This document shows, one piece after another, positions 1 through 59,770 of a stretch of 59,770 nucleotides of DNA (the stretch's first letter is position 1; each line of letters begins with the position of its first letter). Both the position numbers and the translations under genes were made by a program. The notes below the pieces were generated by a model. It did no database searches. It worked only from the letters and a program-made list of their open reading frames with translations, and had not been told where the DNA came from. Source of the stretch: an uncultured Bacteroidales bacterium (lineage in GTDB: Bacteria > Bacteroidota > Bacteroidia > Bacteroidales > F082); contig CAMYYB010000010.1 of the NCBI GenBank assembly GCA_947303335.1, positions 1-59,770 of the forward strand, given 5' to 3'.

Positions 1-114
1 ACCTATTGGCCAAATTAAATATGCGCTACTTTAATTCCGCCAACGAGTATATATACATTATATTTCAATAATTGTTCTGCACAGACCAGTTCTTTTAATT
101 TATTAGTTATAAAA

Positions 115-1953
115 ATGGGTCCCAGTAGTTTTGTAGACGCAAAAGAGCCTCCGAAAAAAGACAAGGGCGAAACCTCTCTGGTTAAATATAAGCTGAGGAT
201 TTCATTGATATTTCGGACTATAGCTCCTTCGCAGAAGGCAAAAGCGAATGCATTTAGAAATAATGAAAATGGAAATGAAGAATTCAAAGGAAATGACATA
301 GCTCAGGAACTTAGTGGAGGATTGTTTTGCTATTCAGATAAGGATGAAGGGGGTGAATACATTATTGAAGACAAGTCTTTTGTTGTTGATGAGGCATCAC
401 CTAAAGCGATGATGTATCTTTCAAAAGCAATAGACAATTATATCATGGGGATTTGTCTTAAAGATGATGTGGAAAAGGTGGTTCCGTGCTTTCTAATTCC
501 CTCCGTCTCAGACTCTCCTGTTGTTCCGACATTATTCTTTCATTCTTTTCCACCTAATTGTATTCAAAAGGAAACACAAAAAGGCCCGTTTGAGAAAATC
601 GACAATCAGACTGGTTATGTTTATTTCTTTGGTTTTGATAGTATTCAAAGCTACAATAGTTCGATTTCATTATTGTCAATCGCAGGCAAAAACGCGCCTC
701 TTTCAAAAACACTTATTCAGTTATTTGTCTTGATTTCTTATTATGTCTATTTCTACATAGATAATTTTGAACAGAAAAACTGGACTTTGTTGAAAAATGA
801 CATAAAACAACAAAAATACATTGACAAGTTTTTGGAGAACTATCTGAAGAAAAAGACGCCAAAGAAGGACAAGTCAGAAAAACCTTCTATTTGGAAAAAA
901 ATAGGCAATACTATCGCGAAAGGTTTTATGCTACCCTTTAAATTGATAGATAGCGTAGCTGATATCCTACTCAATTACGATGGACACGTTGCAAATCGTA
1001 TTTTTACTAGAATAACAGAAGTAGTGGAAATAACCGAATCTGAAATATCTGAATTACCTGAACAGGAATTCGCGTCAAAAGCATCCAATGCTATTAGTAG
1101 TATTTTGCATGCATGCGAAAAAGATAGGTCTGTCAGTTTGTATTCTTTTTTTGAAAAATGTGGATATTGGAAATATCTTGGTAAAGAGTTCGAAAAGCTA
1201 CAATCTGAGAGCAAAAATTGGGAGATATTGTCGTCATCAGCTGGAATTGTTTCTGGTTATGGAGCTGTTTTGTTTTCGAATGGAAAAGACTACATTTATG
1301 CATTTAAAGGTACAGATATGGATTCATTAGGTCGAGATTGGGTGTTGACCAATTTACTACAAGGTCTAACCGGGTTTTCTTTACAACATCTCCGAGCCAT
1401 CGCTGATGGGAGCGACCTTGACGAAAGAATAGCAAACATGGGTAGTCTTTGGTTTACTGGACACTCGTTAGGTGGTGGCTTAGCTAGTGCAGCTACCATA
1501 GCCACTAAACACAGAGAAGGTGTTACTTTCAATGCCGCTGGTTTGAATGTCATAGGTGTAAAGACGACACAACTCATTAAAAACACAGGCAGTATCTTTC
1601 ATCCAAGTCAAAGTTGGAAGCGTGTATATCCTTACAGAATAAAAGGAGAAATACTTGACAAATCACAACAGACGTTTTTGCGTGCTATAACTCTTGGGAC
1701 GCTTGAGCGGGGATACGGTAAACAATCTGTAGAATATGAAATAAATGCGAATAAAAAAGATATTTCATGCGTAAGTAAACATGGTATCAATAATTTTCTT
1801 CATAAAGAAGTCATGGAAAAGTTAGATACTTTTGAAAAAGTAGAGCATGATGCATCTAAATCCTCGGAAAATAACAAAACTGTGACTGCTACGATTTCAA
1901 TGATTACGATTAAGGGCAAAGAAAGTGAAAGCACTGCAAATTTAAGTAATTGA
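115..1953 (+). CDS. Large protein with class-3 lipase-like (alpha/beta hydrolase) domain; candidate secreted effector
   Basis: A 612-residue protein without a signal peptide. The C-terminal half holds a lipase class 3 / DUF2974-like domain: FKGTD followed by a DW at about residues 400-412, then the nucleophile elbow GHSLGG with the serine at residue 451, a later GEILD (possible acid) and KHGINNF (possible His). Family knowledge: such domains cleave lipid esters. The first 300 residues match nothing I recognise, are AT-rich, and include a basic Lys-rich stretch near residues 240-265. The frame is open from base 19, but the first ATG is at 115. The next gene starts 2 bases after its stop. Position a few kb upstream of T6SS-like baseplate genes, absence of a signal peptide and a DUF2931-like neighbour suggest an antibacterial lipase effector with an immunity gene; this is inference. 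A housekeeping lipase is the alternative. Confidence 0.7.
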   Translation: MGPSSFVDAKEPPKKDKGETSLVKYKLRISLIFRTIAPSQKAKANAFRNNENGNEEFKGNDIAQELSGGLFCYSDKDEGGEYIIEDKSFVVDEASPKAMMYLSKAIDNYIMGICLKDDVEKVVPCFLIPSVSDSPVVPTLFFHSFPPNCIQKETQKGPFEKIDNQTGYVYFFGFDSIQSYNSSISLLSIAGKNAPLSKTLIQLFVLISYYVYFYIDNFEQKNWTLLKNDIKQQKYIDKFLENYLKKKTPKKDKSEKPSIWKKIGNTIAKGFMLPFKLIDSVADILLNYDGHVANRIFTRITEVVEITESEISELPEQEFASKASNAISSILHACEKDRSVSLYSFFEKCGYWKYLGKEFEKLQSESKNWEILSSSAGIVSGYGAVLFSNGKDYIYAFKGTDMDSLGRDWVLTNLLQGLTGFSLQHLRAIADGSDLDERIANMGSLWFTGHSLGGGLASAATIATKHREGVTFNAAGLNVIGVKTTQLIKNTGSIFHPSQSWKRVYPYRIKGEILDKSQQTFLRAITLGTLERGYGKQSVEYEINANKKDISCVSKHGINNFLHKEVMEKLDTFEKVEHDASKSSENNKTVTATISMITIKGKESESTANLSN

Positions 1954-1955
1954 TT

Positions 1956-3005
1956 ATGCGTTTTTTAGTTTCAGGCAATGCTTCAGTTAAATTTCCGGCA
2001 GAGACCTATTTTGGTTTGCTTTGTTGCTCGGACGAAGATGCCATAGAGATTCCTTATCAATATCCTTTACAAGGCGAATGGGGAAAACCTTTGTCGAATG
2101 TGTTTGAAGAACCTCAAAACCACGAAATTCCAAAGAAACTGGATTTAGTATATCTTTCTATTGTAGAGGAAAAGTTCTATTCATTGGAAGAGAATGTCTC
2201 TATAGAAAGGTTTCAGCGAGGTTGGAATGCCGTTCACAAAGGCGCTTTTGATGAACAACCGCCTTATATTGTAGTAGGTTTAGCTCCATTTGGATTAGTT
2301 GTCCAATGGATTAATAAAGATAAAAAATCAGTATTGGTTTCATCGTTTCGTGCTAGAGAGATAGAAGTTCCAATGAGTGATTTTTATCCATCATCACCTG
2401 ACATTTTACTCAAAGACATCTGTCAACGATACCTCAACAATAATCCATTGGCTCAATCCAACCTCTCTACCAATGGTCTTCCTTCCCGCGACCTCTTCGA
2501 CAACTACATGAAGCAATTCACATACCGTTACTTGCCACTGTTTGAGCATTGGGACGAAGACGAGGAGAAGTGGCAACCTTATACCGAGGAAGAGCAAGAA
2601 ACAAAGCCGGAATTGGACTACATAGAAGAAGCCCTCTACGACGGCACCCACGACAAACTGCACGACGGTGGGCTGCTCAACTACCACGAGGCAGGCAAAC
2701 CAAAGAAACTTGCTGTGAAATGGCACATCAAAAAATCGGAATACACAGCCTACTTTTGGCTGGAAGACGAGGCCATCCGTGCCTTCTTCGACAAGTTCTA
2801 TGGCATCCATCCCGACACGAAGTCGGACTTCATCATCCACATCGACCCCGAGAAGAAGAAATACCAATTGGCACTTTTCCGCTATGGCTTACAAGAGCCT
2901 AAAATCATCCCAGAAGATGCCTATCAACTCATTGTCTTCAAAAGCAAATTCGAGAACTATCGCAGCGAGAACTACGACCAACCGCGCGGAGCTTGGATTT
3001 GGTGA
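1956..3005 (+). CDS. DUF2931-like protein (possible immunity protein)
   Basis: A 349-residue protein. Residues about 65-140 carry a pattern I associate with DUF2931: LSIVEEKFYS, then YIVVGLAPFG and VVQWI, followed by a conserved-looking FRAREIEVPMSDFYP. The rest is acidic and Trp/Tyr-rich and ends GAWIW. No signal peptide is visible. The ATG at 1956 is chosen; a TTG at 1950 overlaps the upstream stop. Base use changes within the gene: the part before about 2400 is AT-rich like the lipase gene, the rest is clearly more C/G-rich, as if the gene were a mosaic. The last 16 codons are repeated as an orphan fragment at 3998-4045. Pairing with the lipase gene suggests immunity, but nothing in the sequence proves that. 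Confidence 0.6.
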   Translation: MRFLVSGNASVKFPAETYFGLLCCSDEDAIEIPYQYPLQGEWGKPLSNVFEEPQNHEIPKKLDLVYLSIVEEKFYSLEENVSIERFQRGWNAVHKGAFDEQPPYIVVGLAPFGLVVQWINKDKKSVLVSSFRAREIEVPMSDFYPSSPDILLKDICQRYLNNNPLAQSNLSTNGLPSRDLFDNYMKQFTYRYLPLFEHWDEDEEKWQPYTEEEQETKPELDYIEEALYDGTHDKLHDGGLLNYHEAGKPKKLAVKWHIKKSEYTAYFWLEDEAIRAFFDKFYGIHPDTKSDFIIHIDPEKKKYQLALFRYGLQEPKIIPEDAYQLIVFKSKFENYRSENYDQPRGAWIW

Positions 3006-3029
3006 TGAGCCTATAAATCTTTTTATGCT

Positions 3030-3983
3030 ATGACCTATAGAATAAATATTATCATTCAAAACGTCGCTATTCTTTCAGAAGAGATTGTTGCTGTTGCAAA
3101 TAACACTGCATATTCTGATGATTTAGTGAGCATCCTCAACAATCGATTGTCTGAAAAGAAAGACATATTAGGATTAGTAAACTATAGTTTTTATACTCCG
3201 AAAATTGATTGGTGTTATTCATTTGTGGTTAGTTTGAACTTTAATAATCTCGATGAAAGATATGAGATTGAATTCGTGAACACAAATCCCAAATCACATA
3301 GCCCAAGATACGAAGCCAAATTGGTCAATCCTATACTATTGATTTCTTCTAAGCCTTTGTGTTTCCCAGTCGAAGGCATTGTGTGTTGTGAGGAATGCCA
3401 CAGGATGCTGTATGTAAATCCATTCTATTTCGATCTACCAAGTATTATTTCTGTTCAGGACGTGTTCCTTATGGAAGGACTGTATAACGAAAAAAGACGA
3501 CTTGCCAATTTTATGGGGAAACTATCTCTTATTGAGAAACAGCAAATAAAAATTGCAAATGCTAGTTTCCTTGAGGATTCATCAAACGAGTATGATTATA
3601 ACGAATATTTTTATGGCCTGAATGAAGGCATTCAATGGCTGAAGGAAAAAGTGGATATTTCTTTGATAAGCTGCATCGTGGCCCAAGACAAAGAAACAGT
3701 CGAGATATTAAGAAGATACATGCCCTACTATTTTAGGATTATTGGAACCAATGAGGATGTTCCAACCATGACGAGAGAAGAATGGATTCGCAAGGCCATC
3801 CTCATGATGATTAATGAATTTGCTTATGTTGCAAACAAATCAAAATACCTCAATGATAGTTTAGCATTATTCATGAAAAAATATCATTGTTCGAAGACCA
3901 TCATTATGGAAATCTGCAAAGAAATAATGAACGATAGTGATTTCGAATCATTACGAAAACATCTATCATATCCTCTAATGTAG
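3030..3983 (+). CDS. Hypothetical protein, unknown function
   Basis: A 317-residue protein with no signal peptide, membrane segment or family I recognise. It has a Cys cluster, GIVCCEECHRMLYVN (C-C-x2-C), around residues 122-136, which could be half of a zinc site, and a helical, Lys/Glu-rich C-terminal half. It starts 24 bases after the DUF2931-like gene on the same strand and shares its AT-rich composition, so the three first genes look like one co-inherited cassette. It could be a second immunity or effector-adaptor protein; no motif supports a specific role. Confidence 0.55.
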   Translation: MTYRINIIIQNVAILSEEIVAVANNTAYSDDLVSILNNRLSEKKDILGLVNYSFYTPKIDWCYSFVVSLNFNNLDERYEIEFVNTNPKSHSPRYEAKLVNPILLISSKPLCFPVEGIVCCEECHRMLYVNPFYFDLPSIISVQDVFLMEGLYNEKRRLANFMGKLSLIEKQQIKIANASFLEDSSNEYDYNEYFYGLNEGIQWLKEKVDISLISCIVAQDKETVEILRRYMPYYFRIIGTNEDVPTMTREEWIRKAILMMINEFAYVANKSKYLNDSLALFMKKYHCSKTIIMEICKEIMNDSDFESLRKHLSYPLM

Positions 3984-3997
3984 ATTCAAATTAAGCT

Positions 3998-4045
3998 ACC
4001 GTAGCGAGAACTACAACCAACCGCGCGGGGCTTGGATTTGGTAAT
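3998..4045 (+). pseudogene. Remnant duplicate of the 3' end of the DUF2931-like gene
   Basis: Sixteen codons reading Y-R-S-E-N-Y-N-Q-P-R-G-A-W-I-W-stop. They match the last 16 codons of the DUF2931-like gene (2958-3005) at 43 of 48 bases, with one amino-acid change (N for D). There is no start codon or remaining body, so this is the tail of a lost second copy, most simply left by recombination or replacement within this cassette. It lies in the 64-98 bp gap before the InlB-repeat gene. Confidence 0.8.
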
Positions 4046-4083
4046 ACATGATAATTAACAACATAACAATAAAACTAAACCAC

Positions 4084-7000
4084 ATGAAGAAAAATCTACT
4101 ATTATTCGCATTGCTCTTACTGATTTCGGGAGCAATGCTGGCGCAAGTAGCACCATCTGTGACTACGACTAATGCGACCAACATCACTCAAACATCAGCC
4201 ACTGTTGGTGGAATTGTTGTCGATAGCTATGGAGCAACGGTGTCGGATCGAGGCATCTACTATAGTATTGCCCCATCACCTTCTACTCAAGGCGAGCAAG
4301 TTTCAGCCAATAGTGGTGGCATAGGACCCTTCTCAGTCGATTTGAATAACCTGACTCCTGGAACCACCTATCATGTAATAGCTTATGCTACCAATAGTGA
4401 AGGCAGCACTGGCATGGGCGAGGTGTTGTCTTTTTCTACAGAGGCAGCATACACCATTACCACCAATGTTACACCTCCTAGTTCTGGTCAGGTGACAGGT
4501 GGCGGAACCAATTTCATCTATGGGAATCAAACCACATTGACTGCCACCGCCAGCAACGGCTACACCTTCAGCCAGTGGCAGGACAACAACACTGAAAACC
4601 CTCGTACTATCACGGTGACGGGCAATGCTACATATACTGCTACATTTACACAAGACATTTACACTATCACCACCAATGTTACACCTCCTAGTTCTGGTCA
4701 GGTGACAGGTGGTGGAACCAATTTCCACTACGGGGATCAACCCACATTGACTGCCACTGCCAGCAACGGCTACACCTTCAGCCATTGGCAGGACGGCAAC
4801 ACTGAAAACCCTCGCACTATCACGGTGACGGGCAATGCCACATATACTGCTACATTTACACAAGACATTTACACTATCACCACCAATGTTACACCTCCTA
4901 GTTCTGGTCAGGTGACAGGTGGTGGAACCAATTTCCACTACGGGGATCAACCCACATTGACTGCCACTGCCAGCAACGGCTACACCTTCAGCCATTGGCA
5001 GGACGGCAACACTGAAAACCCTCGCACTATCACGGTGACGGGCAATGCCACATATACTGCCGTCTTTACCCAAAATATATATACAATCACGGCGTCAGCT
5101 AATCCGAACATTGGTGGCGAAGTGTCAGTTAGTGGTACGGGATCCTTTACCTATGGTCAGCAATGCACCCTAACGGCTACAGTCAATGAGGGCTATACTT
5201 TTATCAACTGGACAAAGAACGGCTCGGAGGTTTCCGCCAGTGCGTCTTACACTTTCTTAGTGGTAGAGGCTGGGGATTATGTGGCTAATTTCACGCTTAA
5301 CAGCTATACCGTCACCGCTCAAGCTGACCCTCCGGCGGGCGGTACGGTCACGGGCAGCGGCGGCTTCAACCACGGCGAGACCTGCACCTTGGTGGCCACA
5401 GCAAACACAGGCTACACCTTTGTCAACTGGACGAAGAACGGCACAGAGGTTTGCACAACGCCGACTTACACCTTCACAGTGACAGAGAGTGCCTCCTATG
5501 TCGCCCACTTCTTAATCAACAGCTACGAAATTACCGTCACAGCCAACCCGAGCAATGGCGGCACGGTGAGCGGCGGCGGCACCTACAACCATTTCCAGAG
5601 CTGCACCTTGACGGCATCGCAAGCCGAAGGCCATACCTTTGTCAACTGGACGAAGAACGGCACTCAGGTATCTACCAATCCAATTTATACCTTCACGGTG
5701 GAAGGTGCAGGCGATTATGTGGCCACTTTTTCGCTGAACCAATACACCATCACGACGAATGTAACGCCAACGGGTACTGGAACGGTTGCAGGCGGCGGTA
5801 CCTATTACTACGGTGACGATGCCACCCTTACTGCCACTCCCAATTACGGCTACCATTTCAGCCAATGGCAGGACGGCAACACCGACAACCCGCGCACCAT
5901 TACGGTATCGAACAATGCTTTGTATACAGCCACCTTCGCCCCCAATTCATATACTATCACTACAGGGGTGACACCGGAGGGCACGGGCACGGTGTCGGGC
6001 GGCGGCACCTACACTTATGGCTCACAAATCACCCTTACGGCCACCAACGAATACGGCTACCACTTTGACCAATGGCAGGACGGCAACACCAACAGCACAC
6101 GCACCGTCACGGTGAGCCAAGACGCCACCTACACGGCTACGTTCTTGCCCAACTCATACACCATCACCACTAACCCGTCGCCATGGGGTGCAGGCACGGT
6201 GTCGGGCGGCGGCACTTATCCCTACAACACATCGGCCACTCTGCAAGCCGACCCCAACTATGGCTACCACTTTGACCATTGGCAGGACGGAATTACCGAC
6301 AACCCTCGCTCCATCACGGTGAGCCAAAACGCCACCTACACGGCGTATTTCATCAAAAACCAATACACCATCACCACTGGGGTGGAACCCGACGAAGACT
6401 GGGGCAATGTGACCGGAGGAGGTACATACGACTACCAGTCGAACATCCAGCTTATTGCCAACCCCAACCCAGGCTATTCCTTCCAACATTGGCAGGACAA
6501 CAACGAGCAGAACCCGCGCCTGATTTCAGTCACCGCAAACGCCTCGTATACGGCTACTTTCACACGAAACCAATACATCATCACCACCCAAGTCACGCCC
6601 ACTGGTACTGGCACGGTGACGGGTGGCGGTAGCTTCTACTACGGCGATAATACTACTTTGACCCCCCACGCTAATAGTGGATATATCTTCCAAGGCTGGA
6701 CTGACGGCAATATGGACAACCCTCGCCATATTATTGTGACGAACACCGCCACTTATACAGCTGTTTTCGGTCCAATTGGTACTACCTATTACAACGTGAC
6801 GGCCTCTGTCAGCCCCAATGGGGCAGGCACTGTCACAGGCACGGGACCTTTCCCGGAAGGCTCGACAACAACCCTCACCGCCATCGCCAACACGGGCTAT
6901 ACCTTCAACCATTGGCAAGACGGCAACACCCAGAGCACGCGCACGGTTACAGTAAATAGTAATCTGTCGTTCACGGCCTACTTCACGCAAAACACCTATA

Positions 7001-9255
7001 CCATCACCACGATTGTCAATCCTACAGATGCAGGGTCGGTGACAGGTGGAGGAACTAACTTCCACTACGGTGACCAGACCACGCTTCAAGCCTTTGCCAA
7101 CGAGGGCTATGAGTTTGACCATTGGAACGATGGTCTCAATCAAAACCCGCGTACCATCACGGTGACAGGCAACGTCACCTTTACGGCTTACTTCACCGCA
7201 CAGGCTCTCAATCAATACACCATTAACACTGAAGTTACTCCAGCAGGTGCAGGCACGGTGGAGGGCGGTGGTACCTATTCTGAAGGTGAGACGGCCACTC
7301 TTATCGCCACGGTCAATCCTTGCTACACTTTCAGCCAGTGGCAAGATGGCAACACCGACAACCCACGCGATATCACAGTGATGGGCGACGGTACCTATAC
7401 GGCCATCTTTACGCTCAACACATACACAATCACAACTGAGGTGACACCTGCAAACGCAGGTATGGTAGAAGACGGCGGAGAATACGACTGTGGAGAAACT
7501 GCCACACTCACAGCTGTACCTGAAGAGGGTTATAGATTTGACCAGTGGGACGATGGTGTCGTCACCAACCCTCGCACCATCAGCGTGACGAATAATGCCA
7601 CTTATACGGCCAAATTTTTGTCGAACCAATACACCATCACCCTTTTCCCCGACCCCTTGGAAGGCGGCCAGGTGGAAGGCTGCGGTGATTACACTTACGG
7701 TGAAGAATGCACCATCATTGCCACAGAGAATCCAGGCTACGTCTTTTATGGCTGGTTTGAAAATGACTCATTGGTTTATAGCAACTTCACTGAAACTTTT
7801 ATTGTAACATGTGACCGAACTCTCGTGGCCAAGTTTGCTGACGAAACTGCTTGTCTCATTTTTGTGGATATTGATCCAACTGGGGCTGGATCTGTGATCG
7901 GTTCCGGTCCGTTCCCTCCTGGTGAAATATGTACTTTAACGGCTTACGCCAAACCTGGATATGAATTTAAGAATTGGACTAAATTGGATGAGGTAGTCAG
8001 TGAAGATGCTGTCTACACATTCACTGTCACGGAAACGGCATATTATGTTGCCCATTTTGAAAGGAAGAAATACACCGTCACAGTCACAGTAAATCCGGAT
8101 GGCGGCGGAACGGTGTCAGGTCATGAAGGGCAATTTACTCATGGTACATATTGCACTCTGGAGGCCTCTCCGAATGATGGTTATACCTTTGTCAACTGGA
8201 TCAACAATAGTAATGGTGCTGTCGTGGGGATAAATCCTACTTATACGTTCCGAGTCGAAGCCGATGCGTCCTTTACTGCAAACTTCACTCAGGTTCAGAA
8301 ACATACCATCAGAGTTCAGGCCGAACCTGAAGATGGCGGTGTGGTCTATGTGGGTGAACCCGGTGTGACTGAAATGGAAATTACCCATGGGGAGGCTTGC
8401 ACAGTCACTGCCGAGGTCAACGAGGACTATTCCTTCGTCAATTGGACGGAGAACGATGTCGAGGTTTCGACAGAGGCAGTCTATTCATTCACCGTGGGGG
8501 CAGACCGCAACCTGGTGGCTCATTTCCGTTACACAAAGGAATGGAAAATTATCGTCTCGTCAAATAACGACGAATGGGGTACGGTGGCTGGCGGCGGCAC
8601 TTTTATTGACGGTGCTGAGTGCCAACTGAAAGCCACACCTAAAGAGGGTTATATCTTTGTCAACTGGACGGAGGATGGTGATGTGGTTTGCGAAGATCCT
8701 ACCTATCAGTTTACGGTGAAAAAAGACCGTGACTTGGTGGCCAACTTCAAGGAAAAATCCTGTCTCGGTGACCTCCAGAGAATCCAACCCAAATACCATC
8801 ACACAAGTGCCAATGATTCCATCGTCCTGGTCTTGATTTACCCCAATCCCCAATACAATTATACCTACCAGTGGTATAAGAATGGAAATGCCATCCCGGG
8901 GGCAACGGGTCAGTACTATTACCAGAAAGGCGGAGTGGATGACGGCGTTTATAAGGTCAAACTGAGTCTCAGCGACGGATGCTCTGACTACACCGAAAAT
9001 TATTATGTCAACCAAGGAAAGCGCCTGTGCATCTATCCCAATCCGTCGCGCAGGGGCAATGAGGTAGTGGTCGAGAAGGACTGCGAAGGTCAGGCTCGAC
9101 TCACCATCTACTCGGTCGACGGACGGGCGCTCTACTCCGAGATGGTGACCGACAGCCAAGTCACCCTCAACCTTAACCTGCCCGTAGGCGTTTATGTGGC
9201 TCGCCTCACCGACAGCGAGGGCAACACGAAGATAGGTAAACTGATCATTAAATAA
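4084..9255 (+). CDS. Giant InlB/Listeria-Bacteroides-repeat surface protein with T9SS type A sorting domain
   Basis: A protein of 1723 residues from the ATG at 4084; an ATG at 4048 would add 12 residues before the signal peptide MKKNLLLFALLLLISGAMLA. After a fibronectin-III-like domain (SVTTTNATN to EVLSFST) come 20 InlB B-type repeats of about 70 residues, each of the form YTITTNVTP - GxGTVxGGG - Y - LTATxxxGYxFxxWxDG - NPRTITVTGNATYTATF. Then comes an Ig/PKD-like domain (YQWYKNG) and a C-terminal T9SS sorting domain (IYPNPSRRG to GKLIIK). Established: such C-terminal domains target proteins through the type IX system to the cell surface in Bacteroidetes. Role inferred: stalk-like adhesin. 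Repeats 1-3 are nearly identical in DNA, so the length probably varies between strains. It starts the colinear run leading into the ubiquitin-like/T6SS-like cluster. Confidence 0.9.
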   Translation: MKKNLLLFALLLLISGAMLAQVAPSVTTTNATNITQTSATVGGIVVDSYGATVSDRGIYYSIAPSPSTQGEQVSANSGGIGPFSVDLNNLTPGTTYHVIAYATNSEGSTGMGEVLSFSTEAAYTITTNVTPPSSGQVTGGGTNFIYGNQTTLTATASNGYTFSQWQDNNTENPRTITVTGNATYTATFTQDIYTITTNVTPPSSGQVTGGGTNFHYGDQPTLTATASNGYTFSHWQDGNTENPRTITVTGNATYTATFTQDIYTITTNVTPPSSGQVTGGGTNFHYGDQPTLTATASNGYTFSHWQDGNTENPRTITVTGNATYTAVFTQNIYTITASANPNIGGEVSVSGTGSFTYGQQCTLTATVNEGYTFINWTKNGSEVSASASYTFLVVEAGDYVANFTLNSYTVTAQADPPAGGTVTGSGGFNHGETCTLVATANTGYTFVNWTKNGTEVCTTPTYTFTVTESASYVAHFLINSYEITVTANPSNGGTVSGGGTYNHFQSCTLTASQAEGHTFVNWTKNGTQVSTNPIYTFTVEGAGDYVATFSLNQYTITTNVTPTGTGTVAGGGTYYYGDDATLTATPNYGYHFSQWQDGNTDNPRTITVSNNALYTATFAPNSYTITTGVTPEGTGTVSGGGTYTYGSQITLTATNEYGYHFDQWQDGNTNSTRTVTVSQDATYTATFLPNSYTITTNPSPWGAGTVSGGGTYPYNTSATLQADPNYGYHFDHWQDGITDNPRSITVSQNATYTAYFIKNQYTITTGVEPDEDWGNVTGGGTYDYQSNIQLIANPNPGYSFQHWQDNNEQNPRLISVTANASYTATFTRNQYIITTQVTPTGTGTVTGGGSFYYGDNTTLTPHANSGYIFQGWTDGNMDNPRHIIVTNTATYTAVFGPIGTTYYNVTASVSPNGAGTVTGTGPFPEGSTTTLTAIANTGYTFNHWQDGNTQSTRTVTVNSNLSFTAYFTQNTYTITTIVNPTDAGSVTGGGTNFHYGDQTTLQAFANEGYEFDHWNDGLNQNPRTITVTGNVTFTAYFTAQALNQYTINTEVTPAGAGTVEGGGTYSEGETATLIATVNPCYTFSQWQDGNTDNPRDITVMGDGTYTAIFTLNTYTITTEVTPANAGMVEDGGEYDCGETATLTAVPEEGYRFDQWDDGVVTNPRTISVTNNATYTAKFLSNQYTITLFPDPLEGGQVEGCGDYTYGEECTIIATENPGYVFYGWFENDSLVYSNFTETFIVTCDRTLVAKFADETACLIFVDIDPTGAGSVIGSGPFPPGEICTLTAYAKPGYEFKNWTKLDEVVSEDAVYTFTVTETAYYVAHFERKKYTVTVTVNPDGGGTVSGHEGQFTHGTYCTLEASPNDGYTFVNWINNSNGAVVGINPTYTFRVEADASFTANFTQVQKHTIRVQAEPEDGGVVYVGEPGVTEMEITHGEACTVTAEVNEDYSFVNWTENDVEVSTEAVYSFTVGADRNLVAHFRYTKEWKIIVSSNNDEWGTVAGGGTFIDGAECQLKATPKEGYIFVNWTEDGDVVCEDPTYQFTVKKDRDLVANFKEKSCLGDLQRIQPKYHHTSANDSIVLVLIYPNPQYNYTYQWYKNGNAIPGATGQYYYQKGGVDDGVYKVKLSLSDGCSDYTENYYVNQGKRLCIYPNPSRRGNEVVVEKDCEGQARLTIYSVDGRALYSEMVTDSQVTLNLNLPVGVYVARLTDSEGNTKIGKLIIK
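4441..5070 (+). repeat. Three tandem 210-bp near-identical InlB repeat units
   Basis: Units start at 4441, 4651 and 4861, each encoding 70 residues. The stretches 4651-4850 and 4861-5060 appear identical base for base; the first unit differs at a few positions. Other repeats in the same gene have diverged, so these copies are recent and prone to expansion or contraction (and to assembly collapse). Confidence 0.85.
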
Positions 9256-9297
9256 TAGCCAACAACAATGAATAATAACAATAAAAACAACAATACA

Positions 9298-10518
9298 ATG
9301 AAAAAGACATTATTTATCACAGCTTTCATGGCCATCGCAGTTTGTGGCCAGTCGCAACAGCTATTAACCGTCAGCGGCAAGACCGAAGACGGCAAAAGAA
9401 TTAAAGTGGAATACTACAAGGGTACGAGCCAGGACCGTATCAAGTCGGTGAACTATGAACTGGTGGATGAGCTGAAGAATGAAAACAAAAGGCAGCAAAA
9501 CAGCATTAACGACCTGCAGTATCAGTTGAACAAGGCCAACAAGAGAATTGATGCCCTCAATGCCCAGTTGGAGAATGCCGGTAACGACGACCAGCTATCC
9601 AACCTGAATACCCAAGTCAACGTGAAGCAGGATGAAATCAGCAATCTGAACCGCCAGCTTGGTGAAAAGGATGCGCAATTGGAAATCCTGAGTGCTGAGA
9701 ACGAAAGACTGAAAGCCCAGTTGGACTCGATAAAAGCCGTGAACCTCAGAATCAGCCAAGCCCGCTCGGCCAAGACTCCGGCCGTCGGTGTGGAAGGCAG
9801 TTTGGGCGGTGTCGTTATGATGGGCAATCTCAACAATTCATGGGAGAAAGTGTTCTCCTTGAACAAGCAGTTGGCGGTGTATTATGGCACCGGACGGTTG
9901 ATGGAGAATTTCCCGCTATCGGTTGAGGTAGGATTGGGCTTCCGCAATCTCCCCATGTCGGCAAAAATCCACAAGTACACTTATAGTGGCACCACTCAGG
10001 ATGTCGACGGCGACGAGTTTACGCCTGTCTATGTCTTCGACAATTGCACGGAGAAGCTGTCGGTGAACTGCATAGAAGTGCCCATCCGACTCTGCTACGG
10101 CCAACCTATTGCTCACAAGGTGTCGTTTTATGCGAAATTAGGGGCAACGCCTTCGTTTATCCTCAACGCTCACTTGACCAACGGGGCATACACCATTAAA
10201 GGCAACTACCCTGATTGGGGGGTCACCTTGGAAGAGATTGAAGAGCTTGGCTTTTTCAATAACAGCGGCGATGGAGACAGGAAGGTGACGCCAGAGAGAC
10301 GCTTCAACCTGTGGGCTAATGCTGCCGTTGGTGCCTACGTCCCTTTGAGCTCCTCCTTGCTTTTCAATGTCGGGGCAAAAGTGGATTATCCCATCCTTTC
10401 GGCAAAAAGATACAACGTCGACGATGACCATCTATTCCTCCCGAATGGCTTGACTGAATACAACAATGGAATGCTCATTCCAAGTCTTCAGGCAGGTCTC
10501 GTATATAAATTGGATTAA
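9298..10518 (+). CDS. Outer-membrane beta-barrel protein with periplasmic coiled coil
   Basis: A 406-residue protein from the ATG at 9298, which directly precedes the signal peptide MKKTLFITAFMAIAVCGQS; an ATG at 9268 would add ten mostly Asn residues. Residues about 50-150 are a Gln/Asn/Glu/Leu-rich heptad coiled coil (LNAQLENAG, LNRQLGEKDAQLEILSAENERL). The rest alternates hydrophobic and polar residues as in an outer-membrane barrel (VGVEGSLGGVVMMG to the terminal AGLVYKLD). A coiled coil plus barrel suggests an outer-membrane anchor reaching into the periplasm. It sits 53 bases before the ubiquitin-like gene on the same strand, and I infer it is the outer-membrane part of the machine encoded downstream. 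Confidence 0.75.
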   Translation: MKKTLFITAFMAIAVCGQSQQLLTVSGKTEDGKRIKVEYYKGTSQDRIKSVNYELVDELKNENKRQQNSINDLQYQLNKANKRIDALNAQLENAGNDDQLSNLNTQVNVKQDEISNLNRQLGEKDAQLEILSAENERLKAQLDSIKAVNLRISQARSAKTPAVGVEGSLGGVVMMGNLNNSWEKVFSLNKQLAVYYGTGRLMENFPLSVEVGLGFRNLPMSAKIHKYTYSGTTQDVDGDEFTPVYVFDNCTEKLSVNCIEVPIRLCYGQPIAHKVSFYAKLGATPSFILNAHLTNGAYTIKGNYPDWGVTLEEIEELGFFNNSGDGDRKVTPERRFNLWANAAVGAYVPLSSSLLFNVGAKVDYPILSAKRYNVDDDHLFLPNGLTEYNNGMLIPSLQAGLVYKLD

Positions 10519-10571
10519 GAGTTTTAGGTCTTTAATCAGGTATGTAAACAATATTTAAATACACAATCATT

Positions 10572-10898
10572 ATGGAAAACGAACAATCATTAAACGAAGA
10601 ATTTATCATCACATTGACAATTGAAGGTACTCAATACGAGGAAGTGGAAGTGGAAGTGACTGACCCGATGAAAACCATCCGCGAGCAAATCAACTCGATT
10701 GTGGAGGTCTTCCATCTTCCGAAAATGGACAATGGCGGCAATCCAATTACCTATCTTTTGGGACGCATTGAAGACGACAGCGACACGCCCGACATCCTCG
10801 AATTTGACGATGCCGACGGTCGCGAACAGACCTTAACGGACTATAATGTGCAGTCGGGCGACTGCCTTCACCTTATTGCCAGGGCTATTGCCGGATAA
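10572..10898 (+). CDS. Ubiquitin-like (beta-grasp) modifier protein
   Basis: A 108-residue acidic protein. After a short leader (MENEQSLNEE) residues 11-105 follow a beta-grasp pattern: FIITLTIEGTQYEEVEVEV (beta hairpin), PMKTIREQINSIVEVFHL (helix), then YLLGRIED, EFDDADGREQTLTDYNVQSGD (Ub-like 'L-D-Y-x-V-x-x-G-D' turn) and CLHLIARA. It ends A-I-A-G, with the C-terminal glycine directly before the stop, as needed for adenylation by an E1 without prior trimming. The next genes are an E2, a JAMM isopeptidase, a RING protein and an E1, which strongly supports a modifier role. The fold call resembles the YukD/ubiquitin superfamily; targets are unknown. Confidence 0.85.
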   Translation: MENEQSLNEEFIITLTIEGTQYEEVEVEVTDPMKTIREQINSIVEVFHLPKMDNGGNPITYLLGRIEDDSDTPDILEFDDADGREQTLTDYNVQSGDCLHLIARAIAG

Positions 10899-10919
10899 AA
10901 CCTAATAAACTTCTTGGTC

Positions 10920-11597
10920 ATGAATGAAGTTATCAACAAATTTGATTTGAAGAAGCTCTCGCCTCGCGATGCCTGTCTATGGAAAGAATGGAAGGAGCTT
11001 GACTCCTTATGCAGCAAGCGTAAAGCGAATAGTGCCAACCCGCGTGAGCCTTCCATCTCCTACATCATCAGGAAAAAGAACGCGATGGGGCTTCCCACGG
11101 AATACGAGATTTGGTATCGCGTCAAATCCATTATAGGCGTGAAGGGCTCGGTGGCTCCGCGTGAGCCTATCTTTGGCTATCTCCACAAGATGAGCATCGT
11201 GTTGCCCAACAACTACCCTTCGGCTGATGGCAACCCCATCTTCACTTTCCGCACTGACATCTGGCATCCCAACATCCGCTACTCCGGCAGTTTCAAGGGT
11301 CATGTCTGCCTCAACAGCAAGGACATGGGCGTGATGGCTTCACTGAAGAGCTTAGTACTCCGCGTGGAGCAGTACCTGAAATACAACGACTATCATGCCC
11401 AGAATGTCTATCCCTATCCGGAAGACCAGAATGTGGCTGAGTGGGTGCGTGAGGAAGCCGAGCCCAATGGTTGGACACGTTTCCCGCAAGACAAACCTGA
11501 ACCCGAAAGTCCAGAAAACGAGAGCAAGCCAGCCGTTGCCACGTCCCCTGAACCTAAAGTGACACCAGAAAAAATCAGAAGAGTACTAACGATATGA
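10920..11597 (+). CDS. E2-like ubiquitin-conjugating enzyme
   Basis: A 225-residue protein from the ATG at 10920 (a TTG lies two codons upstream). It has the core features of a UBC fold: a beta-rich first half, LPNNYPSADGNPIFTF (matching the 'P-x-x-YP-x-x-PP-x-F-F' element), the HPN motif at residues 116-118 and the active-site region GHVCLN with the presumed catalytic cysteine at residue 130 (bases 11307-11309). The C-terminal 45 residues are Pro/Glu/Lys-rich and probably disordered, like tails on some eukaryotic E2s. Known role of the family: it carries the modifier as a thioester and passes it to a lysine, with or without an E3. It lies 21 bases after the modifier gene, and its stop overlaps the next start by 4 bases. 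Confidence 0.9.
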   Translation: MNEVINKFDLKKLSPRDACLWKEWKELDSLCSKRKANSANPREPSISYIIRKKNAMGLPTEYEIWYRVKSIIGVKGSVAPREPIFGYLHKMSIVLPNNYPSADGNPIFTFRTDIWHPNIRYSGSFKGHVCLNSKDMGVMASLKSLVLRVEQYLKYNDYHAQNVYPYPEDQNVAEWVREEAEPNGWTRFPQDKPEPESPENESKPAVATSPEPKVTPEKIRRVLTI

Positions 11598-12679
11598 AGA
11601 AAATTTTGTTCGCCATCGTAGCCTGTTGCCTTGCTGTCAACGCGGCAATCGCTCAAGTCCCCTCTGAAATCACTCTTTCTGAAGATAAGCCTCAGGAAGA
11701 AATTCCCATCAGTGACAACCATCAAGAACACGGACGCATCTTCGTTAGAATGATTGGTGAACCTGACGACCAAGGCAATACATCGGTCAGAATTGAATTG
11801 CAGAACACCTCCAACGACTACTGTTTTCTTCTTTGCGACCATGCTTGGGACAAAAAAGAACTTCGGAAGAGCTTTATTTATTTTGATAAAGGATATTACG
11901 GCGAAACGACTCAGAAGATTGAGAATATTGGGATGAAAGGTATGCCCAATATCATTGAGGGCAATTCAGACGAAAAGTACACTTTCCCCGTTGTTAATGT
12001 TGGGGAAGGGACAGAACTGCAAGTCAGAATACCCGTCCACTTGGTCAAGCCGAAACCGGGGCTGTTTTGTAAGAAAAGAAAGATACTGTATGATGTGGTT
12101 TCTTGCACCCTCCGCATCACTGTGAACACGAGAGACCGGGTCTACGAAAACCTCCAGATGGAATGCGACTCGCTCTTCAGTGCTTTCAATGCGGCATTGG
12201 ATCGTAAGGAATTTTGTTCCAATCCTAAACATGATTTGTCATTGGAAGATCAAGCTGTAGAATACTTTGACGAGCGGCAAGAATTGGAAAGCAGAGTAGG
12301 GGAGTACTTTAGGAGTTGTTCAGCGAACAGCAAGAAATCCATTCGATATGAAGCCTTGTATGATTCTGTCCACAATATGAAACAAAAGATGGAAGAAAGG
12401 TTAGCGCAATACAAGCACGATTGCGGAGGACACGGGCCTAAGGTTCCCACAAGCTGCAAGTATTGTACCCTTAGCCTTGAGGACATCTCGAAGCAGATGG
12501 TGAACTTGTATTTTGACCTTTACAATAAAGATAAGACAAAAGCGGAAGTCTTGCCCATTGCGAATGCCCTTTACAATTGCTGCATCAACCACAAGAAGCA
12601 GGTGAGGCAGTGGGGCACCAGTGAATACAAAAAGACCATCGAGGATAATTATAAAAGTATCAAGAATTATCGACCATGA
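11594..12679 (+). CDS. Periplasmic protein of unknown function in the Ubl cluster
   Basis: A 361-residue protein with a clear signal peptide (MKKILFAIVACCLAVNAAIAQ) and no further membrane segment, so it is probably periplasmic. The first half looks beta-rich (GRIFVRMIGEP, TSVRIELQNTS), the second half helical. The second half contains paired cysteines (HDCGG, SCKYCTLS, YNCCINHKK), which could form disulfides outside the cytoplasm or bind metal. It shares an ATGA stop/start overlap with both the E2 gene and the following gene, a strong sign of translational coupling. I recognise no family. I infer a periplasmic component of the same complex. Confidence 0.65.
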   Translation: MKKILFAIVACCLAVNAAIAQVPSEITLSEDKPQEEIPISDNHQEHGRIFVRMIGEPDDQGNTSVRIELQNTSNDYCFLLCDHAWDKKELRKSFIYFDKGYYGETTQKIENIGMKGMPNIIEGNSDEKYTFPVVNVGEGTELQVRIPVHLVKPKPGLFCKKRKILYDVVSCTLRITVNTRDRVYENLQMECDSLFSAFNAALDRKEFCSNPKHDLSLEDQAVEYFDERQELESRVGEYFRSCSANSKKSIRYEALYDSVHNMKQKMEERLAQYKHDCGGHGPKVPTSCKYCTLSLEDISKQMVNLYFDLYNKDKTKAEVLPIANALYNCCINHKKQVRQWGTSEYKKTIEDNYKSIKNYRP

Positions 12680-13947
12680 ATAGCATTAGGGCAATCCTTG
12701 CGATGCTATTGCTTCTGCCCAGTCTTTTTGCCTCGGCCAAAGAAGTCACGGACACGCTTTATTCTGCCGAGAACGACAGGGTTATTGTAACTTATAGCAT
12801 CGTGCAAAAAGGCAATAGGGTTGATTTTGAAATCAAGAACGTCAGGAAACTGTTGGGTGATGAGCATCGCCGCAAATATGGCAAGGACCTCGGCAAAATC
12901 CTTACCATGTTCTTCGACGGGATTGGCGTTGGGAAAGATGTGAGATTTACCGGTGTGACCCCCGACATCATCACTTTGCCTTCCAAGGCTTCCTACACGA
13001 ATTCAAGCGACGGCTATTTCATCGTTGAGCAGTGGCCTGCCCTTTCTTTTGACCTGGAAGACACGAGGGGGAAGTGCTTTAGCATCCCCCTCTATCTTGT
13101 CCACTACGAGCGGAAGCAGCACTACAAGATCCTCTGTTCATGTGGCAACCTTGAAGTCACGATTCCGACAGGGGCCACCAAGTCGTCGACAGGGGCCTCT
13201 TCCTCTGCATCTTCCAGCAAGCCATCCTCGCGTCAACGTGGCGTTGAGTTGATAGAAATCGAAGAGGGATTGGACGAAGCCCAAGAGCAGGCACTCAATC
13301 TCATCAAGTCAATCTATAAAGACTTGCCTGAGCAAAACGCCCTGCCCATGTCAAGTACGCTTAAAAGGAAAATAGACAACCTCATCGACCTGCAGTCCAA
13401 GATAAAAAAAGAGGAAATTAGCAAAAAGATTGACGAGGTGCTTGAGGCTTATAATGCCAAGGAGAAAGAATTGCAAAAAGCCACGGCGGAAGCCAACGAG
13501 AAGAAAGCCGATGACGATGCTTTTAACAGTTGCAATACCCAAGAAGCGTATGAACAATACGTGAAACAGCATCCCGATGGCAGCCATGTGGAAGAGGCCA
13601 AGGCAAAGGCTGACGAGCTCAAGACCCAAGCTGAAGAAGAAGCGGCCAGCAAAAAGAGACGCAATATTTGGATGATCATCGGAGGAGTATTGTTGGCCAT
13701 CCTGCTCTTTGTAGGCAACCAGGCCATGCAAAGCTTCCGCAACATCCGTACCCAGCGCAGCATGATGCAAATGCAGCAAGATGCCACTAAACGAGCCCAA
13801 AGCATGGCCCAGAACAAGGCGAAAAGCGAAATACGCAAACAAACCAACAAAGCAGTCGGACAAGTCAAGAAAAAAAGTCAAACAGCCCTGCGCGACACAG
13901 CCGACAAAGTGAAAAGCAACAAAGGAAACAAGCGAATGTCAATTTGA
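12676..13947 (+). CDS. Bitopic membrane protein with periplasmic domain and Lys-rich cytoplasmic tail
   Basis: A 423-residue protein: signal peptide (MNSIRAILAMLLLLPSLFASA), a beta-rich periplasmic domain to about residue 160, a Ser-rich linker, then an acidic/basic coiled-coil region (residues about 195-330) containing an 'AYEQYVKQHPDGSHVEEAKAKA' type TPR-like helix pair. One membrane segment follows (NIWMIIGGVLLAILLFVG, about 334-351) and a strongly basic tail rich in Lys, Arg and Gln (351-423). Charge places the tail in the cytoplasm, on the same side as the E1, E2 and modifier. The many lysines make the tail a conceivable substrate, which is speculation. Start and stop are coupled tightly to neighbours (ATGA overlap upstream, 7 bases downstream). 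Confidence 0.65.
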   Translation: MNSIRAILAMLLLLPSLFASAKEVTDTLYSAENDRVIVTYSIVQKGNRVDFEIKNVRKLLGDEHRRKYGKDLGKILTMFFDGIGVGKDVRFTGVTPDIITLPSKASYTNSSDGYFIVEQWPALSFDLEDTRGKCFSIPLYLVHYERKQHYKILCSCGNLEVTIPTGATKSSTGASSSASSSKPSSRQRGVELIEIEEGLDEAQEQALNLIKSIYKDLPEQNALPMSSTLKRKIDNLIDLQSKIKKEEISKKIDEVLEAYNAKEKELQKATAEANEKKADDDAFNSCNTQEAYEQYVKQHPDGSHVEEAKAKADELKTQAEEEAASKKRRNIWMIIGGVLLAILLFVGNQAMQSFRNIRTQRSMMQMQQDATKRAQSMAQNKAKSEIRKQTNKAVGQVKKKSQTALRDTADKVKSNKGNKRMSI

Positions 13948-13954
13948 TTTTATT

Positions 13955-15679
13955 ATGAAACATTTTTTAAGTACTACTTCAGTTTTTTTATTCATGCTCC
14001 TTTTGCTACCGATTGGAGCAACAGCACAGGAAATCCCGCAAGTGGAGCCGAACGCTGACGGCTCCTATAATATGGAAACGGTTATCGAGACATTCAAATT
14101 ATACGTGGATGGTGTTGAAAACCTACCGAAGACTGATGATGAAATCAAGGATTTTGTTAGAACATTCCTGAAAAAAATGGGAGAAGACACGAATCCTAAA
14201 TTTGATGAAAAACTATATAGATATGGAGACGAGAATGCAGAACAGTTAGGAGATGCAGACGTGGAGTTTCAAATAGATCTGAAATGTGAGAATTATGTAA
14301 AAGAGAAAAAAACAGAAAAAGAAGCCAAGGCATCGGGTACGACACAGTCGAATGAGAAAGGGATGCCTCAAGAGAGAAAATTGCCTATGACCTATAAGCA
14401 ACTTGGCTTAAAGATAGGTGTACCCGTCGGTATCGTTTTGATTCTTGCCGTCATTGTCTTCTTGTTGGTCAAATCCAGAAAGAAAAAGAAAGAGAAAGTG
14501 GTTCCCGCAGGCGACATTCCTTCCGGGAATATCGAACCGGTCAACAATGACAATACTACTGGCACCAATGATGTCATTATCAGGCGTAAGACTTCGTCGG
14601 TCTTGCACAAACAAAGCCTTGACGACGTGCTCAAAGACCCCAATTACATGACGGTCGATTGCAGCGCTTTTTGCGATGATACGGCGGTGAAAAAGATGTA
14701 TATCAAGAACTCGGTCATCTTGGATATCTACAACAGGTATGCCGAGGATTTGAGGAACCCCAATAATCCGAAAGAGGACGGATGTATGGTGTTGGGCCGC
14801 TGGGTTCATAATGAGCAACTTGATGCCTATGACGTCTCTTTGGAAGAAGTGGTCTTCCCGGGTGATGATGCCGTTTTCGCGGAATATGAACTGGACTTTG
14901 GAGGCAAAATCAAGGTCAAGGTCAACGAGAAGCTCCGCAAACTGCGCCGCGAGTCCAATCTTCAGTATGACATGACTTGCTGGGTGCATTCGCATCCCGG
15001 CTTGGGGGTCTTTTTCAGCAATACGGACTGCAGCCTGCATATCCTGCACAAACATCCCACCCATCCCAAGTTCCTCACGGCCATTGTGATTGACATCCTT
15101 ACGCCGAAGCAGGACTTGGGCATCTTCACCTTCAAGCATGACATGACCATCAATTCAAAAAATGATATCAAACAACTCTACTCTTTGGAGGAATGGTACA
15201 AGTGGGCAGTGGAAAACAAACGCACCTCGGTCGTCTATGAAGAGCATTTCAATACGCTTGAGACAGCCAAGTCGAGGAACAGCGCGTGTTACAACGTTCA
15301 GCTGTCCAACGACCCTATTATCGACATGAATACAATTGCCAACGACCCTGAACGTAAGAACCTATATTTTGTTCATGGTTTCTCAACCACGCAATCGGAA
15401 CAAACCACCAACATAGCCGTGAAAATTAAAGACACCGACACCATGATTGATAACGAATTGATAGGATGCTTCATGGTGGTGGCCCATCGCAGTTATCCGA
15501 CCATCAAGAAGGTGGTAGCCAACTATTTAGATAAAGTTAAATTCATCTTGGTGTATTCCACTGCCGACGGAATGCTTTCCACTATTCCCGTCGTCGGAAA
15601 CGACCTTTGTAGCGATGAATCATTTTATGGAGAACAACCCTTAGAAGAACTCAAGATATGGACAAGAAGAAAAAGATAA
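13955..15679 (+). CDS. Membrane-tethered JAMM/JAB-domain isopeptidase (deubiquitinase-like)
   Basis: A 574-residue protein: signal peptide (MKHFLSTTSVFLFMLLLLPIGATAQ), a short periplasmic region, one membrane segment at about residues 150-173 followed by KSRKKKKEK, which places the rest in the cytoplasm. The JAMM zinc-protease motif is complete: E274 (in KEDGCMVLG) and H345-x-H347-x7-S355-x2-D358 (HSHPGLGVFFSNTD). Established: JAMM enzymes such as Rpn11 and bacterial relatives cleave the bond after the C-terminal glycine of Ubl modifiers. About 200 residues follow the JAMM core and look like a second alpha/beta domain I cannot name. Since the modifier already ends in Gly, the likely task is deconjugation rather than maturation. 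The last 22 bases overlap the start of the RING gene. Confidence 0.88.
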   Translation: MKHFLSTTSVFLFMLLLLPIGATAQEIPQVEPNADGSYNMETVIETFKLYVDGVENLPKTDDEIKDFVRTFLKKMGEDTNPKFDEKLYRYGDENAEQLGDADVEFQIDLKCENYVKEKKTEKEAKASGTTQSNEKGMPQERKLPMTYKQLGLKIGVPVGIVLILAVIVFLLVKSRKKKKEKVVPAGDIPSGNIEPVNNDNTTGTNDVIIRRKTSSVLHKQSLDDVLKDPNYMTVDCSAFCDDTAVKKMYIKNSVILDIYNRYAEDLRNPNNPKEDGCMVLGRWVHNEQLDAYDVSLEEVVFPGDDAVFAEYELDFGGKIKVKVNEKLRKLRRESNLQYDMTCWVHSHPGLGVFFSNTDCSLHILHKHPTHPKFLTAIVIDILTPKQDLGIFTFKHDMTINSKNDIKQLYSLEEWYKWAVENKRTSVVYEEHFNTLETAKSRNSACYNVQLSNDPIIDMNTIANDPERKNLYFVHGFSTTQSEQTTNIAVKIKDTDTMIDNELIGCFMVVAHRSYPTIKKVVANYLDKVKFILVYSTADGMLSTIPVVGNDLCSDESFYGEQPLEELKIWTRRKR

Positions 15680-18078
15680 GCCTCATGAAAGCTTTATTCA
15701 TCAGTGTGTTGCTTGCCTTGGCTTTTCCCATCCTGGCGCAAGACGTCAACCAGATTAAATTTGGAGGTGGTAAATATGACAATAAACCAGGGTGTGACAG
15801 CATCACGCTTTATCTGAAATTAACCGAATCAAACGGAAATCGAATCGAAGATATTGTTCCCTCTGATTTGAAGAACCACTTCACCTTTGTGGAAAACAAG
15901 GATACCATTCCCAATAAGAAGTGGAAGGCCAGTCTCCTCACAGGTGGCCAACGCATCCCCGATGACTTTACCATCTCGGTGTTGGTGGACCTCAGCATTC
16001 CGGAAAGCGGCAAGGAGGACATCTATAAAGCGGTGAAGACTTTGGTTGACATGGCCTCCGATAGCAGCGTTTACCTTTCTTTCTTTGGCGATCAGGTAAG
16101 CAATAGCCGCTTGGTCAACAAAAACAACTATTCGGAGTTTCATGGTCGTTTCATGGATATGGCCAACAACAAGTTCTTTTATAGCGCCCTGTATGCCAAA
16201 CTGACCGAGTTTAATCATGGGGAAGCTCAATATGTCGACCAAATCAAATCGTCTGGTTACAAGAAAGTGGGAAAGATTTGTGAAAGGGCTGAAAAAAGCG
16301 TTGAAAAAGAGGAAAACAACAACTTGCTTTTCATTTTCACAGGAGGCAACGAGAATCCTCAAAACGAGGAACTGAACTTCACACAAATCGTGGAATACTT
16401 TGACGCTGCGCTCATCCTGCCAAGAGTGTATGCCTTCTATTACGTTGCTGAAAACCAAATGGATGAGGATGTGGAGAGAGTATTGAAGGCGGTCACTCGT
16501 CCTCAAAATAGCGATCATGAACTGCGTGCTGAGAGTAAGGGGGATTATAAGCCTTCCAATAACATTGATGCTGTTGTAAGTGGTTTCCAACAAGTCGTCA
16601 GAAACGAGATGTACGACTTCGCGCTCACCTATCAGGTTGGGGAGAACAAGAAATATACCGGTAGGGTAGACTATACTGCGCTTTGGGATGGCGAAGCTAA
16701 AGGAGCGGGAACCTTCTCGGTGGGTGCGGAAGAGGACCCGTGGCCGAAACGTCATGAAACCGCAGGTGACTCAGCCAAGAAATACCTGGTTGCCTTGTTG
16801 GTGGCCTTTCTGACCTGCTTGCTTTTTATCGCCATCATGAAAATCATCGTGCCTGGGGTAAAATCGGCCATTTTCTCTGCAAAATATCACAAGAAGTACA
16901 AGATTGTGGAGAATGTCAGGACTCTGGTCTGTCCGCTATGCCGATGCGAGATTCTTCCCGGGCAAAGGGTGGTGAACCGATGCCGACACATCATGCACGT
17001 CAAGTGCTGGAAGGCCAACGGCTTTAAATGTGTTGAATATGGACAGAACTGCAAAGAGGGTATACAAGACCATGTCCATTGGGAAAGCCTCTTCAGCAAG
17101 GAAACCCTTATGGATTGCTTCCTGACTATCATGGGCATTTGCGCCAGTTTGGTCAGCTGGGTCATCTACGAAGTTACAGGAAGAGGGTTTTTCGGTGATT
17201 TTGCCAAGCATTTTGTCAACGCTTTCTTCAAAACAGATGGTGAAGTTGTGGGCATTGTTGAAAGTTGCGTTACCAAAGTGTCTTCATTCCTTACCATCGG
17301 TCTGCTGTTGGGCTTTTTCCTTTCGTTCACCTTTAGGTTTTTTGACGGTGCAAAGCGCAGGGACTTCAAATGGTTTCTTGAAATCACAGGTTTGTCCTTG
17401 CTTTCGGGTGTCATAGGTATGGCGGCTTTTACCCTTGGTAGCGTTGTCTTGTGCTTGTGGGTGTCGCCTGCCGACTCGTTTATCCCGAGTTATTGTTCCT
17501 TCCCGGCCTATCTGCTGTTTTCGGTATGTATCTCACTCAGTCTTATCATCAGATCAACTATTCCTTTCAAAAGTGCCTTTTTGGGTGGTCTTGTATCGGC
17601 CATCATCGGTTTCATAGTGCTGTATTTCTCTGACAAAATGCAATATTTTTCAGCCAGAAACAATTCTCGTCCGTGGATGACTATGTTGCTCAATTTCGTC
17701 ATCTATGGTGGCGGACTTGGTGCCTCGTTGCTCACTGTCAGAATGTTGGCAGAGAAATATTTCCTCATTGTCAAAAACGGTATCCGCAGCGGATTGCGCA
17801 TTCCCATCCATAAATGGATGAACGCCGGAAACATGGTCACCATTGGCATGACCCAACAATGCGAGATCCAGATGGCCTGGGAGAAGAGCAATAAGGTGGC
17901 CAAGGAGCACGTGCAGCTTTATGTGGACCAAAGCCGGTCGCAAGCCATGCTGAGGCCGATGGCTCCCACCACATTCAATTTGCGTGCCGAACTTGGGGCC
18001 AGCAACAAGCCGGTGCCGCTGTTTAATGGAGATACGTTCAAGATTGGCGACACGATTTTCGAATATGTTGAAAACTGA
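15658..18078 (+). CDS. Polytopic membrane protein: periplasmic vWA-like, cytoplasmic RING-H2-like, FHA-like C-terminus; E3 ligase candidate
   Basis: An 806-residue protein. After a signal peptide (MKALFISVLLALAFPILAQ) residues about 25-370 resemble a vWA domain, with a MIDAS-like strand ISVLVDLS (Asp111) and LLFIFTGG, though the motif is imperfect (DLSIP rather than DxSxS). A first membrane segment at about 376-397 leads to a cytoplasmic Cys/His cluster with RING spacing: C425-x2-C428, C442-x-H444-x2-H447-x2-C450, C458-x6-C465. Six hydrophobic segments follow (about 480-710). The last 80 residues, from GNMVTIGM to NGDTFKIGDTIFEYVEN, look like a degenerate FHA domain. In this context I infer a RING-type E3 in the inner membrane that can sense the periplasm (vWA) and possibly phospho-proteins (FHA). 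An alternative is that the zinc cluster is structural only. Confidence 0.8.
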   Translation: MDKKKKISLMKALFISVLLALAFPILAQDVNQIKFGGGKYDNKPGCDSITLYLKLTESNGNRIEDIVPSDLKNHFTFVENKDTIPNKKWKASLLTGGQRIPDDFTISVLVDLSIPESGKEDIYKAVKTLVDMASDSSVYLSFFGDQVSNSRLVNKNNYSEFHGRFMDMANNKFFYSALYAKLTEFNHGEAQYVDQIKSSGYKKVGKICERAEKSVEKEENNNLLFIFTGGNENPQNEELNFTQIVEYFDAALILPRVYAFYYVAENQMDEDVERVLKAVTRPQNSDHELRAESKGDYKPSNNIDAVVSGFQQVVRNEMYDFALTYQVGENKKYTGRVDYTALWDGEAKGAGTFSVGAEEDPWPKRHETAGDSAKKYLVALLVAFLTCLLFIAIMKIIVPGVKSAIFSAKYHKKYKIVENVRTLVCPLCRCEILPGQRVVNRCRHIMHVKCWKANGFKCVEYGQNCKEGIQDHVHWESLFSKETLMDCFLTIMGICASLVSWVIYEVTGRGFFGDFAKHFVNAFFKTDGEVVGIVESCVTKVSSFLTIGLLLGFFLSFTFRFFDGAKRRDFKWFLEITGLSLLSGVIGMAAFTLGSVVLCLWVSPADSFIPSYCSFPAYLLFSVCISLSLIIRSTIPFKSAFLGGLVSAIIGFIVLYFSDKMQYFSARNNSRPWMTMLLNFVIYGGGLGASLLTVRMLAEKYFLIVKNGIRSGLRIPIHKWMNAGNMVTIGMTQQCEIQMAWEKSNKVAKEHVQLYVDQSRSQAMLRPMAPTTFNLRAELGASNKPVPLFNGDTFKIGDTIFEYVEN

Positions 18079-18083
18079 TTGAA

Positions 18084-19283
18084 ATGAACGAACAAAACAA
18101 ATACGAATGGGGAGAGGGCGTGTTCACGCTGCTTTCCTGGTTCAAGAAAGACAAGGTGAAAAACGCTCGCGTCCTCGTGGTCGGTGCCGGTGCCCTTGGC
18201 AATGAGGTTGTAAAAGACTTGGCACTTTTCGGCGTGGGCCATATCTATGTGGTTGACTTCGACCAGATTGAATTATCCAATCTTACCCGTTCTGTACTCT
18301 TCAGAGAAGAAGATGCTTACAACCATTCGTACAAGGCCGAAATCGTTGCCAAAAGGGCTATGGAAATCAATCCTCAAATCAAGGTCATCCCCTTTGTCGG
18401 CAACCTGCTCTCGGAGGTTGGTTTTGGTATCTATCGCATGGTGGACGTGGTCATCGGATGCCTTGACAGCCGCATAGCCCGTTATCAGCTGAATCGTTTG
18501 TGCATGCGTGCGGGAAAATCATGGGTTGACGGAAGCATTGAGAATATGACCGGGTCGGTCCAGGTGTATACTCCTGGTGTGGCGTGTTATGAATGTGGCC
18601 TTTCGCGCGACGAATTCAACCATATCATGGTTCGGACGGGATGTGCCGATGTGGTCAACCTTCAGAGTTCTGCCGGACGTGTGGCTACAACGCCAATCAG
18701 CGCCTCCATTATCGGTGCCATTGAAGTGCAGGAAGCCATGAAGATCATCCATCTCGACACCGAGGCGGCTTCACAATTCAAGACGCTTCAGGGGAAACTA
18801 TTGCATTATGAGGGTCTGACCAATAGCACCAATGTGTATAAGTTTGCATCGTGGAAAAACACTTGTACGGCGCATGAGCGTTGGGAGCCTGTCATCGAAG
18901 CCCCGAATCTGTCGGCCACCCAAACCGTGCGGGAGACCTTGTCGGCTTTAAAATCATTGCTTCAGGTCGAAAATGTTGAAATCAACATGTGCAACAACAA
19001 GTTTGTTGATGTAGTGGTCTCCGACAAGCCAGAGAAGGAATTCAAAGTGATGGTTCCCGATTCACAACTTGACCGTTACATGAGCGCCAATGATGAATTG
19101 AGGAAGCTCCGTTATATCACCACCTTCCACAAATCGTTTTTCGAAAACATCGATGCCGAGTTTCCGTATCAGGACCTCACGCTCCAGCAGATTGGCATTC
19201 CGCTCTTCGATGTTCTCCAAGTGTCGACCGAGAAAGGCTTGTTCCACGTTGAACTGGATGCCGATGCCCACCTGTTTCTTTAA
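18084..19283 (+). CDS. E1-like ubiquitin-activating enzyme (ThiF/MoeB/UBA family)
   Basis: A 399-residue protein. The adenylation domain is clear: GAGALG at residues 34-39 (ATP), VDFDQIELSNLTRSVLF (Asp and Arg of the family), and GCLDSRIAR (Asp for Mg/ATP). A C-x2-C pair (C168, C171) probably binds zinc with later cysteines. C187, in RTGCADVV just before the 'ATTPISASIIGAIEVQEAMK' segment, stands where E1/MoeB proteins have the catalytic cysteine or crossover loop. The last 120 residues, outside the adenylation domain, may be a ubiquitin-fold-like E2-docking domain (LTLQQIGIPLFDVL). It should adenylate the C-terminal Gly of the modifier and hand it to the E2. It begins 5 bases after the RING gene and is followed 12 bases later by baseplate genes. 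Confidence 0.9.
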   Translation: MNEQNKYEWGEGVFTLLSWFKKDKVKNARVLVVGAGALGNEVVKDLALFGVGHIYVVDFDQIELSNLTRSVLFREEDAYNHSYKAEIVAKRAMEINPQIKVIPFVGNLLSEVGFGIYRMVDVVIGCLDSRIARYQLNRLCMRAGKSWVDGSIENMTGSVQVYTPGVACYECGLSRDEFNHIMVRTGCADVVNLQSSAGRVATTPISASIIGAIEVQEAMKIIHLDTEAASQFKTLQGKLLHYEGLTNSTNVYKFASWKNTCTAHERWEPVIEAPNLSATQTVRETLSALKSLLQVENVEINMCNNKFVDVVVSDKPEKEFKVMVPDSQLDRYMSANDELRKLRYITTFHKSFFENIDAEFPYQDLTLQQIGIPLFDVLQVSTEKGLFHVELDADAHLFL

Positions 19284-19295
19284 CAGCCTTTGCCT

Positions 19296-20177
19296 ATGCT
19301 TCCTAAAAATATTCCCGAAGACATCAACATAGAAGTCCTTTTGCCGTTTTTCCCGGAAGGGCAGTGCAAAGTAGCTTTTACGGGAACACATAAACGCAAC
19401 GCCTACAATGATTTTATGGGATTGGAGGAATTGTCCAAAGATACCATGCAACTTCATGTGGGTCGCGCTAGCTTATACAACGCATTGCCTGAATTGCTGT
19501 TTCACCCCATTGACCGTTTCGACAATCTGTCGTCGAAGGTTGACAAGGAAAAGTTCGAAGCGGAATATGAAGCGCAGGAACGCGAGAAAGAACAGGCTCA
19601 CAAGTTTTTCGCTCCGTTTGACTTGTTGCTGTTGCAACTCCGTATGCGGATTAGGGAACGTCTGGACGTGTATGCTGAGACTGACAAGATAATGATTGAT
19701 CTTTTGGGCTATGGTATAACAGAAGCTCAAAAGCAAAATCGTTTCGTCAGGAAGACACTTCCCTTTCTTCCCTACTGCAAGTCGATTAGAGGCAACAAGA
19801 CCTATCTGACCTTGATGCTCCGTAAAGTCTTGATGGAAGAAGGTTTAAGTATCATTGTTTGCGATGAGAAGCACACCTTCACCGATGCTTCTCCCAGATA
19901 CAACATACAATTAGGGCCGGAAGCCGACTGTTTGTATCTTGGTGACACATACGTTGGACAAGCCATCACCTACCATATTCACTTTTGGTCGGAGGCCGAG
20001 TGCGATGAGTCTTTTTTGCAATTTGTAGAGGAACTGGAGACCTTCCGCAAGTTCATCCAGGATTATTATTTGGCTGTGGATGGGATTCTGAGGTTTGATG
20101 TCTGTCATGACGAAGAACCGCTGAGATTGTCGGATGAAATGAAATACAATTATTTGAATTATAATACGAACATCTAA
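19296..20177 (+). CDS. TssG-like T6SS baseplate protein (tentative)
   Basis: A 293-residue protein from the ATG at 19296 (a TTG at 19290 is possible). It has no signal peptide. Residues about 50-75 read LHVGRASLYNALPELLFHP, similar to the 'YDxLPxxLFH' element I associate with Bacteroidetes TssG/baseplate proteins. A helical block with many charged residues (residues 80-130) is followed by DLLGYGI and LPFLPYCKSIRGNKTYLTLMLRKVL. The identification rests partly on context, since the next three genes are TssK-, TssE- and TssF-like and these proteins form one baseplate wedge in T6SS. If this is not TssG it is an unassigned member of the same complex. Confidence 0.55.
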   Translation: MLPKNIPEDINIEVLLPFFPEGQCKVAFTGTHKRNAYNDFMGLEELSKDTMQLHVGRASLYNALPELLFHPIDRFDNLSSKVDKEKFEAEYEAQEREKEQAHKFFAPFDLLLLQLRMRIRERLDVYAETDKIMIDLLGYGITEAQKQNRFVRKTLPFLPYCKSIRGNKTYLTLMLRKVLMEEGLSIIVCDEKHTFTDASPRYNIQLGPEADCLYLGDTYVGQAITYHIHFWSEAECDESFLQFVEELETFRKFIQDYYLAVDGILRFDVCHDEEPLRLSDEMKYNYLNYNTNI

Positions 20178-20182
20178 ATACT

Positions 20183-21415
20183 ATGGAAAAAAGAATATGT
20201 TGGAAAAAGGGAATGCGTCTGACGGATGACATCATGAGAGCCTCAGAGGACGCCACTATGGCTCGTGTTGCTACAGCCATGACTTTGGCTTCAGTAGGAC
20301 GTTTTGGATTGCTTCCGGGTCCACGTCAGTTCCAGATTTCACTGAATCTCAACGCCAACTATGTCGAAGTGCTGACGTTGGATTGCCTCGCCGTCACCCG
20401 TGGAGGCTTTCTTATAGACGTGCAAATGGATACAAAATATTCGAATTATTTTGATAACCGGGTTGCCATTCCAGACGAAATGGGGAAAGGGGAAATGCTT
20501 CTAACCATTAGCGTAGACACAAAACAATGGAAAGAAACCTTGAACGGGTACGAGGAACCAACTTATACTTTTCATCTCGTTGGCATCAATAGCCCCATAC
20601 CCGACAATGCCTTGCCCATAGCTCACCTCGTTTACTCGGAACAGATTAGAGTATGGCATATTGACGAGGTAGAATTTGTGCCCCCCTGTCTTTTTGTGTC
20701 ATCCCATCCCTATTATACGGAGTTGATGAATCGGTTCATACAGATTCTGTCCGAGATTGAGGACAAGGTGTTCCAATGCTTGAAAACGAACACACATGCA
20801 GTATTCCCGATTCTTTGGCCTGTGGTTCAACAAATTCTCATCGACACCGATAAGAACCGCGATTTGATGACTCCTAATGCCTTATACGGTAACCTGCAAA
20901 AATTTGTCGCCATATTCACTGCGGCTTGTCGTCTCGACTCAGGTCTCAACTTGAGCGATGCCGATATGTTCAGGAATTATGCCCTCGCCCCATATAACTA
21001 TATGGATGTTTATCCAAGGTTAAAAGAAGGGATGAGGCTCAGTTTTCTCATCAATGAGAAAGTGGACAAGATTATTGGTGAGCAACCCTATGAACCCAAG
21101 GTTAATAACAAACTGGAAGCCCCCTATATTGAAGACGACCAGTTGTACCAGACTTGCAAGACCTCTGTTTCAACCCTTCCCATTGTCAACAACGTGTCGG
21201 GAGCAACTGTGTACTATTCGATTGACGGCAGTAAGCCTACCAAGCCGGTCACGAATGGGAAAGTCAGAATAAAAAATACGTTCCATCCAAATAAAGAGAA
21301 GGAAGAAGATCAGGAATGCATCGTTAAACTAAAGGCTGTACTTAACGACGCGGAGAGCGACGTTAGCACCTTTACGGTCATACTTCACAAAGCTAAAGAC
21401 TATATTAGAATCTAA
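20183..21415 (+). CDS. tssK: TssK-like T6SS baseplate adaptor with C-terminal chitobiase-like domain
   Basis: A 410-residue protein. The N-terminus RICWKKGMRLTDDIMRASED fits the 'W-x-x-GM-x-L-x-P-x-x-F' start of TssK. It continues with VEVLTLDCLAVTRGGFLIDV and later SSHPYYTELMNRFIQILSEIEDKVF, both in the positions where TssK has its shoulder domain and helical stem. Known role: TssK links the T6SS baseplate to the membrane complex. Residues about 325-405 look extra: VYYSIDGSKPT is the signature of a chitobiase/hexosaminidase C-terminal-type beta domain, an unusual addition that could replace the usual TssK docking head. It sits 5 bases after the preceding gene and 5 before the next. Confidence 0.68.
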   Translation: MEKRICWKKGMRLTDDIMRASEDATMARVATAMTLASVGRFGLLPGPRQFQISLNLNANYVEVLTLDCLAVTRGGFLIDVQMDTKYSNYFDNRVAIPDEMGKGEMLLTISVDTKQWKETLNGYEEPTYTFHLVGINSPIPDNALPIAHLVYSEQIRVWHIDEVEFVPPCLFVSSHPYYTELMNRFIQILSEIEDKVFQCLKTNTHAVFPILWPVVQQILIDTDKNRDLMTPNALYGNLQKFVAIFTAACRLDSGLNLSDADMFRNYALAPYNYMDVYPRLKEGMRLSFLINEKVDKIIGEQPYEPKVNNKLEAPYIEDDQLYQTCKTSVSTLPIVNNVSGATVYYSIDGSKPTKPVTNGKVRIKNTFHPNKEKEEDQECIVKLKAVLNDAESDVSTFTVILHKAKDYIRI

Positions 21416-21420
21416 ACCCA

Positions 21421-21927
21421 ATGAGTTTCATCAGTACGCCGTTGGCTTACCAAGACTTTTCGACTGAACCTCATATCAAACGAGATTTGGAGTCGGAGTT
21501 TGAGTATCTTGACAATCTCCTGGAACTTATCGCTTTCACTCCACGAGGCAGCTTTTATGCCGACCCCGATTTTGGATTCGAGTATTGGAACCACGAGTAT
21601 TCCAATATTCAGTACCGGACCTTCAATAGTGGCCACATTGGACTTATGGGTGGCAAGGTTAATCAGGAAGTGACTAAATTGGATTGTCAGGAAAGTATAC
21701 GTCAGAGTTTGCAGACCTACGCACCACAGTTGACAAAAGTGGAGGTTGCTGTTGAACTCAATGCGGCTCAATATGGCGAGCGTCTGCGAAAGAGCAATGT
21801 CCATTCAAAGCATATCGTCAGTATTGTTGTCGCAGGTGAATTGGATAACGGGATAGCGACCAGCCATTACAAGAAGAAAATAGAGTTCCTGATGGAACCC
21901 TCAGCAAAGAAATATATTTCCATTTAA
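21421..21927 (+). CDS. tssE: TssE/gp25-like baseplate wedge protein
   Basis: A 168-residue cytoplasmic protein, close to the usual size of T4 gp25/TssE. It starts with a short leader, then DLESEFEYLDNLLELIAFTPRGSFYADPDFGFEYW, matching the gp25 pattern of an N-terminal helix, 'T-x-x-G-S-x-x-x-x-P-x-x-G' and the baseplate wedge fold. After that come SIRQSLQTYAPQLTKVEV and a strand-rich end, as in the family. Known role: gp25/TssE connects the first sheath ring to the baseplate. A sheath is therefore expected somewhere, but none is encoded in this window. Confidence 0.72.
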   Translation: MSFISTPLAYQDFSTEPHIKRDLESEFEYLDNLLELIAFTPRGSFYADPDFGFEYWNHEYSNIQYRTFNSGHIGLMGGKVNQEVTKLDCQESIRQSLQTYAPQLTKVEVAVELNAAQYGERLRKSNVHSKHIVSIVVAGELDNGIATSHYKKKIEFLMEPSAKKYISI

Positions 21928-21945
21928 CAAATAAGATTTGACAAG

Positions 21946-23727
21946 ATGGATTTAGAATTGCAAAACAAAGTTAATGACACCCTCGAACAACTGAAAAAAT
22001 ATTCCATCGACGGCTTTGAATTCCAACAAATGGATCCTGTCGCCAAGATGATGTTTGTCGCTTTGGTGTATGAAATCCAGAAGATATATGACCATATTGA
22101 CAGTATTAATGACCGCATTGTAGAACGGTATTGTACGGATTTCATTCCCCGGCAGGAAGTGGAAGCCGTACCCGCCATCGCTTTGCTTCAACCGTCGTTC
22201 AAGTCCAATAAAGACAATGAAGGCTTTTCGATAGGAGCAGGGACTCAGTTTTCATATAAAACAGCCCCCAAGCCTATCAACTATATTCCACTGTTCAACA
22301 CGTTGACGCTTCCGTACGCTGAGATAATCCTTGTGCATCAAGACAACGAGTATTGCAAAAGCGTGAATATGTACAAACCTAATCGGCTATGGGTTGGCAT
22401 CAAAACCAATGTTGAAATCGAGTGTATACAAGGTCTGTCACTCTTTATCACAGGAACTAACGGGGTGATGCCCGAGCATATTTATGTGGGTGTTGAGAAT
22501 CATGAGCTTGACTTTGCCACACCGAAAGAAATGGAACAGGTGGAAATGGTGGAACCCTTTGATGCGCAACAAGCATCCGGGCAGTTCTTCTCGTTTTTAG
22601 GTATCTGGAAGGAATGCTTGCTCAATATGAAAGAAGGCTCGTTACTCTTCATCACGGATGAAACAAGCAACCGAGATTTGTTTAAGCCAAGGGCTTACCC
22701 AAAGACGTTTGAGCAATGGAACCTGACGGACACATTGGAACAATTCGAGATGGCAAAACCGGTTTGGCTTCGAATAGAATTCCCGGAGGGGTATGTCGTC
22801 CCTGAGGATAGCGAGGTGATGCTCAATGTCATCCCAGTGGTCAATGTCGATGTGTGTTCGCTGACGCTGAGCGACCATGCCCCTATTGCCAAATTGCAAA
22901 AAACAGAAGACTCATTCTTTTTGCGGGTTCTTGAAACAAGTGTGGCTTCCAATAAACAAGGGTTCGGAATGTTGAACGATGAAGTCATCATTCGAGATTT
23001 TGATGCTTCATGCTATCATAACGGTGACCTTTATCGGGACATGCGCAATTTATACAACAGGTTCGTTGACGACTATTATGCTTTCATGGAGTACAATGAG
23101 ATTAAAGACGAAAAGACCCAAAAACTGTTGCGTGAAACCATAAACAAAATTGCCAACAACAATAGCATCAAGGAGCCCAATGACAAATTCAAATTTGACA
23201 GCGGTACCTACGTGATGAAGAACTTGAGGCAGAATCCCTCAAGCTCATCCATTAAAGTGAACTATATCACTACTCAAGGCGAGGCCGGCAATTTGCCACA
23301 GGCGGGCGAGATAATGGAAAACAAGAAGGTACCCGTGTTTAACCAAAAAGTCCCTGTCTTAGTTTCCGCTATGGGAGGCGCTGATAAGGCTTCGGCTGAC
23401 GAACGCTATGAGCTGCTTCGTTATTATTCGCTTACCAACGACCGGCTTTATACCAAAATGGATATTGATGCTTTTCTGCGTAAAGAGATTATGCGGGAAT
23501 TTGGTCAAGAGGAGTTTAAGCGCATCATCATCAACATAAACGTAGAGGGTGTCGGCGGTGAAACAACAGTACAAAGAGGTCTTTATATCGACATCTGTTT
23601 TAAGGACACCAAGAATTATATAAGAGCCAAGGGCATTTCCTTTGACAAACTTATGAAACAAAGAATAGTGAATAAGTCGTGCATCGCCATGCCGATTATT
23701 GTAGAACTTAGAAATTTGGAGGAATAG
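21946..23727 (+). CDS. tssF: TssF-like T6SS baseplate protein
   Basis: A 593-residue protein of the normal TssF length. The N-terminus is typical: DPVAKMMFVALVYEIQKIYDHID, then VERYCTDFIPRQEVEAVPAIALLQPSF and IGAGTQFSYK. These match the TssF pattern in which a helical start with 'D-P-x-x-x-x-L' is followed by 'P-x-x-E...P-s-x-a-l-l-q' and 'l-x-x-G-t-x-f'. The C-terminal part ends with a strand-rich section (FKRIIININVEGVG). It has no signal peptide. TssF together with TssG and TssE makes the wedge of the T6SS baseplate. It lies 18 bases after the TssE-like gene and 2 before the next. Confidence 0.75.
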   Translation: MDLELQNKVNDTLEQLKKYSIDGFEFQQMDPVAKMMFVALVYEIQKIYDHIDSINDRIVERYCTDFIPRQEVEAVPAIALLQPSFKSNKDNEGFSIGAGTQFSYKTAPKPINYIPLFNTLTLPYAEIILVHQDNEYCKSVNMYKPNRLWVGIKTNVEIECIQGLSLFITGTNGVMPEHIYVGVENHELDFATPKEMEQVEMVEPFDAQQASGQFFSFLGIWKECLLNMKEGSLLFITDETSNRDLFKPRAYPKTFEQWNLTDTLEQFEMAKPVWLRIEFPEGYVVPEDSEVMLNVIPVVNVDVCSLTLSDHAPIAKLQKTEDSFFLRVLETSVASNKQGFGMLNDEVIIRDFDASCYHNGDLYRDMRNLYNRFVDDYYAFMEYNEIKDEKTQKLLRETINKIANNNSIKEPNDKFKFDSGTYVMKNLRQNPSSSSIKVNYITTQGEAGNLPQAGEIMENKKVPVFNQKVPVLVSAMGGADKASADERYELLRYYSLTNDRLYTKMDIDAFLRKEIMREFGQEEFKRIIININVEGVGGETTVQRGLYIDICFKDTKNYIRAKGISFDKLMKQRIVNKSCIAMPIIVELRNLEE

Positions 23728-23729
23728 AT

Positions 23730-24959
23730 ATGAAAAAAATATACAGTGCCTCAGCAAATCCTCGATTCGACAATAATGTTTTAATTGTCCAACGCCAACT
23801 GAATAGTATTAAGTCCGCATTGCTTCACACTCTTCCTACGATTAAGGAAGATGGTTTATATGGTGAAGAAACGGAGAAGGCTATTAAAGTTTTCCAACAA
23901 ATATGCAATATTTCTGCTGATGGCAAATTAGGGCCACAGACCTCTTCTTGTATATCGCAAAAACTAAGGGAAATGCCCAGTATAGGTGTCGCAGTGCCAA
24001 AGTATTACATAAGTGATGCGTCACCTAAGTATTACATAAGTGATGCATCGCCTAAATATTACATTAGTGCTGCCTCGTCTAAAACCAAAGGAAAAACGAA
24101 AAATAGCTTTTCGCTGTACGATGAGGCTGATCAGTTTGTTGGAGCGGTTATTGATTTCAACTCAACGTTAAAGACTGTTGCAGGCAATGTTGCCACGCTC
24201 AAGAACCCGGCTCCAGAAATGGTGTTTCGTTGTTTCAAGGGAAGCCTTGAAACAATTGACCCGACATTGAAAAGAATGCAAGAGTCCTTGTCCAAATACC
24301 ATCATCATAAAAGCAATAGTACCGTATCTGCTGATACGTTGAAAATGGCTAAAAGTAACTCTATCCATCCCAGTCTTCAAGGCCGTGCTGCTGCCCAATC
24401 TGTCAGTATGGCTAAAACCAGTGAGAGGATGACCAAGTATTTCATGAAGGAAGTTACCAACGCAAAAGATGCCATATTGAACAATCTATATCGATATGAT
24501 TTTGTGTCAAAAATCGGTTCAAAACTGAAAGCGATGGGGCTGTCAGGTAAAGTCGATTTGTCAAAAGTGAACATAAAGGGAGGGTTGGTTGGTATTGGCT
24601 TTATCTATTCATTAAAAGACATCATTTGGGACATCTTCCATATTGCTGATTTGTTTGATGAGACAAAAAAGGAGGCATGGCTTAAGGATTTGCAAAAAGA
24701 CTGCTATGACTTTCTTGACTCTTTGATTATCGGATGTGTTTCCTGCTTTTTAGCACAGCTAATTGTAGTCGGAGGTGCGGCCTTGGCGGGTCTGACCGTC
24801 TCATCGGGTACCATCCTAGTGGCTATTGTGATTGTTGCACTTATTATCGGACTTGTTTTCAGCTATGTATTAAGCTCAAATGACATCTCTTTTACAAGAT
24901 TCGTTTTTGAAGATTGTGCAGAGTTCATTATAAGTAAGATTTATGGTGTTTCACTGTGA
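23730..24959 (+). CDS. Peptidoglycan-binding-domain protein with hydrophobic C-terminus; possible effector or envelope component
   Basis: A 409-residue protein with no signal peptide. Residues about 15-85 form a peptidoglycan-binding domain 1 (VQRQLNSI, EDGLYGEETEKAIKVFQQICNISADGKLGPQT). A triple nonapeptide PKYYIS[DA]AS follows (residues 90-116), then a helical Lys/Ser-rich region. The last 90 residues contain two strongly hydrophobic stretches (LIIGCVSCFLAQLIVVGGAALAG and TILVAIVIVALIIGLVFSYVL) separated by a turn, like a membrane-inserting hairpin. A cytoplasmic protein with a wall-binding module and a C-terminal membrane hairpin would suit a payload of an injection system, or a wall-anchored part of the machine. 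Neither is shown. It starts 2 bases after the TssF-like gene. Confidence 0.6.
   Translation: MKKIYSASANPRFDNNVLIVQRQLNSIKSALLHTLPTIKEDGLYGEETEKAIKVFQQICNISADGKLGPQTSSCISQKLREMPSIGVAVPKYYISDASPKYYISDASPKYYISAASSKTKGKTKNSFSLYDEADQFVGAVIDFNSTLKTVAGNVATLKNPAPEMVFRCFKGSLETIDPTLKRMQESLSKYHHHKSNSTVSADTLKMAKSNSIHPSLQGRAAAQSVSMAKTSERMTKYFMKEVTNAKDAILNNLYRYDFVSKIGSKLKAMGLSGKVDLSKVNIKGGLVGIGFIYSLKDIIWDIFHIADLFDETKKEAWLKDLQKDCYDFLDSLIIGCVSCFLAQLIVVGGAALAGLTVSSGTILVAIVIVALIIGLVFSYVLSSNDISFTRFVFEDCAEFIISKIYGVSL
23997..24077 (+). repeat. Three 27-bp tandem repeats within the peptidoglycan-binding protein gene
   Basis: Three copies of a 27-base unit at 23997, 24024 and 24051, encoding PKYYISDAS, PKYYISDAS and PKYYISAAS. 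The repeats form a linker between the wall-binding domain and the helical part; copy number may vary. Confidence 0.85.
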
Positions 24960-24969
24960 AAACCGACCA

Positions 24970-25953
24970 ATGACCAACATGAAACAATTCATTATTGTTG
25001 TTATTCTGGTCTTATACAGCGGTTTTTTATTTGCCCAGTCTCCCTCCGAAATCCGTTCCTACATCGACCAATACAAGTCGTTGGCTATAGAGCAGGAGGA
25101 TTTATACGGCATTCCTGCTTCTATCACTTTAGCGCAGGGCATTTTGGAGTCTCGTGCCGGCACAAGTGGATTGGCCACCAAAGCCAATAATCATTTTGGA
25201 ATCAAAGCCTTTGGCTGGTCGGGAAGCGTTTATCGTGCATGGGACGATGAAGCCACAAAAAGCAAGTTCAGGGTCTATTCGTCGGTCAAGGAATCGTATG
25301 AGGATCATTCGCGGCTCATTAAAAAACTCCCCCGTTACCAGACGCTTTTCAATATCAGTGTGTACGACTATCGCGGATGGGCCAATGGACTGCAAAAGGC
25401 CGGGTATGCAACCGATGCCAACTATGCTAAAGCCCTGATTGGCTATATTGATGCTTATCATCTTTATACCCTCAATGGAGGGGTGAAACTCAAGCCGAAC
25501 AAAAAGATTGTCCTTGCAAAAAACACGAAAGTTGAAGACTTTGAGAAAGACCAAGAATTGGTTATAGACGATTCGGAAATCACGGAAGAAGAGGAGATGG
25601 TGAGTCATGCACTGATGAGGTTCGTGGTTGAGATTAACGAGGTACGATGCACTTTGCTTTATCCCGGAGAGACCTTATCGTCAATAGCCATGAGATACAA
25701 TATTTCGAAACGCAAGCTATTGGAATATAACGAGACAGGGAGCGAATCGGACCTCCAAGAAGGCGACGTTGTGTATTTGGAAAGAAAAAAGAGAAAATTC
25801 CATGGCCCTCAAGACTTCTATCGTGTAAAAGCCGATGACTCCTTATACAGCATTGCACAACAATTTGGCATCAGAACATCGAGTTTAGCCAGGATGAATA
25901 AAATAGACCTTTTCACGCCCTTAACCGAAGGAGAGAAATTGAAACTGAAATAA
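24970..25953 (+). CDS. Secreted GH73-type glucosaminidase with two LysM domains
   Basis: A 327-residue protein from the ATG at 24970 (another ATG at 24979 and an overlapping one at 24943 are possible). It has a signal peptide (MKQFIIVVILVLYSGFLFAQ). The GH73 domain reads ITLAQGILESRAGTSGLA with the catalytic Glu at residue 60, then NNHFGIKAFGW and AGYATDANYAKALIGYI. Two LysM modules follow (YPGETLSSIAMRYNIS and VKADDSLYSIAQQFGIR). Established: GH73 enzymes cut the glycan strand of peptidoglycan and LysM binds it. Placed last in the Ubl/T6SS-like run, it could open the wall for assembly of a trans-envelope complex. Confidence 0.88.
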   Translation: MTNMKQFIIVVILVLYSGFLFAQSPSEIRSYIDQYKSLAIEQEDLYGIPASITLAQGILESRAGTSGLATKANNHFGIKAFGWSGSVYRAWDDEATKSKFRVYSSVKESYEDHSRLIKKLPRYQTLFNISVYDYRGWANGLQKAGYATDANYAKALIGYIDAYHLYTLNGGVKLKPNKKIVLAKNTKVEDFEKDQELVIDDSEITEEEEMVSHALMRFVVEINEVRCTLLYPGETLSSIAMRYNISKRKLLEYNETGSESDLQEGDVVYLERKKRKFHGPQDFYRVKADDSLYSIAQQFGIRTSSLARMNKIDLFTPLTEGEKLKLK

Positions 25954-26022
25954 TCGACCTTTTATCAAGCTATTACAATCATGAAAAACAATCAGCACAA
26001 TCATTTGAGTATACATCCTTTC

Positions 26023-29000
26023 ATGAAGCGTTTATTGTTATTCTCATTGCTCTTGCTGTTTTCAGGAGCAATGGTTGGACAACTACCTATTGTGATTACA
26101 ACAACGGTTACTGACATCACAGATACGACTGCCTTATGTGGTGGCAATGTCATCGACGATGGAGGCTCACCGGTGACAGACCGAGGCATCTTCTACAGCA
26201 CTTTCCAACCTGTACAGAACGGCACTCAGGTTTCTGCAAGTAGCGGCGGTATGGGCCCCTTTACCATCAACCTCCATAACTTGATGCCTAACACCACTTA
26301 TTATGTGACAGCCTATGCCACCAACAGTGAAGGTACAAGCTTCGGAGAAGTGATGTCTTTTACCACATTCGGTTTTTACTATGTCATGGTGTCTGCCAAC
26401 CCGGTCAATGGCGGAACAGTGAGCGGCGGCGGTACCTACAACCACGGTGCGACCTGCACGCTGACAGCTACGCCCTGCTGGGGCTTTCATTTCGTCAACT
26501 GGACGGAAAACGGCAGCTTTGTCTCGACGAATGCCAGTTATACCTTTACCGTGACAGGCAACCGAAATTTAGTGGCCAACTTTGCGATTAACCAGTACAC
26601 CATCAACGCATTGGCTAACCCGAGCAGTGGCGGTTCAGTGACGCAAAGCGGCAACGGCACATACGATTACGGTGCGAACTGCACCCTGACGGCCACGCCC
26701 AACACGGGCTACCATTTCGTCAACTGGACGGAGAACGGTCAGGTGGTTCCAAATGCAGGAGCCAGTTATACCTTTACTGTGACAGGCAACCGCACCCTGG
26801 TAGCCAACTTTGCCATCAACACATATACCATCACCGCATCGGCCAACCCGAGCAGTGGTGGAACTGTGAGCGGTTATGGCACCTACAATCACGGTACGAC
26901 CTGCACCCTGACGGCTACGCCCAACACAGGCTACCATTTCGTCAACTGGACGGAGAACGGTCAGGTGGTTCCAAATGCAGGAGCCAGTTATACCTTTACT
27001 GTGACAGGCAACCGCACCCTGGTAGCCAATTTCGCGATTAACCAATACACCATCAACGCATCGGTTAACCCGAGCAATGGTGGAACTGTGAGCGGTTTTG
27101 GCACCTACAATCACGGTACGACCTGCACCCTGACGGCTACGCCCAACACGGGCTACCATTTCATCAACTGGACAAAAAACGGTTCAGAGGTTTCCACCAG
27201 TCCGACTTATACTTTCACCGTGGTAGAGGCAGGGGATTATGTGGCTAACTTCACTCTTGGCCAGTATACCATCACCGCCCAAGCCGACCCGCCAGCGGGC
27301 GGTACGGTCACGGGTAGCGGCGGCTACAACCACGGCGAGACCTGCACCTTGGTGGCCACAGCAAACACAGGCTACACTTTCGTCAACTGGACGAAGAATG
27401 GCACAGAGGTTTCCACAACGCCAACTTACTCCTTTACGGTGACTGAGACAGCTGCCTATGTCGCCCACTTCCTGATCAACAGCTACGAAATCACCGCCAC
27501 AGCTAACCCGAGTGATGGCGGCACGGTGAGCGGCGGAGGCACCTACAACCACTTCCAAAGCTGCACCTTGACGGCATCACAAGCCGAAGGCCATACCTTT
27601 GAAAATTGGAAGAAGAACGGCACGCAGGTGTCCATCACTCCAAACTATACCTTCACGGTGGAAGGGGCAGGCGATTATGTGGCCACTTTCTCTCTGAACC
27701 AATACACCATCTCCACCAATGTAACGCCTACGGGTACAGGAACGGTGTCAGGCGGCGGTATCTATTACTATGGTGACGAGGTTACACTGACAGCCACCAA
27801 CGAATACGGTTACCACTTTGACCATTGGCAGGACGGCAACACGCAGAACCCGCGCGCCATTACGGTATCGAACAATGCCTTATACACGGCTACTTTTGCA
27901 CCTAATTCCTATACCATCACCACCAATGTTACCCCAACAGGCACGGGCACGGTGACAGGCGGCGGCACCTATACTTTTGGCTCCACCATTACCCTCACCG
28001 CCACCAATGAATACGGCTACCATTTTGACCATTGGCAGGACGGTAACACCAACAGCACACGCACCGTCACGGTGAGCCAAGATGCCACCTACACAGCTAC
28101 CTTCTCGCCCAACTCCTACACCATTACCACAACCCCATCGCCTTGGGCCGGAGGCACGGTGTCAGGTGGAGGCGAATATCTTTACAACACGCAAGCCACT
28201 CTGCAAGCCACCAACAACTACGGCTATCACTTTGACCATTGGCAGGACGGCAACACGCAGAACCCACGCACGATCACGGTGACCCAAAACGCTCTCTACA
28301 CGGCGTATTTCATCAAAAACCAATACACTATCACCACTGGGGTGGAACCCAACCAAGACTGGGGCGATGTAACCGGTGGAGGTACATACGACTACCAGTC
28401 GAATATCCAACTTGTGGCTACCCCTAATTCTGGTTACAGTTTCCAAAGATGGCAGGATAACAACACGCAGAATCCCCGCCAGATTACAGTGACGGAAAAC
28501 GCTACCTATACGGCCACTTTTACACGAAACCTGTACATCATCACCACCAATGTCACGCCCACCGGAGCTGGCACGGTGACGGGTGGGGGCTCGTTCTACT
28601 ACGGCGATCATGCCACCTTGATTGCCACTGCCAATAGTGGCTATATCTTCCAAGGCTGGAGCGACGGCAATACGGACACCCCGCGCCATATTGTCGTGAC
28701 AAACAATGCCACCTACACGGCAGTCTTTGGCCATTCGGGTACTACTTATTACAATGTGACTGCTACCGTCAGTCCTAACGGAGCTGGCAGCGTAACAGGT
28801 ACGGGACCTTTCCCGGCAGGCTCGACGACCACCCTCACTGCCAATGCCAACACAGGCTATACCTTCAACCATTGGCAGGATGGTAATACCCAGAATCCAC
28901 GCACCGTCACGGTGAACAGCAACCTGTCGTTCACGGCTTACTTCACGCAAAACACCTACACTATCACCACCAATGTCAATCCCACTTGGGCAGGCACGGT

Positions 29001-30729
29001 GACCGGTGGCGGTTCTTACCACTACGGTGACCAGCCCACGCTCAACGCCACGGCCAATGAGGGCTATGAGTTCGACCATTGGAACGATGGCATCACCCAG
29101 AACCCTCGCCAGATTACGGTGACAGGTAACGCCACCTATACGGCCTATTTCAATGTGTTGGCACCCAATGTATATACGATCAGTACTGAGGTTACTCCAG
29201 CAGGTGCAGGCACGGTGGAAGGTGGCGGTACATATCTTGAAGGTGAGACGGCCACTCTTGTCGCCACGCCCAATCCAGGCTACACTTTCGAACACTGGCA
29301 GGACGGTAACACGGACAACCCGTGTATCATCACGGTGACGGGTAACGACACGTATACCGCCCACTTCACTCAAAACATTTATGCCATCAGCGTTTCGGCC
29401 AATCCTGAAAACGGCGGCACCGTTGAAGGCGGCGGAGAATACACTTTTGGAGAGACGGTCACCCTCACGGCCACGGCCAACGAAGGCTTCCTCTTCGACC
29501 AATGGGAGGATGGCGTTGCGACCAACCCGCGCACCATCACGGTGACGGGCGACGCCACCTACACGGCCAACTTTATGTCGAGCACCTACACCATCGCCCT
29601 TTTCCCCGACCCCTTGGAGGGCGGCACGGTGGAAGGTGGCGGCGAATACACATACGGTGAAGAATGTACTATCAACGCCATTGCGAATCCAGGCTACGTT
29701 TTCTACGGTTGGTTTGAAAATGATGAACTGGTGTATAGCGATGCTACTTATACCTTTGTTGTGACGAGTGACCGTACTTTAGTCGCCAAGTTTGCCGACG
29801 AAAATGTCTGTCTCATCTTTGCGGATATTGATCCAACTGGGGCAGGATCTGTAACAGGTACGGGCCCTTACATTCCGGGTGATACTTGCACCTTAACGGC
29901 CTACGCCAAACCTGGGTACGAATTTGTGAATTGGACCATACTGGATGAAGTCGTCAGCGAAGATGCTGTCTACACATTCACTGTCACGGGATCTGCATAT
30001 TATGTGGCTCATTTTGAAAGGAAGAAATACACCATCATAGTTACATCCAACCCGGAAAACGGCGGAATGGTGACAGGCAGTGGACAATACTACTATGGAG
30101 CCATTTGCACCTTGTCAGCTACACCAAATCCAGGTTACACTTTTGGCAACTGGATGGATGACAATAATACCATCATAACCACAAGCCCTACCTATATGTT
30201 CCAAGTTGTGTCAGATGTTTCTTATACTGCCAACTTCTCTGGACAGGCCATTTATATGATTTCAGCGACGGCTGGACCCAACGGAAGCATATCTCCGGAG
30301 GGAGAAGTCTTTGTTGACCAAGGGAATGACCAAACTTTCGCCATGACACCCGATTCTGGGTGTAGCATTGCCAAAGTGATAATAGATGGTGTGGATATTG
30401 GCGTGGTTGGCCCTTTCACTTTCTCGTACACTTTTATCAATGTCAATTGCGACCATACCATTTCTGTGTCGTTCAGCGGAGCGGGTGTTGATGAAACTTA
30501 TGCATTGAATGTGACTATCTATCCGAATCCGGCAAAAGACAAAGTGTATGTGGAAGGGGAAGGAATAGAAACGGTGGTGCTGATGGATATGCTTGGCAAT
30601 AGTCTGCGTAGTATGGAATACAACACAGGCGAAGAATTGAACCTGTCAGGCTTGCCCAAAGGTATTTATGTACTCAGAGTGACGACACAGGACGGTCATA
30701 TTGGATATCGGAAGTTGATATTAAAATGA
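26023..30729 (+). CDS. Second giant InlB-repeat surface protein with T9SS type A sorting domain
   Basis: A 1568-residue protein from the ATG at 26023, directly before the signal peptide MKRLLLFSLLLLFSGAMVG; an ATG at 25981 would add 14 polar residues. A fibronectin-III-like domain is followed by 18 InlB B-type repeats and one different repeat (ISATAGPNGSISPEGEV). It ends in a T9SS sorting domain (IYPNPAKDK to YRKLILK). The order of its middle repeats (about 5 to 14) mirrors that of the first InlB-repeat protein, down to peculiar units such as the one starting GVEPNQDWGDV. The two genes are therefore duplicates or exchange sequence. A surface adhesin role is inferred. Confidence 0.9.
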   Translation: MKRLLLFSLLLLFSGAMVGQLPIVITTTVTDITDTTALCGGNVIDDGGSPVTDRGIFYSTFQPVQNGTQVSASSGGMGPFTINLHNLMPNTTYYVTAYATNSEGTSFGEVMSFTTFGFYYVMVSANPVNGGTVSGGGTYNHGATCTLTATPCWGFHFVNWTENGSFVSTNASYTFTVTGNRNLVANFAINQYTINALANPSSGGSVTQSGNGTYDYGANCTLTATPNTGYHFVNWTENGQVVPNAGASYTFTVTGNRTLVANFAINTYTITASANPSSGGTVSGYGTYNHGTTCTLTATPNTGYHFVNWTENGQVVPNAGASYTFTVTGNRTLVANFAINQYTINASVNPSNGGTVSGFGTYNHGTTCTLTATPNTGYHFINWTKNGSEVSTSPTYTFTVVEAGDYVANFTLGQYTITAQADPPAGGTVTGSGGYNHGETCTLVATANTGYTFVNWTKNGTEVSTTPTYSFTVTETAAYVAHFLINSYEITATANPSDGGTVSGGGTYNHFQSCTLTASQAEGHTFENWKKNGTQVSITPNYTFTVEGAGDYVATFSLNQYTISTNVTPTGTGTVSGGGIYYYGDEVTLTATNEYGYHFDHWQDGNTQNPRAITVSNNALYTATFAPNSYTITTNVTPTGTGTVTGGGTYTFGSTITLTATNEYGYHFDHWQDGNTNSTRTVTVSQDATYTATFSPNSYTITTTPSPWAGGTVSGGGEYLYNTQATLQATNNYGYHFDHWQDGNTQNPRTITVTQNALYTAYFIKNQYTITTGVEPNQDWGDVTGGGTYDYQSNIQLVATPNSGYSFQRWQDNNTQNPRQITVTENATYTATFTRNLYIITTNVTPTGAGTVTGGGSFYYGDHATLIATANSGYIFQGWSDGNTDTPRHIVVTNNATYTAVFGHSGTTYYNVTATVSPNGAGSVTGTGPFPAGSTTTLTANANTGYTFNHWQDGNTQNPRTVTVNSNLSFTAYFTQNTYTITTNVNPTWAGTVTGGGSYHYGDQPTLNATANEGYEFDHWNDGITQNPRQITVTGNATYTAYFNVLAPNVYTISTEVTPAGAGTVEGGGTYLEGETATLVATPNPGYTFEHWQDGNTDNPCIITVTGNDTYTAHFTQNIYAISVSANPENGGTVEGGGEYTFGETVTLTATANEGFLFDQWEDGVATNPRTITVTGDATYTANFMSSTYTIALFPDPLEGGTVEGGGEYTYGEECTINAIANPGYVFYGWFENDELVYSDATYTFVVTSDRTLVAKFADENVCLIFADIDPTGAGSVTGTGPYIPGDTCTLTAYAKPGYEFVNWTILDEVVSEDAVYTFTVTGSAYYVAHFERKKYTIIVTSNPENGGMVTGSGQYYYGAICTLSATPNPGYTFGNWMDDNNTIITTSPTYMFQVVSDVSYTANFSGQAIYMISATAGPNGSISPEGEVFVDQGNDQTFAMTPDSGCSIAKVIIDGVDIGVVGPFTFSYTFINVNCDHTISVSFSGAGVDETYALNVTIYPNPAKDKVYVEGEGIETVVLMDMLGNSLRSMEYNTGEELNLSGLPKGIYVLRVTTQDGHIGYRKLILK

Positions 30730-30796
30730 ATCGACTTCTTCTTATAATAGGCTAAAAACAGATCAACAGAATACAAAATAATAAAAACTATACCAA

Positions 30797-33700
30797 ATGA
30801 AAAAACGTTTATTGTTAATCTCATTGCTCTTTATGATCTTGGGAGTTTTGAATGCACAACAAAAGCCCACAGTAAAAGCTGATTCTGTAACTCACATACA
30901 GCCCACCACCGCAAAAGGGTGGGGTACTGTGCAAAGTCAAGGGAGTAGTGCTGTGACGGAGAGAGGCATTTGCTGGAGTACCAGTAGTAATCCACTCATT
31001 AGTGGTAATCACGCCTCATCAGGCAGTGGTTTAGGTTCTTTTTCGGCGGATATGACAGGTCTTGCTCCCAATACGACCTACTATTATCGTGCCTATGCCA
31101 TCAACAGTGTGGGCGTGGGCTATAGTGGGACGAAGAGCTTCACTACTTTACCGCTTTACACGATTACCGTCTCGTCCAACCCATATTATGGCGGTTCCGT
31201 GACGGGCGGGGGCACTTACAACAATGGGCAAACTTGTACATTGACGGCGATTCCAGCCAACGGCTATCATTTTGTCAACTGGACGGAGAATGGTCAGGTG
31301 ATCCAAAATGTAGGCACCAGTTATACTTTTACTGTGAGCAGTAATCGAACCTTGGTGGCCAATTTTGAGGTTAGCAGCTACACCATCACTACCAATGTTA
31401 ATCCTACGGGTACGGGTACAGTAGAAGGTGGTGGCACATACAATTACAACACTTCCGTCATACTTACTGCTAACCCCAATCAGGGCTATTCCTTCTTTCG
31501 TTGGCAGGACAATAATACCCAGAATCCACGAACCATCACGGTGACAGGTAATGCTACCTATACCGCTACATTTACACAAAACCAATATACCATCACCACC
31601 AATGTCAGTCCGACAGGTGCAGGCACAGTGACAGGTGGTGGTGCTTTTTACTATGGTGATATAGTTACTCTGACAGCTCACCCTAATAACGGATATGAAT
31701 TCCAAGGCTGGAACGATGGCAATACGCAAAATCCACGTACCATCACGGTGACGAGCAATGCCACCTACACGGCCGTTTTCGGTGTGGTGAGTGTCACATA
31801 TTATACCGTTACGGCCTCTGTCAATCCCGAAGGTGCTGGAACGGTCACTGGTACGGGAACTTTCCAAGAAGGCTCAACGACCAACCTCACAGCCAATGCC
31901 AACACAGGCTATACTTTTAACCGTTGGCAGGACGGAAACACTCAGAACCCTCGCCCCGTTACGGTAAACAGCAATCTGTCGTTCACGGCTTACTTCACGC
32001 AAAACACATACACCATTAGCACAATTGTCAATCCTACTGGTGCTGGAACGGTGACTGGCGGCGGAAACAACTTTCATTACGGTGATCAGACCACCTTATA
32101 TGCCATTGCCAATACGGGATTCACCTTTGACCATTGGAATGATGGCACGACACAAAACCCTCGCCAAATAACGGTTACAGGCAATGCGACCTACACAGCC
32201 TATTTCATACAAAACCAGTACACCATCACCGTCTCGTCCAATCCGATTGACGGAGGCTCAGTAACGGGTGGTGGCACATATTATTATGGTGATCAAGTCT
32301 CCCTTGTTGCTTCGCCCCATCAAGGTTACACTTTCAGTCAGTGGCAGGACGGCAATACCAATTCTTCACGTACTATCACGGTGACAGGCAATGCTTCTTA
32401 CACAGCCTATTTTTCTGTGCAGCAATACATCATTAATACTGAGGTGGTCCCTGAAGGATCTGGCACAGTGACCGGCGGCGGTGTTTATTCCTATGGTGAA
32501 GAGGTTACGCTAACGGCTACCGCCAATGAGGGCTACTTATTCGACCACTGGAGCGACGGTGTTGCCACCAACCCAGGCACTATCACCGTGACGGGCGATG
32601 CCACCTATAGCGCTGTTTTCACGTCCATTCACTATACCATTACTGTTTATGCCAATCCTTTAGAAGGAGGTGTGGTAATAGGCGGGGGCGCATTTGCATA
32701 CGGTGAGCAATGCAGTATCCAGGCTATTCCGAATGCTGGCTATAGCTTCATCAACTGGACCGAGAATGACGAACAAGTGTCAAGTTCATCCAACTTCTCC
32801 TTTATCGTGACAGGGGACCGAACCTTAGTGGCCAATTTTGCTGAGGAAAGTGCTTGTATCATTTTTGTAGATATCGATCCGGTGGATGCAGGAACAGTGA
32901 CAGGTATGGGACCATACGTTCCAGGTGAAACATGCACCTTAATGGCCTACGCCAAGCCTGGATACGAATTTAAGAATTGGACTAAAAATGACCAAGTGAT
33001 TAGCGAAGAAGCTATCTATTCTTTCACTGTCACTGAGACAGAATACTACGTCGCCCATTTTGAAAGGAAGAATTACGCCATCGTAGTCACATCTAACCCG
33101 GAAGAAGGTGGAACGATAACAGGTGATGGACAATATTACTACGGCACCTATTGCACATTGAGGGCTATGCCTAACACAGGCTATACCTTCGTCAACTGGA
33201 CGGATGGTAATAACACAGTCATATCCGACGAGTTTATTTATACCTTCCAAGTAACAGAAGATGCTTACATTACCGCCAACTTTACAGAAATTCAGCAATA
33301 CACCATTAGGGCTTTGGCCAGTCCTGAAAATGGTGGAACTGTGATTGGTGGTGGTACTTATTCCTACGGTGCCATTTGCACCTTGACGGCTACGCCGAAC
33401 TTAGGCTATGCCTTTGTTAACTGGAGGGATGGCGATAATATCATCATATCCAATGAATCTACCATTATGTTCCAAGTTATGAACGACGCTACCTATACGG
33501 CAACTTTCTTTGGACAACCTATATATATGATTTCGGCGACTGCCGGTCCCAACGGAAACATAACTCCTGCGGGCGATATCCTTGTGGACCAAGGTAACGA
33601 CCAAATCTTCACCATGACCCCTGATCCAGGATGTAGTATTGCCAAAGTATTGATAGATGGCGATGATATTGGTGTTTTTGGATCATACACTTTCACCTAT

Positions 33701-34000
33701 ACTTTCATTAATGTCAATCGCAACCATACTATTTCTGTTTCGTTTAACGGGATGGGAGTTGAAGAAGCTCAGGCATTGAATGTGAGTATCTACCCGAACC
33801 CCGCAATTGACATAGTGTATGTGGAAGGTGAAGGTATAGAAAAAGTGACTTTGTTTGATATGCTTGGCAAACGCCTATGCAGTAAGGAATGCAACACGAG
33901 CACGGAATTGAATGTTGCAGGAATGCCCAAAGGTGTTTATGTGCTCAGATTGACGACTCAGGACGGTCGTGTAGGATATCAGAAGTTGGTGCTGAAATGA
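30797..34000 (+). CDS. Third InlB-repeat surface protein with T9SS type A sorting domain
   Basis: A 1067-residue protein with signal peptide MKKRLLLISLLFMILGVLNAQ, a fibronectin-III-like domain (TAKGWGTVQSQGSSAVTERGICW), 11 InlB B-type repeats and one final repeat of the ISATAGPNG type. The C-terminal sorting domain (IYPNPAIDIVYVEGEGIE to YQKLVLK) is nearly the same as in the preceding gene. It is shorter than its two paralogues, as if about seven repeats had been lost or never gained. It stands 67 bases after the second paralogue and 31 before the kinase-like gene. Confidence 0.9.
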   Translation: MKKRLLLISLLFMILGVLNAQQKPTVKADSVTHIQPTTAKGWGTVQSQGSSAVTERGICWSTSSNPLISGNHASSGSGLGSFSADMTGLAPNTTYYYRAYAINSVGVGYSGTKSFTTLPLYTITVSSNPYYGGSVTGGGTYNNGQTCTLTAIPANGYHFVNWTENGQVIQNVGTSYTFTVSSNRTLVANFEVSSYTITTNVNPTGTGTVEGGGTYNYNTSVILTANPNQGYSFFRWQDNNTQNPRTITVTGNATYTATFTQNQYTITTNVSPTGAGTVTGGGAFYYGDIVTLTAHPNNGYEFQGWNDGNTQNPRTITVTSNATYTAVFGVVSVTYYTVTASVNPEGAGTVTGTGTFQEGSTTNLTANANTGYTFNRWQDGNTQNPRPVTVNSNLSFTAYFTQNTYTISTIVNPTGAGTVTGGGNNFHYGDQTTLYAIANTGFTFDHWNDGTTQNPRQITVTGNATYTAYFIQNQYTITVSSNPIDGGSVTGGGTYYYGDQVSLVASPHQGYTFSQWQDGNTNSSRTITVTGNASYTAYFSVQQYIINTEVVPEGSGTVTGGGVYSYGEEVTLTATANEGYLFDHWSDGVATNPGTITVTGDATYSAVFTSIHYTITVYANPLEGGVVIGGGAFAYGEQCSIQAIPNAGYSFINWTENDEQVSSSSNFSFIVTGDRTLVANFAEESACIIFVDIDPVDAGTVTGMGPYVPGETCTLMAYAKPGYEFKNWTKNDQVISEEAIYSFTVTETEYYVAHFERKNYAIVVTSNPEEGGTITGDGQYYYGTYCTLRAMPNTGYTFVNWTDGNNTVISDEFIYTFQVTEDAYITANFTEIQQYTIRALASPENGGTVIGGGTYSYGAICTLTATPNLGYAFVNWRDGDNIIISNESTIMFQVMNDATYTATFFGQPIYMISATAGPNGNITPAGDILVDQGNDQIFTMTPDPGCSIAKVLIDGDDIGVFGSYTFTYTFINVNRNHTISVSFNGMGVEEAQALNVSIYPNPAIDIVYVEGEGIEKVTLFDMLGKRLCSKECNTSTELNVAGMPKGVYVLRLTTQDGRVGYQKLVLK

Positions 34001-34031
34001 TTTGACAAAAAACATGTGCTAAATTAATTCT

Positions 34032-35558
34032 ATGGATAGTCAATTTGTATCGGATGACAAGCTATATGCCCACGGTGAGTTGTTTGACGGTCATTATAGG
34101 TTAATACGACGGTTAAATGACAAAAGGGATGCAGTCGTGATTTGGTTGGCTCGTGATGTATACACTATTGACCAATACGCCTCTGCCAATGATGAATCAA
34201 CGGGTAAGTTGGTGTCTCTTATGATATGCCATCCGAACACTGTTTTAGACATTGAGGATGAACAACGTTGGCAAGATGAATTCGATGCTGCCAACAATTG
34301 CAGGCATCCTAACCTCCTTCCTCCTGAGTCGTATACAGTCCTAAATGAAACCTATTATCTTGTCTTTCCATACTCTGAAACAGACTCTTTGCGTCAATTC
34401 GTTGGTAAAAACTTGTCCGACATTGTGATTTGGAGACTTATTTCGGATATGGCTTCTGGACTCAATGAACTTCATACCCATCAGCCGCAAATCATTCATA
34501 ATGATATTAAACCTTCCAATATCCTTGTCTTTGACAATGAGGATTTTGTGCTTACCAACTATGGAATCCATTTTGAAACAGATAACCAAAAGATTGATTC
34601 TCATAGTGGCAGCATAGCTTATATGGCACCGGAAAGGTTTCGTGGTGTTTCAGCCTCTCGTCCCGAGAGTGATATTTGGGCCTTTGGTGCTACGCTTTAT
34701 GAAGTTCTTTCGGGAAACAAGCCTTTTGGCGAACAAGGAGGCAAAATCCAACGGCACGATACGCCTATGCCTCCTCTTCCTAATCAATCCACTGAAATCA
34801 GAAATCTCGTTTATTCTTGCCTACAGGCAGAGCCGCAGAGAAGGCCTACTGCACAGCAAATTTTGGAAATAGTCCATTCTAAAAAGTTCTTGGCAAAAAG
34901 AAAAAAGAATCAACAGGATAGGTCAAAAGAGCAGGATTCCAATGACAATCGTAAGAAAAAGTCCGTTGCTATTGCAGTCGCTGCACTATTGCTCTTGAGT
35001 GTGTTGGTTTATATTCTAATACCGCATCCTCATAATGAGAAACCGATTGAGACAAACAAAGAAAAAGGCACAGTAATTAATTACCATGATTATGCGGAAG
35101 TTGTGAACTTGCTCTCGGATCAAGTCACAGCTAAAGACGGGAAAAGGCTGCTTGATTCTTTGGTACGTGCAAAGGATTGGCAAGCCACATTCCTGCTGAG
35201 CCGTCTCTATTTTGACACGCATGGAAGTGATACTATTTTCTATGACAAACGTTGGGAAGCGATGCGTGACAATTGTGGCATCACACCAGACAATGTTGTG
35301 GCACATAAATACTTGTTTGATGCCTTCGAATTGAATGATAACGACTTTATGATACTCTATCAGTTGGGTCGCGACTTCAAGGCGGGTGACAAGCGAGGCT
35401 GCAAACGCGAACTTGAATATGCCCTTTGGTGCTTTGACCGTGCTGAAAAGAGCCTTAATAGTTCAAACGTAAACTACCCTCGATACAAGCAAGAATTGGA
35501 ACGGGGGCGCGATCGAATTTCAACGGTAGAGTATATTCCAACAAAACCTTCACGATAG
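34032..35558 (+). CDS. Degenerate Ser/Thr protein kinase-like protein with one membrane segment
   Basis: A 508-residue protein with an N-terminal kinase fold. The catalytic loop HNDIKPSN (H156, D158, K160, N163) and an APE motif (YMAPERF) are present. The position of the ATP-binding lysine reads VSLMIC (M64) and the DFG motif reads TNYG (N176), so two key residues seem lost. A membrane segment at about 316-334 (VAIAVAALLLLSVLVYILI) separates it from a 170-residue outer domain with TPR-like helices. By-eye alignment suggests a pseudokinase that may act as a scaffold or bind partners; some degenerate kinases do retain activity. Neighbours are surface and envelope proteins, and kinases often regulate T6SS, so a sensor role is plausible. 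Confidence 0.75.
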   Translation: MDSQFVSDDKLYAHGELFDGHYRLIRRLNDKRDAVVIWLARDVYTIDQYASANDESTGKLVSLMICHPNTVLDIEDEQRWQDEFDAANNCRHPNLLPPESYTVLNETYYLVFPYSETDSLRQFVGKNLSDIVIWRLISDMASGLNELHTHQPQIIHNDIKPSNILVFDNEDFVLTNYGIHFETDNQKIDSHSGSIAYMAPERFRGVSASRPESDIWAFGATLYEVLSGNKPFGEQGGKIQRHDTPMPPLPNQSTEIRNLVYSCLQAEPQRRPTAQQILEIVHSKKFLAKRKKNQQDRSKEQDSNDNRKKKSVAIAVAALLLLSVLVYILIPHPHNEKPIETNKEKGTVINYHDYAEVVNLLSDQVTAKDGKRLLDSLVRAKDWQATFLLSRLYFDTHGSDTIFYDKRWEAMRDNCGITPDNVVAHKYLFDAFELNDNDFMILYQLGRDFKAGDKRGCKRELEYALWCFDRAEKSLNSSNVNYPRYKQELERGRDRISTVEYIPTKPSR

Positions 35559-35576
35559 CATATAAAAACATTCGAT

Positions 35577-37112
35577 ATGATTAGAAAAACACTCTTTTTA
35601 TTATTATTTTGGACTTTTTTTGTTCCGATAGGGTCAGCCCAGACCATCCAATGGGTGGTTAAGCCTAAATATGACACTATCTGCCATCTCAATGGCTGTG
35701 TTTTCAAGTGTAAAACAGGCGACCGTGTACAACTTGTCAACGCCAAGGGACGGGAATTACTTACCCCTATTGCCGACTCGGTTACCAATTACAGTGGGAA
35801 TCGGGCTCTTGTACTTGATAAAATAGGTAATAGGATTATGATTAGAGGAATTATCGACGAATTAGGCGTATTAACTACTTTGTCTAATGAGCTTTATGTC
35901 AATAATTATTCTTATTGTTCGGAAGGTTTAATATCTGTGGTAGATAAGTCAGGCAGAGCAGGATACATTGATGTTGTCGGAAATATAGTCATTCCTTGTA
36001 AATATCGTGTGGCTCGACCTTTCATTCAAGGTTGGGCTTCCGTGGAACCTGTTAAGAAAAAACAACAAACACAGTACATCAATAATAAGGGTGATATTTT
36101 AGAGATTCAAGGATTTCATGAGGGCAAGGTAATCATGGGCTCAAGTTTCAACTCTTCCGGGGAAGCATTGGTTGCTTATTATGATAATGACAACGCTGTG
36201 ATAAACACAAGTGGAAAGGTTGTAGAGAAATATGAAAAACAAGGGGACTTGATTCCTGTCAGGACATACGATTTTTCATTCGATAAAAGCGGAAAAAACA
36301 GCATTCCCAATGTTTCGCCTGATATTACGTTTGATGCGGATTATTTTACTTTCATGATGGGAAAAAAGATAGGGTATAAGAATAATAATCGCATCGTGGT
36401 TCCTCCACAGTTTTCGCAGGCAGAAAGGTTCGTTAATGGATGCGCCATCGTTTGCAAAGACGAAAAGTATGGAATAGTGAAACTTGTTGACGGTTCGTTC
36501 TCTGGAGAGTTTGATGGTGATGAATTAAATGTTGCAGAAGGGAAGCAAGCTCCTACTTATTCCTATACTCTTGTTGTTCCAGATGGTTATCCTTCTGAGA
36601 CGTTAGATGTAAAGTTTGATGTTGGTGACGGCAATTTGCAATCTTTGAAAGAACAAGATGGGAAATATGAATTTACTCCTTTTCTTGATGATAATGCGGA
36701 TGTTTGTTTGATGAAGATGCAAGTAATGTCGGACGGATTGCTGCTATGGGCCGACACGTTGAGAGAAAGTGTCAGCAATGTCAGCCTTGATATAAGTGCG
36801 CCAGAGGCTCTTTCGGAATGGGCCAACGAACATGATGAATTACGGGTTCGCTCTGTGTTAACCAATAATTCTAGTTCGCAAGTCACCGTTTCAGGAATCT
36901 TTTATGCCAACTTTGCCAAAGGCTCAAAAAACAAAGTAGGTAAAAAGAAATCATTCTGGGGCAAGATACCACCCCAAGGCAAACTGGAAGTTTTTGCTGA
37001 CCTGATTGTGGTCCAAAAAGAATCGGCCAAGGTGTCTGTTTCGGTGAAAGTGAATCAGAAACATAATTTCACCAACTCGACGATCATTCAACTCATACCA
37101 TTCGACGATTAA
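35577..37112 (+). CDS. Secreted WG-repeat protein
   Basis: A 511-residue protein with signal peptide MIRKTLFLLLFWTFFVPIGSAQ. Residues about 25-315 hold WG-type repeats, for example SGRAGYIDVVGNIVIPCKYRVARPFIQGWASV and GKKIGYKNNNRIVVPPQFSQAERFVNGCAIV. The remaining 190 residues are strand-rich and look like immunoglobulin-like domains. WG repeats are common in Bacteroidetes exported proteins, with no single known role. It sits 18 bases after the kinase-like gene and 13 before a barrel gene, so it is probably in the same transcript and part of an envelope complex. Confidence 0.7.
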   Translation: MIRKTLFLLLFWTFFVPIGSAQTIQWVVKPKYDTICHLNGCVFKCKTGDRVQLVNAKGRELLTPIADSVTNYSGNRALVLDKIGNRIMIRGIIDELGVLTTLSNELYVNNYSYCSEGLISVVDKSGRAGYIDVVGNIVIPCKYRVARPFIQGWASVEPVKKKQQTQYINNKGDILEIQGFHEGKVIMGSSFNSSGEALVAYYDNDNAVINTSGKVVEKYEKQGDLIPVRTYDFSFDKSGKNSIPNVSPDITFDADYFTFMMGKKIGYKNNNRIVVPPQFSQAERFVNGCAIVCKDEKYGIVKLVDGSFSGEFDGDELNVAEGKQAPTYSYTLVVPDGYPSETLDVKFDVGDGNLQSLKEQDGKYEFTPFLDDNADVCLMKMQVMSDGLLLWADTLRESVSNVSLDISAPEALSEWANEHDELRVRSVLTNNSSSQVTVSGIFYANFAKGSKNKVGKKKSFWGKIPPQGKLEVFADLIVVQKESAKVSVSVKVNQKHNFTNSTIIQLIPFDD

Positions 37113-37125
37113 AACCAATCCCATT

Positions 37126-37788
37126 ATGTTTAAGAAATTTCTAATTACAGTTTTAGCTTTGTCATTTTGTGACATCACCTTTGCACAGGAACAACAGGAT
37201 CAATGGATTTGGCCTGACCAACATATTGAAGATGCTTTATATCTCCATATTGGTTTAGGGCCCACAATTGGTGGGGGGCTTGCAATGGCAACAAACCCTT
37301 CTTTTTTTGATTATGACTTGAAAAGTGGCTTTGCCTATCAAGGTGGTGTGGCATTCAATATTAACGTTAGTCATCACTCGTCGTTGGGTCTTATTGGTAT
37401 AGGACGCTGGGGAGTGGAGATAGAGGCACTTTATGGGGCAAAAAGCTACAAAGCTGGTAACAAAACATTATTGATGAATTATCTGGAAATACCCATGCTT
37501 TTGCAGTTTTACCTTACTCAAGGGTTACTAGTGGAAGCTGGATTGACCCCCGTGAAACTCATAAACGCCTCACCCAATTATTTGCAATCAGGGAATGTCA
37601 CTGCCGACATGGGTACTATGAAAGTAAACGACGTAATGATTTCGGCAGGTGCTTGTTTCAAGACGCCTTTCGGATTGGCTATTGGACTGCGATACAACCT
37701 TGGCGTCAGTGAATGGGCCGAAAATTTCCATAGTAAAACAAGTACCGCGATGGCTTCAATCAGCTATTTATTCCCTTTAATCAAATAA
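37126..37788 (+). CDS. Small outer-membrane beta-barrel protein
   Basis: A 220-residue protein with signal peptide MFKKFLITVLALSFCDITFAQ. The mature part shows alternating strands and Gly-rich turns (YLHIGLGPTIGGGLAMA, SLGLIGIGRWGVEIEALYG, FGLAIGLRYNLGVSEW), typical of 8-stranded porin-family/PorT-like barrels in Bacteroidetes. The gene is tightly placed between the WG-repeat gene and the lipoprotein gene (13 and 18 bases), which suggests that the three products meet at the outer membrane. Confidence 0.75.
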   Translation: MFKKFLITVLALSFCDITFAQEQQDQWIWPDQHIEDALYLHIGLGPTIGGGLAMATNPSFFDYDLKSGFAYQGGVAFNINVSHHSSLGLIGIGRWGVEIEALYGAKSYKAGNKTLLMNYLEIPMLLQFYLTQGLLVEAGLTPVKLINASPNYLQSGNVTADMGTMKVNDVMISAGACFKTPFGLAIGLRYNLGVSEWAENFHSKTSTAMASISYLFPLIK

Positions 37789-37806
37789 TCTACAAATATC
37801 AAAGAA

Positions 37807-39759
37807 ATGAGAAAAACAATCTATACCTTCCTGCTTACCTGGTCATTCTTGGCACTGTTTACTATGTGCAAAAATCCAGGCATTGACTATAAAACGTTTT
37901 CCATTATCGAAGAAACCGTTCAGCCGGGATTACAAAGTGTGCTGGTATTAGGAAAATATGATTTCCTTGGAGAGGTGTTGAGTATGAATCTCAATATTGG
38001 CTTAGATGAGCAGCTTACTGACGCTAAAAGCTATCCTATGGATTTGGAGAATCAAAGCTTTACCGTTACGGTTGAAGGACTTGCACCGGGTACTTCTTAT
38101 TATTATTGCTATGTGGTTGAATTTGATAACACGCATAAGATTTTGACAGAAATTGGGACTTTCACAACTCTTTCAGACGTACCTTTGGTGAGAACTCTTG
38201 ATGTAACGGCAGTGGATTCTATTACGTTTCTCGTGAAATGCATAGTGGAGAATGACTTCGGTATGCCTATTATAGAACGGGGCATCTGTTGGGGTCTTAC
38301 AAGTAACCCCACTTGCGATAATAATATTGTGGAACACCCAGAAAGTGACACAGGTGAATATTATTGCCAAATTACTGGACTTGAGTTGAACAGCTATTAT
38401 TTTGTTCGAGCTTATGCCAGGAACGAAATGGGACTATCGTATGCAAATGAAGTCTTAGGCTTTATGACTGAGGCCTTTGAACCTCCCACTGTTGAGACTT
38501 TGTCGGTAGAAGAAATCACACCCACATCAGCTATATGTAGGGGTAGGATAGTGAATGAAGGGTCAAGTTCTGTCAACCAACGTTATGGTATTCATCTGGG
38601 CACTACGTTGGATTTCAGCGTTGATGGAGCATATTACCAAGGCGATTCGGATGGTGACAGTTTCTATGTCAACTTTACAGACCTCTCGCCTAATACGATA
38701 TATTATTATCGTGCATACGCTAACAATAATGAAGCAATAGGCTATGGAGATACTCATGATTTCACAACACCAAGTCTGGGTCGGTTCAGAATAGATGTTC
38801 TATGCTCGCCTTCGGATGGTGGTGAAGCATCAGGAAGTGGTGAATATGATTATAATCAATCATGTGAATTGAGGGCAACACCTAATATTGGCTATTACTT
38901 TAAGAACTGGACTGACCCGGCAGGCAATTTCCTGTCAGAAGACAATCCTTACATAATAACCGTTATAAATGATATGCAGTTGGTTGCAAACTTCACACAG
39001 GCTCCTGAAGGTGGTATCGATGCTTTGTTTTCCGTGGGACCTTCATCGAAAATATATTTCTCCCGAGGCAACTTGCAATACAGAGCATCTGATCATACTT
39101 TCCAATTTGCAGAAGATCAATGGGTTCGGATTGGGGCTAATAATTCAAATATTTCGAGCAATTATGCAGGATGGATAGACCTCTTTGGATGGGGGACAGG
39201 AAATGAGCCGACAAATACTGGGACCAATAATGATTTTGTGGATTGGGGTGAGAACTCCATAGAGAACGGAGGCAACAAACCTGGGATTTGGCGAACAATG
39301 ACCAAAGAAGAGTGGAACTATGTAATGAATAATAGGGAAACATCAACAATTGGTGGTGTTGAAAATGCAAGATATGCAAAGGCCAAAGTGAACAATGTCA
39401 GAGGTATCGTGTTATTCCCGGATACTTATGAGAATCCAAATGAAATTGAAATACAAACTATTACCATAAATAATCCTAATGGTAGTTTTGATGATAACGT
39501 ATATTCAGAAAACCAATGGTCGATATTGGAAGAAAAAGGATGTGTCTTCCTTCCTGTCACAGGAAATCGTGAGGAAACGACTGTGCAGTACTTAGATAAT
39601 GGGTTTTATTGGTCGTCGTCTATGTTTGGTATGGCGAGGTCGGCGTATGGATTACATTTCGATGAATCGAGTCTTCAAACCGATGTAGAAACCGCTTTAA
39701 AGATAGGAGAAAGCGTCCGTTTGGTTCATGAGTATCAAGACGCTAATATGAGGAAGTAG
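37807..39759 (+). CDS. Surface lipoprotein with fibronectin-III-like domains, one InlB repeat and a Bacteroidales C-terminal domain
   Basis: A 650-residue protein. The N-terminus MRKTIYTFLLTWSFLALFTMC ends in a probable lipobox cysteine at residue 21, although Met before Cys is unusual. Two or three fibronectin-III-like domains follow (for example VRTLDVTAVDSITFLVKC and PPTVETLSVEEITPTSAICRG), then one InlB B-type repeat (RIDVLCSPSDGGEASGSGEY). The C-terminal 240 residues (VGPSSKIYFSRGNLQY, GWIDLFGWGTG, WRTMTKEEWNYVMNNR, YWSSS) belong to a domain frequent in Bacteroidales surface proteins, somewhat like major-paralogous/lectin-like modules. It is the last + strand gene before the convergent methyltransferase gene. 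Confidence 0.75.
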   Translation: MRKTIYTFLLTWSFLALFTMCKNPGIDYKTFSIIEETVQPGLQSVLVLGKYDFLGEVLSMNLNIGLDEQLTDAKSYPMDLENQSFTVTVEGLAPGTSYYYCYVVEFDNTHKILTEIGTFTTLSDVPLVRTLDVTAVDSITFLVKCIVENDFGMPIIERGICWGLTSNPTCDNNIVEHPESDTGEYYCQITGLELNSYYFVRAYARNEMGLSYANEVLGFMTEAFEPPTVETLSVEEITPTSAICRGRIVNEGSSSVNQRYGIHLGTTLDFSVDGAYYQGDSDGDSFYVNFTDLSPNTIYYYRAYANNNEAIGYGDTHDFTTPSLGRFRIDVLCSPSDGGEASGSGEYDYNQSCELRATPNIGYYFKNWTDPAGNFLSEDNPYIITVINDMQLVANFTQAPEGGIDALFSVGPSSKIYFSRGNLQYRASDHTFQFAEDQWVRIGANNSNISSNYAGWIDLFGWGTGNEPTNTGTNNDFVDWGENSIENGGNKPGIWRTMTKEEWNYVMNNRETSTIGGVENARYAKAKVNNVRGIVLFPDTYENPNEIEIQTITINNPNGSFDDNVYSENQWSILEEKGCVFLPVTGNREETTVQYLDNGFYWSSSMFGMARSAYGLHFDESSLQTDVETALKIGESVRLVHEYQDANMRK

Positions 39760-39826
39760 CTCAATTAGTAAAAGACGGGTGGATTTTTGGTGTACACGGC
39801 TACATCTATTTTTTTGAGCCATGACC

Positions 39827-40600
39827 TCACTTTCCTCTCAAAGCTGAACCTCTCGGTTTCCTATAGTATCCACCACGGGCTTCGCTGTAGATGAGAAACA
39901 CTGCCGGTTTCTTGTTGAGGTCGCCTTTGTATGTTTTCCATGCGGCGATGTCCTGGCTGATGACCAGCTCGTCTTCGCAGGTGAGGTTGGAGGCGACGCA
40001 GAGACGTGTCGAGGGATGCAGGTTCTTGCAGAGGTCCTGCAACATGGCGTTGTTGCGGAAGGGTGTCTCGATGAAGAGTTCCGTCTCGTCGTTGGACAGC
40101 GAGCGGCGTTCCAAGTCCTTGATGGCGTTCTGCCGTTCCGGGCTCTTGATGGGCAGGTAGCCGTGAAAGGCGAAGGCCTGTCCGTTGAAGCCCGAGGACA
40201 TCAGGGCGAGAATCATCGCATTGGGACCTACCAAAGGGACGACTTGTATGCCGGCGGTATGAGCCAAGTCTACCACCAATGCACCGGGGTCGGCCACGCA
40301 GGGCGTGCCGGCTTCTGACATCAGCCCCATATCCTCGCCTTGCAGGCAGGCCCCGAGATGTTCCATCAGGTCGAGATGGCGGGCATCGTGCTTGTCGAGC
40401 TCAATAAACTCGATGTCGTCGATAGGCGTGTCCATCCCGATGCGGCTCAGCACACGGCGCGAGGTGCGGGTGTTCTCCACAACGAAATGTTTCAGGCGTT
40501 TCACGATGGCGAGGGTGCCTTGCGGCAGCACCTGTTCAGGACGGGTGGCACCCAGCAGGTTAGGCACCAGATAGAGTTTTCCGAAAGTGTTGGCTATCAT
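39827..40600 (-). CDS. RsmI-family SAM-dependent (tetrapyrrole-methylase fold) methyltransferase
   Basis: A 257-residue protein starting with the ATG ending at 40600. Motifs of the family are LYLVPNLLG near the start, DMGLMSEAGTPCVADPGALVV (SAM site) at about residues 90-110, and VPLVGPNAMILALMSSGFNG. RsmI methylates the ribose of C1402 in 16S rRNA. Bacteroidetes usually carry this shorter paralogue next to other core genes, and I cannot tell whether it is the true RsmI or the paralogue. It lies 11 bases after dnaA on the same strand, so it is likely cotranscribed. Confidence 0.85.
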   Translation of the reverse strand: MIANTFGKLYLVPNLLGATRPEQVLPQGTLAIVKRLKHFVVENTRTSRRVLSRIGMDTPIDDIEFIELDKHDARHLDLMEHLGACLQGEDMGLMSEAGTPCVADPGALVVDLAHTAGIQVVPLVGPNAMILALMSSGFNGQAFAFHGYLPIKSPERQNAIKDLERRSLSNDETELFIETPFRNNAMLQDLCKNLHPSTRLCVASNLTCEDELVISQDIAAWKTYKGDLNKKPAVFLIYSEARGGYYRKPRGSALRGK

Positions 40601-40611
40601 CGGTTGGAGGA

Positions 40612-42030
40612 TTACAAAACGATTTTCCTTTCAATCTCCACCATCATCTGATTGAACTGCTTGTCGGTTTCAAGCCGGTCATTGATGGTTTTGCAAGCAT
40701 GGTGTACCGTGGCGTGGTCTTTCTTGCCACATTGGGCTCCGATGGCGGCCAGGCTGGCGTTGGAGTATTTCTTCGAGAGATACATGGCAATCTGTCGCGC
40801 TTGCACCACATGCTGCTTGCGGGTGTTGAGGCTCAGCTGCTCGGGACTGATCTTGAAGTAGTCGCATACGATGTTGATGATGTATTCCACCGAGAGCTCT
40901 TTGACGCTGTTGCGCATGAAGCGTTCGATGATTTGTTGCGTCATCTCGATGGTGATGGACTTTTTGTTGATGGACGACTGGGCCATGAGCGAAATCATCA
41001 CACCTTCCAGCTCACGGATGCTGGTGCGCAGGTTGGAGGCGAGATATTGGATGACATCCTCGGGCAGGGTGATGCCGTTGATGTAGAGCTTTTCGCGGAT
41101 GATGGCCGTGCGGGTGGCCACATCGGGCATCTGTAGGTCAGCGGTCAGGCCCCACTTGAAACGTGAGAGCAGGCGCGACTCGATGTTCTGCAACTCAGAG
41201 GGGAACTTGTCGCTCGTAATGACAATCTGCTTGTTGTTTTGGTGCAGGAAATTGAAGATCTGGAAGAACACCTCCTGCGTACCAGTCTTGCCGGCGAGGA
41301 ACTGGATGTCGTCAATGATGAGCAGGTCGATCATCTGATAGAAGTGGATGAAGTCGACGCGATTGTTGTTCTTGGTGGCGGTGAAGTATTGGTTGTAGAG
41401 TTGCTCGGCCTGCACGTACAGAACCGTTAGCTCGGGGTGAAGGCGCTTGGCTTCAAGTCCGATGGCGTGACAGAGGTGGGTCTTGCCCAAGCCCGTTCCG
41501 CTGTAGATGAGCAAGGGGTTGTAGGCCGTTCCGCCGGGCTTGCGGGCCACTTCGAGTCCGCATTGGCGTGCCAAGCGGTTGCATTCACCCTCGATGAAAT
41601 TGTCGAAGGTATAGTTCTCGTTGAGTTGCGACTCAATCGTCTTTTTCTGCAAGCCGGGGATGACGAAAGGGTTGATGGGGCCTTCCGACAGTTTGTCGGG
41701 AGCCGGCATTCCAATGGGGTTCTTCGGATTGTTGCGGTTTGTGCCGGGCATCTGCACCGTGTAGGGTCGCTCCGAGTTGTCCATGACGATGCTGTAGTTC
41801 AGCTTCGCCTCAGGACCGAGGAAGCGTTTCAGGGTCATCTTCAGCAGGTCGATGTACTTGTCCTCAAGCCACTCGTAATAAAACTGGCTCGGCACCTGGA
41901 TGGTGAGGACATTACCGTTGAGCGAAAGCGGAACGATGGGCTTGAACCAAGTCGCAAAGCTCTGCGGCTCGGTGTTGTCCTTGATCACCGATAGACAATT
42001 TTTCCATATTTCGACATGTCTGTCGTCCAT
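40612..42030 (-). CDS. dnaA: Chromosomal replication initiator DnaA
   Basis: A 472-residue protein of normal length. The N-terminal domain (WKNCLSVIKDNTEPQSFATWFKPI), Walker A GTGLGKTH, Walker B LLIIDDIQFLAGK, sensor region ESRLLSRFKWGL and the C-terminal DNA-binding signature KKDHATVHHA are all present. It binds oriC and starts replication. The 200-base AT-rich region upstream (42031-42230) holds a promoter-like box at 42111-42118, but no consensus DnaA box (TTATCCACA or its complement) was found there, so oriC is probably elsewhere. Confidence 0.98.
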   Translation of the reverse strand: MDDRHVEIWKNCLSVIKDNTEPQSFATWFKPIVPLSLNGNVLTIQVPSQFYYEWLEDKYIDLLKMTLKRFLGPEAKLNYSIVMDNSERPYTVQMPGTNRNNPKNPIGMPAPDKLSEGPINPFVIPGLQKKTIESQLNENYTFDNFIEGECNRLARQCGLEVARKPGGTAYNPLLIYSGTGLGKTHLCHAIGLEAKRLHPELTVLYVQAEQLYNQYFTATKNNNRVDFIHFYQMIDLLIIDDIQFLAGKTGTQEVFFQIFNFLHQNNKQIVITSDKFPSELQNIESRLLSRFKWGLTADLQMPDVATRTAIIREKLYINGITLPEDVIQYLASNLRTSIRELEGVMISLMAQSSINKKSITIEMTQQIIERFMRNSVKELSVEYIINIVCDYFKISPEQLSLNTRKQHVVQARQIAMYLSKKYSNASLAAIGAQCGKKDHATVHHACKTINDRLETDKQFNQMMVEIERKIVL

Positions 42031-42110
42031 TGGAAACCCTTTGATATTATTGCAATTTAGAGGTTTAGCCGATATTTTCAGGGAGTGTTTTTCCCCTTTT
42101 TTCGACCTTG

Positions 42111-42118
42111 CAAAAATA
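42111..42118 (-). promoter_or_regulatory. Bacteroidetes -7 box for dnaA
   Basis: On the - strand the bases read TATTTTTG, matching TAnnTTTG. It would give a 5' leader of about 75 bases before dnaA. No clear -33 TTG was identified. Confidence 0.5.
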
Positions 42119-42230
42119 GAGGATTAATTGTTTATAAAAAAATCTAAAACCTATTGATTTTTAATTTTCTTTTTTCAAAATTACGAGGTTTTTCGTTTTT
42201 TGATTTGTGATTTCTTTGTAAAGTGTTGGT

Positions 42231-42845
42231 TTACATTGTGTTGATGTATTCTATTTTTACCCCGTACAAATTGCTGAATTTTTCGAAAATTGCTGAAGCG
42301 GCATTTTTTCTTGTTGAAAACTCAAGATAGCAGTCTAAACCGAAACGGGGGTTGAGCTGTTGCAGGTTTTCCTCTTTCATGATGCGCATCACCTCGTTCA
42401 TCAAAGGATAGTCGAAAGAAAGACTGTAAATTTCGTTTATAGTTTTTTCCACAATGGAACTATTGTCCAATGCCTCGCGGGCCGCGGTTTTATAAGCGTT
42501 GATGAGTCCTGAGGTGCCCAGTTTGATGCCGCCGAAGTAGCGGGTGACGACGAGGCAGACGTTGGTGACGTCTTTTGAGAGAATTTGGTTGAGGATAGGT
42601 TTGCCTGCGGTGCCCGACGGTTCGCCGTCGTCGCTGGAACGGAAGGTTTTCTTGTCGGGACCAATCATGTAGGCGAAACAATGGTGCCGGGCGTCGAAGT
42701 ATTTCTTCTTGACGGAGGCGATGGCGGTCTTGGCCTCGTCTTCGCTCATGACGACAAAGGTCTCAGCGATAAACTTGCTGCCTTTCTCTTTGTAAAGGCC
42801 CTCGCCGCAGGTGGCGAGCATATTATAGGTGTCGTCTTCTTTCAT
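42231..42845 (-). CDS. YigZ/IMPACT family protein
   Basis: A 204-residue protein from the ATG ending at 42845; this start overlaps the EamA gene stop as ATGA and fits the usual 200-residue length. The family core is visible: GSKFIAETF, ARHHCFAYMIG, DDGEPSGTAGKPIL, then VVTRYFGGIKLGTSGLINAYKTAA. YigZ/IMPACT proteins bind ribosome-related partners or act in stress control; the bacterial role is not settled. The C-terminal 70 residues are the usual ferredoxin-like domain. Coupled translation with the transporter gene is evident from the overlap. Confidence 0.92.
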   Translation of the reverse strand: MKEDDTYNMLATCGEGLYKEKGSKFIAETFVVMSEDEAKTAIASVKKKYFDARHHCFAYMIGPDKKTFRSSDDGEPSGTAGKPILNQILSKDVTNVCLVVTRYFGGIKLGTSGLINAYKTAAREALDNSSIVEKTINEIYSLSFDYPLMNEVMRIMKEENLQQLNPRFGLDCYLEFSTRKNAASAIFEKFSNLYGVKIEYINTM

Positions 42846-43702
42846 GGCTTCAGGGTGATAAGGACAACGGCAATGATTGCAATGGCCAGACCCAAGTAGT
42901 TTCTCCAAGTCAGCTTTTCCTTGAAGAGCAGCCAACCCGTGAGGGCGGTGAGGCTGACCACACCTATATTATATAGAGGGAAGAGCACCACGTTGTCGAA
43001 GCTGCGCATGGCGTGGTAGACGCAATAGGTGGAGAAGAAGTTGATGACACCCAGACCAATGCCGCCTAAGGCATTCTTCCATTGCCATTTTGACTTCCCT
43101 CGGATGAGGTCGTAGGTCACAATCAGGATGCCGAACAGCAAGGCGATGAAATAGATGAAGGCAATCATGAAGCTCATGTCGTGGGCTTGGTTTTGCCGCT
43201 CGGTGAGTTTCATCAGGATGTCACCGGTGCCTGTCCCGAAAAAGATGAAAACGGGTAATAACAGACTGATTCTATTGGTTTTATCTGATGCTTCTTTTTT
43301 ATAGACCACCAACGCCAAGGCCACTATGGCCAACGCGATGCCCATTGTGGCAACAAAATTCAGCTGTTCGCCGAACAGCAGTACACCGGCCAAAATGGGA
43401 AGCACCACAGACAGTTTGCTTGACAGCGAGGTGATGGTGACCCCTGAGCGTTGGGTGGAAGCCGTCATCAGCAGATAGGTGAAGATAAACCAGAATCCCG
43501 TGATGAGCGAGAGGCCGAACCAAGGTTCATTGACCAGTTGGGTTGGCGTGTCGAACTGCTTGCACAACAAGAAACCCGTACCGGCAGCGAAGACGTAGTT
43601 CCACATCAAGGCCTGGTGGTTGTCGAGCTTGAAGCGCTCAAAGAGGCGCATCGCTACGAAGACACCAGTGGAGAATAGTATGGCTAATATGAGGTAAATC
43701 AC
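42842..43702 (-). CDS. EamA/DMT-family inner-membrane transporter
   Basis: A 286-residue protein with ten hydrophobic segments, as in the drug/metabolite transporter family. Two EamA halves are seen, and the second ends LTALTGWLLFKEKLTWRNYLGLAIAIIAVVLITL, a typical end with the 'GxxxFxExLxxxxxxGxxLIxxG' pattern. The start is a GTG whose first base is at 43702, since no ATG occurs before codon 18. This GTG lies inside the left arm of a divergent promoter palindrome, so the mRNA may have no leader. Substrate unknown. Confidence 0.88.
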   Translation of the reverse strand: MIYLILAILFSTGVFVAMRLFERFKLDNHQALMWNYVFAAGTGFLLCKQFDTPTQLVNEPWFGLSLITGFWFIFTYLLMTASTQRSGVTITSLSSKLSVVLPILAGVLLFGEQLNFVATMGIALAIVALALVVYKKEASDKTNRISLLLPVFIFFGTGTGDILMKLTERQNQAHDMSFMIAFIYFIALLFGILIVTYDLIRGKSKWQWKNALGGIGLGVINFFSTYCVYHAMRSFDNVVLFPLYNIGVVSLTALTGWLLFKEKLTWRNYLGLAIAIIAVVLITLKP

Positions 43703-43744
43703 GGGGCAAAGATAGGAAAAAATGCGTATCTTTGCCCCGTGATT
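43697..43744. promoter_or_regulatory. Perfect inverted repeat forming two divergent TAnnTTTG promoters
   Basis: The left arm (43697-43714, aatcacggggcaaagata) and right arm (43727-43744, tatctttgccccgtgatt) are exact reverse complements of 18 bases, with a 12-base spacer. Each arm holds the Bacteroidetes -7 box TATCTTTG, directed outward: 43727-43734 for prmC and 43714-43707 for the transporter. The GTG start codon of each gene lies 4 bases past its box, which puts the expected transcription start at or next to the start codon. The palindrome could also be an operator for a dimeric regulator. Confidence 0.75.
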
Positions 43745-44596
43745 GGATTTAATTTACAACAAACGAAACGACATTTCACAGAGGCATTGGCCGAGACCTT
43801 CCCGCAACGCGAGGCGGAGCAGCTGATGCGTATCCTCTTGGAAGACCTCTTCGGCATCGACTTGAAACGCCAGCTGATGGAACCCGACCTACGCATCGAC
43901 GAGGGACAACACCACCAATTGGAGGAGGCGGTGGGAAGGCTGATGAAAGGCGAACCCGTGCAATACGTGACGGGCGTGGCCCGTTTCGGAGACCTTTTAA
44001 TAAAGGTGTCGCCTGATGTGCTAATTCCTCGGCCTGAAACAGAGGAACTGGTGCAGAAGATTTGTGCTGCGTTGCCAAAAGAAAAGCCTTTGCGCATCTG
44101 GGACATCGGTACAGGCTCAGGCTGCATCGCCATCGCCCTTGCCAAGCATTTCGTGAATGCCGAAGTCGTCGGTTTCGATGTTTCGGCAGCGGCTCTGCAA
44201 ATGGCTCATGAGAACGCGGAAAACAATGGCGTGAAGGTGATTTTCGTGCAAGATGATGTGTTGAATCCAAAGTCAGCGTATTTCAGCCAGCCCGTAGATT
44301 TGATAGTGAGCAACCCGCCCTACGTCTGCGACAGCGAACGCGCCACGATGGAAAGCAACGTCCTCGACTGGGAGCCTCAAACTGCTTTGTTTGTCCCTGA
44401 TGCCGACCCGCTTCGGTTTTATCGCAAGATTTTGGAATTAGCTAATTTACAACTAACTCCCATTGGCCAAATTTGGTTCGAAATCAACGAGCGGATGGGG
44501 GAGGAGATGCTGCAATTATGTCACGAATTGGGTTTCGCAGAGGCGGAAGTCATATTGGATTATGCCGAAAGGACACGCTTTGTCCGGATTATTTAG
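43739..44596 (+). CDS. prmC: Peptide chain release factor N5-glutamine methyltransferase PrmC
   Basis: A 285-residue protein of normal length. It has the helical N-terminal domain, the segment EPVQYVTGVARFGDLLIKVSPDVLIPRPETEELV, the SAM-binding loop DIGTGSGCIAIALA and the catalytic NPPY motif (IVSNPPYVCDSE). It methylates the Gln of the GGQ motif in release factors RF1 and RF2. The GTG start at 43739 gives the complete N-terminal domain; the next ATG would remove about 29 residues. It is transcribed away from the EamA gene from the shared palindrome. Confidence 0.95.
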   Translation: MIGFNLQQTKRHFTEALAETFPQREAEQLMRILLEDLFGIDLKRQLMEPDLRIDEGQHHQLEEAVGRLMKGEPVQYVTGVARFGDLLIKVSPDVLIPRPETEELVQKICAALPKEKPLRIWDIGTGSGCIAIALAKHFVNAEVVGFDVSAAALQMAHENAENNGVKVIFVQDDVLNPKSAYFSQPVDLIVSNPPYVCDSERATMESNVLDWEPQTALFVPDADPLRFYRKILELANLQLTPIGQIWFEINERMGEEMLQLCHELGFAEAEVILDYAERTRFVRII

Positions 44597-44659
44597 ATTT
44601 TGTTTTGATTTTAATAAGATTTCTTGTCCTCAGGACAATCCCATATATAAGAAAATCCG

Positions 44660-44667
44660 TAATTTTG
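44660..44667 (+). promoter_or_regulatory. -7 box for RNase P RNA
   Basis: TAATTTTG matches TAnnTTTG and ends about 5 bases before the first base of the P1 helix region of the RNase P RNA, the distance expected for a Bacteroidetes start site. Confidence 0.65.
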
Positions 44668-44671
44668 CAGC

Positions 44672-45042
44672 GCGATTCAGGCAGACTGTCGCGGGTCGGG
44701 AAAGCCGGCGCGAGGAAAGTCGGGACAGCACAGAGCACCATACTTCTTAACAGGAAGGTGTCCGCAAGGGCAACAGACAGTGCCGCAGAAAAATATACCG
44801 CCCGAAAGGGTAAGGGTGAAAACGCGAGGCAAGAGCTCACGCATCGGGTGGCGACATTCCGGTGGGGTAAACCTTATGGGCTGCAAGTCCAAGTATAGAG
44901 ACAAGGCTCCTTAGGGAGTGAACGGGCTGCTCGTCCGTCGTCTCAGGGTAGGGCGCTTGAGCCTGCGGGCGACTGCAGGCCGAGAGAAATGACAGTCACC
45001 CCGCAAGGGGAACAGAATCCCGCTTATTCGCCTGAGTCGTTG
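44672..45042 (+). ncRNA. rnpB: RNase P RNA (bacterial type A)
   Basis: The conserved core is plain: GAGGAAAGTCGGGAC near the 5' end (canonical gaggaaagtccgggc), GGGTAAGGGTGAAA, a GTGGGGTAAACC-like segment, and at the 3' end GAGAGAAATGACAGTCA, then ACAGAATCCCGCTTA. The ends pair as helix P1: gattcaggc (44674-44682) with gcctgagtc (45030-45038), including one G-U pair. It is the catalytic RNA that trims the 5' leader of tRNA precursors. Exact ends are set by P1 and the promoter and may be off by a few bases. Confidence 0.95.
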
Positions 45043-45047
45043 CTTTA

Positions 45048-45087
45048 CAGGAAGTTCCGAACTTTCGGAACTTCCTGATTTCTTATT
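45048..45087 (+). terminator. Intrinsic terminator-like hairpin after RNase P RNA
   Basis: A perfect 13-bp stem, caggaagttccga (45048-45060) and its complement (45065-45077), with a 4-base loop, followed by a T-rich run (atttcttatt). It directly follows the P1 helix. Confidence 0.8.
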
Positions 45088-45145
45088 GACAATATTTTCT
45101 CTGTCGTTGCGTTATTTTATGTATTTTCGTCAAAAAATTCGGTCT

Positions 45146-48100
45146 ATGAAATCACGACTCAAAATCGGCTTGATTACAGGAATGCTTTTGGCTTCAACAC
45201 TTTCTGTATCAGCACAAAAGCATATCGAAGACTATGACCCTGAGGCTTTGTTCAACGAGGGTGTCACCTTGTTTAAGAATCAGGAATACGGTGCGGCATT
45301 GACGGCCTTCAGCCAGTATCGCACCCAAATTGCTGATGCCAAACAACAGCGTTGTGTCGATGCACAGTATTATGAAGCTGTCAGTGCGATGTATCTCGGT
45401 TATGCCGACGGTCCAGCCAAAGTGGTTCAATTTGTGAACGACAATCCGGGAAGCACCTGGGCAAGACATGCCCATTTCTTGTATGCCAACCATCTGTTTA
45501 AAAACAAGAAATACAAGGAGGCACTCGAAATCTATGAGAAGACGGACGCCACTTCGCTCACCCTTGACGAGGCGCAGCAGTTGCAGTTCAATATGGCTTA
45601 CGCCTATTTTCAGTCGAGCAATACCGACAAAGCCCTGCCGCTTTTCCACGGCCTGATGTTGAACGACGGGAAATACAAAGAAGCGGCAAGGTATTACTAC
45701 GCCCATATCCTCTATATCAAGGAGCGATACAACGAGGCACTGGAGAACTTTCGCCGTCTGCGCTCGCATCCCGACTTTGCTCAAGCGGTGCCGGCCTACA
45801 TCATGCAAATCGAATACTTGAAAGGCAACTATCAAACGGTCATCAACGAAGGCCCTGGCTACATCCGCCAAGCCGACAAAAAACGCAAATCGGAGATGGC
45901 GCAGATTGTTGCCGATGCCTATTTCCAGCAGAAGGATTATGACAAAGCCCTTGAGTATTATGACATATACAAAAAGAACCTCATGCGGGGCATATCACGT
46001 GAGGCTTATTATCAGATGGGTGTCAGCAAGATGATGAAGTCGGACTATCAAGGGGCTATCAGCGACTTGCAGAAGGTGGCGGGTAACAACGACATTCTGG
46101 CACAATATGCCTCGTACTACTTGGCATCGAGCTATGCCAAGGTAGATGCACCGAAATATGCCCGCAATGCCTTCTATACCGCATACGCCTCGGGGTTTGA
46201 CCGCGAAATCAGCGAAGAGGCCTTGTTTGACTATGCCCGACTGAGTCTTATCCCAGGTGCCGACCCCTTTAACGAGGCTGTGGGACTGCTTGACCAATTT
46301 GTGACCGAGCATCCCGATTCGGAACGTAAAACCGAAGCTGAGGGAATGGCTATCTATCTCTTGCTCAATGCCAAAGAGAACGAAGAAGCCCTCAGCCGGC
46401 TTGAAGCCATGAAGAAAAAAAGCCCTGAGTTGCAGAACGTCTACAATGAGTTGCTTTATGCCACCGGTGTCGACCAAGTGCAGAAGGGCAGTTACGACAA
46501 GGCACAGATGTACTTCTCGAAAATCATGAACAGCCGACAGCCGGCCACCAACAAGGCGGAGGCCTGCTTCTGGATGGGCGAGTCGGCCTATCAATTGGGC
46601 GACTATACCAAGGCAAAGCAATACCTGACCCAGTTCAAGGAAATGAAGTCGGCTTCGGGGCTGCCGGAATATCCTTTGGCCGACTATGACCTCGGCTATA
46701 TCTACTACCAAACGCCCGACTATGATGGGGCTGAGGAATGCTTCAGGCGATTCATACAACGGGCCGACGACAAGCAGAACGACCTGAAGACCGATGCCTA
46801 TATCCGTCTCGGCGACTGCTTCTTCATGGAGCGGGGTTACGACAATGCCATCAACTATTACGATTTGGCTACAAGGGTCGGCAAACGCAATGCTGACTAC
46901 GCTTTGTACCAGCAGAGCCTTTGCTACGGTGCAAAAGGTCAGGTGAACCAGAAGATTAATATGCTGGAGACGCTGTTGCAAACCTATCCCAGCACACCTT
47001 ACTACGACCAAGCTATGTTTGAAATAGGTAACACCTACCTCGTGTATGGCGACAAACGCTCGGCTTTAGCCAACTTTGACCGTCTCGTCAAAGAACGTCC
47101 GCGTTCTACCTACACTCGTCAGGCTTTGATGAAAATAGGTATGATCTATTACAACAACAACCAATATGACCAAGCCTTGGCTAATCTGAAGAACCTGGTG
47201 GCCAGTTATCCCAATACCGACGAGTCGCGAGAGGCGCTGTCCATCATCCGCAGCATCTTCATGGAGCAGAACAATCTGGATGAATATTTCGGTTATGTCA
47301 ACGCCAACGGCGTGCAGGTGAAGGTGACCCAGCAGGACTCGTTGGCCTTTGCCAATGCGGAGGGCTTCTACCTTGATGGACAGTACCAGAAAGCCCAGAC
47401 TGCCCTGCAATATTATTTCGACAACTTCAGCAATGGCGCCTATGCTTTGAAGGCTCACTACTATGGACTGCAATGTGCCGAGAAGGTTGGGACGGAAGAC
47501 CAAGTCATGGAACACCTTAATTATATATTGGCGCAGCCCGACAACGACTATACCGACAACGCTTTGCTGAAAGTGGCTCGAATTGAATATGAGAACGGCA
47601 ACTATCAACAGGCTGGACAGCACTACGAGCGGCTGTCGCGCATCACGGAAGAACCGCTGAAACGCCTTGAAGCCCTCGAAGGCAGCATGAAGAGCAACTT
47701 CTTCATGGGGAACTACGACAAAGCCTTGGAGATGGGGGAGAGCCTGCGTCAGTCGCGTGACCTGACCGACGAACAGGTCAACCAGATTAACCACATCATG
47801 GGCAAGTGCTACTTCGAAAAAGGTAACTACGCTGCTGCTATCGAAAAGTTAGACAAGAGTGCCCGCAACGACCAGTCGGTCTACGGTGCTGAGAGTGCCT
47901 ATTATTCGGCGGTGGCTTCCATCAAGTTGAAGCAATACGATGAAGCGGAGAATAAGGTGTTCGGCATTTCGGACAACTTCTCGGCATACGATTACTGGGT
48001 TGCCAAGTCGTTTATCGCTCTGGCTGACGTCTATGTGGCCAAGGAAAACTACTTCCAAGCCAAGGAAACGCTTCGCAGCGTGATAGACAACTACAAAGGC

Positions 48101-48202
48101 AACGACCTGAAACAAGAAGCCCGCGCCAAGCTCGCCGAAGTGGAACGGAAAGAGCCGAAGGTCGGCAGTAGCAACGGCATTGAACCTTTAGAAATTGAAT
48201 AA
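45146..48202 (+). CDS. Large secreted TPR-repeat protein
   Basis: A 1018-residue protein from the ATG at 45146 in front of the signal peptide MKSRLKIGLITGMLLASTLSVSA; a TTG at 45086 would add 20 residues. The whole mature chain consists of TPR units, for example EALFNEGVTLFKNQEYGAALTAF, YADYALYQQSLCYGAKGQ-type and AMFEIGNTYLVYGDKRSALANFDRLVKERPRST, about 20 or more in total. It is a periplasmic scaffold. This gene and the barrel gene 2 bases downstream form a pair I have seen repeatedly in Bacteroidales; TPR proteins of this type assist outer-membrane or wall processes, but the exact role is unknown. Confidence 0.9.
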   Translation: MKSRLKIGLITGMLLASTLSVSAQKHIEDYDPEALFNEGVTLFKNQEYGAALTAFSQYRTQIADAKQQRCVDAQYYEAVSAMYLGYADGPAKVVQFVNDNPGSTWARHAHFLYANHLFKNKKYKEALEIYEKTDATSLTLDEAQQLQFNMAYAYFQSSNTDKALPLFHGLMLNDGKYKEAARYYYAHILYIKERYNEALENFRRLRSHPDFAQAVPAYIMQIEYLKGNYQTVINEGPGYIRQADKKRKSEMAQIVADAYFQQKDYDKALEYYDIYKKNLMRGISREAYYQMGVSKMMKSDYQGAISDLQKVAGNNDILAQYASYYLASSYAKVDAPKYARNAFYTAYASGFDREISEEALFDYARLSLIPGADPFNEAVGLLDQFVTEHPDSERKTEAEGMAIYLLLNAKENEEALSRLEAMKKKSPELQNVYNELLYATGVDQVQKGSYDKAQMYFSKIMNSRQPATNKAEACFWMGESAYQLGDYTKAKQYLTQFKEMKSASGLPEYPLADYDLGYIYYQTPDYDGAEECFRRFIQRADDKQNDLKTDAYIRLGDCFFMERGYDNAINYYDLATRVGKRNADYALYQQSLCYGAKGQVNQKINMLETLLQTYPSTPYYDQAMFEIGNTYLVYGDKRSALANFDRLVKERPRSTYTRQALMKIGMIYYNNNQYDQALANLKNLVASYPNTDESREALSIIRSIFMEQNNLDEYFGYVNANGVQVKVTQQDSLAFANAEGFYLDGQYQKAQTALQYYFDNFSNGAYALKAHYYGLQCAEKVGTEDQVMEHLNYILAQPDNDYTDNALLKVARIEYENGNYQQAGQHYERLSRITEEPLKRLEALEGSMKSNFFMGNYDKALEMGESLRQSRDLTDEQVNQINHIMGKCYFEKGNYAAAIEKLDKSARNDQSVYGAESAYYSAVASIKLKQYDEAENKVFGISDNFSAYDYWVAKSFIALADVYVAKENYFQAKETLRSVIDNYKGNDLKQEARAKLAEVERKEPKVGSSNGIEPLEIE

Positions 48203-48204
48203 CC

Positions 48205-49953
48205 ATGAAAAGATACCTCTTAATGATTATCGTAGCCCTGCTCGCTATGCAGGTCTATGCCCAACACGACGAACAAGTGACTGTGGAAGGTAAGTACCGT
48301 CCCAAAGTCAACAAGGTAGACAAACTCAAACTGAATCCACAGATGCCTGAGCCGACGTATGTCATGCCGAGCACCGAGGTTACCCCAAAGGAGGCCAACC
48401 AGAAGTTCGCCTTGGATTTGGAAAAGCTCAGTCCTACCGCCTTTGCCTCGAAAGACGACAAGCTGGTCACACCTACCAAGAACTTTCTGATGGCAGGTAT
48501 GGGCACACGGCTTTCACCGGTTTTTCTCTACAAGCACAATTCCATGCTGACCAATACCCTGGGTCTTGGCATAGGTATTAAGCACAACTCCTCGTGGCTC
48601 AATATGAAGGACTATGCCCCGTCAAGCTACATGAATAATACCTTTGATGTGAACTTGACAACGAGTTATTTCACAGGGGTGCAACTGAATGTTGGTGTCT
48701 ATTACAAGAACGATATGTTCCATTATTATGGTGTCAATTTGGTGGAAACGCCATTGACGGAGGAACAAATCGAGCTGTTTTGCCCGCGACATACTTACAA
48801 CACCATTGGAACACATCTGGGATTGGCGTCCGCTTCGACCCGTCTGGGCGAATTGAGCCATTCAGGCGAAGTGAATTATCATTACACGTTTGACAACACC
48901 TATGCGAGAGAGCATTTCGTGGATGTTGCTTACGGACTCGGATATACCCAAAAATGGTGGGGGGACAAGAGCCATCCGCAGAAAATCGGTGTGGATCTGG
49001 CTTTTCAGTATGAGTATTTTGAAACCAGCCATTTTGTGGCTGAATTTCCTGTAGCTGGGCGTAATGACTTGTTCCTGCTCAAGGTAAACCCGTTCTTTGA
49101 AATGAGCGGCGAGTACTATAAACTGCATTTGGGTGTGCGCTTGGACGGCGTGAATCGCGTCCAGAATGAGGATAAGTTTTTGGCGGTTCGTCCTGATGTC
49201 AGTGGTAGTTTGTTCGTCCTGAACAAGAAACTGGAGTTTTATGCAGGCATGAACGGTGGCCGAAAACTGACGACCTATAGCGGGATTATCAATGAGAACC
49301 CATTTGTCGGCTGCGAGTACCCATTGCTGGCGCAAAACGTGAAACTGGGCTTTGACGGGGGTGTGCGAACAAATATTGCCGAAATCGTTGATTTGCATTT
49401 GGGTGTGCGTTATCGTCATACTGACAATGATGCGTTGTATAATACCGATGACTATAACCTTGATCTTGCCTTTGATCATACCCAATCGGATGTGGTGTTC
49501 AACAAGTTCACGCTGGTTTATGACGAGATTCGGACGGTGAGTGTGCTGGCGGATGTCCGCGTCAAGCTGCGCAACAGCCTGACAGCCGACCTGGGCTTTG
49601 CCTACAACAATTGTAAGCCTACCAACGAGGAATACGCTTGGTATCGTCCCACAACGGATGGCAAGCTGAAGCTGACCTACGATTTGAATGACAAACTGGC
49701 CTTACATGGCCGTTTCCTCTATCAAGGCGGGCGTTACGCCAAAGTGGTTGAGTTTGGCAACCAAGGCTTGACCTATTCGACACAAAAGCTGAAGGATGTA
49801 TTGGATCTCAGCCTCGGTGCCGATTATAAGGTGAATGACCAAATCACAGCCTTCGGCCTGTTGGACAATGTGCTTTTCCAGAAGTACCAGCTGTATTACA
49901 ACTATCCCGTCACGGGCATACAGTTCTTCGCTGGAGTCAAATTGAAATTCTGA
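48205..49953 (+). CDS. Outer-membrane beta-barrel protein (TonB-dependent-receptor-like)
   Basis: A 582-residue protein with signal peptide MKRYLLMIIVALLAMQVYAQ. The short N-terminal segment VTVEGKYRPKVNKVDKLKLNPQMPEP precedes about 16-20 strands with aromatic girdles and ends in FFAGVKLKF, a terminal Phe as in outer-membrane barrels. There is no plug domain of full size, so it is TonB-receptor-like at most. It starts 2 bases after the TPR gene and is probably its partner. Confidence 0.82.
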   Translation: MKRYLLMIIVALLAMQVYAQHDEQVTVEGKYRPKVNKVDKLKLNPQMPEPTYVMPSTEVTPKEANQKFALDLEKLSPTAFASKDDKLVTPTKNFLMAGMGTRLSPVFLYKHNSMLTNTLGLGIGIKHNSSWLNMKDYAPSSYMNNTFDVNLTTSYFTGVQLNVGVYYKNDMFHYYGVNLVETPLTEEQIELFCPRHTYNTIGTHLGLASASTRLGELSHSGEVNYHYTFDNTYAREHFVDVAYGLGYTQKWWGDKSHPQKIGVDLAFQYEYFETSHFVAEFPVAGRNDLFLLKVNPFFEMSGEYYKLHLGVRLDGVNRVQNEDKFLAVRPDVSGSLFVLNKKLEFYAGMNGGRKLTTYSGIINENPFVGCEYPLLAQNVKLGFDGGVRTNIAEIVDLHLGVRYRHTDNDALYNTDDYNLDLAFDHTQSDVVFNKFTLVYDEIRTVSVLADVRVKLRNSLTADLGFAYNNCKPTNEEYAWYRPTTDGKLKLTYDLNDKLALHGRFLYQGGRYAKVVEFGNQGLTYSTQKLKDVLDLSLGADYKVNDQITAFGLLDNVLFQKYQLYYNYPVTGIQFFAGVKLKF

Positions 49954-49955
49954 GA

Positions 49956-50245
49956 TTTTAGTCTCGCGAAGGGTTCGCGAGCGTGCCAGAAACAGTTTTG
50001 GGCTTCGCGGGGGTCCCGCGAGCGTGCCGGAGAGAATTTTGGGTTTCGCGGGACTCCCGCGAATAAGCAGGGGAACAATTTTGGGCTTTGCGAGGCTCCC
50101 GCGAGCGTGCCTGACGGAATTTTGAGCCTTGCGAGGCTCCCGCGAGCGTGCCTGACGGAATTTTGAGCCTTGCGGGGCCCCCGCGAGCTTGCTGGAAGAC
50201 TTTTTGAGCCTTGCGGGACTCCCGCGAGCGAGCCGGGAGGCTCGG
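49956..50245. repeat. Array of seven ~41-bp hairpin repeats upstream of gyrB
   Basis: Seven units of 40-42 bases starting at TTTT runs at about 49956, 49996, 50037, 50079, 50120, 50161 and 50202. Each contains an 8-bp stem with a 3-base loop of the form CTCGCGAA-ggg-TTCGCGAG or TTCGCGGG-act-CCCGCGAA, followed by a spacer with GCGTGCC. Stems in units 1 and 3 differ but stay perfectly paired, while units 4 and 5 carry one mismatch. The array fills most of the 474-base gap between the barrel gene and gyrB. A reading frame on the - strand is only a by-product of the repeats. Function unknown; it is not a CRISPR array. Confidence 0.8.
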
Positions 50246-50384
50246 ATTCTTCGAATCGTTTTGTGAACGAGAAGCCTTTTTTCAAATCGTTTTCGATTTT
50301 TGGCCTGTTTTTAGCCCCGTAGAGGCGTTTTTGGCAAAAACGATTTTTTTCTACTTTCGCGGGGCAACCTGCCGATAAATTGTG

Positions 50385-50392
50385 TATCTTTG
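50385..50392 (+). promoter_or_regulatory. -7 box for gyrB
   Basis: TATCTTTG (TAnnTTTG) lies 35 bases before the gyrB ATG, giving a leader of about 28-30 bases. I could not pick a convincing -33 element. Confidence 0.65.
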
Positions 50393-50424
50393 CGCATTAT
50401 TACAATAAATGCAAAATCAACTGA

Positions 50425-52404
<1,980 letters not shown>

Positions 52405-52419
52405 TAAACGCTAATCACT

Positions 52420-54171
52420 ATGGAAACATTCAAGAAAGGAGATAAGTTCGGCAAGTATGTTGTCAACTCGTTCATCAAGAAAGGCATTGTGGCTGAGTCA
52501 TATACGGTGCTGGGTCCTGACGACATGATGTATTTCATGAAAGTCTACGACATGGACAGTATACCCCGCGAGCAACTGTTTGAAGGCAAGGAAGTGTATG
52601 AAATACAACTTTGCAGGGAGCTGAGTTCGGAAAAGAACGAAAACGTCATCCAGTTTGTCGACAAGGGTGAAGTCCGCAAAGGCAACGCGAGTTACCATTA
52701 TTTGGTGACGGAATTTTATCGTGGCGACCTGATTTCGGAATCTGTCGCCAAGGACGGTGCCTTTGATTTGGAGGATGCGGTACAGATTACCCTTTGTGTG
52801 CTGAACGGTTTGTCATACATCCATTCTCGTGCTTTAATCCATAATGACTTACGTCCCTCGAATATCATGCTTCAAGAGATGGAAGATGGAATGCTGATGC
52901 CCACTATCATCGACTTAGGGCATATCTCCTACATGGTCAAAGGTCGCCCCACCTTCTCGGTGGAAGACTTGAAGCCCTTTTTCCGTGCACCAGAGACTTT
53001 CCGTGCCGTGTATACGGTGAAAAGCGATTTGTTCTCCATGGGCGCACTCCTGTATTACCTGATTTTCGGTAAATCACCTTGGGAAGTGGACCTGGAGCCC
53101 GCAAATGGCGACAAGCGTAAGGTGGCCGATGCCGTGAAGAAAGCCAGAAAGCAAGCCCTTGTCCTGGAAACTGAGGAAGTGCAGCTACCCGATTACATGA
53201 AGGCGATACTGCTGAAGGCTTTGGCCAAAAAGCCAGAGGACCGTTTTGCTTCGGCGGCTGAGTTTGGACAAGCCTTGCTGGAACAGGTGATGCCGGAATT
53301 GGCCAAGCAGATGGAAGATGACAACCCCAATGCACAGCAACAGACTGAGGACCAAGTTGCAGACAGCGAGGCTCCGATCATCACCTTCAAGAAAGGATCG
53401 GGTAATGGCTTCGACTATGTCACTGGGCGCAACGAGTTGAAAGAACAGTTGCGCAAGGAAGTGCTGTTTGCCCTCCAAAACCCGGAGAAGGCCGTCCAGT
53501 ACAAACTGCCAGCAATCAACGGCGTTTTGCTCTATGGACCTCCAGGATGTGGCAAGAGTCTTGTGTTGAAGAGTTTTGCTGAGGAATTGGGATTCAATTA
53601 TACCATAATTAAGTCGGCTGAATTCGGCAACATTTATCAAGAAGGTGTTTTGGACAATCTGCAACGTATGTTCGATGCCGCTGAAATCAAGGCTCCCTTT
53701 GTGCTTTGTTTCGACGAGTTGGAGTTCCTCGCCCCTAATCCAAATGCGCAAAGTGAGGAGGTTACCATAACACCTCAGATTTCGGTCATGTTCAGTATGA
53801 TCAACAATTGCTCAGAGAAAGGCATTCTTGTCGCAGCCACTACCGACCGCCCTGACCTTGTTGACCAAGCCATAATGCGTGTGGGGTGCTTTGATCGTGT
53901 TTTCTTTGTCCCGCAACCCGACTTCGAAGCCCGCAAGGACATCTTCCGTGAACATCTGGCTGACCGGCCCTGTGAAGAACTGGACTATGACGAGCTGGCC
54001 AAAATGTCGGACGAATTCAATGCAGGCGACATTGCAGAAGCGGTTAACGAAGCTGCTATGACTGCTGCCTACAACGATGTCCCCATCTCGCAGAAGATTC
54101 TCGTTGATGTGTTGAAGTACAAGAACCCGACGTATTCCACCAAGACCCGTATTGGTTTCAACAAAAACTAA
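52420..54171 (+). CDS. Protein kinase - AAA+ ATPase fusion
   Basis: A 583-residue cytoplasmic protein. Residues 1-290 are a kinase domain with K41 (YFMKVYD), the catalytic loop HNDLRPSN (H141, D143, N148) and DLG (D165) in place of DFG, so the key residues remain. Residues about 330-570 form a classical AAA+ module: Walker A GPPGCGKS (373-380, Cys for the usual Thr), Walker B LCFDELEF (D432, E433), sensor 1 ATTDRPDLVD and a C-terminal helical lid with FNAGDIAEAVNEAAM. The AAA type resembles FtsH/Cdc48 modules without a protease. I know no characterised protein of this architecture. Phosphorylation could control the ATPase or its clients. It forms a unit with the small gene 5 bases downstream. 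Confidence 0.85.
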   Translation: METFKKGDKFGKYVVNSFIKKGIVAESYTVLGPDDMMYFMKVYDMDSIPREQLFEGKEVYEIQLCRELSSEKNENVIQFVDKGEVRKGNASYHYLVTEFYRGDLISESVAKDGAFDLEDAVQITLCVLNGLSYIHSRALIHNDLRPSNIMLQEMEDGMLMPTIIDLGHISYMVKGRPTFSVEDLKPFFRAPETFRAVYTVKSDLFSMGALLYYLIFGKSPWEVDLEPANGDKRKVADAVKKARKQALVLETEEVQLPDYMKAILLKALAKKPEDRFASAAEFGQALLEQVMPELAKQMEDDNPNAQQQTEDQVADSEAPIITFKKGSGNGFDYVTGRNELKEQLRKEVLFALQNPEKAVQYKLPAINGVLLYGPPGCGKSLVLKSFAEELGFNYTIIKSAEFGNIYQEGVLDNLQRMFDAAEIKAPFVLCFDELEFLAPNPNAQSEEVTITPQISVMFSMINNCSEKGILVAATTDRPDLVDQAIMRVGCFDRVFFVPQPDFEARKDIFREHLADRPCEELDYDELAKMSDEFNAGDIAEAVNEAAMTAAYNDVPISQKILVDVLKYKNPTYSTKTRIGFNKN

Positions 54172-54176
54172 GTGTC

Positions 54177-54581
54177 ATGACAGCAAGGCAATGGGTCTCC
54201 AAATATCTCAAGGAGAAAGGCTTCGCTGTGAAAAGGAGCGACTTGGGTCTGAACTTCACTTCGCAAGGTTGGAATTTCTTGCTTTGGAATGATAAGGACG
54301 ATTCCACTTTGTTCCGTCTGACCCTGCCTGGTGTCTTTGATGTGACTGACGATAATTTTGCACGGGCTATCATGGCTTGCAATAACATCAATTGGAAGTA
54401 CAAGGTAGTGAAAGCGGTGCTGTATGAGTATGAGGACGGCAAGGAAAAAGGTGCCTCGGTGTGGATGTGCTATGAACAACAGCTTGAGATGACTCCTGAT
54501 ATAGAGGCACTTATGCCTCGGGCCATCCAAAGCCTGCTCTCTGCCAGTGAAACTTTCATAAAAGAAATGAATGAAGAATAA
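54177..54581 (+). CDS. Small YbjN/type-III-chaperone-fold-like protein
   Basis: A 134-residue acidic protein without a signal peptide. The pattern TARQWVSKYLKEKGF followed by strands (SDLGLNFTSQGWNFLLW, STLFRLTLPGVFDV) and a terminal helix resembles the YbjN/CesT-like fold, which often binds partner proteins. It begins 5 bases after the kinase-AAA gene and may be its client or adaptor. The fold call is tentative. Confidence 0.55.
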   Translation: MTARQWVSKYLKEKGFAVKRSDLGLNFTSQGWNFLLWNDKDDSTLFRLTLPGVFDVTDDNFARAIMACNNINWKYKVVKAVLYEYEDGKEKGASVWMCYEQQLEMTPDIEALMPRAIQSLLSASETFIKEMNEE

Positions 54582-54591
54582 ATCGAATACT

Positions 54592-56400
54592 ATGAAAACC
54601 AAACTTTTACTTTTAGCAATGCTATTGACAACAGTTGCTATGGCTCAATATGCTCCTGCCGGAGAAAAAATCAAAACTAAATGGGCAGCAGAAGTGGCTC
54701 CTGAAAACGCCCTGCCAGAGTACCCACGTCCCCAAATGGTACGTCCTGAATGGAAAAACCTTAATGGCTTATGGCAATATGCCATAACACCGAAAGGGGA
54801 GAAGGCACCATCGAAATATGAGGGAGACATCCTTGTGCCGTTTTGCATCGAGTCTTCACTTTCGGGTGTGCAGAAAGAGGTGGGCACAGACAATGCCCTT
54901 TGGTATCAGAAAGTCTTTGCTGTACCAGGCAATTGGAAGAATGGGCGTGTGCTATTGCATTTCGGTGCCGTCGACTGGATGGCTGATGTGTGGGTAAACG
55001 GGATTAAAGTGGGCTCACATACAGGAGGCTATACGCCTTTCACTTTCGACATTACTCAGGCCCTGCAAGGGAAGAACAACACGATGACCATTCGGGTTTG
55101 GGACCCCACCGACAAGAGTTATATCCCTCATGGCAAACAAGTCGCCAGGCCTCAGGGCATCTTCTACACGGCTGTGACGGGTATCTGGCAGACGGTGTGG
55201 CTTGAGAATGTTCCAGAAGACTATATTCAAAACATAGTTACAACGCCCGATTTCGATAAGGCCACAGTTAGTGTGGAGGTCGAGTTTACTAATCCCACCA
55301 AGGATGACCTTTATCAGGTTGATGTGCTTTATGAAGGACAGAAGGTGGCAACGGGCAAGTCCATCAATGGACAGACTGTTGAGGTTAATATGCCTGAAGA
55401 TTTTTTGCGTTGGACGCCTGACCATCCTTTCCTTTATGATATGAAGGTGAGTGTGCTACGCAGGGGTAAAGTCATAGATGCGGTAGACAGCTACTTCGCT
55501 ATGCGAAGCTTCGGCACGCAACGCGATGATAACGGTATTGTCCGCCTCACTTTGAACGGACTGCCCATCTTCCATTTCGGTCCTCTCGACCAAGGCTGGT
55601 GGCCTGACGGACTGTATACAGCACCTACCGACGAGGCTTTAGCCTACGACATTCAGAAAACCAAGGACTTGGGCTTTAATATGATTCGCAAGCATGTGAA
55701 GGTTGAACCCGCACGTTGGTACTACCATTGCGACCGCATCGGAATGATTGTATGGCAGGATATGCCCAGCGGCGGACGTGGTCCAGGCTGGCAGACGACG
55801 CAATATTTTGACGGACCTTTGAGTGTGCGTACTCAAGAGTCGGAAGAATGCTACAAAAAAGAGTGGACTGAAATTATCAATACCTTGAAATCGGTGCCTT
55901 GCATCGCTGTTTGGGTACCTTTCAACGAGTCGTGGGGACAGTTCAAGACCCCAGAAATTGTGGAAATGACGAAGAGACTTGACCCGACCCGTTTAGTCAA
56001 TCCAGCTTCGGGTGGCAATTTCTACCAGTGTGGCGATATCCTTGACCTGCACCATTATCCCGACCCGAAGATGGTGCTGTATGACCCGATGCGGGCAACG
56101 GTCTTAGGCGAATATGGTGGCATTGGACGCAAGGTAGAAGGACATACCTGGGTGAAAGACCAAGGCTGGGGATATGTAGAGTTTGATTCAGAAGAGAAGG
56201 TGACTGACACCTATATAGAATATGCCAACCAACTTTACAAGATGGCATTTCAAGGATTCTCAGCAGCTGTCTATACGCAGACCACCGACTGCGAGACGGA
56301 GCTAAACGGTTTGATGACCTACGACCGTGCTGTCATCAAGTTGGATGAAAAACGTTTATTGCAAATCAACCGGAAGATTAGCCACGCTTTTGCGGAATAA
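54592..56400 (+). CDS. Secreted glycoside hydrolase family 2 enzyme (beta-galactosidase-like)
   Basis: A 602-residue protein from the ATG at 54592 with signal peptide MKTKLLLLAMLLTTVAMA; an ATG at 54571 overlaps the preceding gene. The sugar-binding domain (WYQKVFAVPGNWKNGRVLLHFGAVDWMADVWVNG, GGYTPFTFDIT), an immunoglobulin-like domain and the TIM barrel are in GH2 order. The acid/base Glu446 in VPFNESWGQ and the nucleophile Glu507 in LGEYGG are present. GH2 enzymes remove beta-linked galactose, glucuronate or mannose; the sequence does not tell which. At 602 residues it is a short GH2 form with no extra domain. It ends at a strong terminator. Confidence 0.92.
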   Translation: MKTKLLLLAMLLTTVAMAQYAPAGEKIKTKWAAEVAPENALPEYPRPQMVRPEWKNLNGLWQYAITPKGEKAPSKYEGDILVPFCIESSLSGVQKEVGTDNALWYQKVFAVPGNWKNGRVLLHFGAVDWMADVWVNGIKVGSHTGGYTPFTFDITQALQGKNNTMTIRVWDPTDKSYIPHGKQVARPQGIFYTAVTGIWQTVWLENVPEDYIQNIVTTPDFDKATVSVEVEFTNPTKDDLYQVDVLYEGQKVATGKSINGQTVEVNMPEDFLRWTPDHPFLYDMKVSVLRRGKVIDAVDSYFAMRSFGTQRDDNGIVRLTLNGLPIFHFGPLDQGWWPDGLYTAPTDEALAYDIQKTKDLGFNMIRKHVKVEPARWYYHCDRIGMIVWQDMPSGGRGPGWQTTQYFDGPLSVRTQESEECYKKEWTEIINTLKSVPCIAVWVPFNESWGQFKTPEIVEMTKRLDPTRLVNPASGGNFYQCGDILDLHHYPDPKMVLYDPMRATVLGEYGGIGRKVEGHTWVKDQGWGYVEFDSEEKVTDTYIEYANQLYKMAFQGFSAAVYTQTTDCETELNGLMTYDRAVIKLDEKRLLQINRKISHAFAE

Positions 56401-56405
56401 GCAAC

Positions 56406-56438
56406 AAAAAAAGGTGCGCTGTTTGGCGCACCTTTTTT
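56406..56438. terminator. Bidirectional intrinsic terminator between GH2 and lipoprotein genes
   Basis: Stem ggtgcgc (56413-56419) with gcgcacc (56426-56432), loop tgtttg, flanked by an A-run on the left and a T-run on the right, so it works for both convergent genes. Confidence 0.9.
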
Positions 56439-56457
56439 GTTTGACAAGCTCTAAAGG

Positions 56458-57255
56458 TTATTTGGCTTCACCGTAGATAGTGGTGGCTGTGCCAAGAGGA
56501 GCTTCATAAGCAGAGTGGCTGCTGGTGACGTGAATCAGGTGGCAAGTGCCATCAGCCAAAATAGTACCGATGACGTGGTCATATTCCATGTCCATTTGAG
56601 TGACATTGACTTCCCAGTATTCCTCAGCGCTGTGCATTGTTTCAATAGCTGTGTTGAAGAAAGCGGCTTTCTCCACATCAGTGGTCACATTTGCCCAATC
56701 TTCAGATTCGAAGACGAAGAGCTTAACTCCTTCTTGAGGAACGATTTTGGCATAGTTGTCTTTAGGATAGTTACCCTTCCATTCCAGACCGAATTCATCA
56801 AGACCAGTGATGGTGTTGCCCAAACGGTACCATTCGAAGTCTCTTACCACAAGTTCTTGAGCGGCTTGGTTGAGGCTAAAGGTCAGTGATGCGGTGGCAT
56901 ATTGTCCAACAGCGTCATAGACGGTTGCAATAATAGTGGAAGATCCAACGATCTCATCCTTTTCGAGACCGTAAACCAACGTGCGTTTGTAGGTGTAGCT
57001 TGAACCAGTCAGAGCGATGGTGTCGGGATCATTGTCATCAATTTTGATGACGAGTGAGGCAAGCGGACTGCTGGTTTCAATAGCCGAAGACATAACGAAG
57101 CCGAAGTTAACTTCTTCGCCAAGATTGACGATGTCGCCATTTTGGACAAAACCATCCTCGCTGAGGACTTGAATAGTTGGGGCTCCTTCCGGATTGCAGC
57201 TTGCAAAGAAAGCAAGGCTGACGAGGCACATGAGTGCCATAGCTAATTTCTTCAT
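56458..57255 (-). CDS. Lipoprotein of unknown function
   Basis: A 265-residue protein with a lipoprotein signal (MKKLAMALMCLVSLAFFASC, lipobox FASC). The N-terminal half is an immunoglobulin/PKD-like domain (GDIVNLGEEVNFGFVMSSA, VYDAVGQYATASLTFSL); the rest is beta-rich (DFEWYRLGNTITGLDEFGLEWKGNY). Similar two-part lipoproteins are common in Bacteroidetes. It has its own promoter box at 57319-57326 and ends at the shared terminator. Confidence 0.75.
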   Translation of the reverse strand: MKKLAMALMCLVSLAFFASCNPEGAPTIQVLSEDGFVQNGDIVNLGEEVNFGFVMSSAIETSSPLASLVIKIDDNDPDTIALTGSSYTYKRTLVYGLEKDEIVGSSTIIATVYDAVGQYATASLTFSLNQAAQELVVRDFEWYRLGNTITGLDEFGLEWKGNYPKDNYAKIVPQEGVKLFVFESEDWANVTTDVEKAAFFNTAIETMHSAEEYWEVNVTQMDMEYDHVIGTILADGTCHLIHVTSSHSAYEAPLGTATTIYGEAK

Positions 57256-57318
57256 TTTTTAATGATTTTAGTTAGTAATAAGGTTGTTTGAATTGAACAA
57301 ATGTTTCAAAGAACGTGG

Positions 57319-57326
57319 CAAAGATA
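57319..57326 (-). promoter_or_regulatory. -7 box for the lipoprotein gene
   Basis: On the - strand it reads TATCTTTG (TAnnTTTG), about 64 bases before the start codon. A TTTG at 57352-57349 could be the -33 element, with a 22-base spacer. Confidence 0.6.
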
Positions 57327-57369
57327 GCAAATACTTTGCCAAACTGGGCAAATCTGCCAAAAAAATTGA

Positions 57370-57396
57370 AAAAAGCCTGTTTTTGACAGGCTTTTT
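57370..57396 (-). terminator. Intrinsic terminator of the ferredoxin gene
   Basis: Stem aaaagcctgt (57371-57380) with acaggctttt (57386-57395) and a 5-base loop; on the - strand it is followed by a T-rich stretch. Confidence 0.8.
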
Positions 57397-57426
57397 CTCT
57401 TTTAATGAAGATAAAATTCTCATTGA

Positions 57427-57594
57427 TTAGTCTTCCACGATTGCTTCGTTCGGGCAAGCACCGGCGCAAGTACCGCAACCAACGCAGGTGTCAGGGTCGA
57501 TGACATAGATGTCGCCTTCTGAAATAGCGCCCACCGGGCATTCGTCAATGCAAGTGCCGCAAGCAACGCAGCCGTCTGTGATTTTGTAAGCCAT
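57427..57594 (-). CDS. 2[4Fe-4S] ferredoxin (small)
   Basis: A 55-residue protein, [20 protein letters not shown] near the start and a second C-x2-C-x2-C-x3-CP motif ([12 protein letters not shown]) near the end, giving two complete four-cysteine sites. This is the classical clostridial-type ferredoxin that carries electrons at low potential. It is divergently oriented to the 2-oxoacid:ferredoxin oxidoreductase gene, 315 bases apart, and is the likely electron acceptor of that enzyme. Stop TAA at 57429-57427, start ATG at 57594. Confidence 0.95.
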
Positions 57595-57642
57595 AATTGT
57601 AAGTTTTTAAATTGAGTTAGTGAGTTATAGTTTTAGACGCGG

Positions 57643-57650
57643 CAAAAATA
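57643..57650 (-). promoter_or_regulatory. -7 box for the ferredoxin gene
   Basis: On the - strand it reads TATTTTTG (TAnnTTTG), about 49 bases before the ferredoxin start codon. Confidence 0.55.
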
Positions 57651-57792
57651 CTACAACTTTTATTCCATAACGCCTAATTTAGAAATTTTTATTCAGTCTA
57701 AATAACGAGAATGGGTAAAATATTGATAGTGAACTTGGTACCCCTCAGTAGGGGGGAGAGAAACCAAAAAGTAAAATAAATATGGGTTTCCC

Positions 57793-57824
57793 TTGGATTT
57801 GCACCTTTTTATTGCTTACTTTTG
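57793..57824 (+). promoter_or_regulatory. Promoter of the 2-oxoacid:ferredoxin oxidoreductase operon
   Basis: TTG at 57793-57795 (-33) and TACTTTTG at 57817-57824 (-7 TAnnTTTG) with a 21-base spacer. The leader to the ATG at 57910 is about 80 bases and contains a possible 12-codon reading frame from 57844, whose role is unknown. The rest of the 315-base gap shows nothing else. Confidence 0.65.
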
Positions 57825-57909
57825 CAGCAGAAACCCGCGTACTATGGGCGACTACTCAATTATCTATGTATCAACTAACTAATTGAATCGATAACTTAAT
57901 TCAATAATT

Positions 57910-59751
57910 ATGACAGCAAAAAGTAAGGTTGTAGCACTTGAACATGTCGTCATTCGCTTCTCTGGCGACTCTGGCGATGGTATGCAACTTACCGGAAATC
58001 TATTTTCGGACTCAACAGCATTTGCCGGAAACGATTTCGCCACTTTCCCGGACTATCCGGCTGAAATTCGTCCGCCGCAAGGCACGGTGGCTGGCGTATC
58101 TGGCTTCCAAGTGCATTTTGGACACAAACCCGTTCACACCACAGGTGACCTTTGCGATGTATTGGTTGCCATGAACCCTGCCTCCATTAAGGCTAACATG
58201 CGCTGGCTCCGTCCCGGCACGATTATCATTCTTGACTCTGACTCCATGACCGACAAGGCGCTCGAGAAGGCCGGTTATACCGATGACCCGACTGTCGACG
58301 GTACCCTCGCTGACTATCAAGTCGTGAAAGCTCCTATCTCGGAACTCACCAAAGAGGCTCTGAAGGACTTCGGTATGGACAACAAGTCGATGCTGAAATC
58401 GAAGAACATGTTTGCCCTCGGTATCGTGCTGTACCTTTTCAACCGTGAGCGCGACACCGTCTACCGCTATTTCGAGACCAAGTTCAAAGGCAAGGACCAA
58501 GTCATTCTGGCCAACCGCACCGTCCTCGACGCTGGTTATCACTATGCCGATACTTGGGAGCTTTTCACGAATACCTATCGTGTAGAAGCCGCCAACCTCG
58601 AAAAGGGCAAGTACCGCAACATCACTGGCAACACCGCCGCTGCTTGGGGTTTGATGGCTGCTTCCGAGAAGTCGGGACGTCCGCTCTTCCTCGGTTCCTA
58701 TCCCATCACGCCTGCCACTGACATTCTGGCTGAACTGACTAAGTTCAAGAACCTCAATGTCAAGGCTTATCAGGCTGAAGACGAAATCGCTGGTATCATG
58801 TCGTCCATCGGCGCTGCCTTCACAGGCTGCCTCGCCGTGACAACGACCTCTGGCCCTGGTCTCTCGCTGAAGAGCGAAGCTATGGGTCTCGCCGTGATGA
58901 CCGAGCTGCCGCTGGTGATTATCGACGTGCAGCGTGGCGGTCCTTCGACGGGTCTGCCCACCAAGATGGAACAGAGCGACCTGATGCAGGCCCTCTATGG
59001 CCGCAACGGTGATGCTCCATTGGTAGTGATTGCTGCCCGCAGCTCTGCCGGTTGCTTCTACACCGCTTACGAAGCCGCCCGTATCGCCATGGAGCACATG
59101 ACTCCTGTCATCATGCTCAGCGACGGTTCATTGGGCAACGGCTCCGAGGTGTTCCGCATCCCCAAGATGGCTGATATGCCGACCATCACTCCGCCTATCG
59201 CCAAAGCCGACGACCCGGACTACATGCCGTTCCGCCGCGACGAGAAATGGTTGCGCCGCGAATGGGCTATCCCGGGAACGCCTGGTCTGCGTCACCGCGT
59301 AGGTGGTCTGGAGAAGGAAGACGGAAAGGGCAACCTCTCCACCAATCCTGAGAACCACCAGCGCATGACTGAACTCCGTGAGGAAAAGATTAACCGCGTG
59401 GCCAACGACATCCCGCTGCAGGAAATCTACGGTGACAAGAACGCCGACCTGCTCGTGGTGAGCTGGGGCGGCACCTTCGGCACCGTCCGCACGGCTGTCG
59501 AGAAGCTGATGGAAGAAGGCAAGAGCATCGCCCATGCCCACTTCGACTACATCATGCCGTTGCCGCGCAACACCGAAGAAGTGCTGCAAGGTCACAAGAA
59601 GATTGTGGTCTGCGAAATCAACCGCGGCCAGTTTGCCAAGTACCTGCGCATGAACTTCCCGGAGTACAAGTGTGAACAATATAATAAGGTGATGGGCCTG
59701 CCGTTTACCATCGGCGAGCTGGAAGCCAAGTTTAACGACCTCTTAAAATAA
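57910..59751 (+). CDS. korA: 2-oxoacid:ferredoxin oxidoreductase subunit alpha (fused gamma-alpha type, KorA-like)
   Basis: A 613-residue protein. The N-terminal gamma-type domain reads RFSGDSGDGMQLTGNLFSDSTAFAGNDFATFPDYPAEIRPPQGT. The pyrimidine-binding alpha domain from about residue 230 has GSYPITPATDILAEL and YQAEDEIAGIMSSIGAAFTG, then RGGPSTGLPTKMEQSDL. The fused gamma-alpha form, with a separate beta gene following, is typical of 2-oxoglutarate:ferredoxin oxidoreductase in Bacteroidetes. With the beta subunit it converts 2-oxoglutarate and CoA to succinyl-CoA and CO2, reducing ferredoxin. Pyruvate-specific enzymes are usually one long chain, hence the Kor call, but the substrate is inferred. 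Confidence 0.93.
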   Translation: MTAKSKVVALEHVVIRFSGDSGDGMQLTGNLFSDSTAFAGNDFATFPDYPAEIRPPQGTVAGVSGFQVHFGHKPVHTTGDLCDVLVAMNPASIKANMRWLRPGTIIILDSDSMTDKALEKAGYTDDPTVDGTLADYQVVKAPISELTKEALKDFGMDNKSMLKSKNMFALGIVLYLFNRERDTVYRYFETKFKGKDQVILANRTVLDAGYHYADTWELFTNTYRVEAANLEKGKYRNITGNTAAAWGLMAASEKSGRPLFLGSYPITPATDILAELTKFKNLNVKAYQAEDEIAGIMSSIGAAFTGCLAVTTTSGPGLSLKSEAMGLAVMTELPLVIIDVQRGGPSTGLPTKMEQSDLMQALYGRNGDAPLVVIAARSSAGCFYTAYEAARIAMEHMTPVIMLSDGSLGNGSEVFRIPKMADMPTITPPIAKADDPDYMPFRRDEKWLRREWAIPGTPGLRHRVGGLEKEDGKGNLSTNPENHQRMTELREEKINRVANDIPLQEIYGDKNADLLVVSWGGTFGTVRTAVEKLMEEGKSIAHAHFDYIMPLPRNTEEVLQGHKKIVVCEINRGQFAKYLRMNFPEYKCEQYNKVMGLPFTIGELEAKFNDLLK

Positions 59752-59758
59752 TACGACC

Positions 59759-59770
59759 ATGGAAAATCAG
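59759..59770 (+). CDS. Start of the beta subunit gene (KorB-like), cut by window end
   Basis: An ATG at 59759, 7 bases after the alpha subunit stop, reads M-E-N-Q before the window ends. Position and operon habit suggest the thiamine-diphosphate-binding beta subunit; four codons cannot show more. Confidence 0.4.

Follow-up and report, generated by a model that had tools for sequence, protein, structure and literature searches.

A ubiquitin-like conjugation cascade within a Bacteroidota type VI secretion cluster may tag a cytoplasmic part of the machine

The genes of a ubiquitin-like (Ubl) conjugation cascade lie within a type VI secretion system (T6SS) cluster of an uncultured Bacteroidales bacterium, and it is well supported that the two gene sets form one system. 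From sequence, we predict that the Ubl is attached at the inner membrane to some cytoplasmic component of the T6SS, most likely its baseplate; we give this reading a probability of roughly 45%. Such a tag would likely control T6SS assembly or firing. The T6SS is a molecular syringe, and its known cases fire at other bacteria.

The genes form a single run on the + strand, from 10572 to 23727 of the window, by which we mean the whole 59,770-nucleotide stretch analysed. Their order is Ubl, E2, SP1, SP2, JAMM, VWA-RING, E1, TssG, TssK, TssE and TssF. A preliminary description had placed the Ubl, E2, JAMM, RING, E1 and baseplate-like genes in one such run, and the open reading frames, order and strand agree for every gene that it listed; it missed two secreted or membrane proteins encoded between E2 and JAMM (11594-13947). 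The spacers are +15 bases for Ubl-E2, -4 for both E2-SP1 and SP1-SP2, +7 for SP2-JAMM, -22 for JAMM-RING, +5 for RING-E1, +12 for E1-TssG (+6 with a TTG start of TssG), +5 for both TssG-TssK and TssK-TssE, and +18 for TssE-TssF. A scan of the run for promoters and terminators was uninformative (26 and 16, versus 25.5 and 16.4 in shuffles).

The Ubl (10572..10898, +; 108 amino acids) ends in RAIAG, as expected from the terminal glycine described earlier. The IAG ending is kept in all eight aligned copies, and a C-terminal Gly is found in 110 of 120 Ubl relatives among the matches listed. Its AlphaFold model (pLDDT 80.9) matches ubiquitin folds in Foldseek with a probability of 1.00. As for the E2-like conjugating enzyme (10914..11597, +), it carries the motif WHPNI, and its Pfam UQ_con match (7.4e-6) scores 26.1 bits against a cut-off of 27. 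WHPN and the Cys at the catalytic place are invariant in 8/8 aligned copies; this Cys is residue 132 from the TTG start and residue 130, as first described, from the next ATG. The E1-like activating enzyme (18084..19283, +; 399 amino acids) has one adenylation domain, and Pfam confirms its assignment (ThiF, 4e-49). GAGALG, Cys187, C168, C171, C261 and H264 are invariant in ten of ten aligned copies; the E1 of genome G277 has no CYxC pair. A search for plasmid copies of E1 matched 17 records, none covering 80% of the query.

Several proteins of the cascade are predicted to be secreted or membrane-bound. SP1 (11594..12679, +) is predicted to be secreted, having an N-terminal hydrophobic stretch only, with homologues equally placed in four related loci (L023, L025, L026 and L071). 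SP2 (12676..13947, +) adds to such a stretch one predicted transmembrane (TM) helix (333-351) and has homologues in L023-L026 and L070. The JAMM protease-like protein (13955..15679, +) is membrane-anchored by a predicted TM helix at 154-172. Its stretch HSHPGLGVFFSNTD conforms to HxHx7SxxD, the isopeptidase motif recognised in the preliminary description, and E274, H345, H347, S355 and D358 are invariant in 8/8 aligned copies. Searched against the PDB, its profile matches RPN11 (8e-8) and CSN5 (3e-7).

The predicted E3 (15658..18078, +) has a VWA-TM-RING-multi-TM-FHA-like layout. All eight Cys/His ligands of the RING type are conserved without change in 10/10 aligned copies. A relative of the RING protein with 50% identity is named Phocaeicola sp. 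The VWA fold was found by Foldseek; homology to the VWA domain of TssR was rejected (hhalign probability 1.1%), and the resemblance is one of analogy only. The FHA of the window's own protein falls below the Pfam cut-off (13.6 versus 20.7 bits), and we call the protein FHA-like because its relative in G584 has both VWA and FHA above the cut-off. This part of the window's protein is also modelled with low confidence, residues 717-788 lying at pLDDT <50.

Downstream, the four remaining proteins hold up as homologues of the T6SS-iii baseplate, and the profile searches that had been proposed as a challenge to these identities did not move them into other families. Three of them were compared by hhalign with canonical T6SS-iii proteins of G135, giving 99.3% (7e-21) for TssF (21946..23727, +), 98.3% (2.5e-14) for TssG (19290..20177, +) and 97.2% (3e-11), over residues 4-199 only, for TssK (20183..21415, +), whose detectable homology stops near residue 200. 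TssE (21421..21927, +) was assigned by HMM matches to T6SS-iii TssE and by one relative, in L027, that passes the Pfam gp25 cut-off (27.6 versus 27.2 bits). Pfam alone stays sub-threshold for TssK (0.018) and TssE (0.0062), and matches no T6SS family in TssG or TssF. Likewise, NCBIfam T6SS models matched neither TssG nor TssF, and reached TssK (TIGR03353, 1.6e-7) and TssE only under cut-off.

The arrangement recurs in other Bacteroidota, as had been asked of it. The same gene content is present in 11 genomes of five families, on a single contig in nine genomes of four families. Upstream on those nine contigs lie ClpV, sheath, tube and VgrG, with effector genes before the Ubl, which places the cascade inside a complete T6SS cluster; the preliminary description was right about the baseplate genes and saw these alone, and the relatives reveal the whole T6SS beyond them. 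The full order, in 9 of the 11, is ClpV-TssB-TssC-TssD-VgrG-(effectors)-Ubl-E2-SP-(SP2)-JAMM-RING-(OMP)-E1-TssG-TssK-TssE-TssF, with JAMM missing from the unbroken locus of one, G001. It is kept although the baseplate proteins are only about 20-25% identical, so the arrangement is not due to chance. The system is divided over two contigs in G277 and in the window's own genome, where the tail genes are on contig C3 (L059) and the baseplate genes in the window. Contig C3 and the window start share no exact end overlap of at least 15 bases, and the junction is therefore drawn from the relatives.

In terms of single genes, Ubl, E2, E1 and the T6SS-iii core set (TssB, C, D, E, F, G, H, I and K) are present in 11/11 genomes, RING in 10 and JAMM in 9, by HMMs for which these loci supplied part of the sequences. 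Pfam also found TssC and VgrG in 7/7 T6SS carriers asked. Tree distances correlate between E1 and TssC (r 0.864, n=11) and between RING and TssF (r 0.950, n=12), both with a permutation p of 1e-4. Across an order sample of 393 genomes, the own genome included, the 17 TssC carriers hold five of the six E1 carriers. Independent gain and loss, named earlier as the pattern that would speak against a link, is thus not the rule for the two halves, with exceptions on both sides. In genome G293, a T6SS of the same clade lacks both the cascade and TssN, which shows that such a machine can do without the cascade, and G051, G490 and G584 carry cascade-like modules without adjoining T6SS-iii baseplate genes. 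G293 and the JAMM-less locus of G001 are the main facts that speak against the reading proposed here.

Genes flanking the run were also compared. A coiled-coil and outer-membrane-barrel-like protein (9268..10518, +) is a likely part of the system; its homologue lies directly upstream of the Ubl in L025 and between RING and E1 in L027, L028, L029, L072 and L077. Next to TssF, a variable gene (23730..24959, +) encodes a PG-binding domain (PG_binding_1, 5e-11) and C-terminal hydrophobic helices, and its product is possibly cargo. This slot, at the joint between TssF and a glucosaminidase gene, holds different genes in L023, L025 and L026 and is empty in L024. The glucosaminidase-LysM protein (24943..25953, +; Pfam 6.7e-36), kept in position in L023-L026 and L070, likely opens peptidoglycan locally. 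Further on, the window encodes a Ser/Thr kinase (34032..35558, +; Pkinase, 7.7e-35), whose gene adjoins the glucosaminidase gene in the same five relatives.

We propose that E1 would activate the Gly-ended Ubl and that E2 would carry it. The RING protein would span the inner membrane, with its VWA domain in the periplasm, and bring E2 together with its substrate at this site. Once attached, the Ubl would dock or license the baseplate, a role ascribed to TssN in ordinary T6SS-iii, and JAMM would strip it, by which the machine would be released or recycled. TssN, the usual membrane hub of T6SS-iii, binds TssK and has a cytoplasmic domain with a ubiquitin-like fold, according to the parts of PMC10781749 drawn on here. 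The same parts describe T6SS-iii as the sole T6SS type of the surveyed Bacteroidota, with a membrane complex, whole or in part, in all systems. T6SS-iii and the present system have homologues of all nine core genes in common; the latter differs in that TssN goes undetected and does not separate the neighbouring TssG and TssK genes, and in that its cluster includes a Ubl cascade and a membrane protein of VWA-RING type. TssN (PF17555) was found in 0/11 cascade T6SS genomes versus 7/12 cascade-free TssC genomes (Fisher 0.0046, relatedness of genomes ignored). It is likewise undetected in the cascade-free G274, G282, G305 and G366, so its absence is not specific to cascade carriers. TssR (PF17643) was found in 0/11 and 4/12 genomes, respectively, and adds little, since the probe missed four of the seven TssN-bearing genomes. 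A single-protein probe for TssP gave full-length matches only in G054, G179, G274 and G343, and missed the TssN-bearing G135, G285, G320 and G322. It is a doubtful but conceivable further step that this T6SS subtype replaced the TssN beta-grasp hub by a covalent Ubl on the baseplate, which a VWA-RING ligase of the inner membrane would add and a membrane JAMM protease would take off again, with parallel use in extracellular contractile injectors.

Cargo may be tagged instead, with an effector or spike modified for loading onto, or release from, the injector. The Ubl does lie downstream of the VgrG/PAAR/effector block in the nine contiguous loci, G030 has a second, Gly-less Ubl fused to a 200-aa domain, and in G490 and G584 some 2 kb separate the module from a PAAR gene. 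We consider this unlikely, as the genes between VgrG and Ubl vary by locus while the cascade is kept, the membrane-bound RING and JAMM point to a membrane site, and a conserved acceptor was not identified. Rather improbable, too, is a role in envelope or contact signalling, where VWA-RING-FHA would sense the outside and Ubl conjugation, with the downstream kinase, would switch firing on and leave the baseplate untouched. The VWA fold, the relative with FHA above cut-off and the kinase genes downstream in five relatives would fit; however, the phosphothreonine-binding positions of the FHA motif are not kept across the alignment, and a kinase HMM had no match within the examined stretches of G001, G004, G020, G029 and G213.

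A noncovalent or sulfur-carrier Ubl, with the E1 and E2 homologues as scaffold or regulatory parts, has a precedent in YukD, a secretion-system Ubl that PMC1779556 reports as unconjugated and to which the window Ubl is weakly similar (0.0041). The conserved active-site residues of E1, E2 and JAMM and the prevailing Gly end of the Ubl relatives make this improbable. Lastly, a Bil- or Bub-like defence cascade could be hitch-hiking in the T6SS island, given that Ubl-type conjugation reportedly works in an anti-phage system (PMC10097602) and that PADLOC E1-E2 models match E1 (3.3e-15). PADLOC at 0.01 gave no match for Ubl, E2, JAMM or RING, the position within the T6SS is kept in several families and tree distances correlate, so we hold it to be very unlikely.

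Among known systems, BilABCD similarly has Ubl, E1, E2 and JAMM in one operon. Its BilA has two Ubl domains and its BilD an inactive and an active adenylation domain, as stated in PMC11354881; the window proteins show neither the tandem Ubl nor the two-domain E1, and have instead a single Ubl, an E1 with one ThiF stretch, a membrane RING, a membrane JAMM and a T6SS. The E1 profile matches Citrobacter BubCD in the PDB (4.5e-11), with E1 and E2 as separate genes in the window, unlike Bub-type operons. The latter are not known to be linked to a T6SS. Extracellular contractile injection systems (eCIS) are of the Afp/PVC/AlgoCIS type. A related E1-Ubl-E2-JAMM-RING module lies on an eCIS-gene contig in two further genomes, G490 and G584, where its distances to the sheath gene are 22 and 44 kb, and the G584 RING relative has lost five of the eight ligands; the window system differs in that its sheath, tube and ClpV are those of T6SS-iii. 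Type VII secretion likewise includes a protein with a ubiquitin fold, YukD/EccD, and the component list consulted in PMC1779556 has no E1, E2 or JAMM. Among the open-licence PMC papers listed, no title or start of an abstract pointed to T6SS or eCIS clusters that contain a Ubl cascade. A Pfam note (Burroughs et al. 2011) reportedly places certain TM-bearing RING proteins of bacteria near Ubl genes, so this part of the arrangement may have been seen before.

This clade thus combines an undetected TssN with a eukaryote-like E1-E2-RING-JAMM set within the cluster of a contractile weapon. If TssN has indeed been replaced, this would be the first secretion machine with docking and firing on a ubiquitin-type cycle. 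If the conjugation is real, it would offer a simple genetic system for ubiquitin-type tagging outside eukaryotes, and a new mode of injection-machine control.

The preliminary description had placed a complete ubiquitin-like (Ubl) conjugation cascade in one operon with TssG-, TssK-, TssE- and TssF-like genes. The single + strand run at 10572-23727 was borne out, and neighbouring genes in it are spaced by -22 to +18 bases. HMMs for TssE, TssF, TssG and TssK, built from cascade-linked copies only, match the counterparts in cascade-free clusters of T6SS-iii, the Bacteroidota type. In a canonical, TssN-bearing reference genome (G135) the matches are 7e-29 for TssF, 1e-22 for TssG, 4e-13 for TssK and 4e-9 for TssE, with hhalign agreeing for TssF, TssG and TssK, and the four baseplate assignments hold. 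Against Pfam, the TssF and TssG of this reference match weakly, below cut-off (1.5e-4 and 3.7e-3), its TssK gives no match, and its gp25 match passes. The TssK similarity spans residues 4-199 or 4-204, and profile comparison detected no counterpart beyond that N-terminal part.

In all likelihood this baseplate is part of a complete T6SS, since tail genes share one contig with cascade and baseplate in 9 of the 11 carriers (G001, G004, G019, G020, G029, G030, G081, G213 and G422). The genes separating VgrG from Ubl vary among these nine loci. In the window's own genome, a MAG 71% complete, and in G277, the three parts are divided between two contigs. The first 11 kb of the own contig C3 hold ClpV, TssB, TssC (7e-132), two TssD and VgrG. 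Also within these 11 kb is a gene for a DUF4280-PAAR protein with a C-terminal extension, followed by one for PoNi-type immunity (L059:399-2435).

Other genes surround the run. At 25981-34000 and 4048-9255 the window encodes three very large proteins that have InlB-type B-repeats and Por secretion tails; two of them separate glucosaminidase and kinase genes that are adjacent in four related loci (L023-L026). In the gap between TssF and glucosaminidase, the gene (23730-24959) has a PG-binding domain; relatives differ here, L023 and L025 having a lipase-like gene, L026 one of unknown kind and L024 none. Because of this variation, the gap is a possible effector exchange site. The region 115-3005 encodes a Lipase_3-like protein and carries a DUF2931 gene. 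The C-terminal part of the first reappears on the TssF side, in the cassettes of L023 and L025; the second is likewise present upstream of Ubl in L026.

The Ubl has 108 aa and scores 17.9 bits in Pfam, below the cut-off of 25.4. Its AlphaFold model (pLDDT 80.9, pTM 0.65; 44 input rows) matched ubiquitin variants, Caldiarchaeum ubiquitin and FAT10 in Foldseek, all at probability 1.00. The terminal Gly is kept in all 44 alignment rows, which were chosen. Among the 120 listed of 261 relatives, Gly is the C-terminal residue in 110; in four it is followed by SF (twice), AC or YLVV, as ubiquitin precursors likewise carry residues past Gly, and in six it is absent, one of these apparently truncated. 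Upstream of its normal Ubl gene, G030 carries a second (L026:17961-18884), where IAG becomes IAV and the frame continues into a 200-aa domain with no Pfam match.

Active-site residues of the E2 are kept in 8/8 aligned copies, active-site and metal-binding residues in 10/10 for E1 and 8/8 for JAMM, and metal-binding residues in 10/10 for RING. Exceptions lie outside the alignments: the G277 E1 is without the CYxC pair, and 5 of 8 ligands are gone in the G584 RING. Against PDB, the E1 profile matches UBA7 (3e-31), SAE2 (5e-28) and, more weakly, Citrobacter BubCD (4.5e-11); the E2 profile matches eukaryotic E2s (3.8e-7), and the JAMM profile RPN11 (8e-8) and CSN5 (3e-7).

By hydropathy, SP1 and SP2, encoded between E2 and JAMM, each start with a hydrophobic stretch; SP1 has nothing further and SP2 a single helix (333-351). 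The JAMM protein has a hydrophobic stretch and one helix (154-172) ahead of its JAMM domain. The RING protein has a hydrophobic stretch, a helix directly ahead of the RING (380-398) and several more at 485-694. N-terminal of helix 380-398 the model shows a VWA fold (whole-model pLDDT 72.8), which Foldseek matched to integrin I and VWF A domains at probability 1.00, and the C-terminus is FHA-like. The G584 relative passes the Pfam cut-offs for both FHA (33.5 vs 20.7 bits) and VWA (29.2 vs 23.8 bits). We infer a periplasmic VWA and cytoplasmic RING and JAMM.

Full-length E1 of the cascade kind occurs in 8/60 relatives, 7/36 genomes of the genus (own genome included) and 6/393 sampled from the order; the RING protein occurs in 3/395 sampled from the phylum (own genome included). 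The protein database holds 600 RING relatives at E 1e-20, of which 120 are listed. TssC is present in 17/393 order-sample genomes, including 5 of the 6 E1 carriers (Fisher 5e-7, relatedness uncorrected). The sixth, G051, has eCIS-type (extracellular contractile injection system) sheath, tube and VgrG genes on a contig other than the cascade's.

Unrooted FastTree trees set the cascade T6SSs, together with G293, apart from the remaining sampled T6SS-iii (support 1.000 for TssC, 0.945 for TssF). E1, RING, TssC and TssF distances are correlated (r 0.86-0.95). G293 (L084-L085) has a T6SS of this clade and no match to Ubl cascade, TssN or TssR; an M23 peptidase precedes its TssG, with an FHA protein and kinases close by. 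The simplest history is one gain followed by loss in G293, while gains in separate lines are possible; the grouping of G081 with the G051, G490 and G584 modules in the E1 and RING trees fits a basal position as well as an independent gain.

G490 and G584, from another family of the class, have the order E1-Ubl-E2-JAMM-RING, with a PAAR gene about 2 kb away and an nSTAND NTPase gene between (PAAR by Pfam in both, nSTAND in G490). Their Ubls end in VPG and VPGGK, and their E2s retain HPN and Cys. An eCIS-type cluster shares the contig, its sheath gene about 22 kb (G490) or 44 kb (G584) from E1; Pfam identifies sheath, gp19 tube, CIS_tube, VgrG-like and gp25 genes in G490, and BLAST their homologues in G584. 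The G051 module adjoins SrfB/SrfC family members, a subtilase gene and another pair made up of a JAB and a Ubl-like gene (L031, L034). From these three contexts, the cascade can exist without a T6SS, and a contractile injector is present in 14/14 cascade genomes examined (11 T6SS, 3 eCIS).

PF17555 (TssN) matched 0/11 cascade T6SS genomes and 7/12 cascade-free ones. PF17643 (TssR) also matched 0/11, which says little because it missed 4 of the 7 TssN-bearing genomes. A TssP probe made from one protein had full-length matches only in G054, G179, G274 and G343; those it missed include G135, G285, G320 and G322, which bear TssN. Two eCIS-bearing genomes encode a TssR-family protein (L099:16472-18994, L112:758-3280), some 16 kb and 21 kb away from the Ubl module. 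In a published survey, TssN is near-ubiquitous across 443 T6SS-iii, is shown to bind TssK and has a ubiquitin-like fold, and TssR has a VWA domain (PMC10781749). Canonical T6SS-iii thus combines a Ubl-fold hub with a VWA lipoprotein; in cascade T6SSs the Ubl is free and a VWA domain belongs to a membrane protein, and by analogy these two may stand in the same places. Compared by hhalign, the VWA domains of the RING protein and TssR show no homology. That Ubl modification of the baseplate, with a VWA-RING ligase and reversal by JAMM, might have replaced the TssN hub seems unlikely to us, and slightly more so in view of the weak TssR probe and the loose eCIS link in G584.

A role of the cascade in docking or licensing the baseplate competes with tagging of cargo, contact signalling, non-covalent use of the Ubl and defence. 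Docking is opposed by G293, by G001, which is without JAMM, by TssN-less T6SSs that have no cascade either, and by the eCIS context of the related module. Our preferred reading, with a probability of about 0.45, is that in these bacteria the cascade would dock or license the T6SS baseplate at the membrane.
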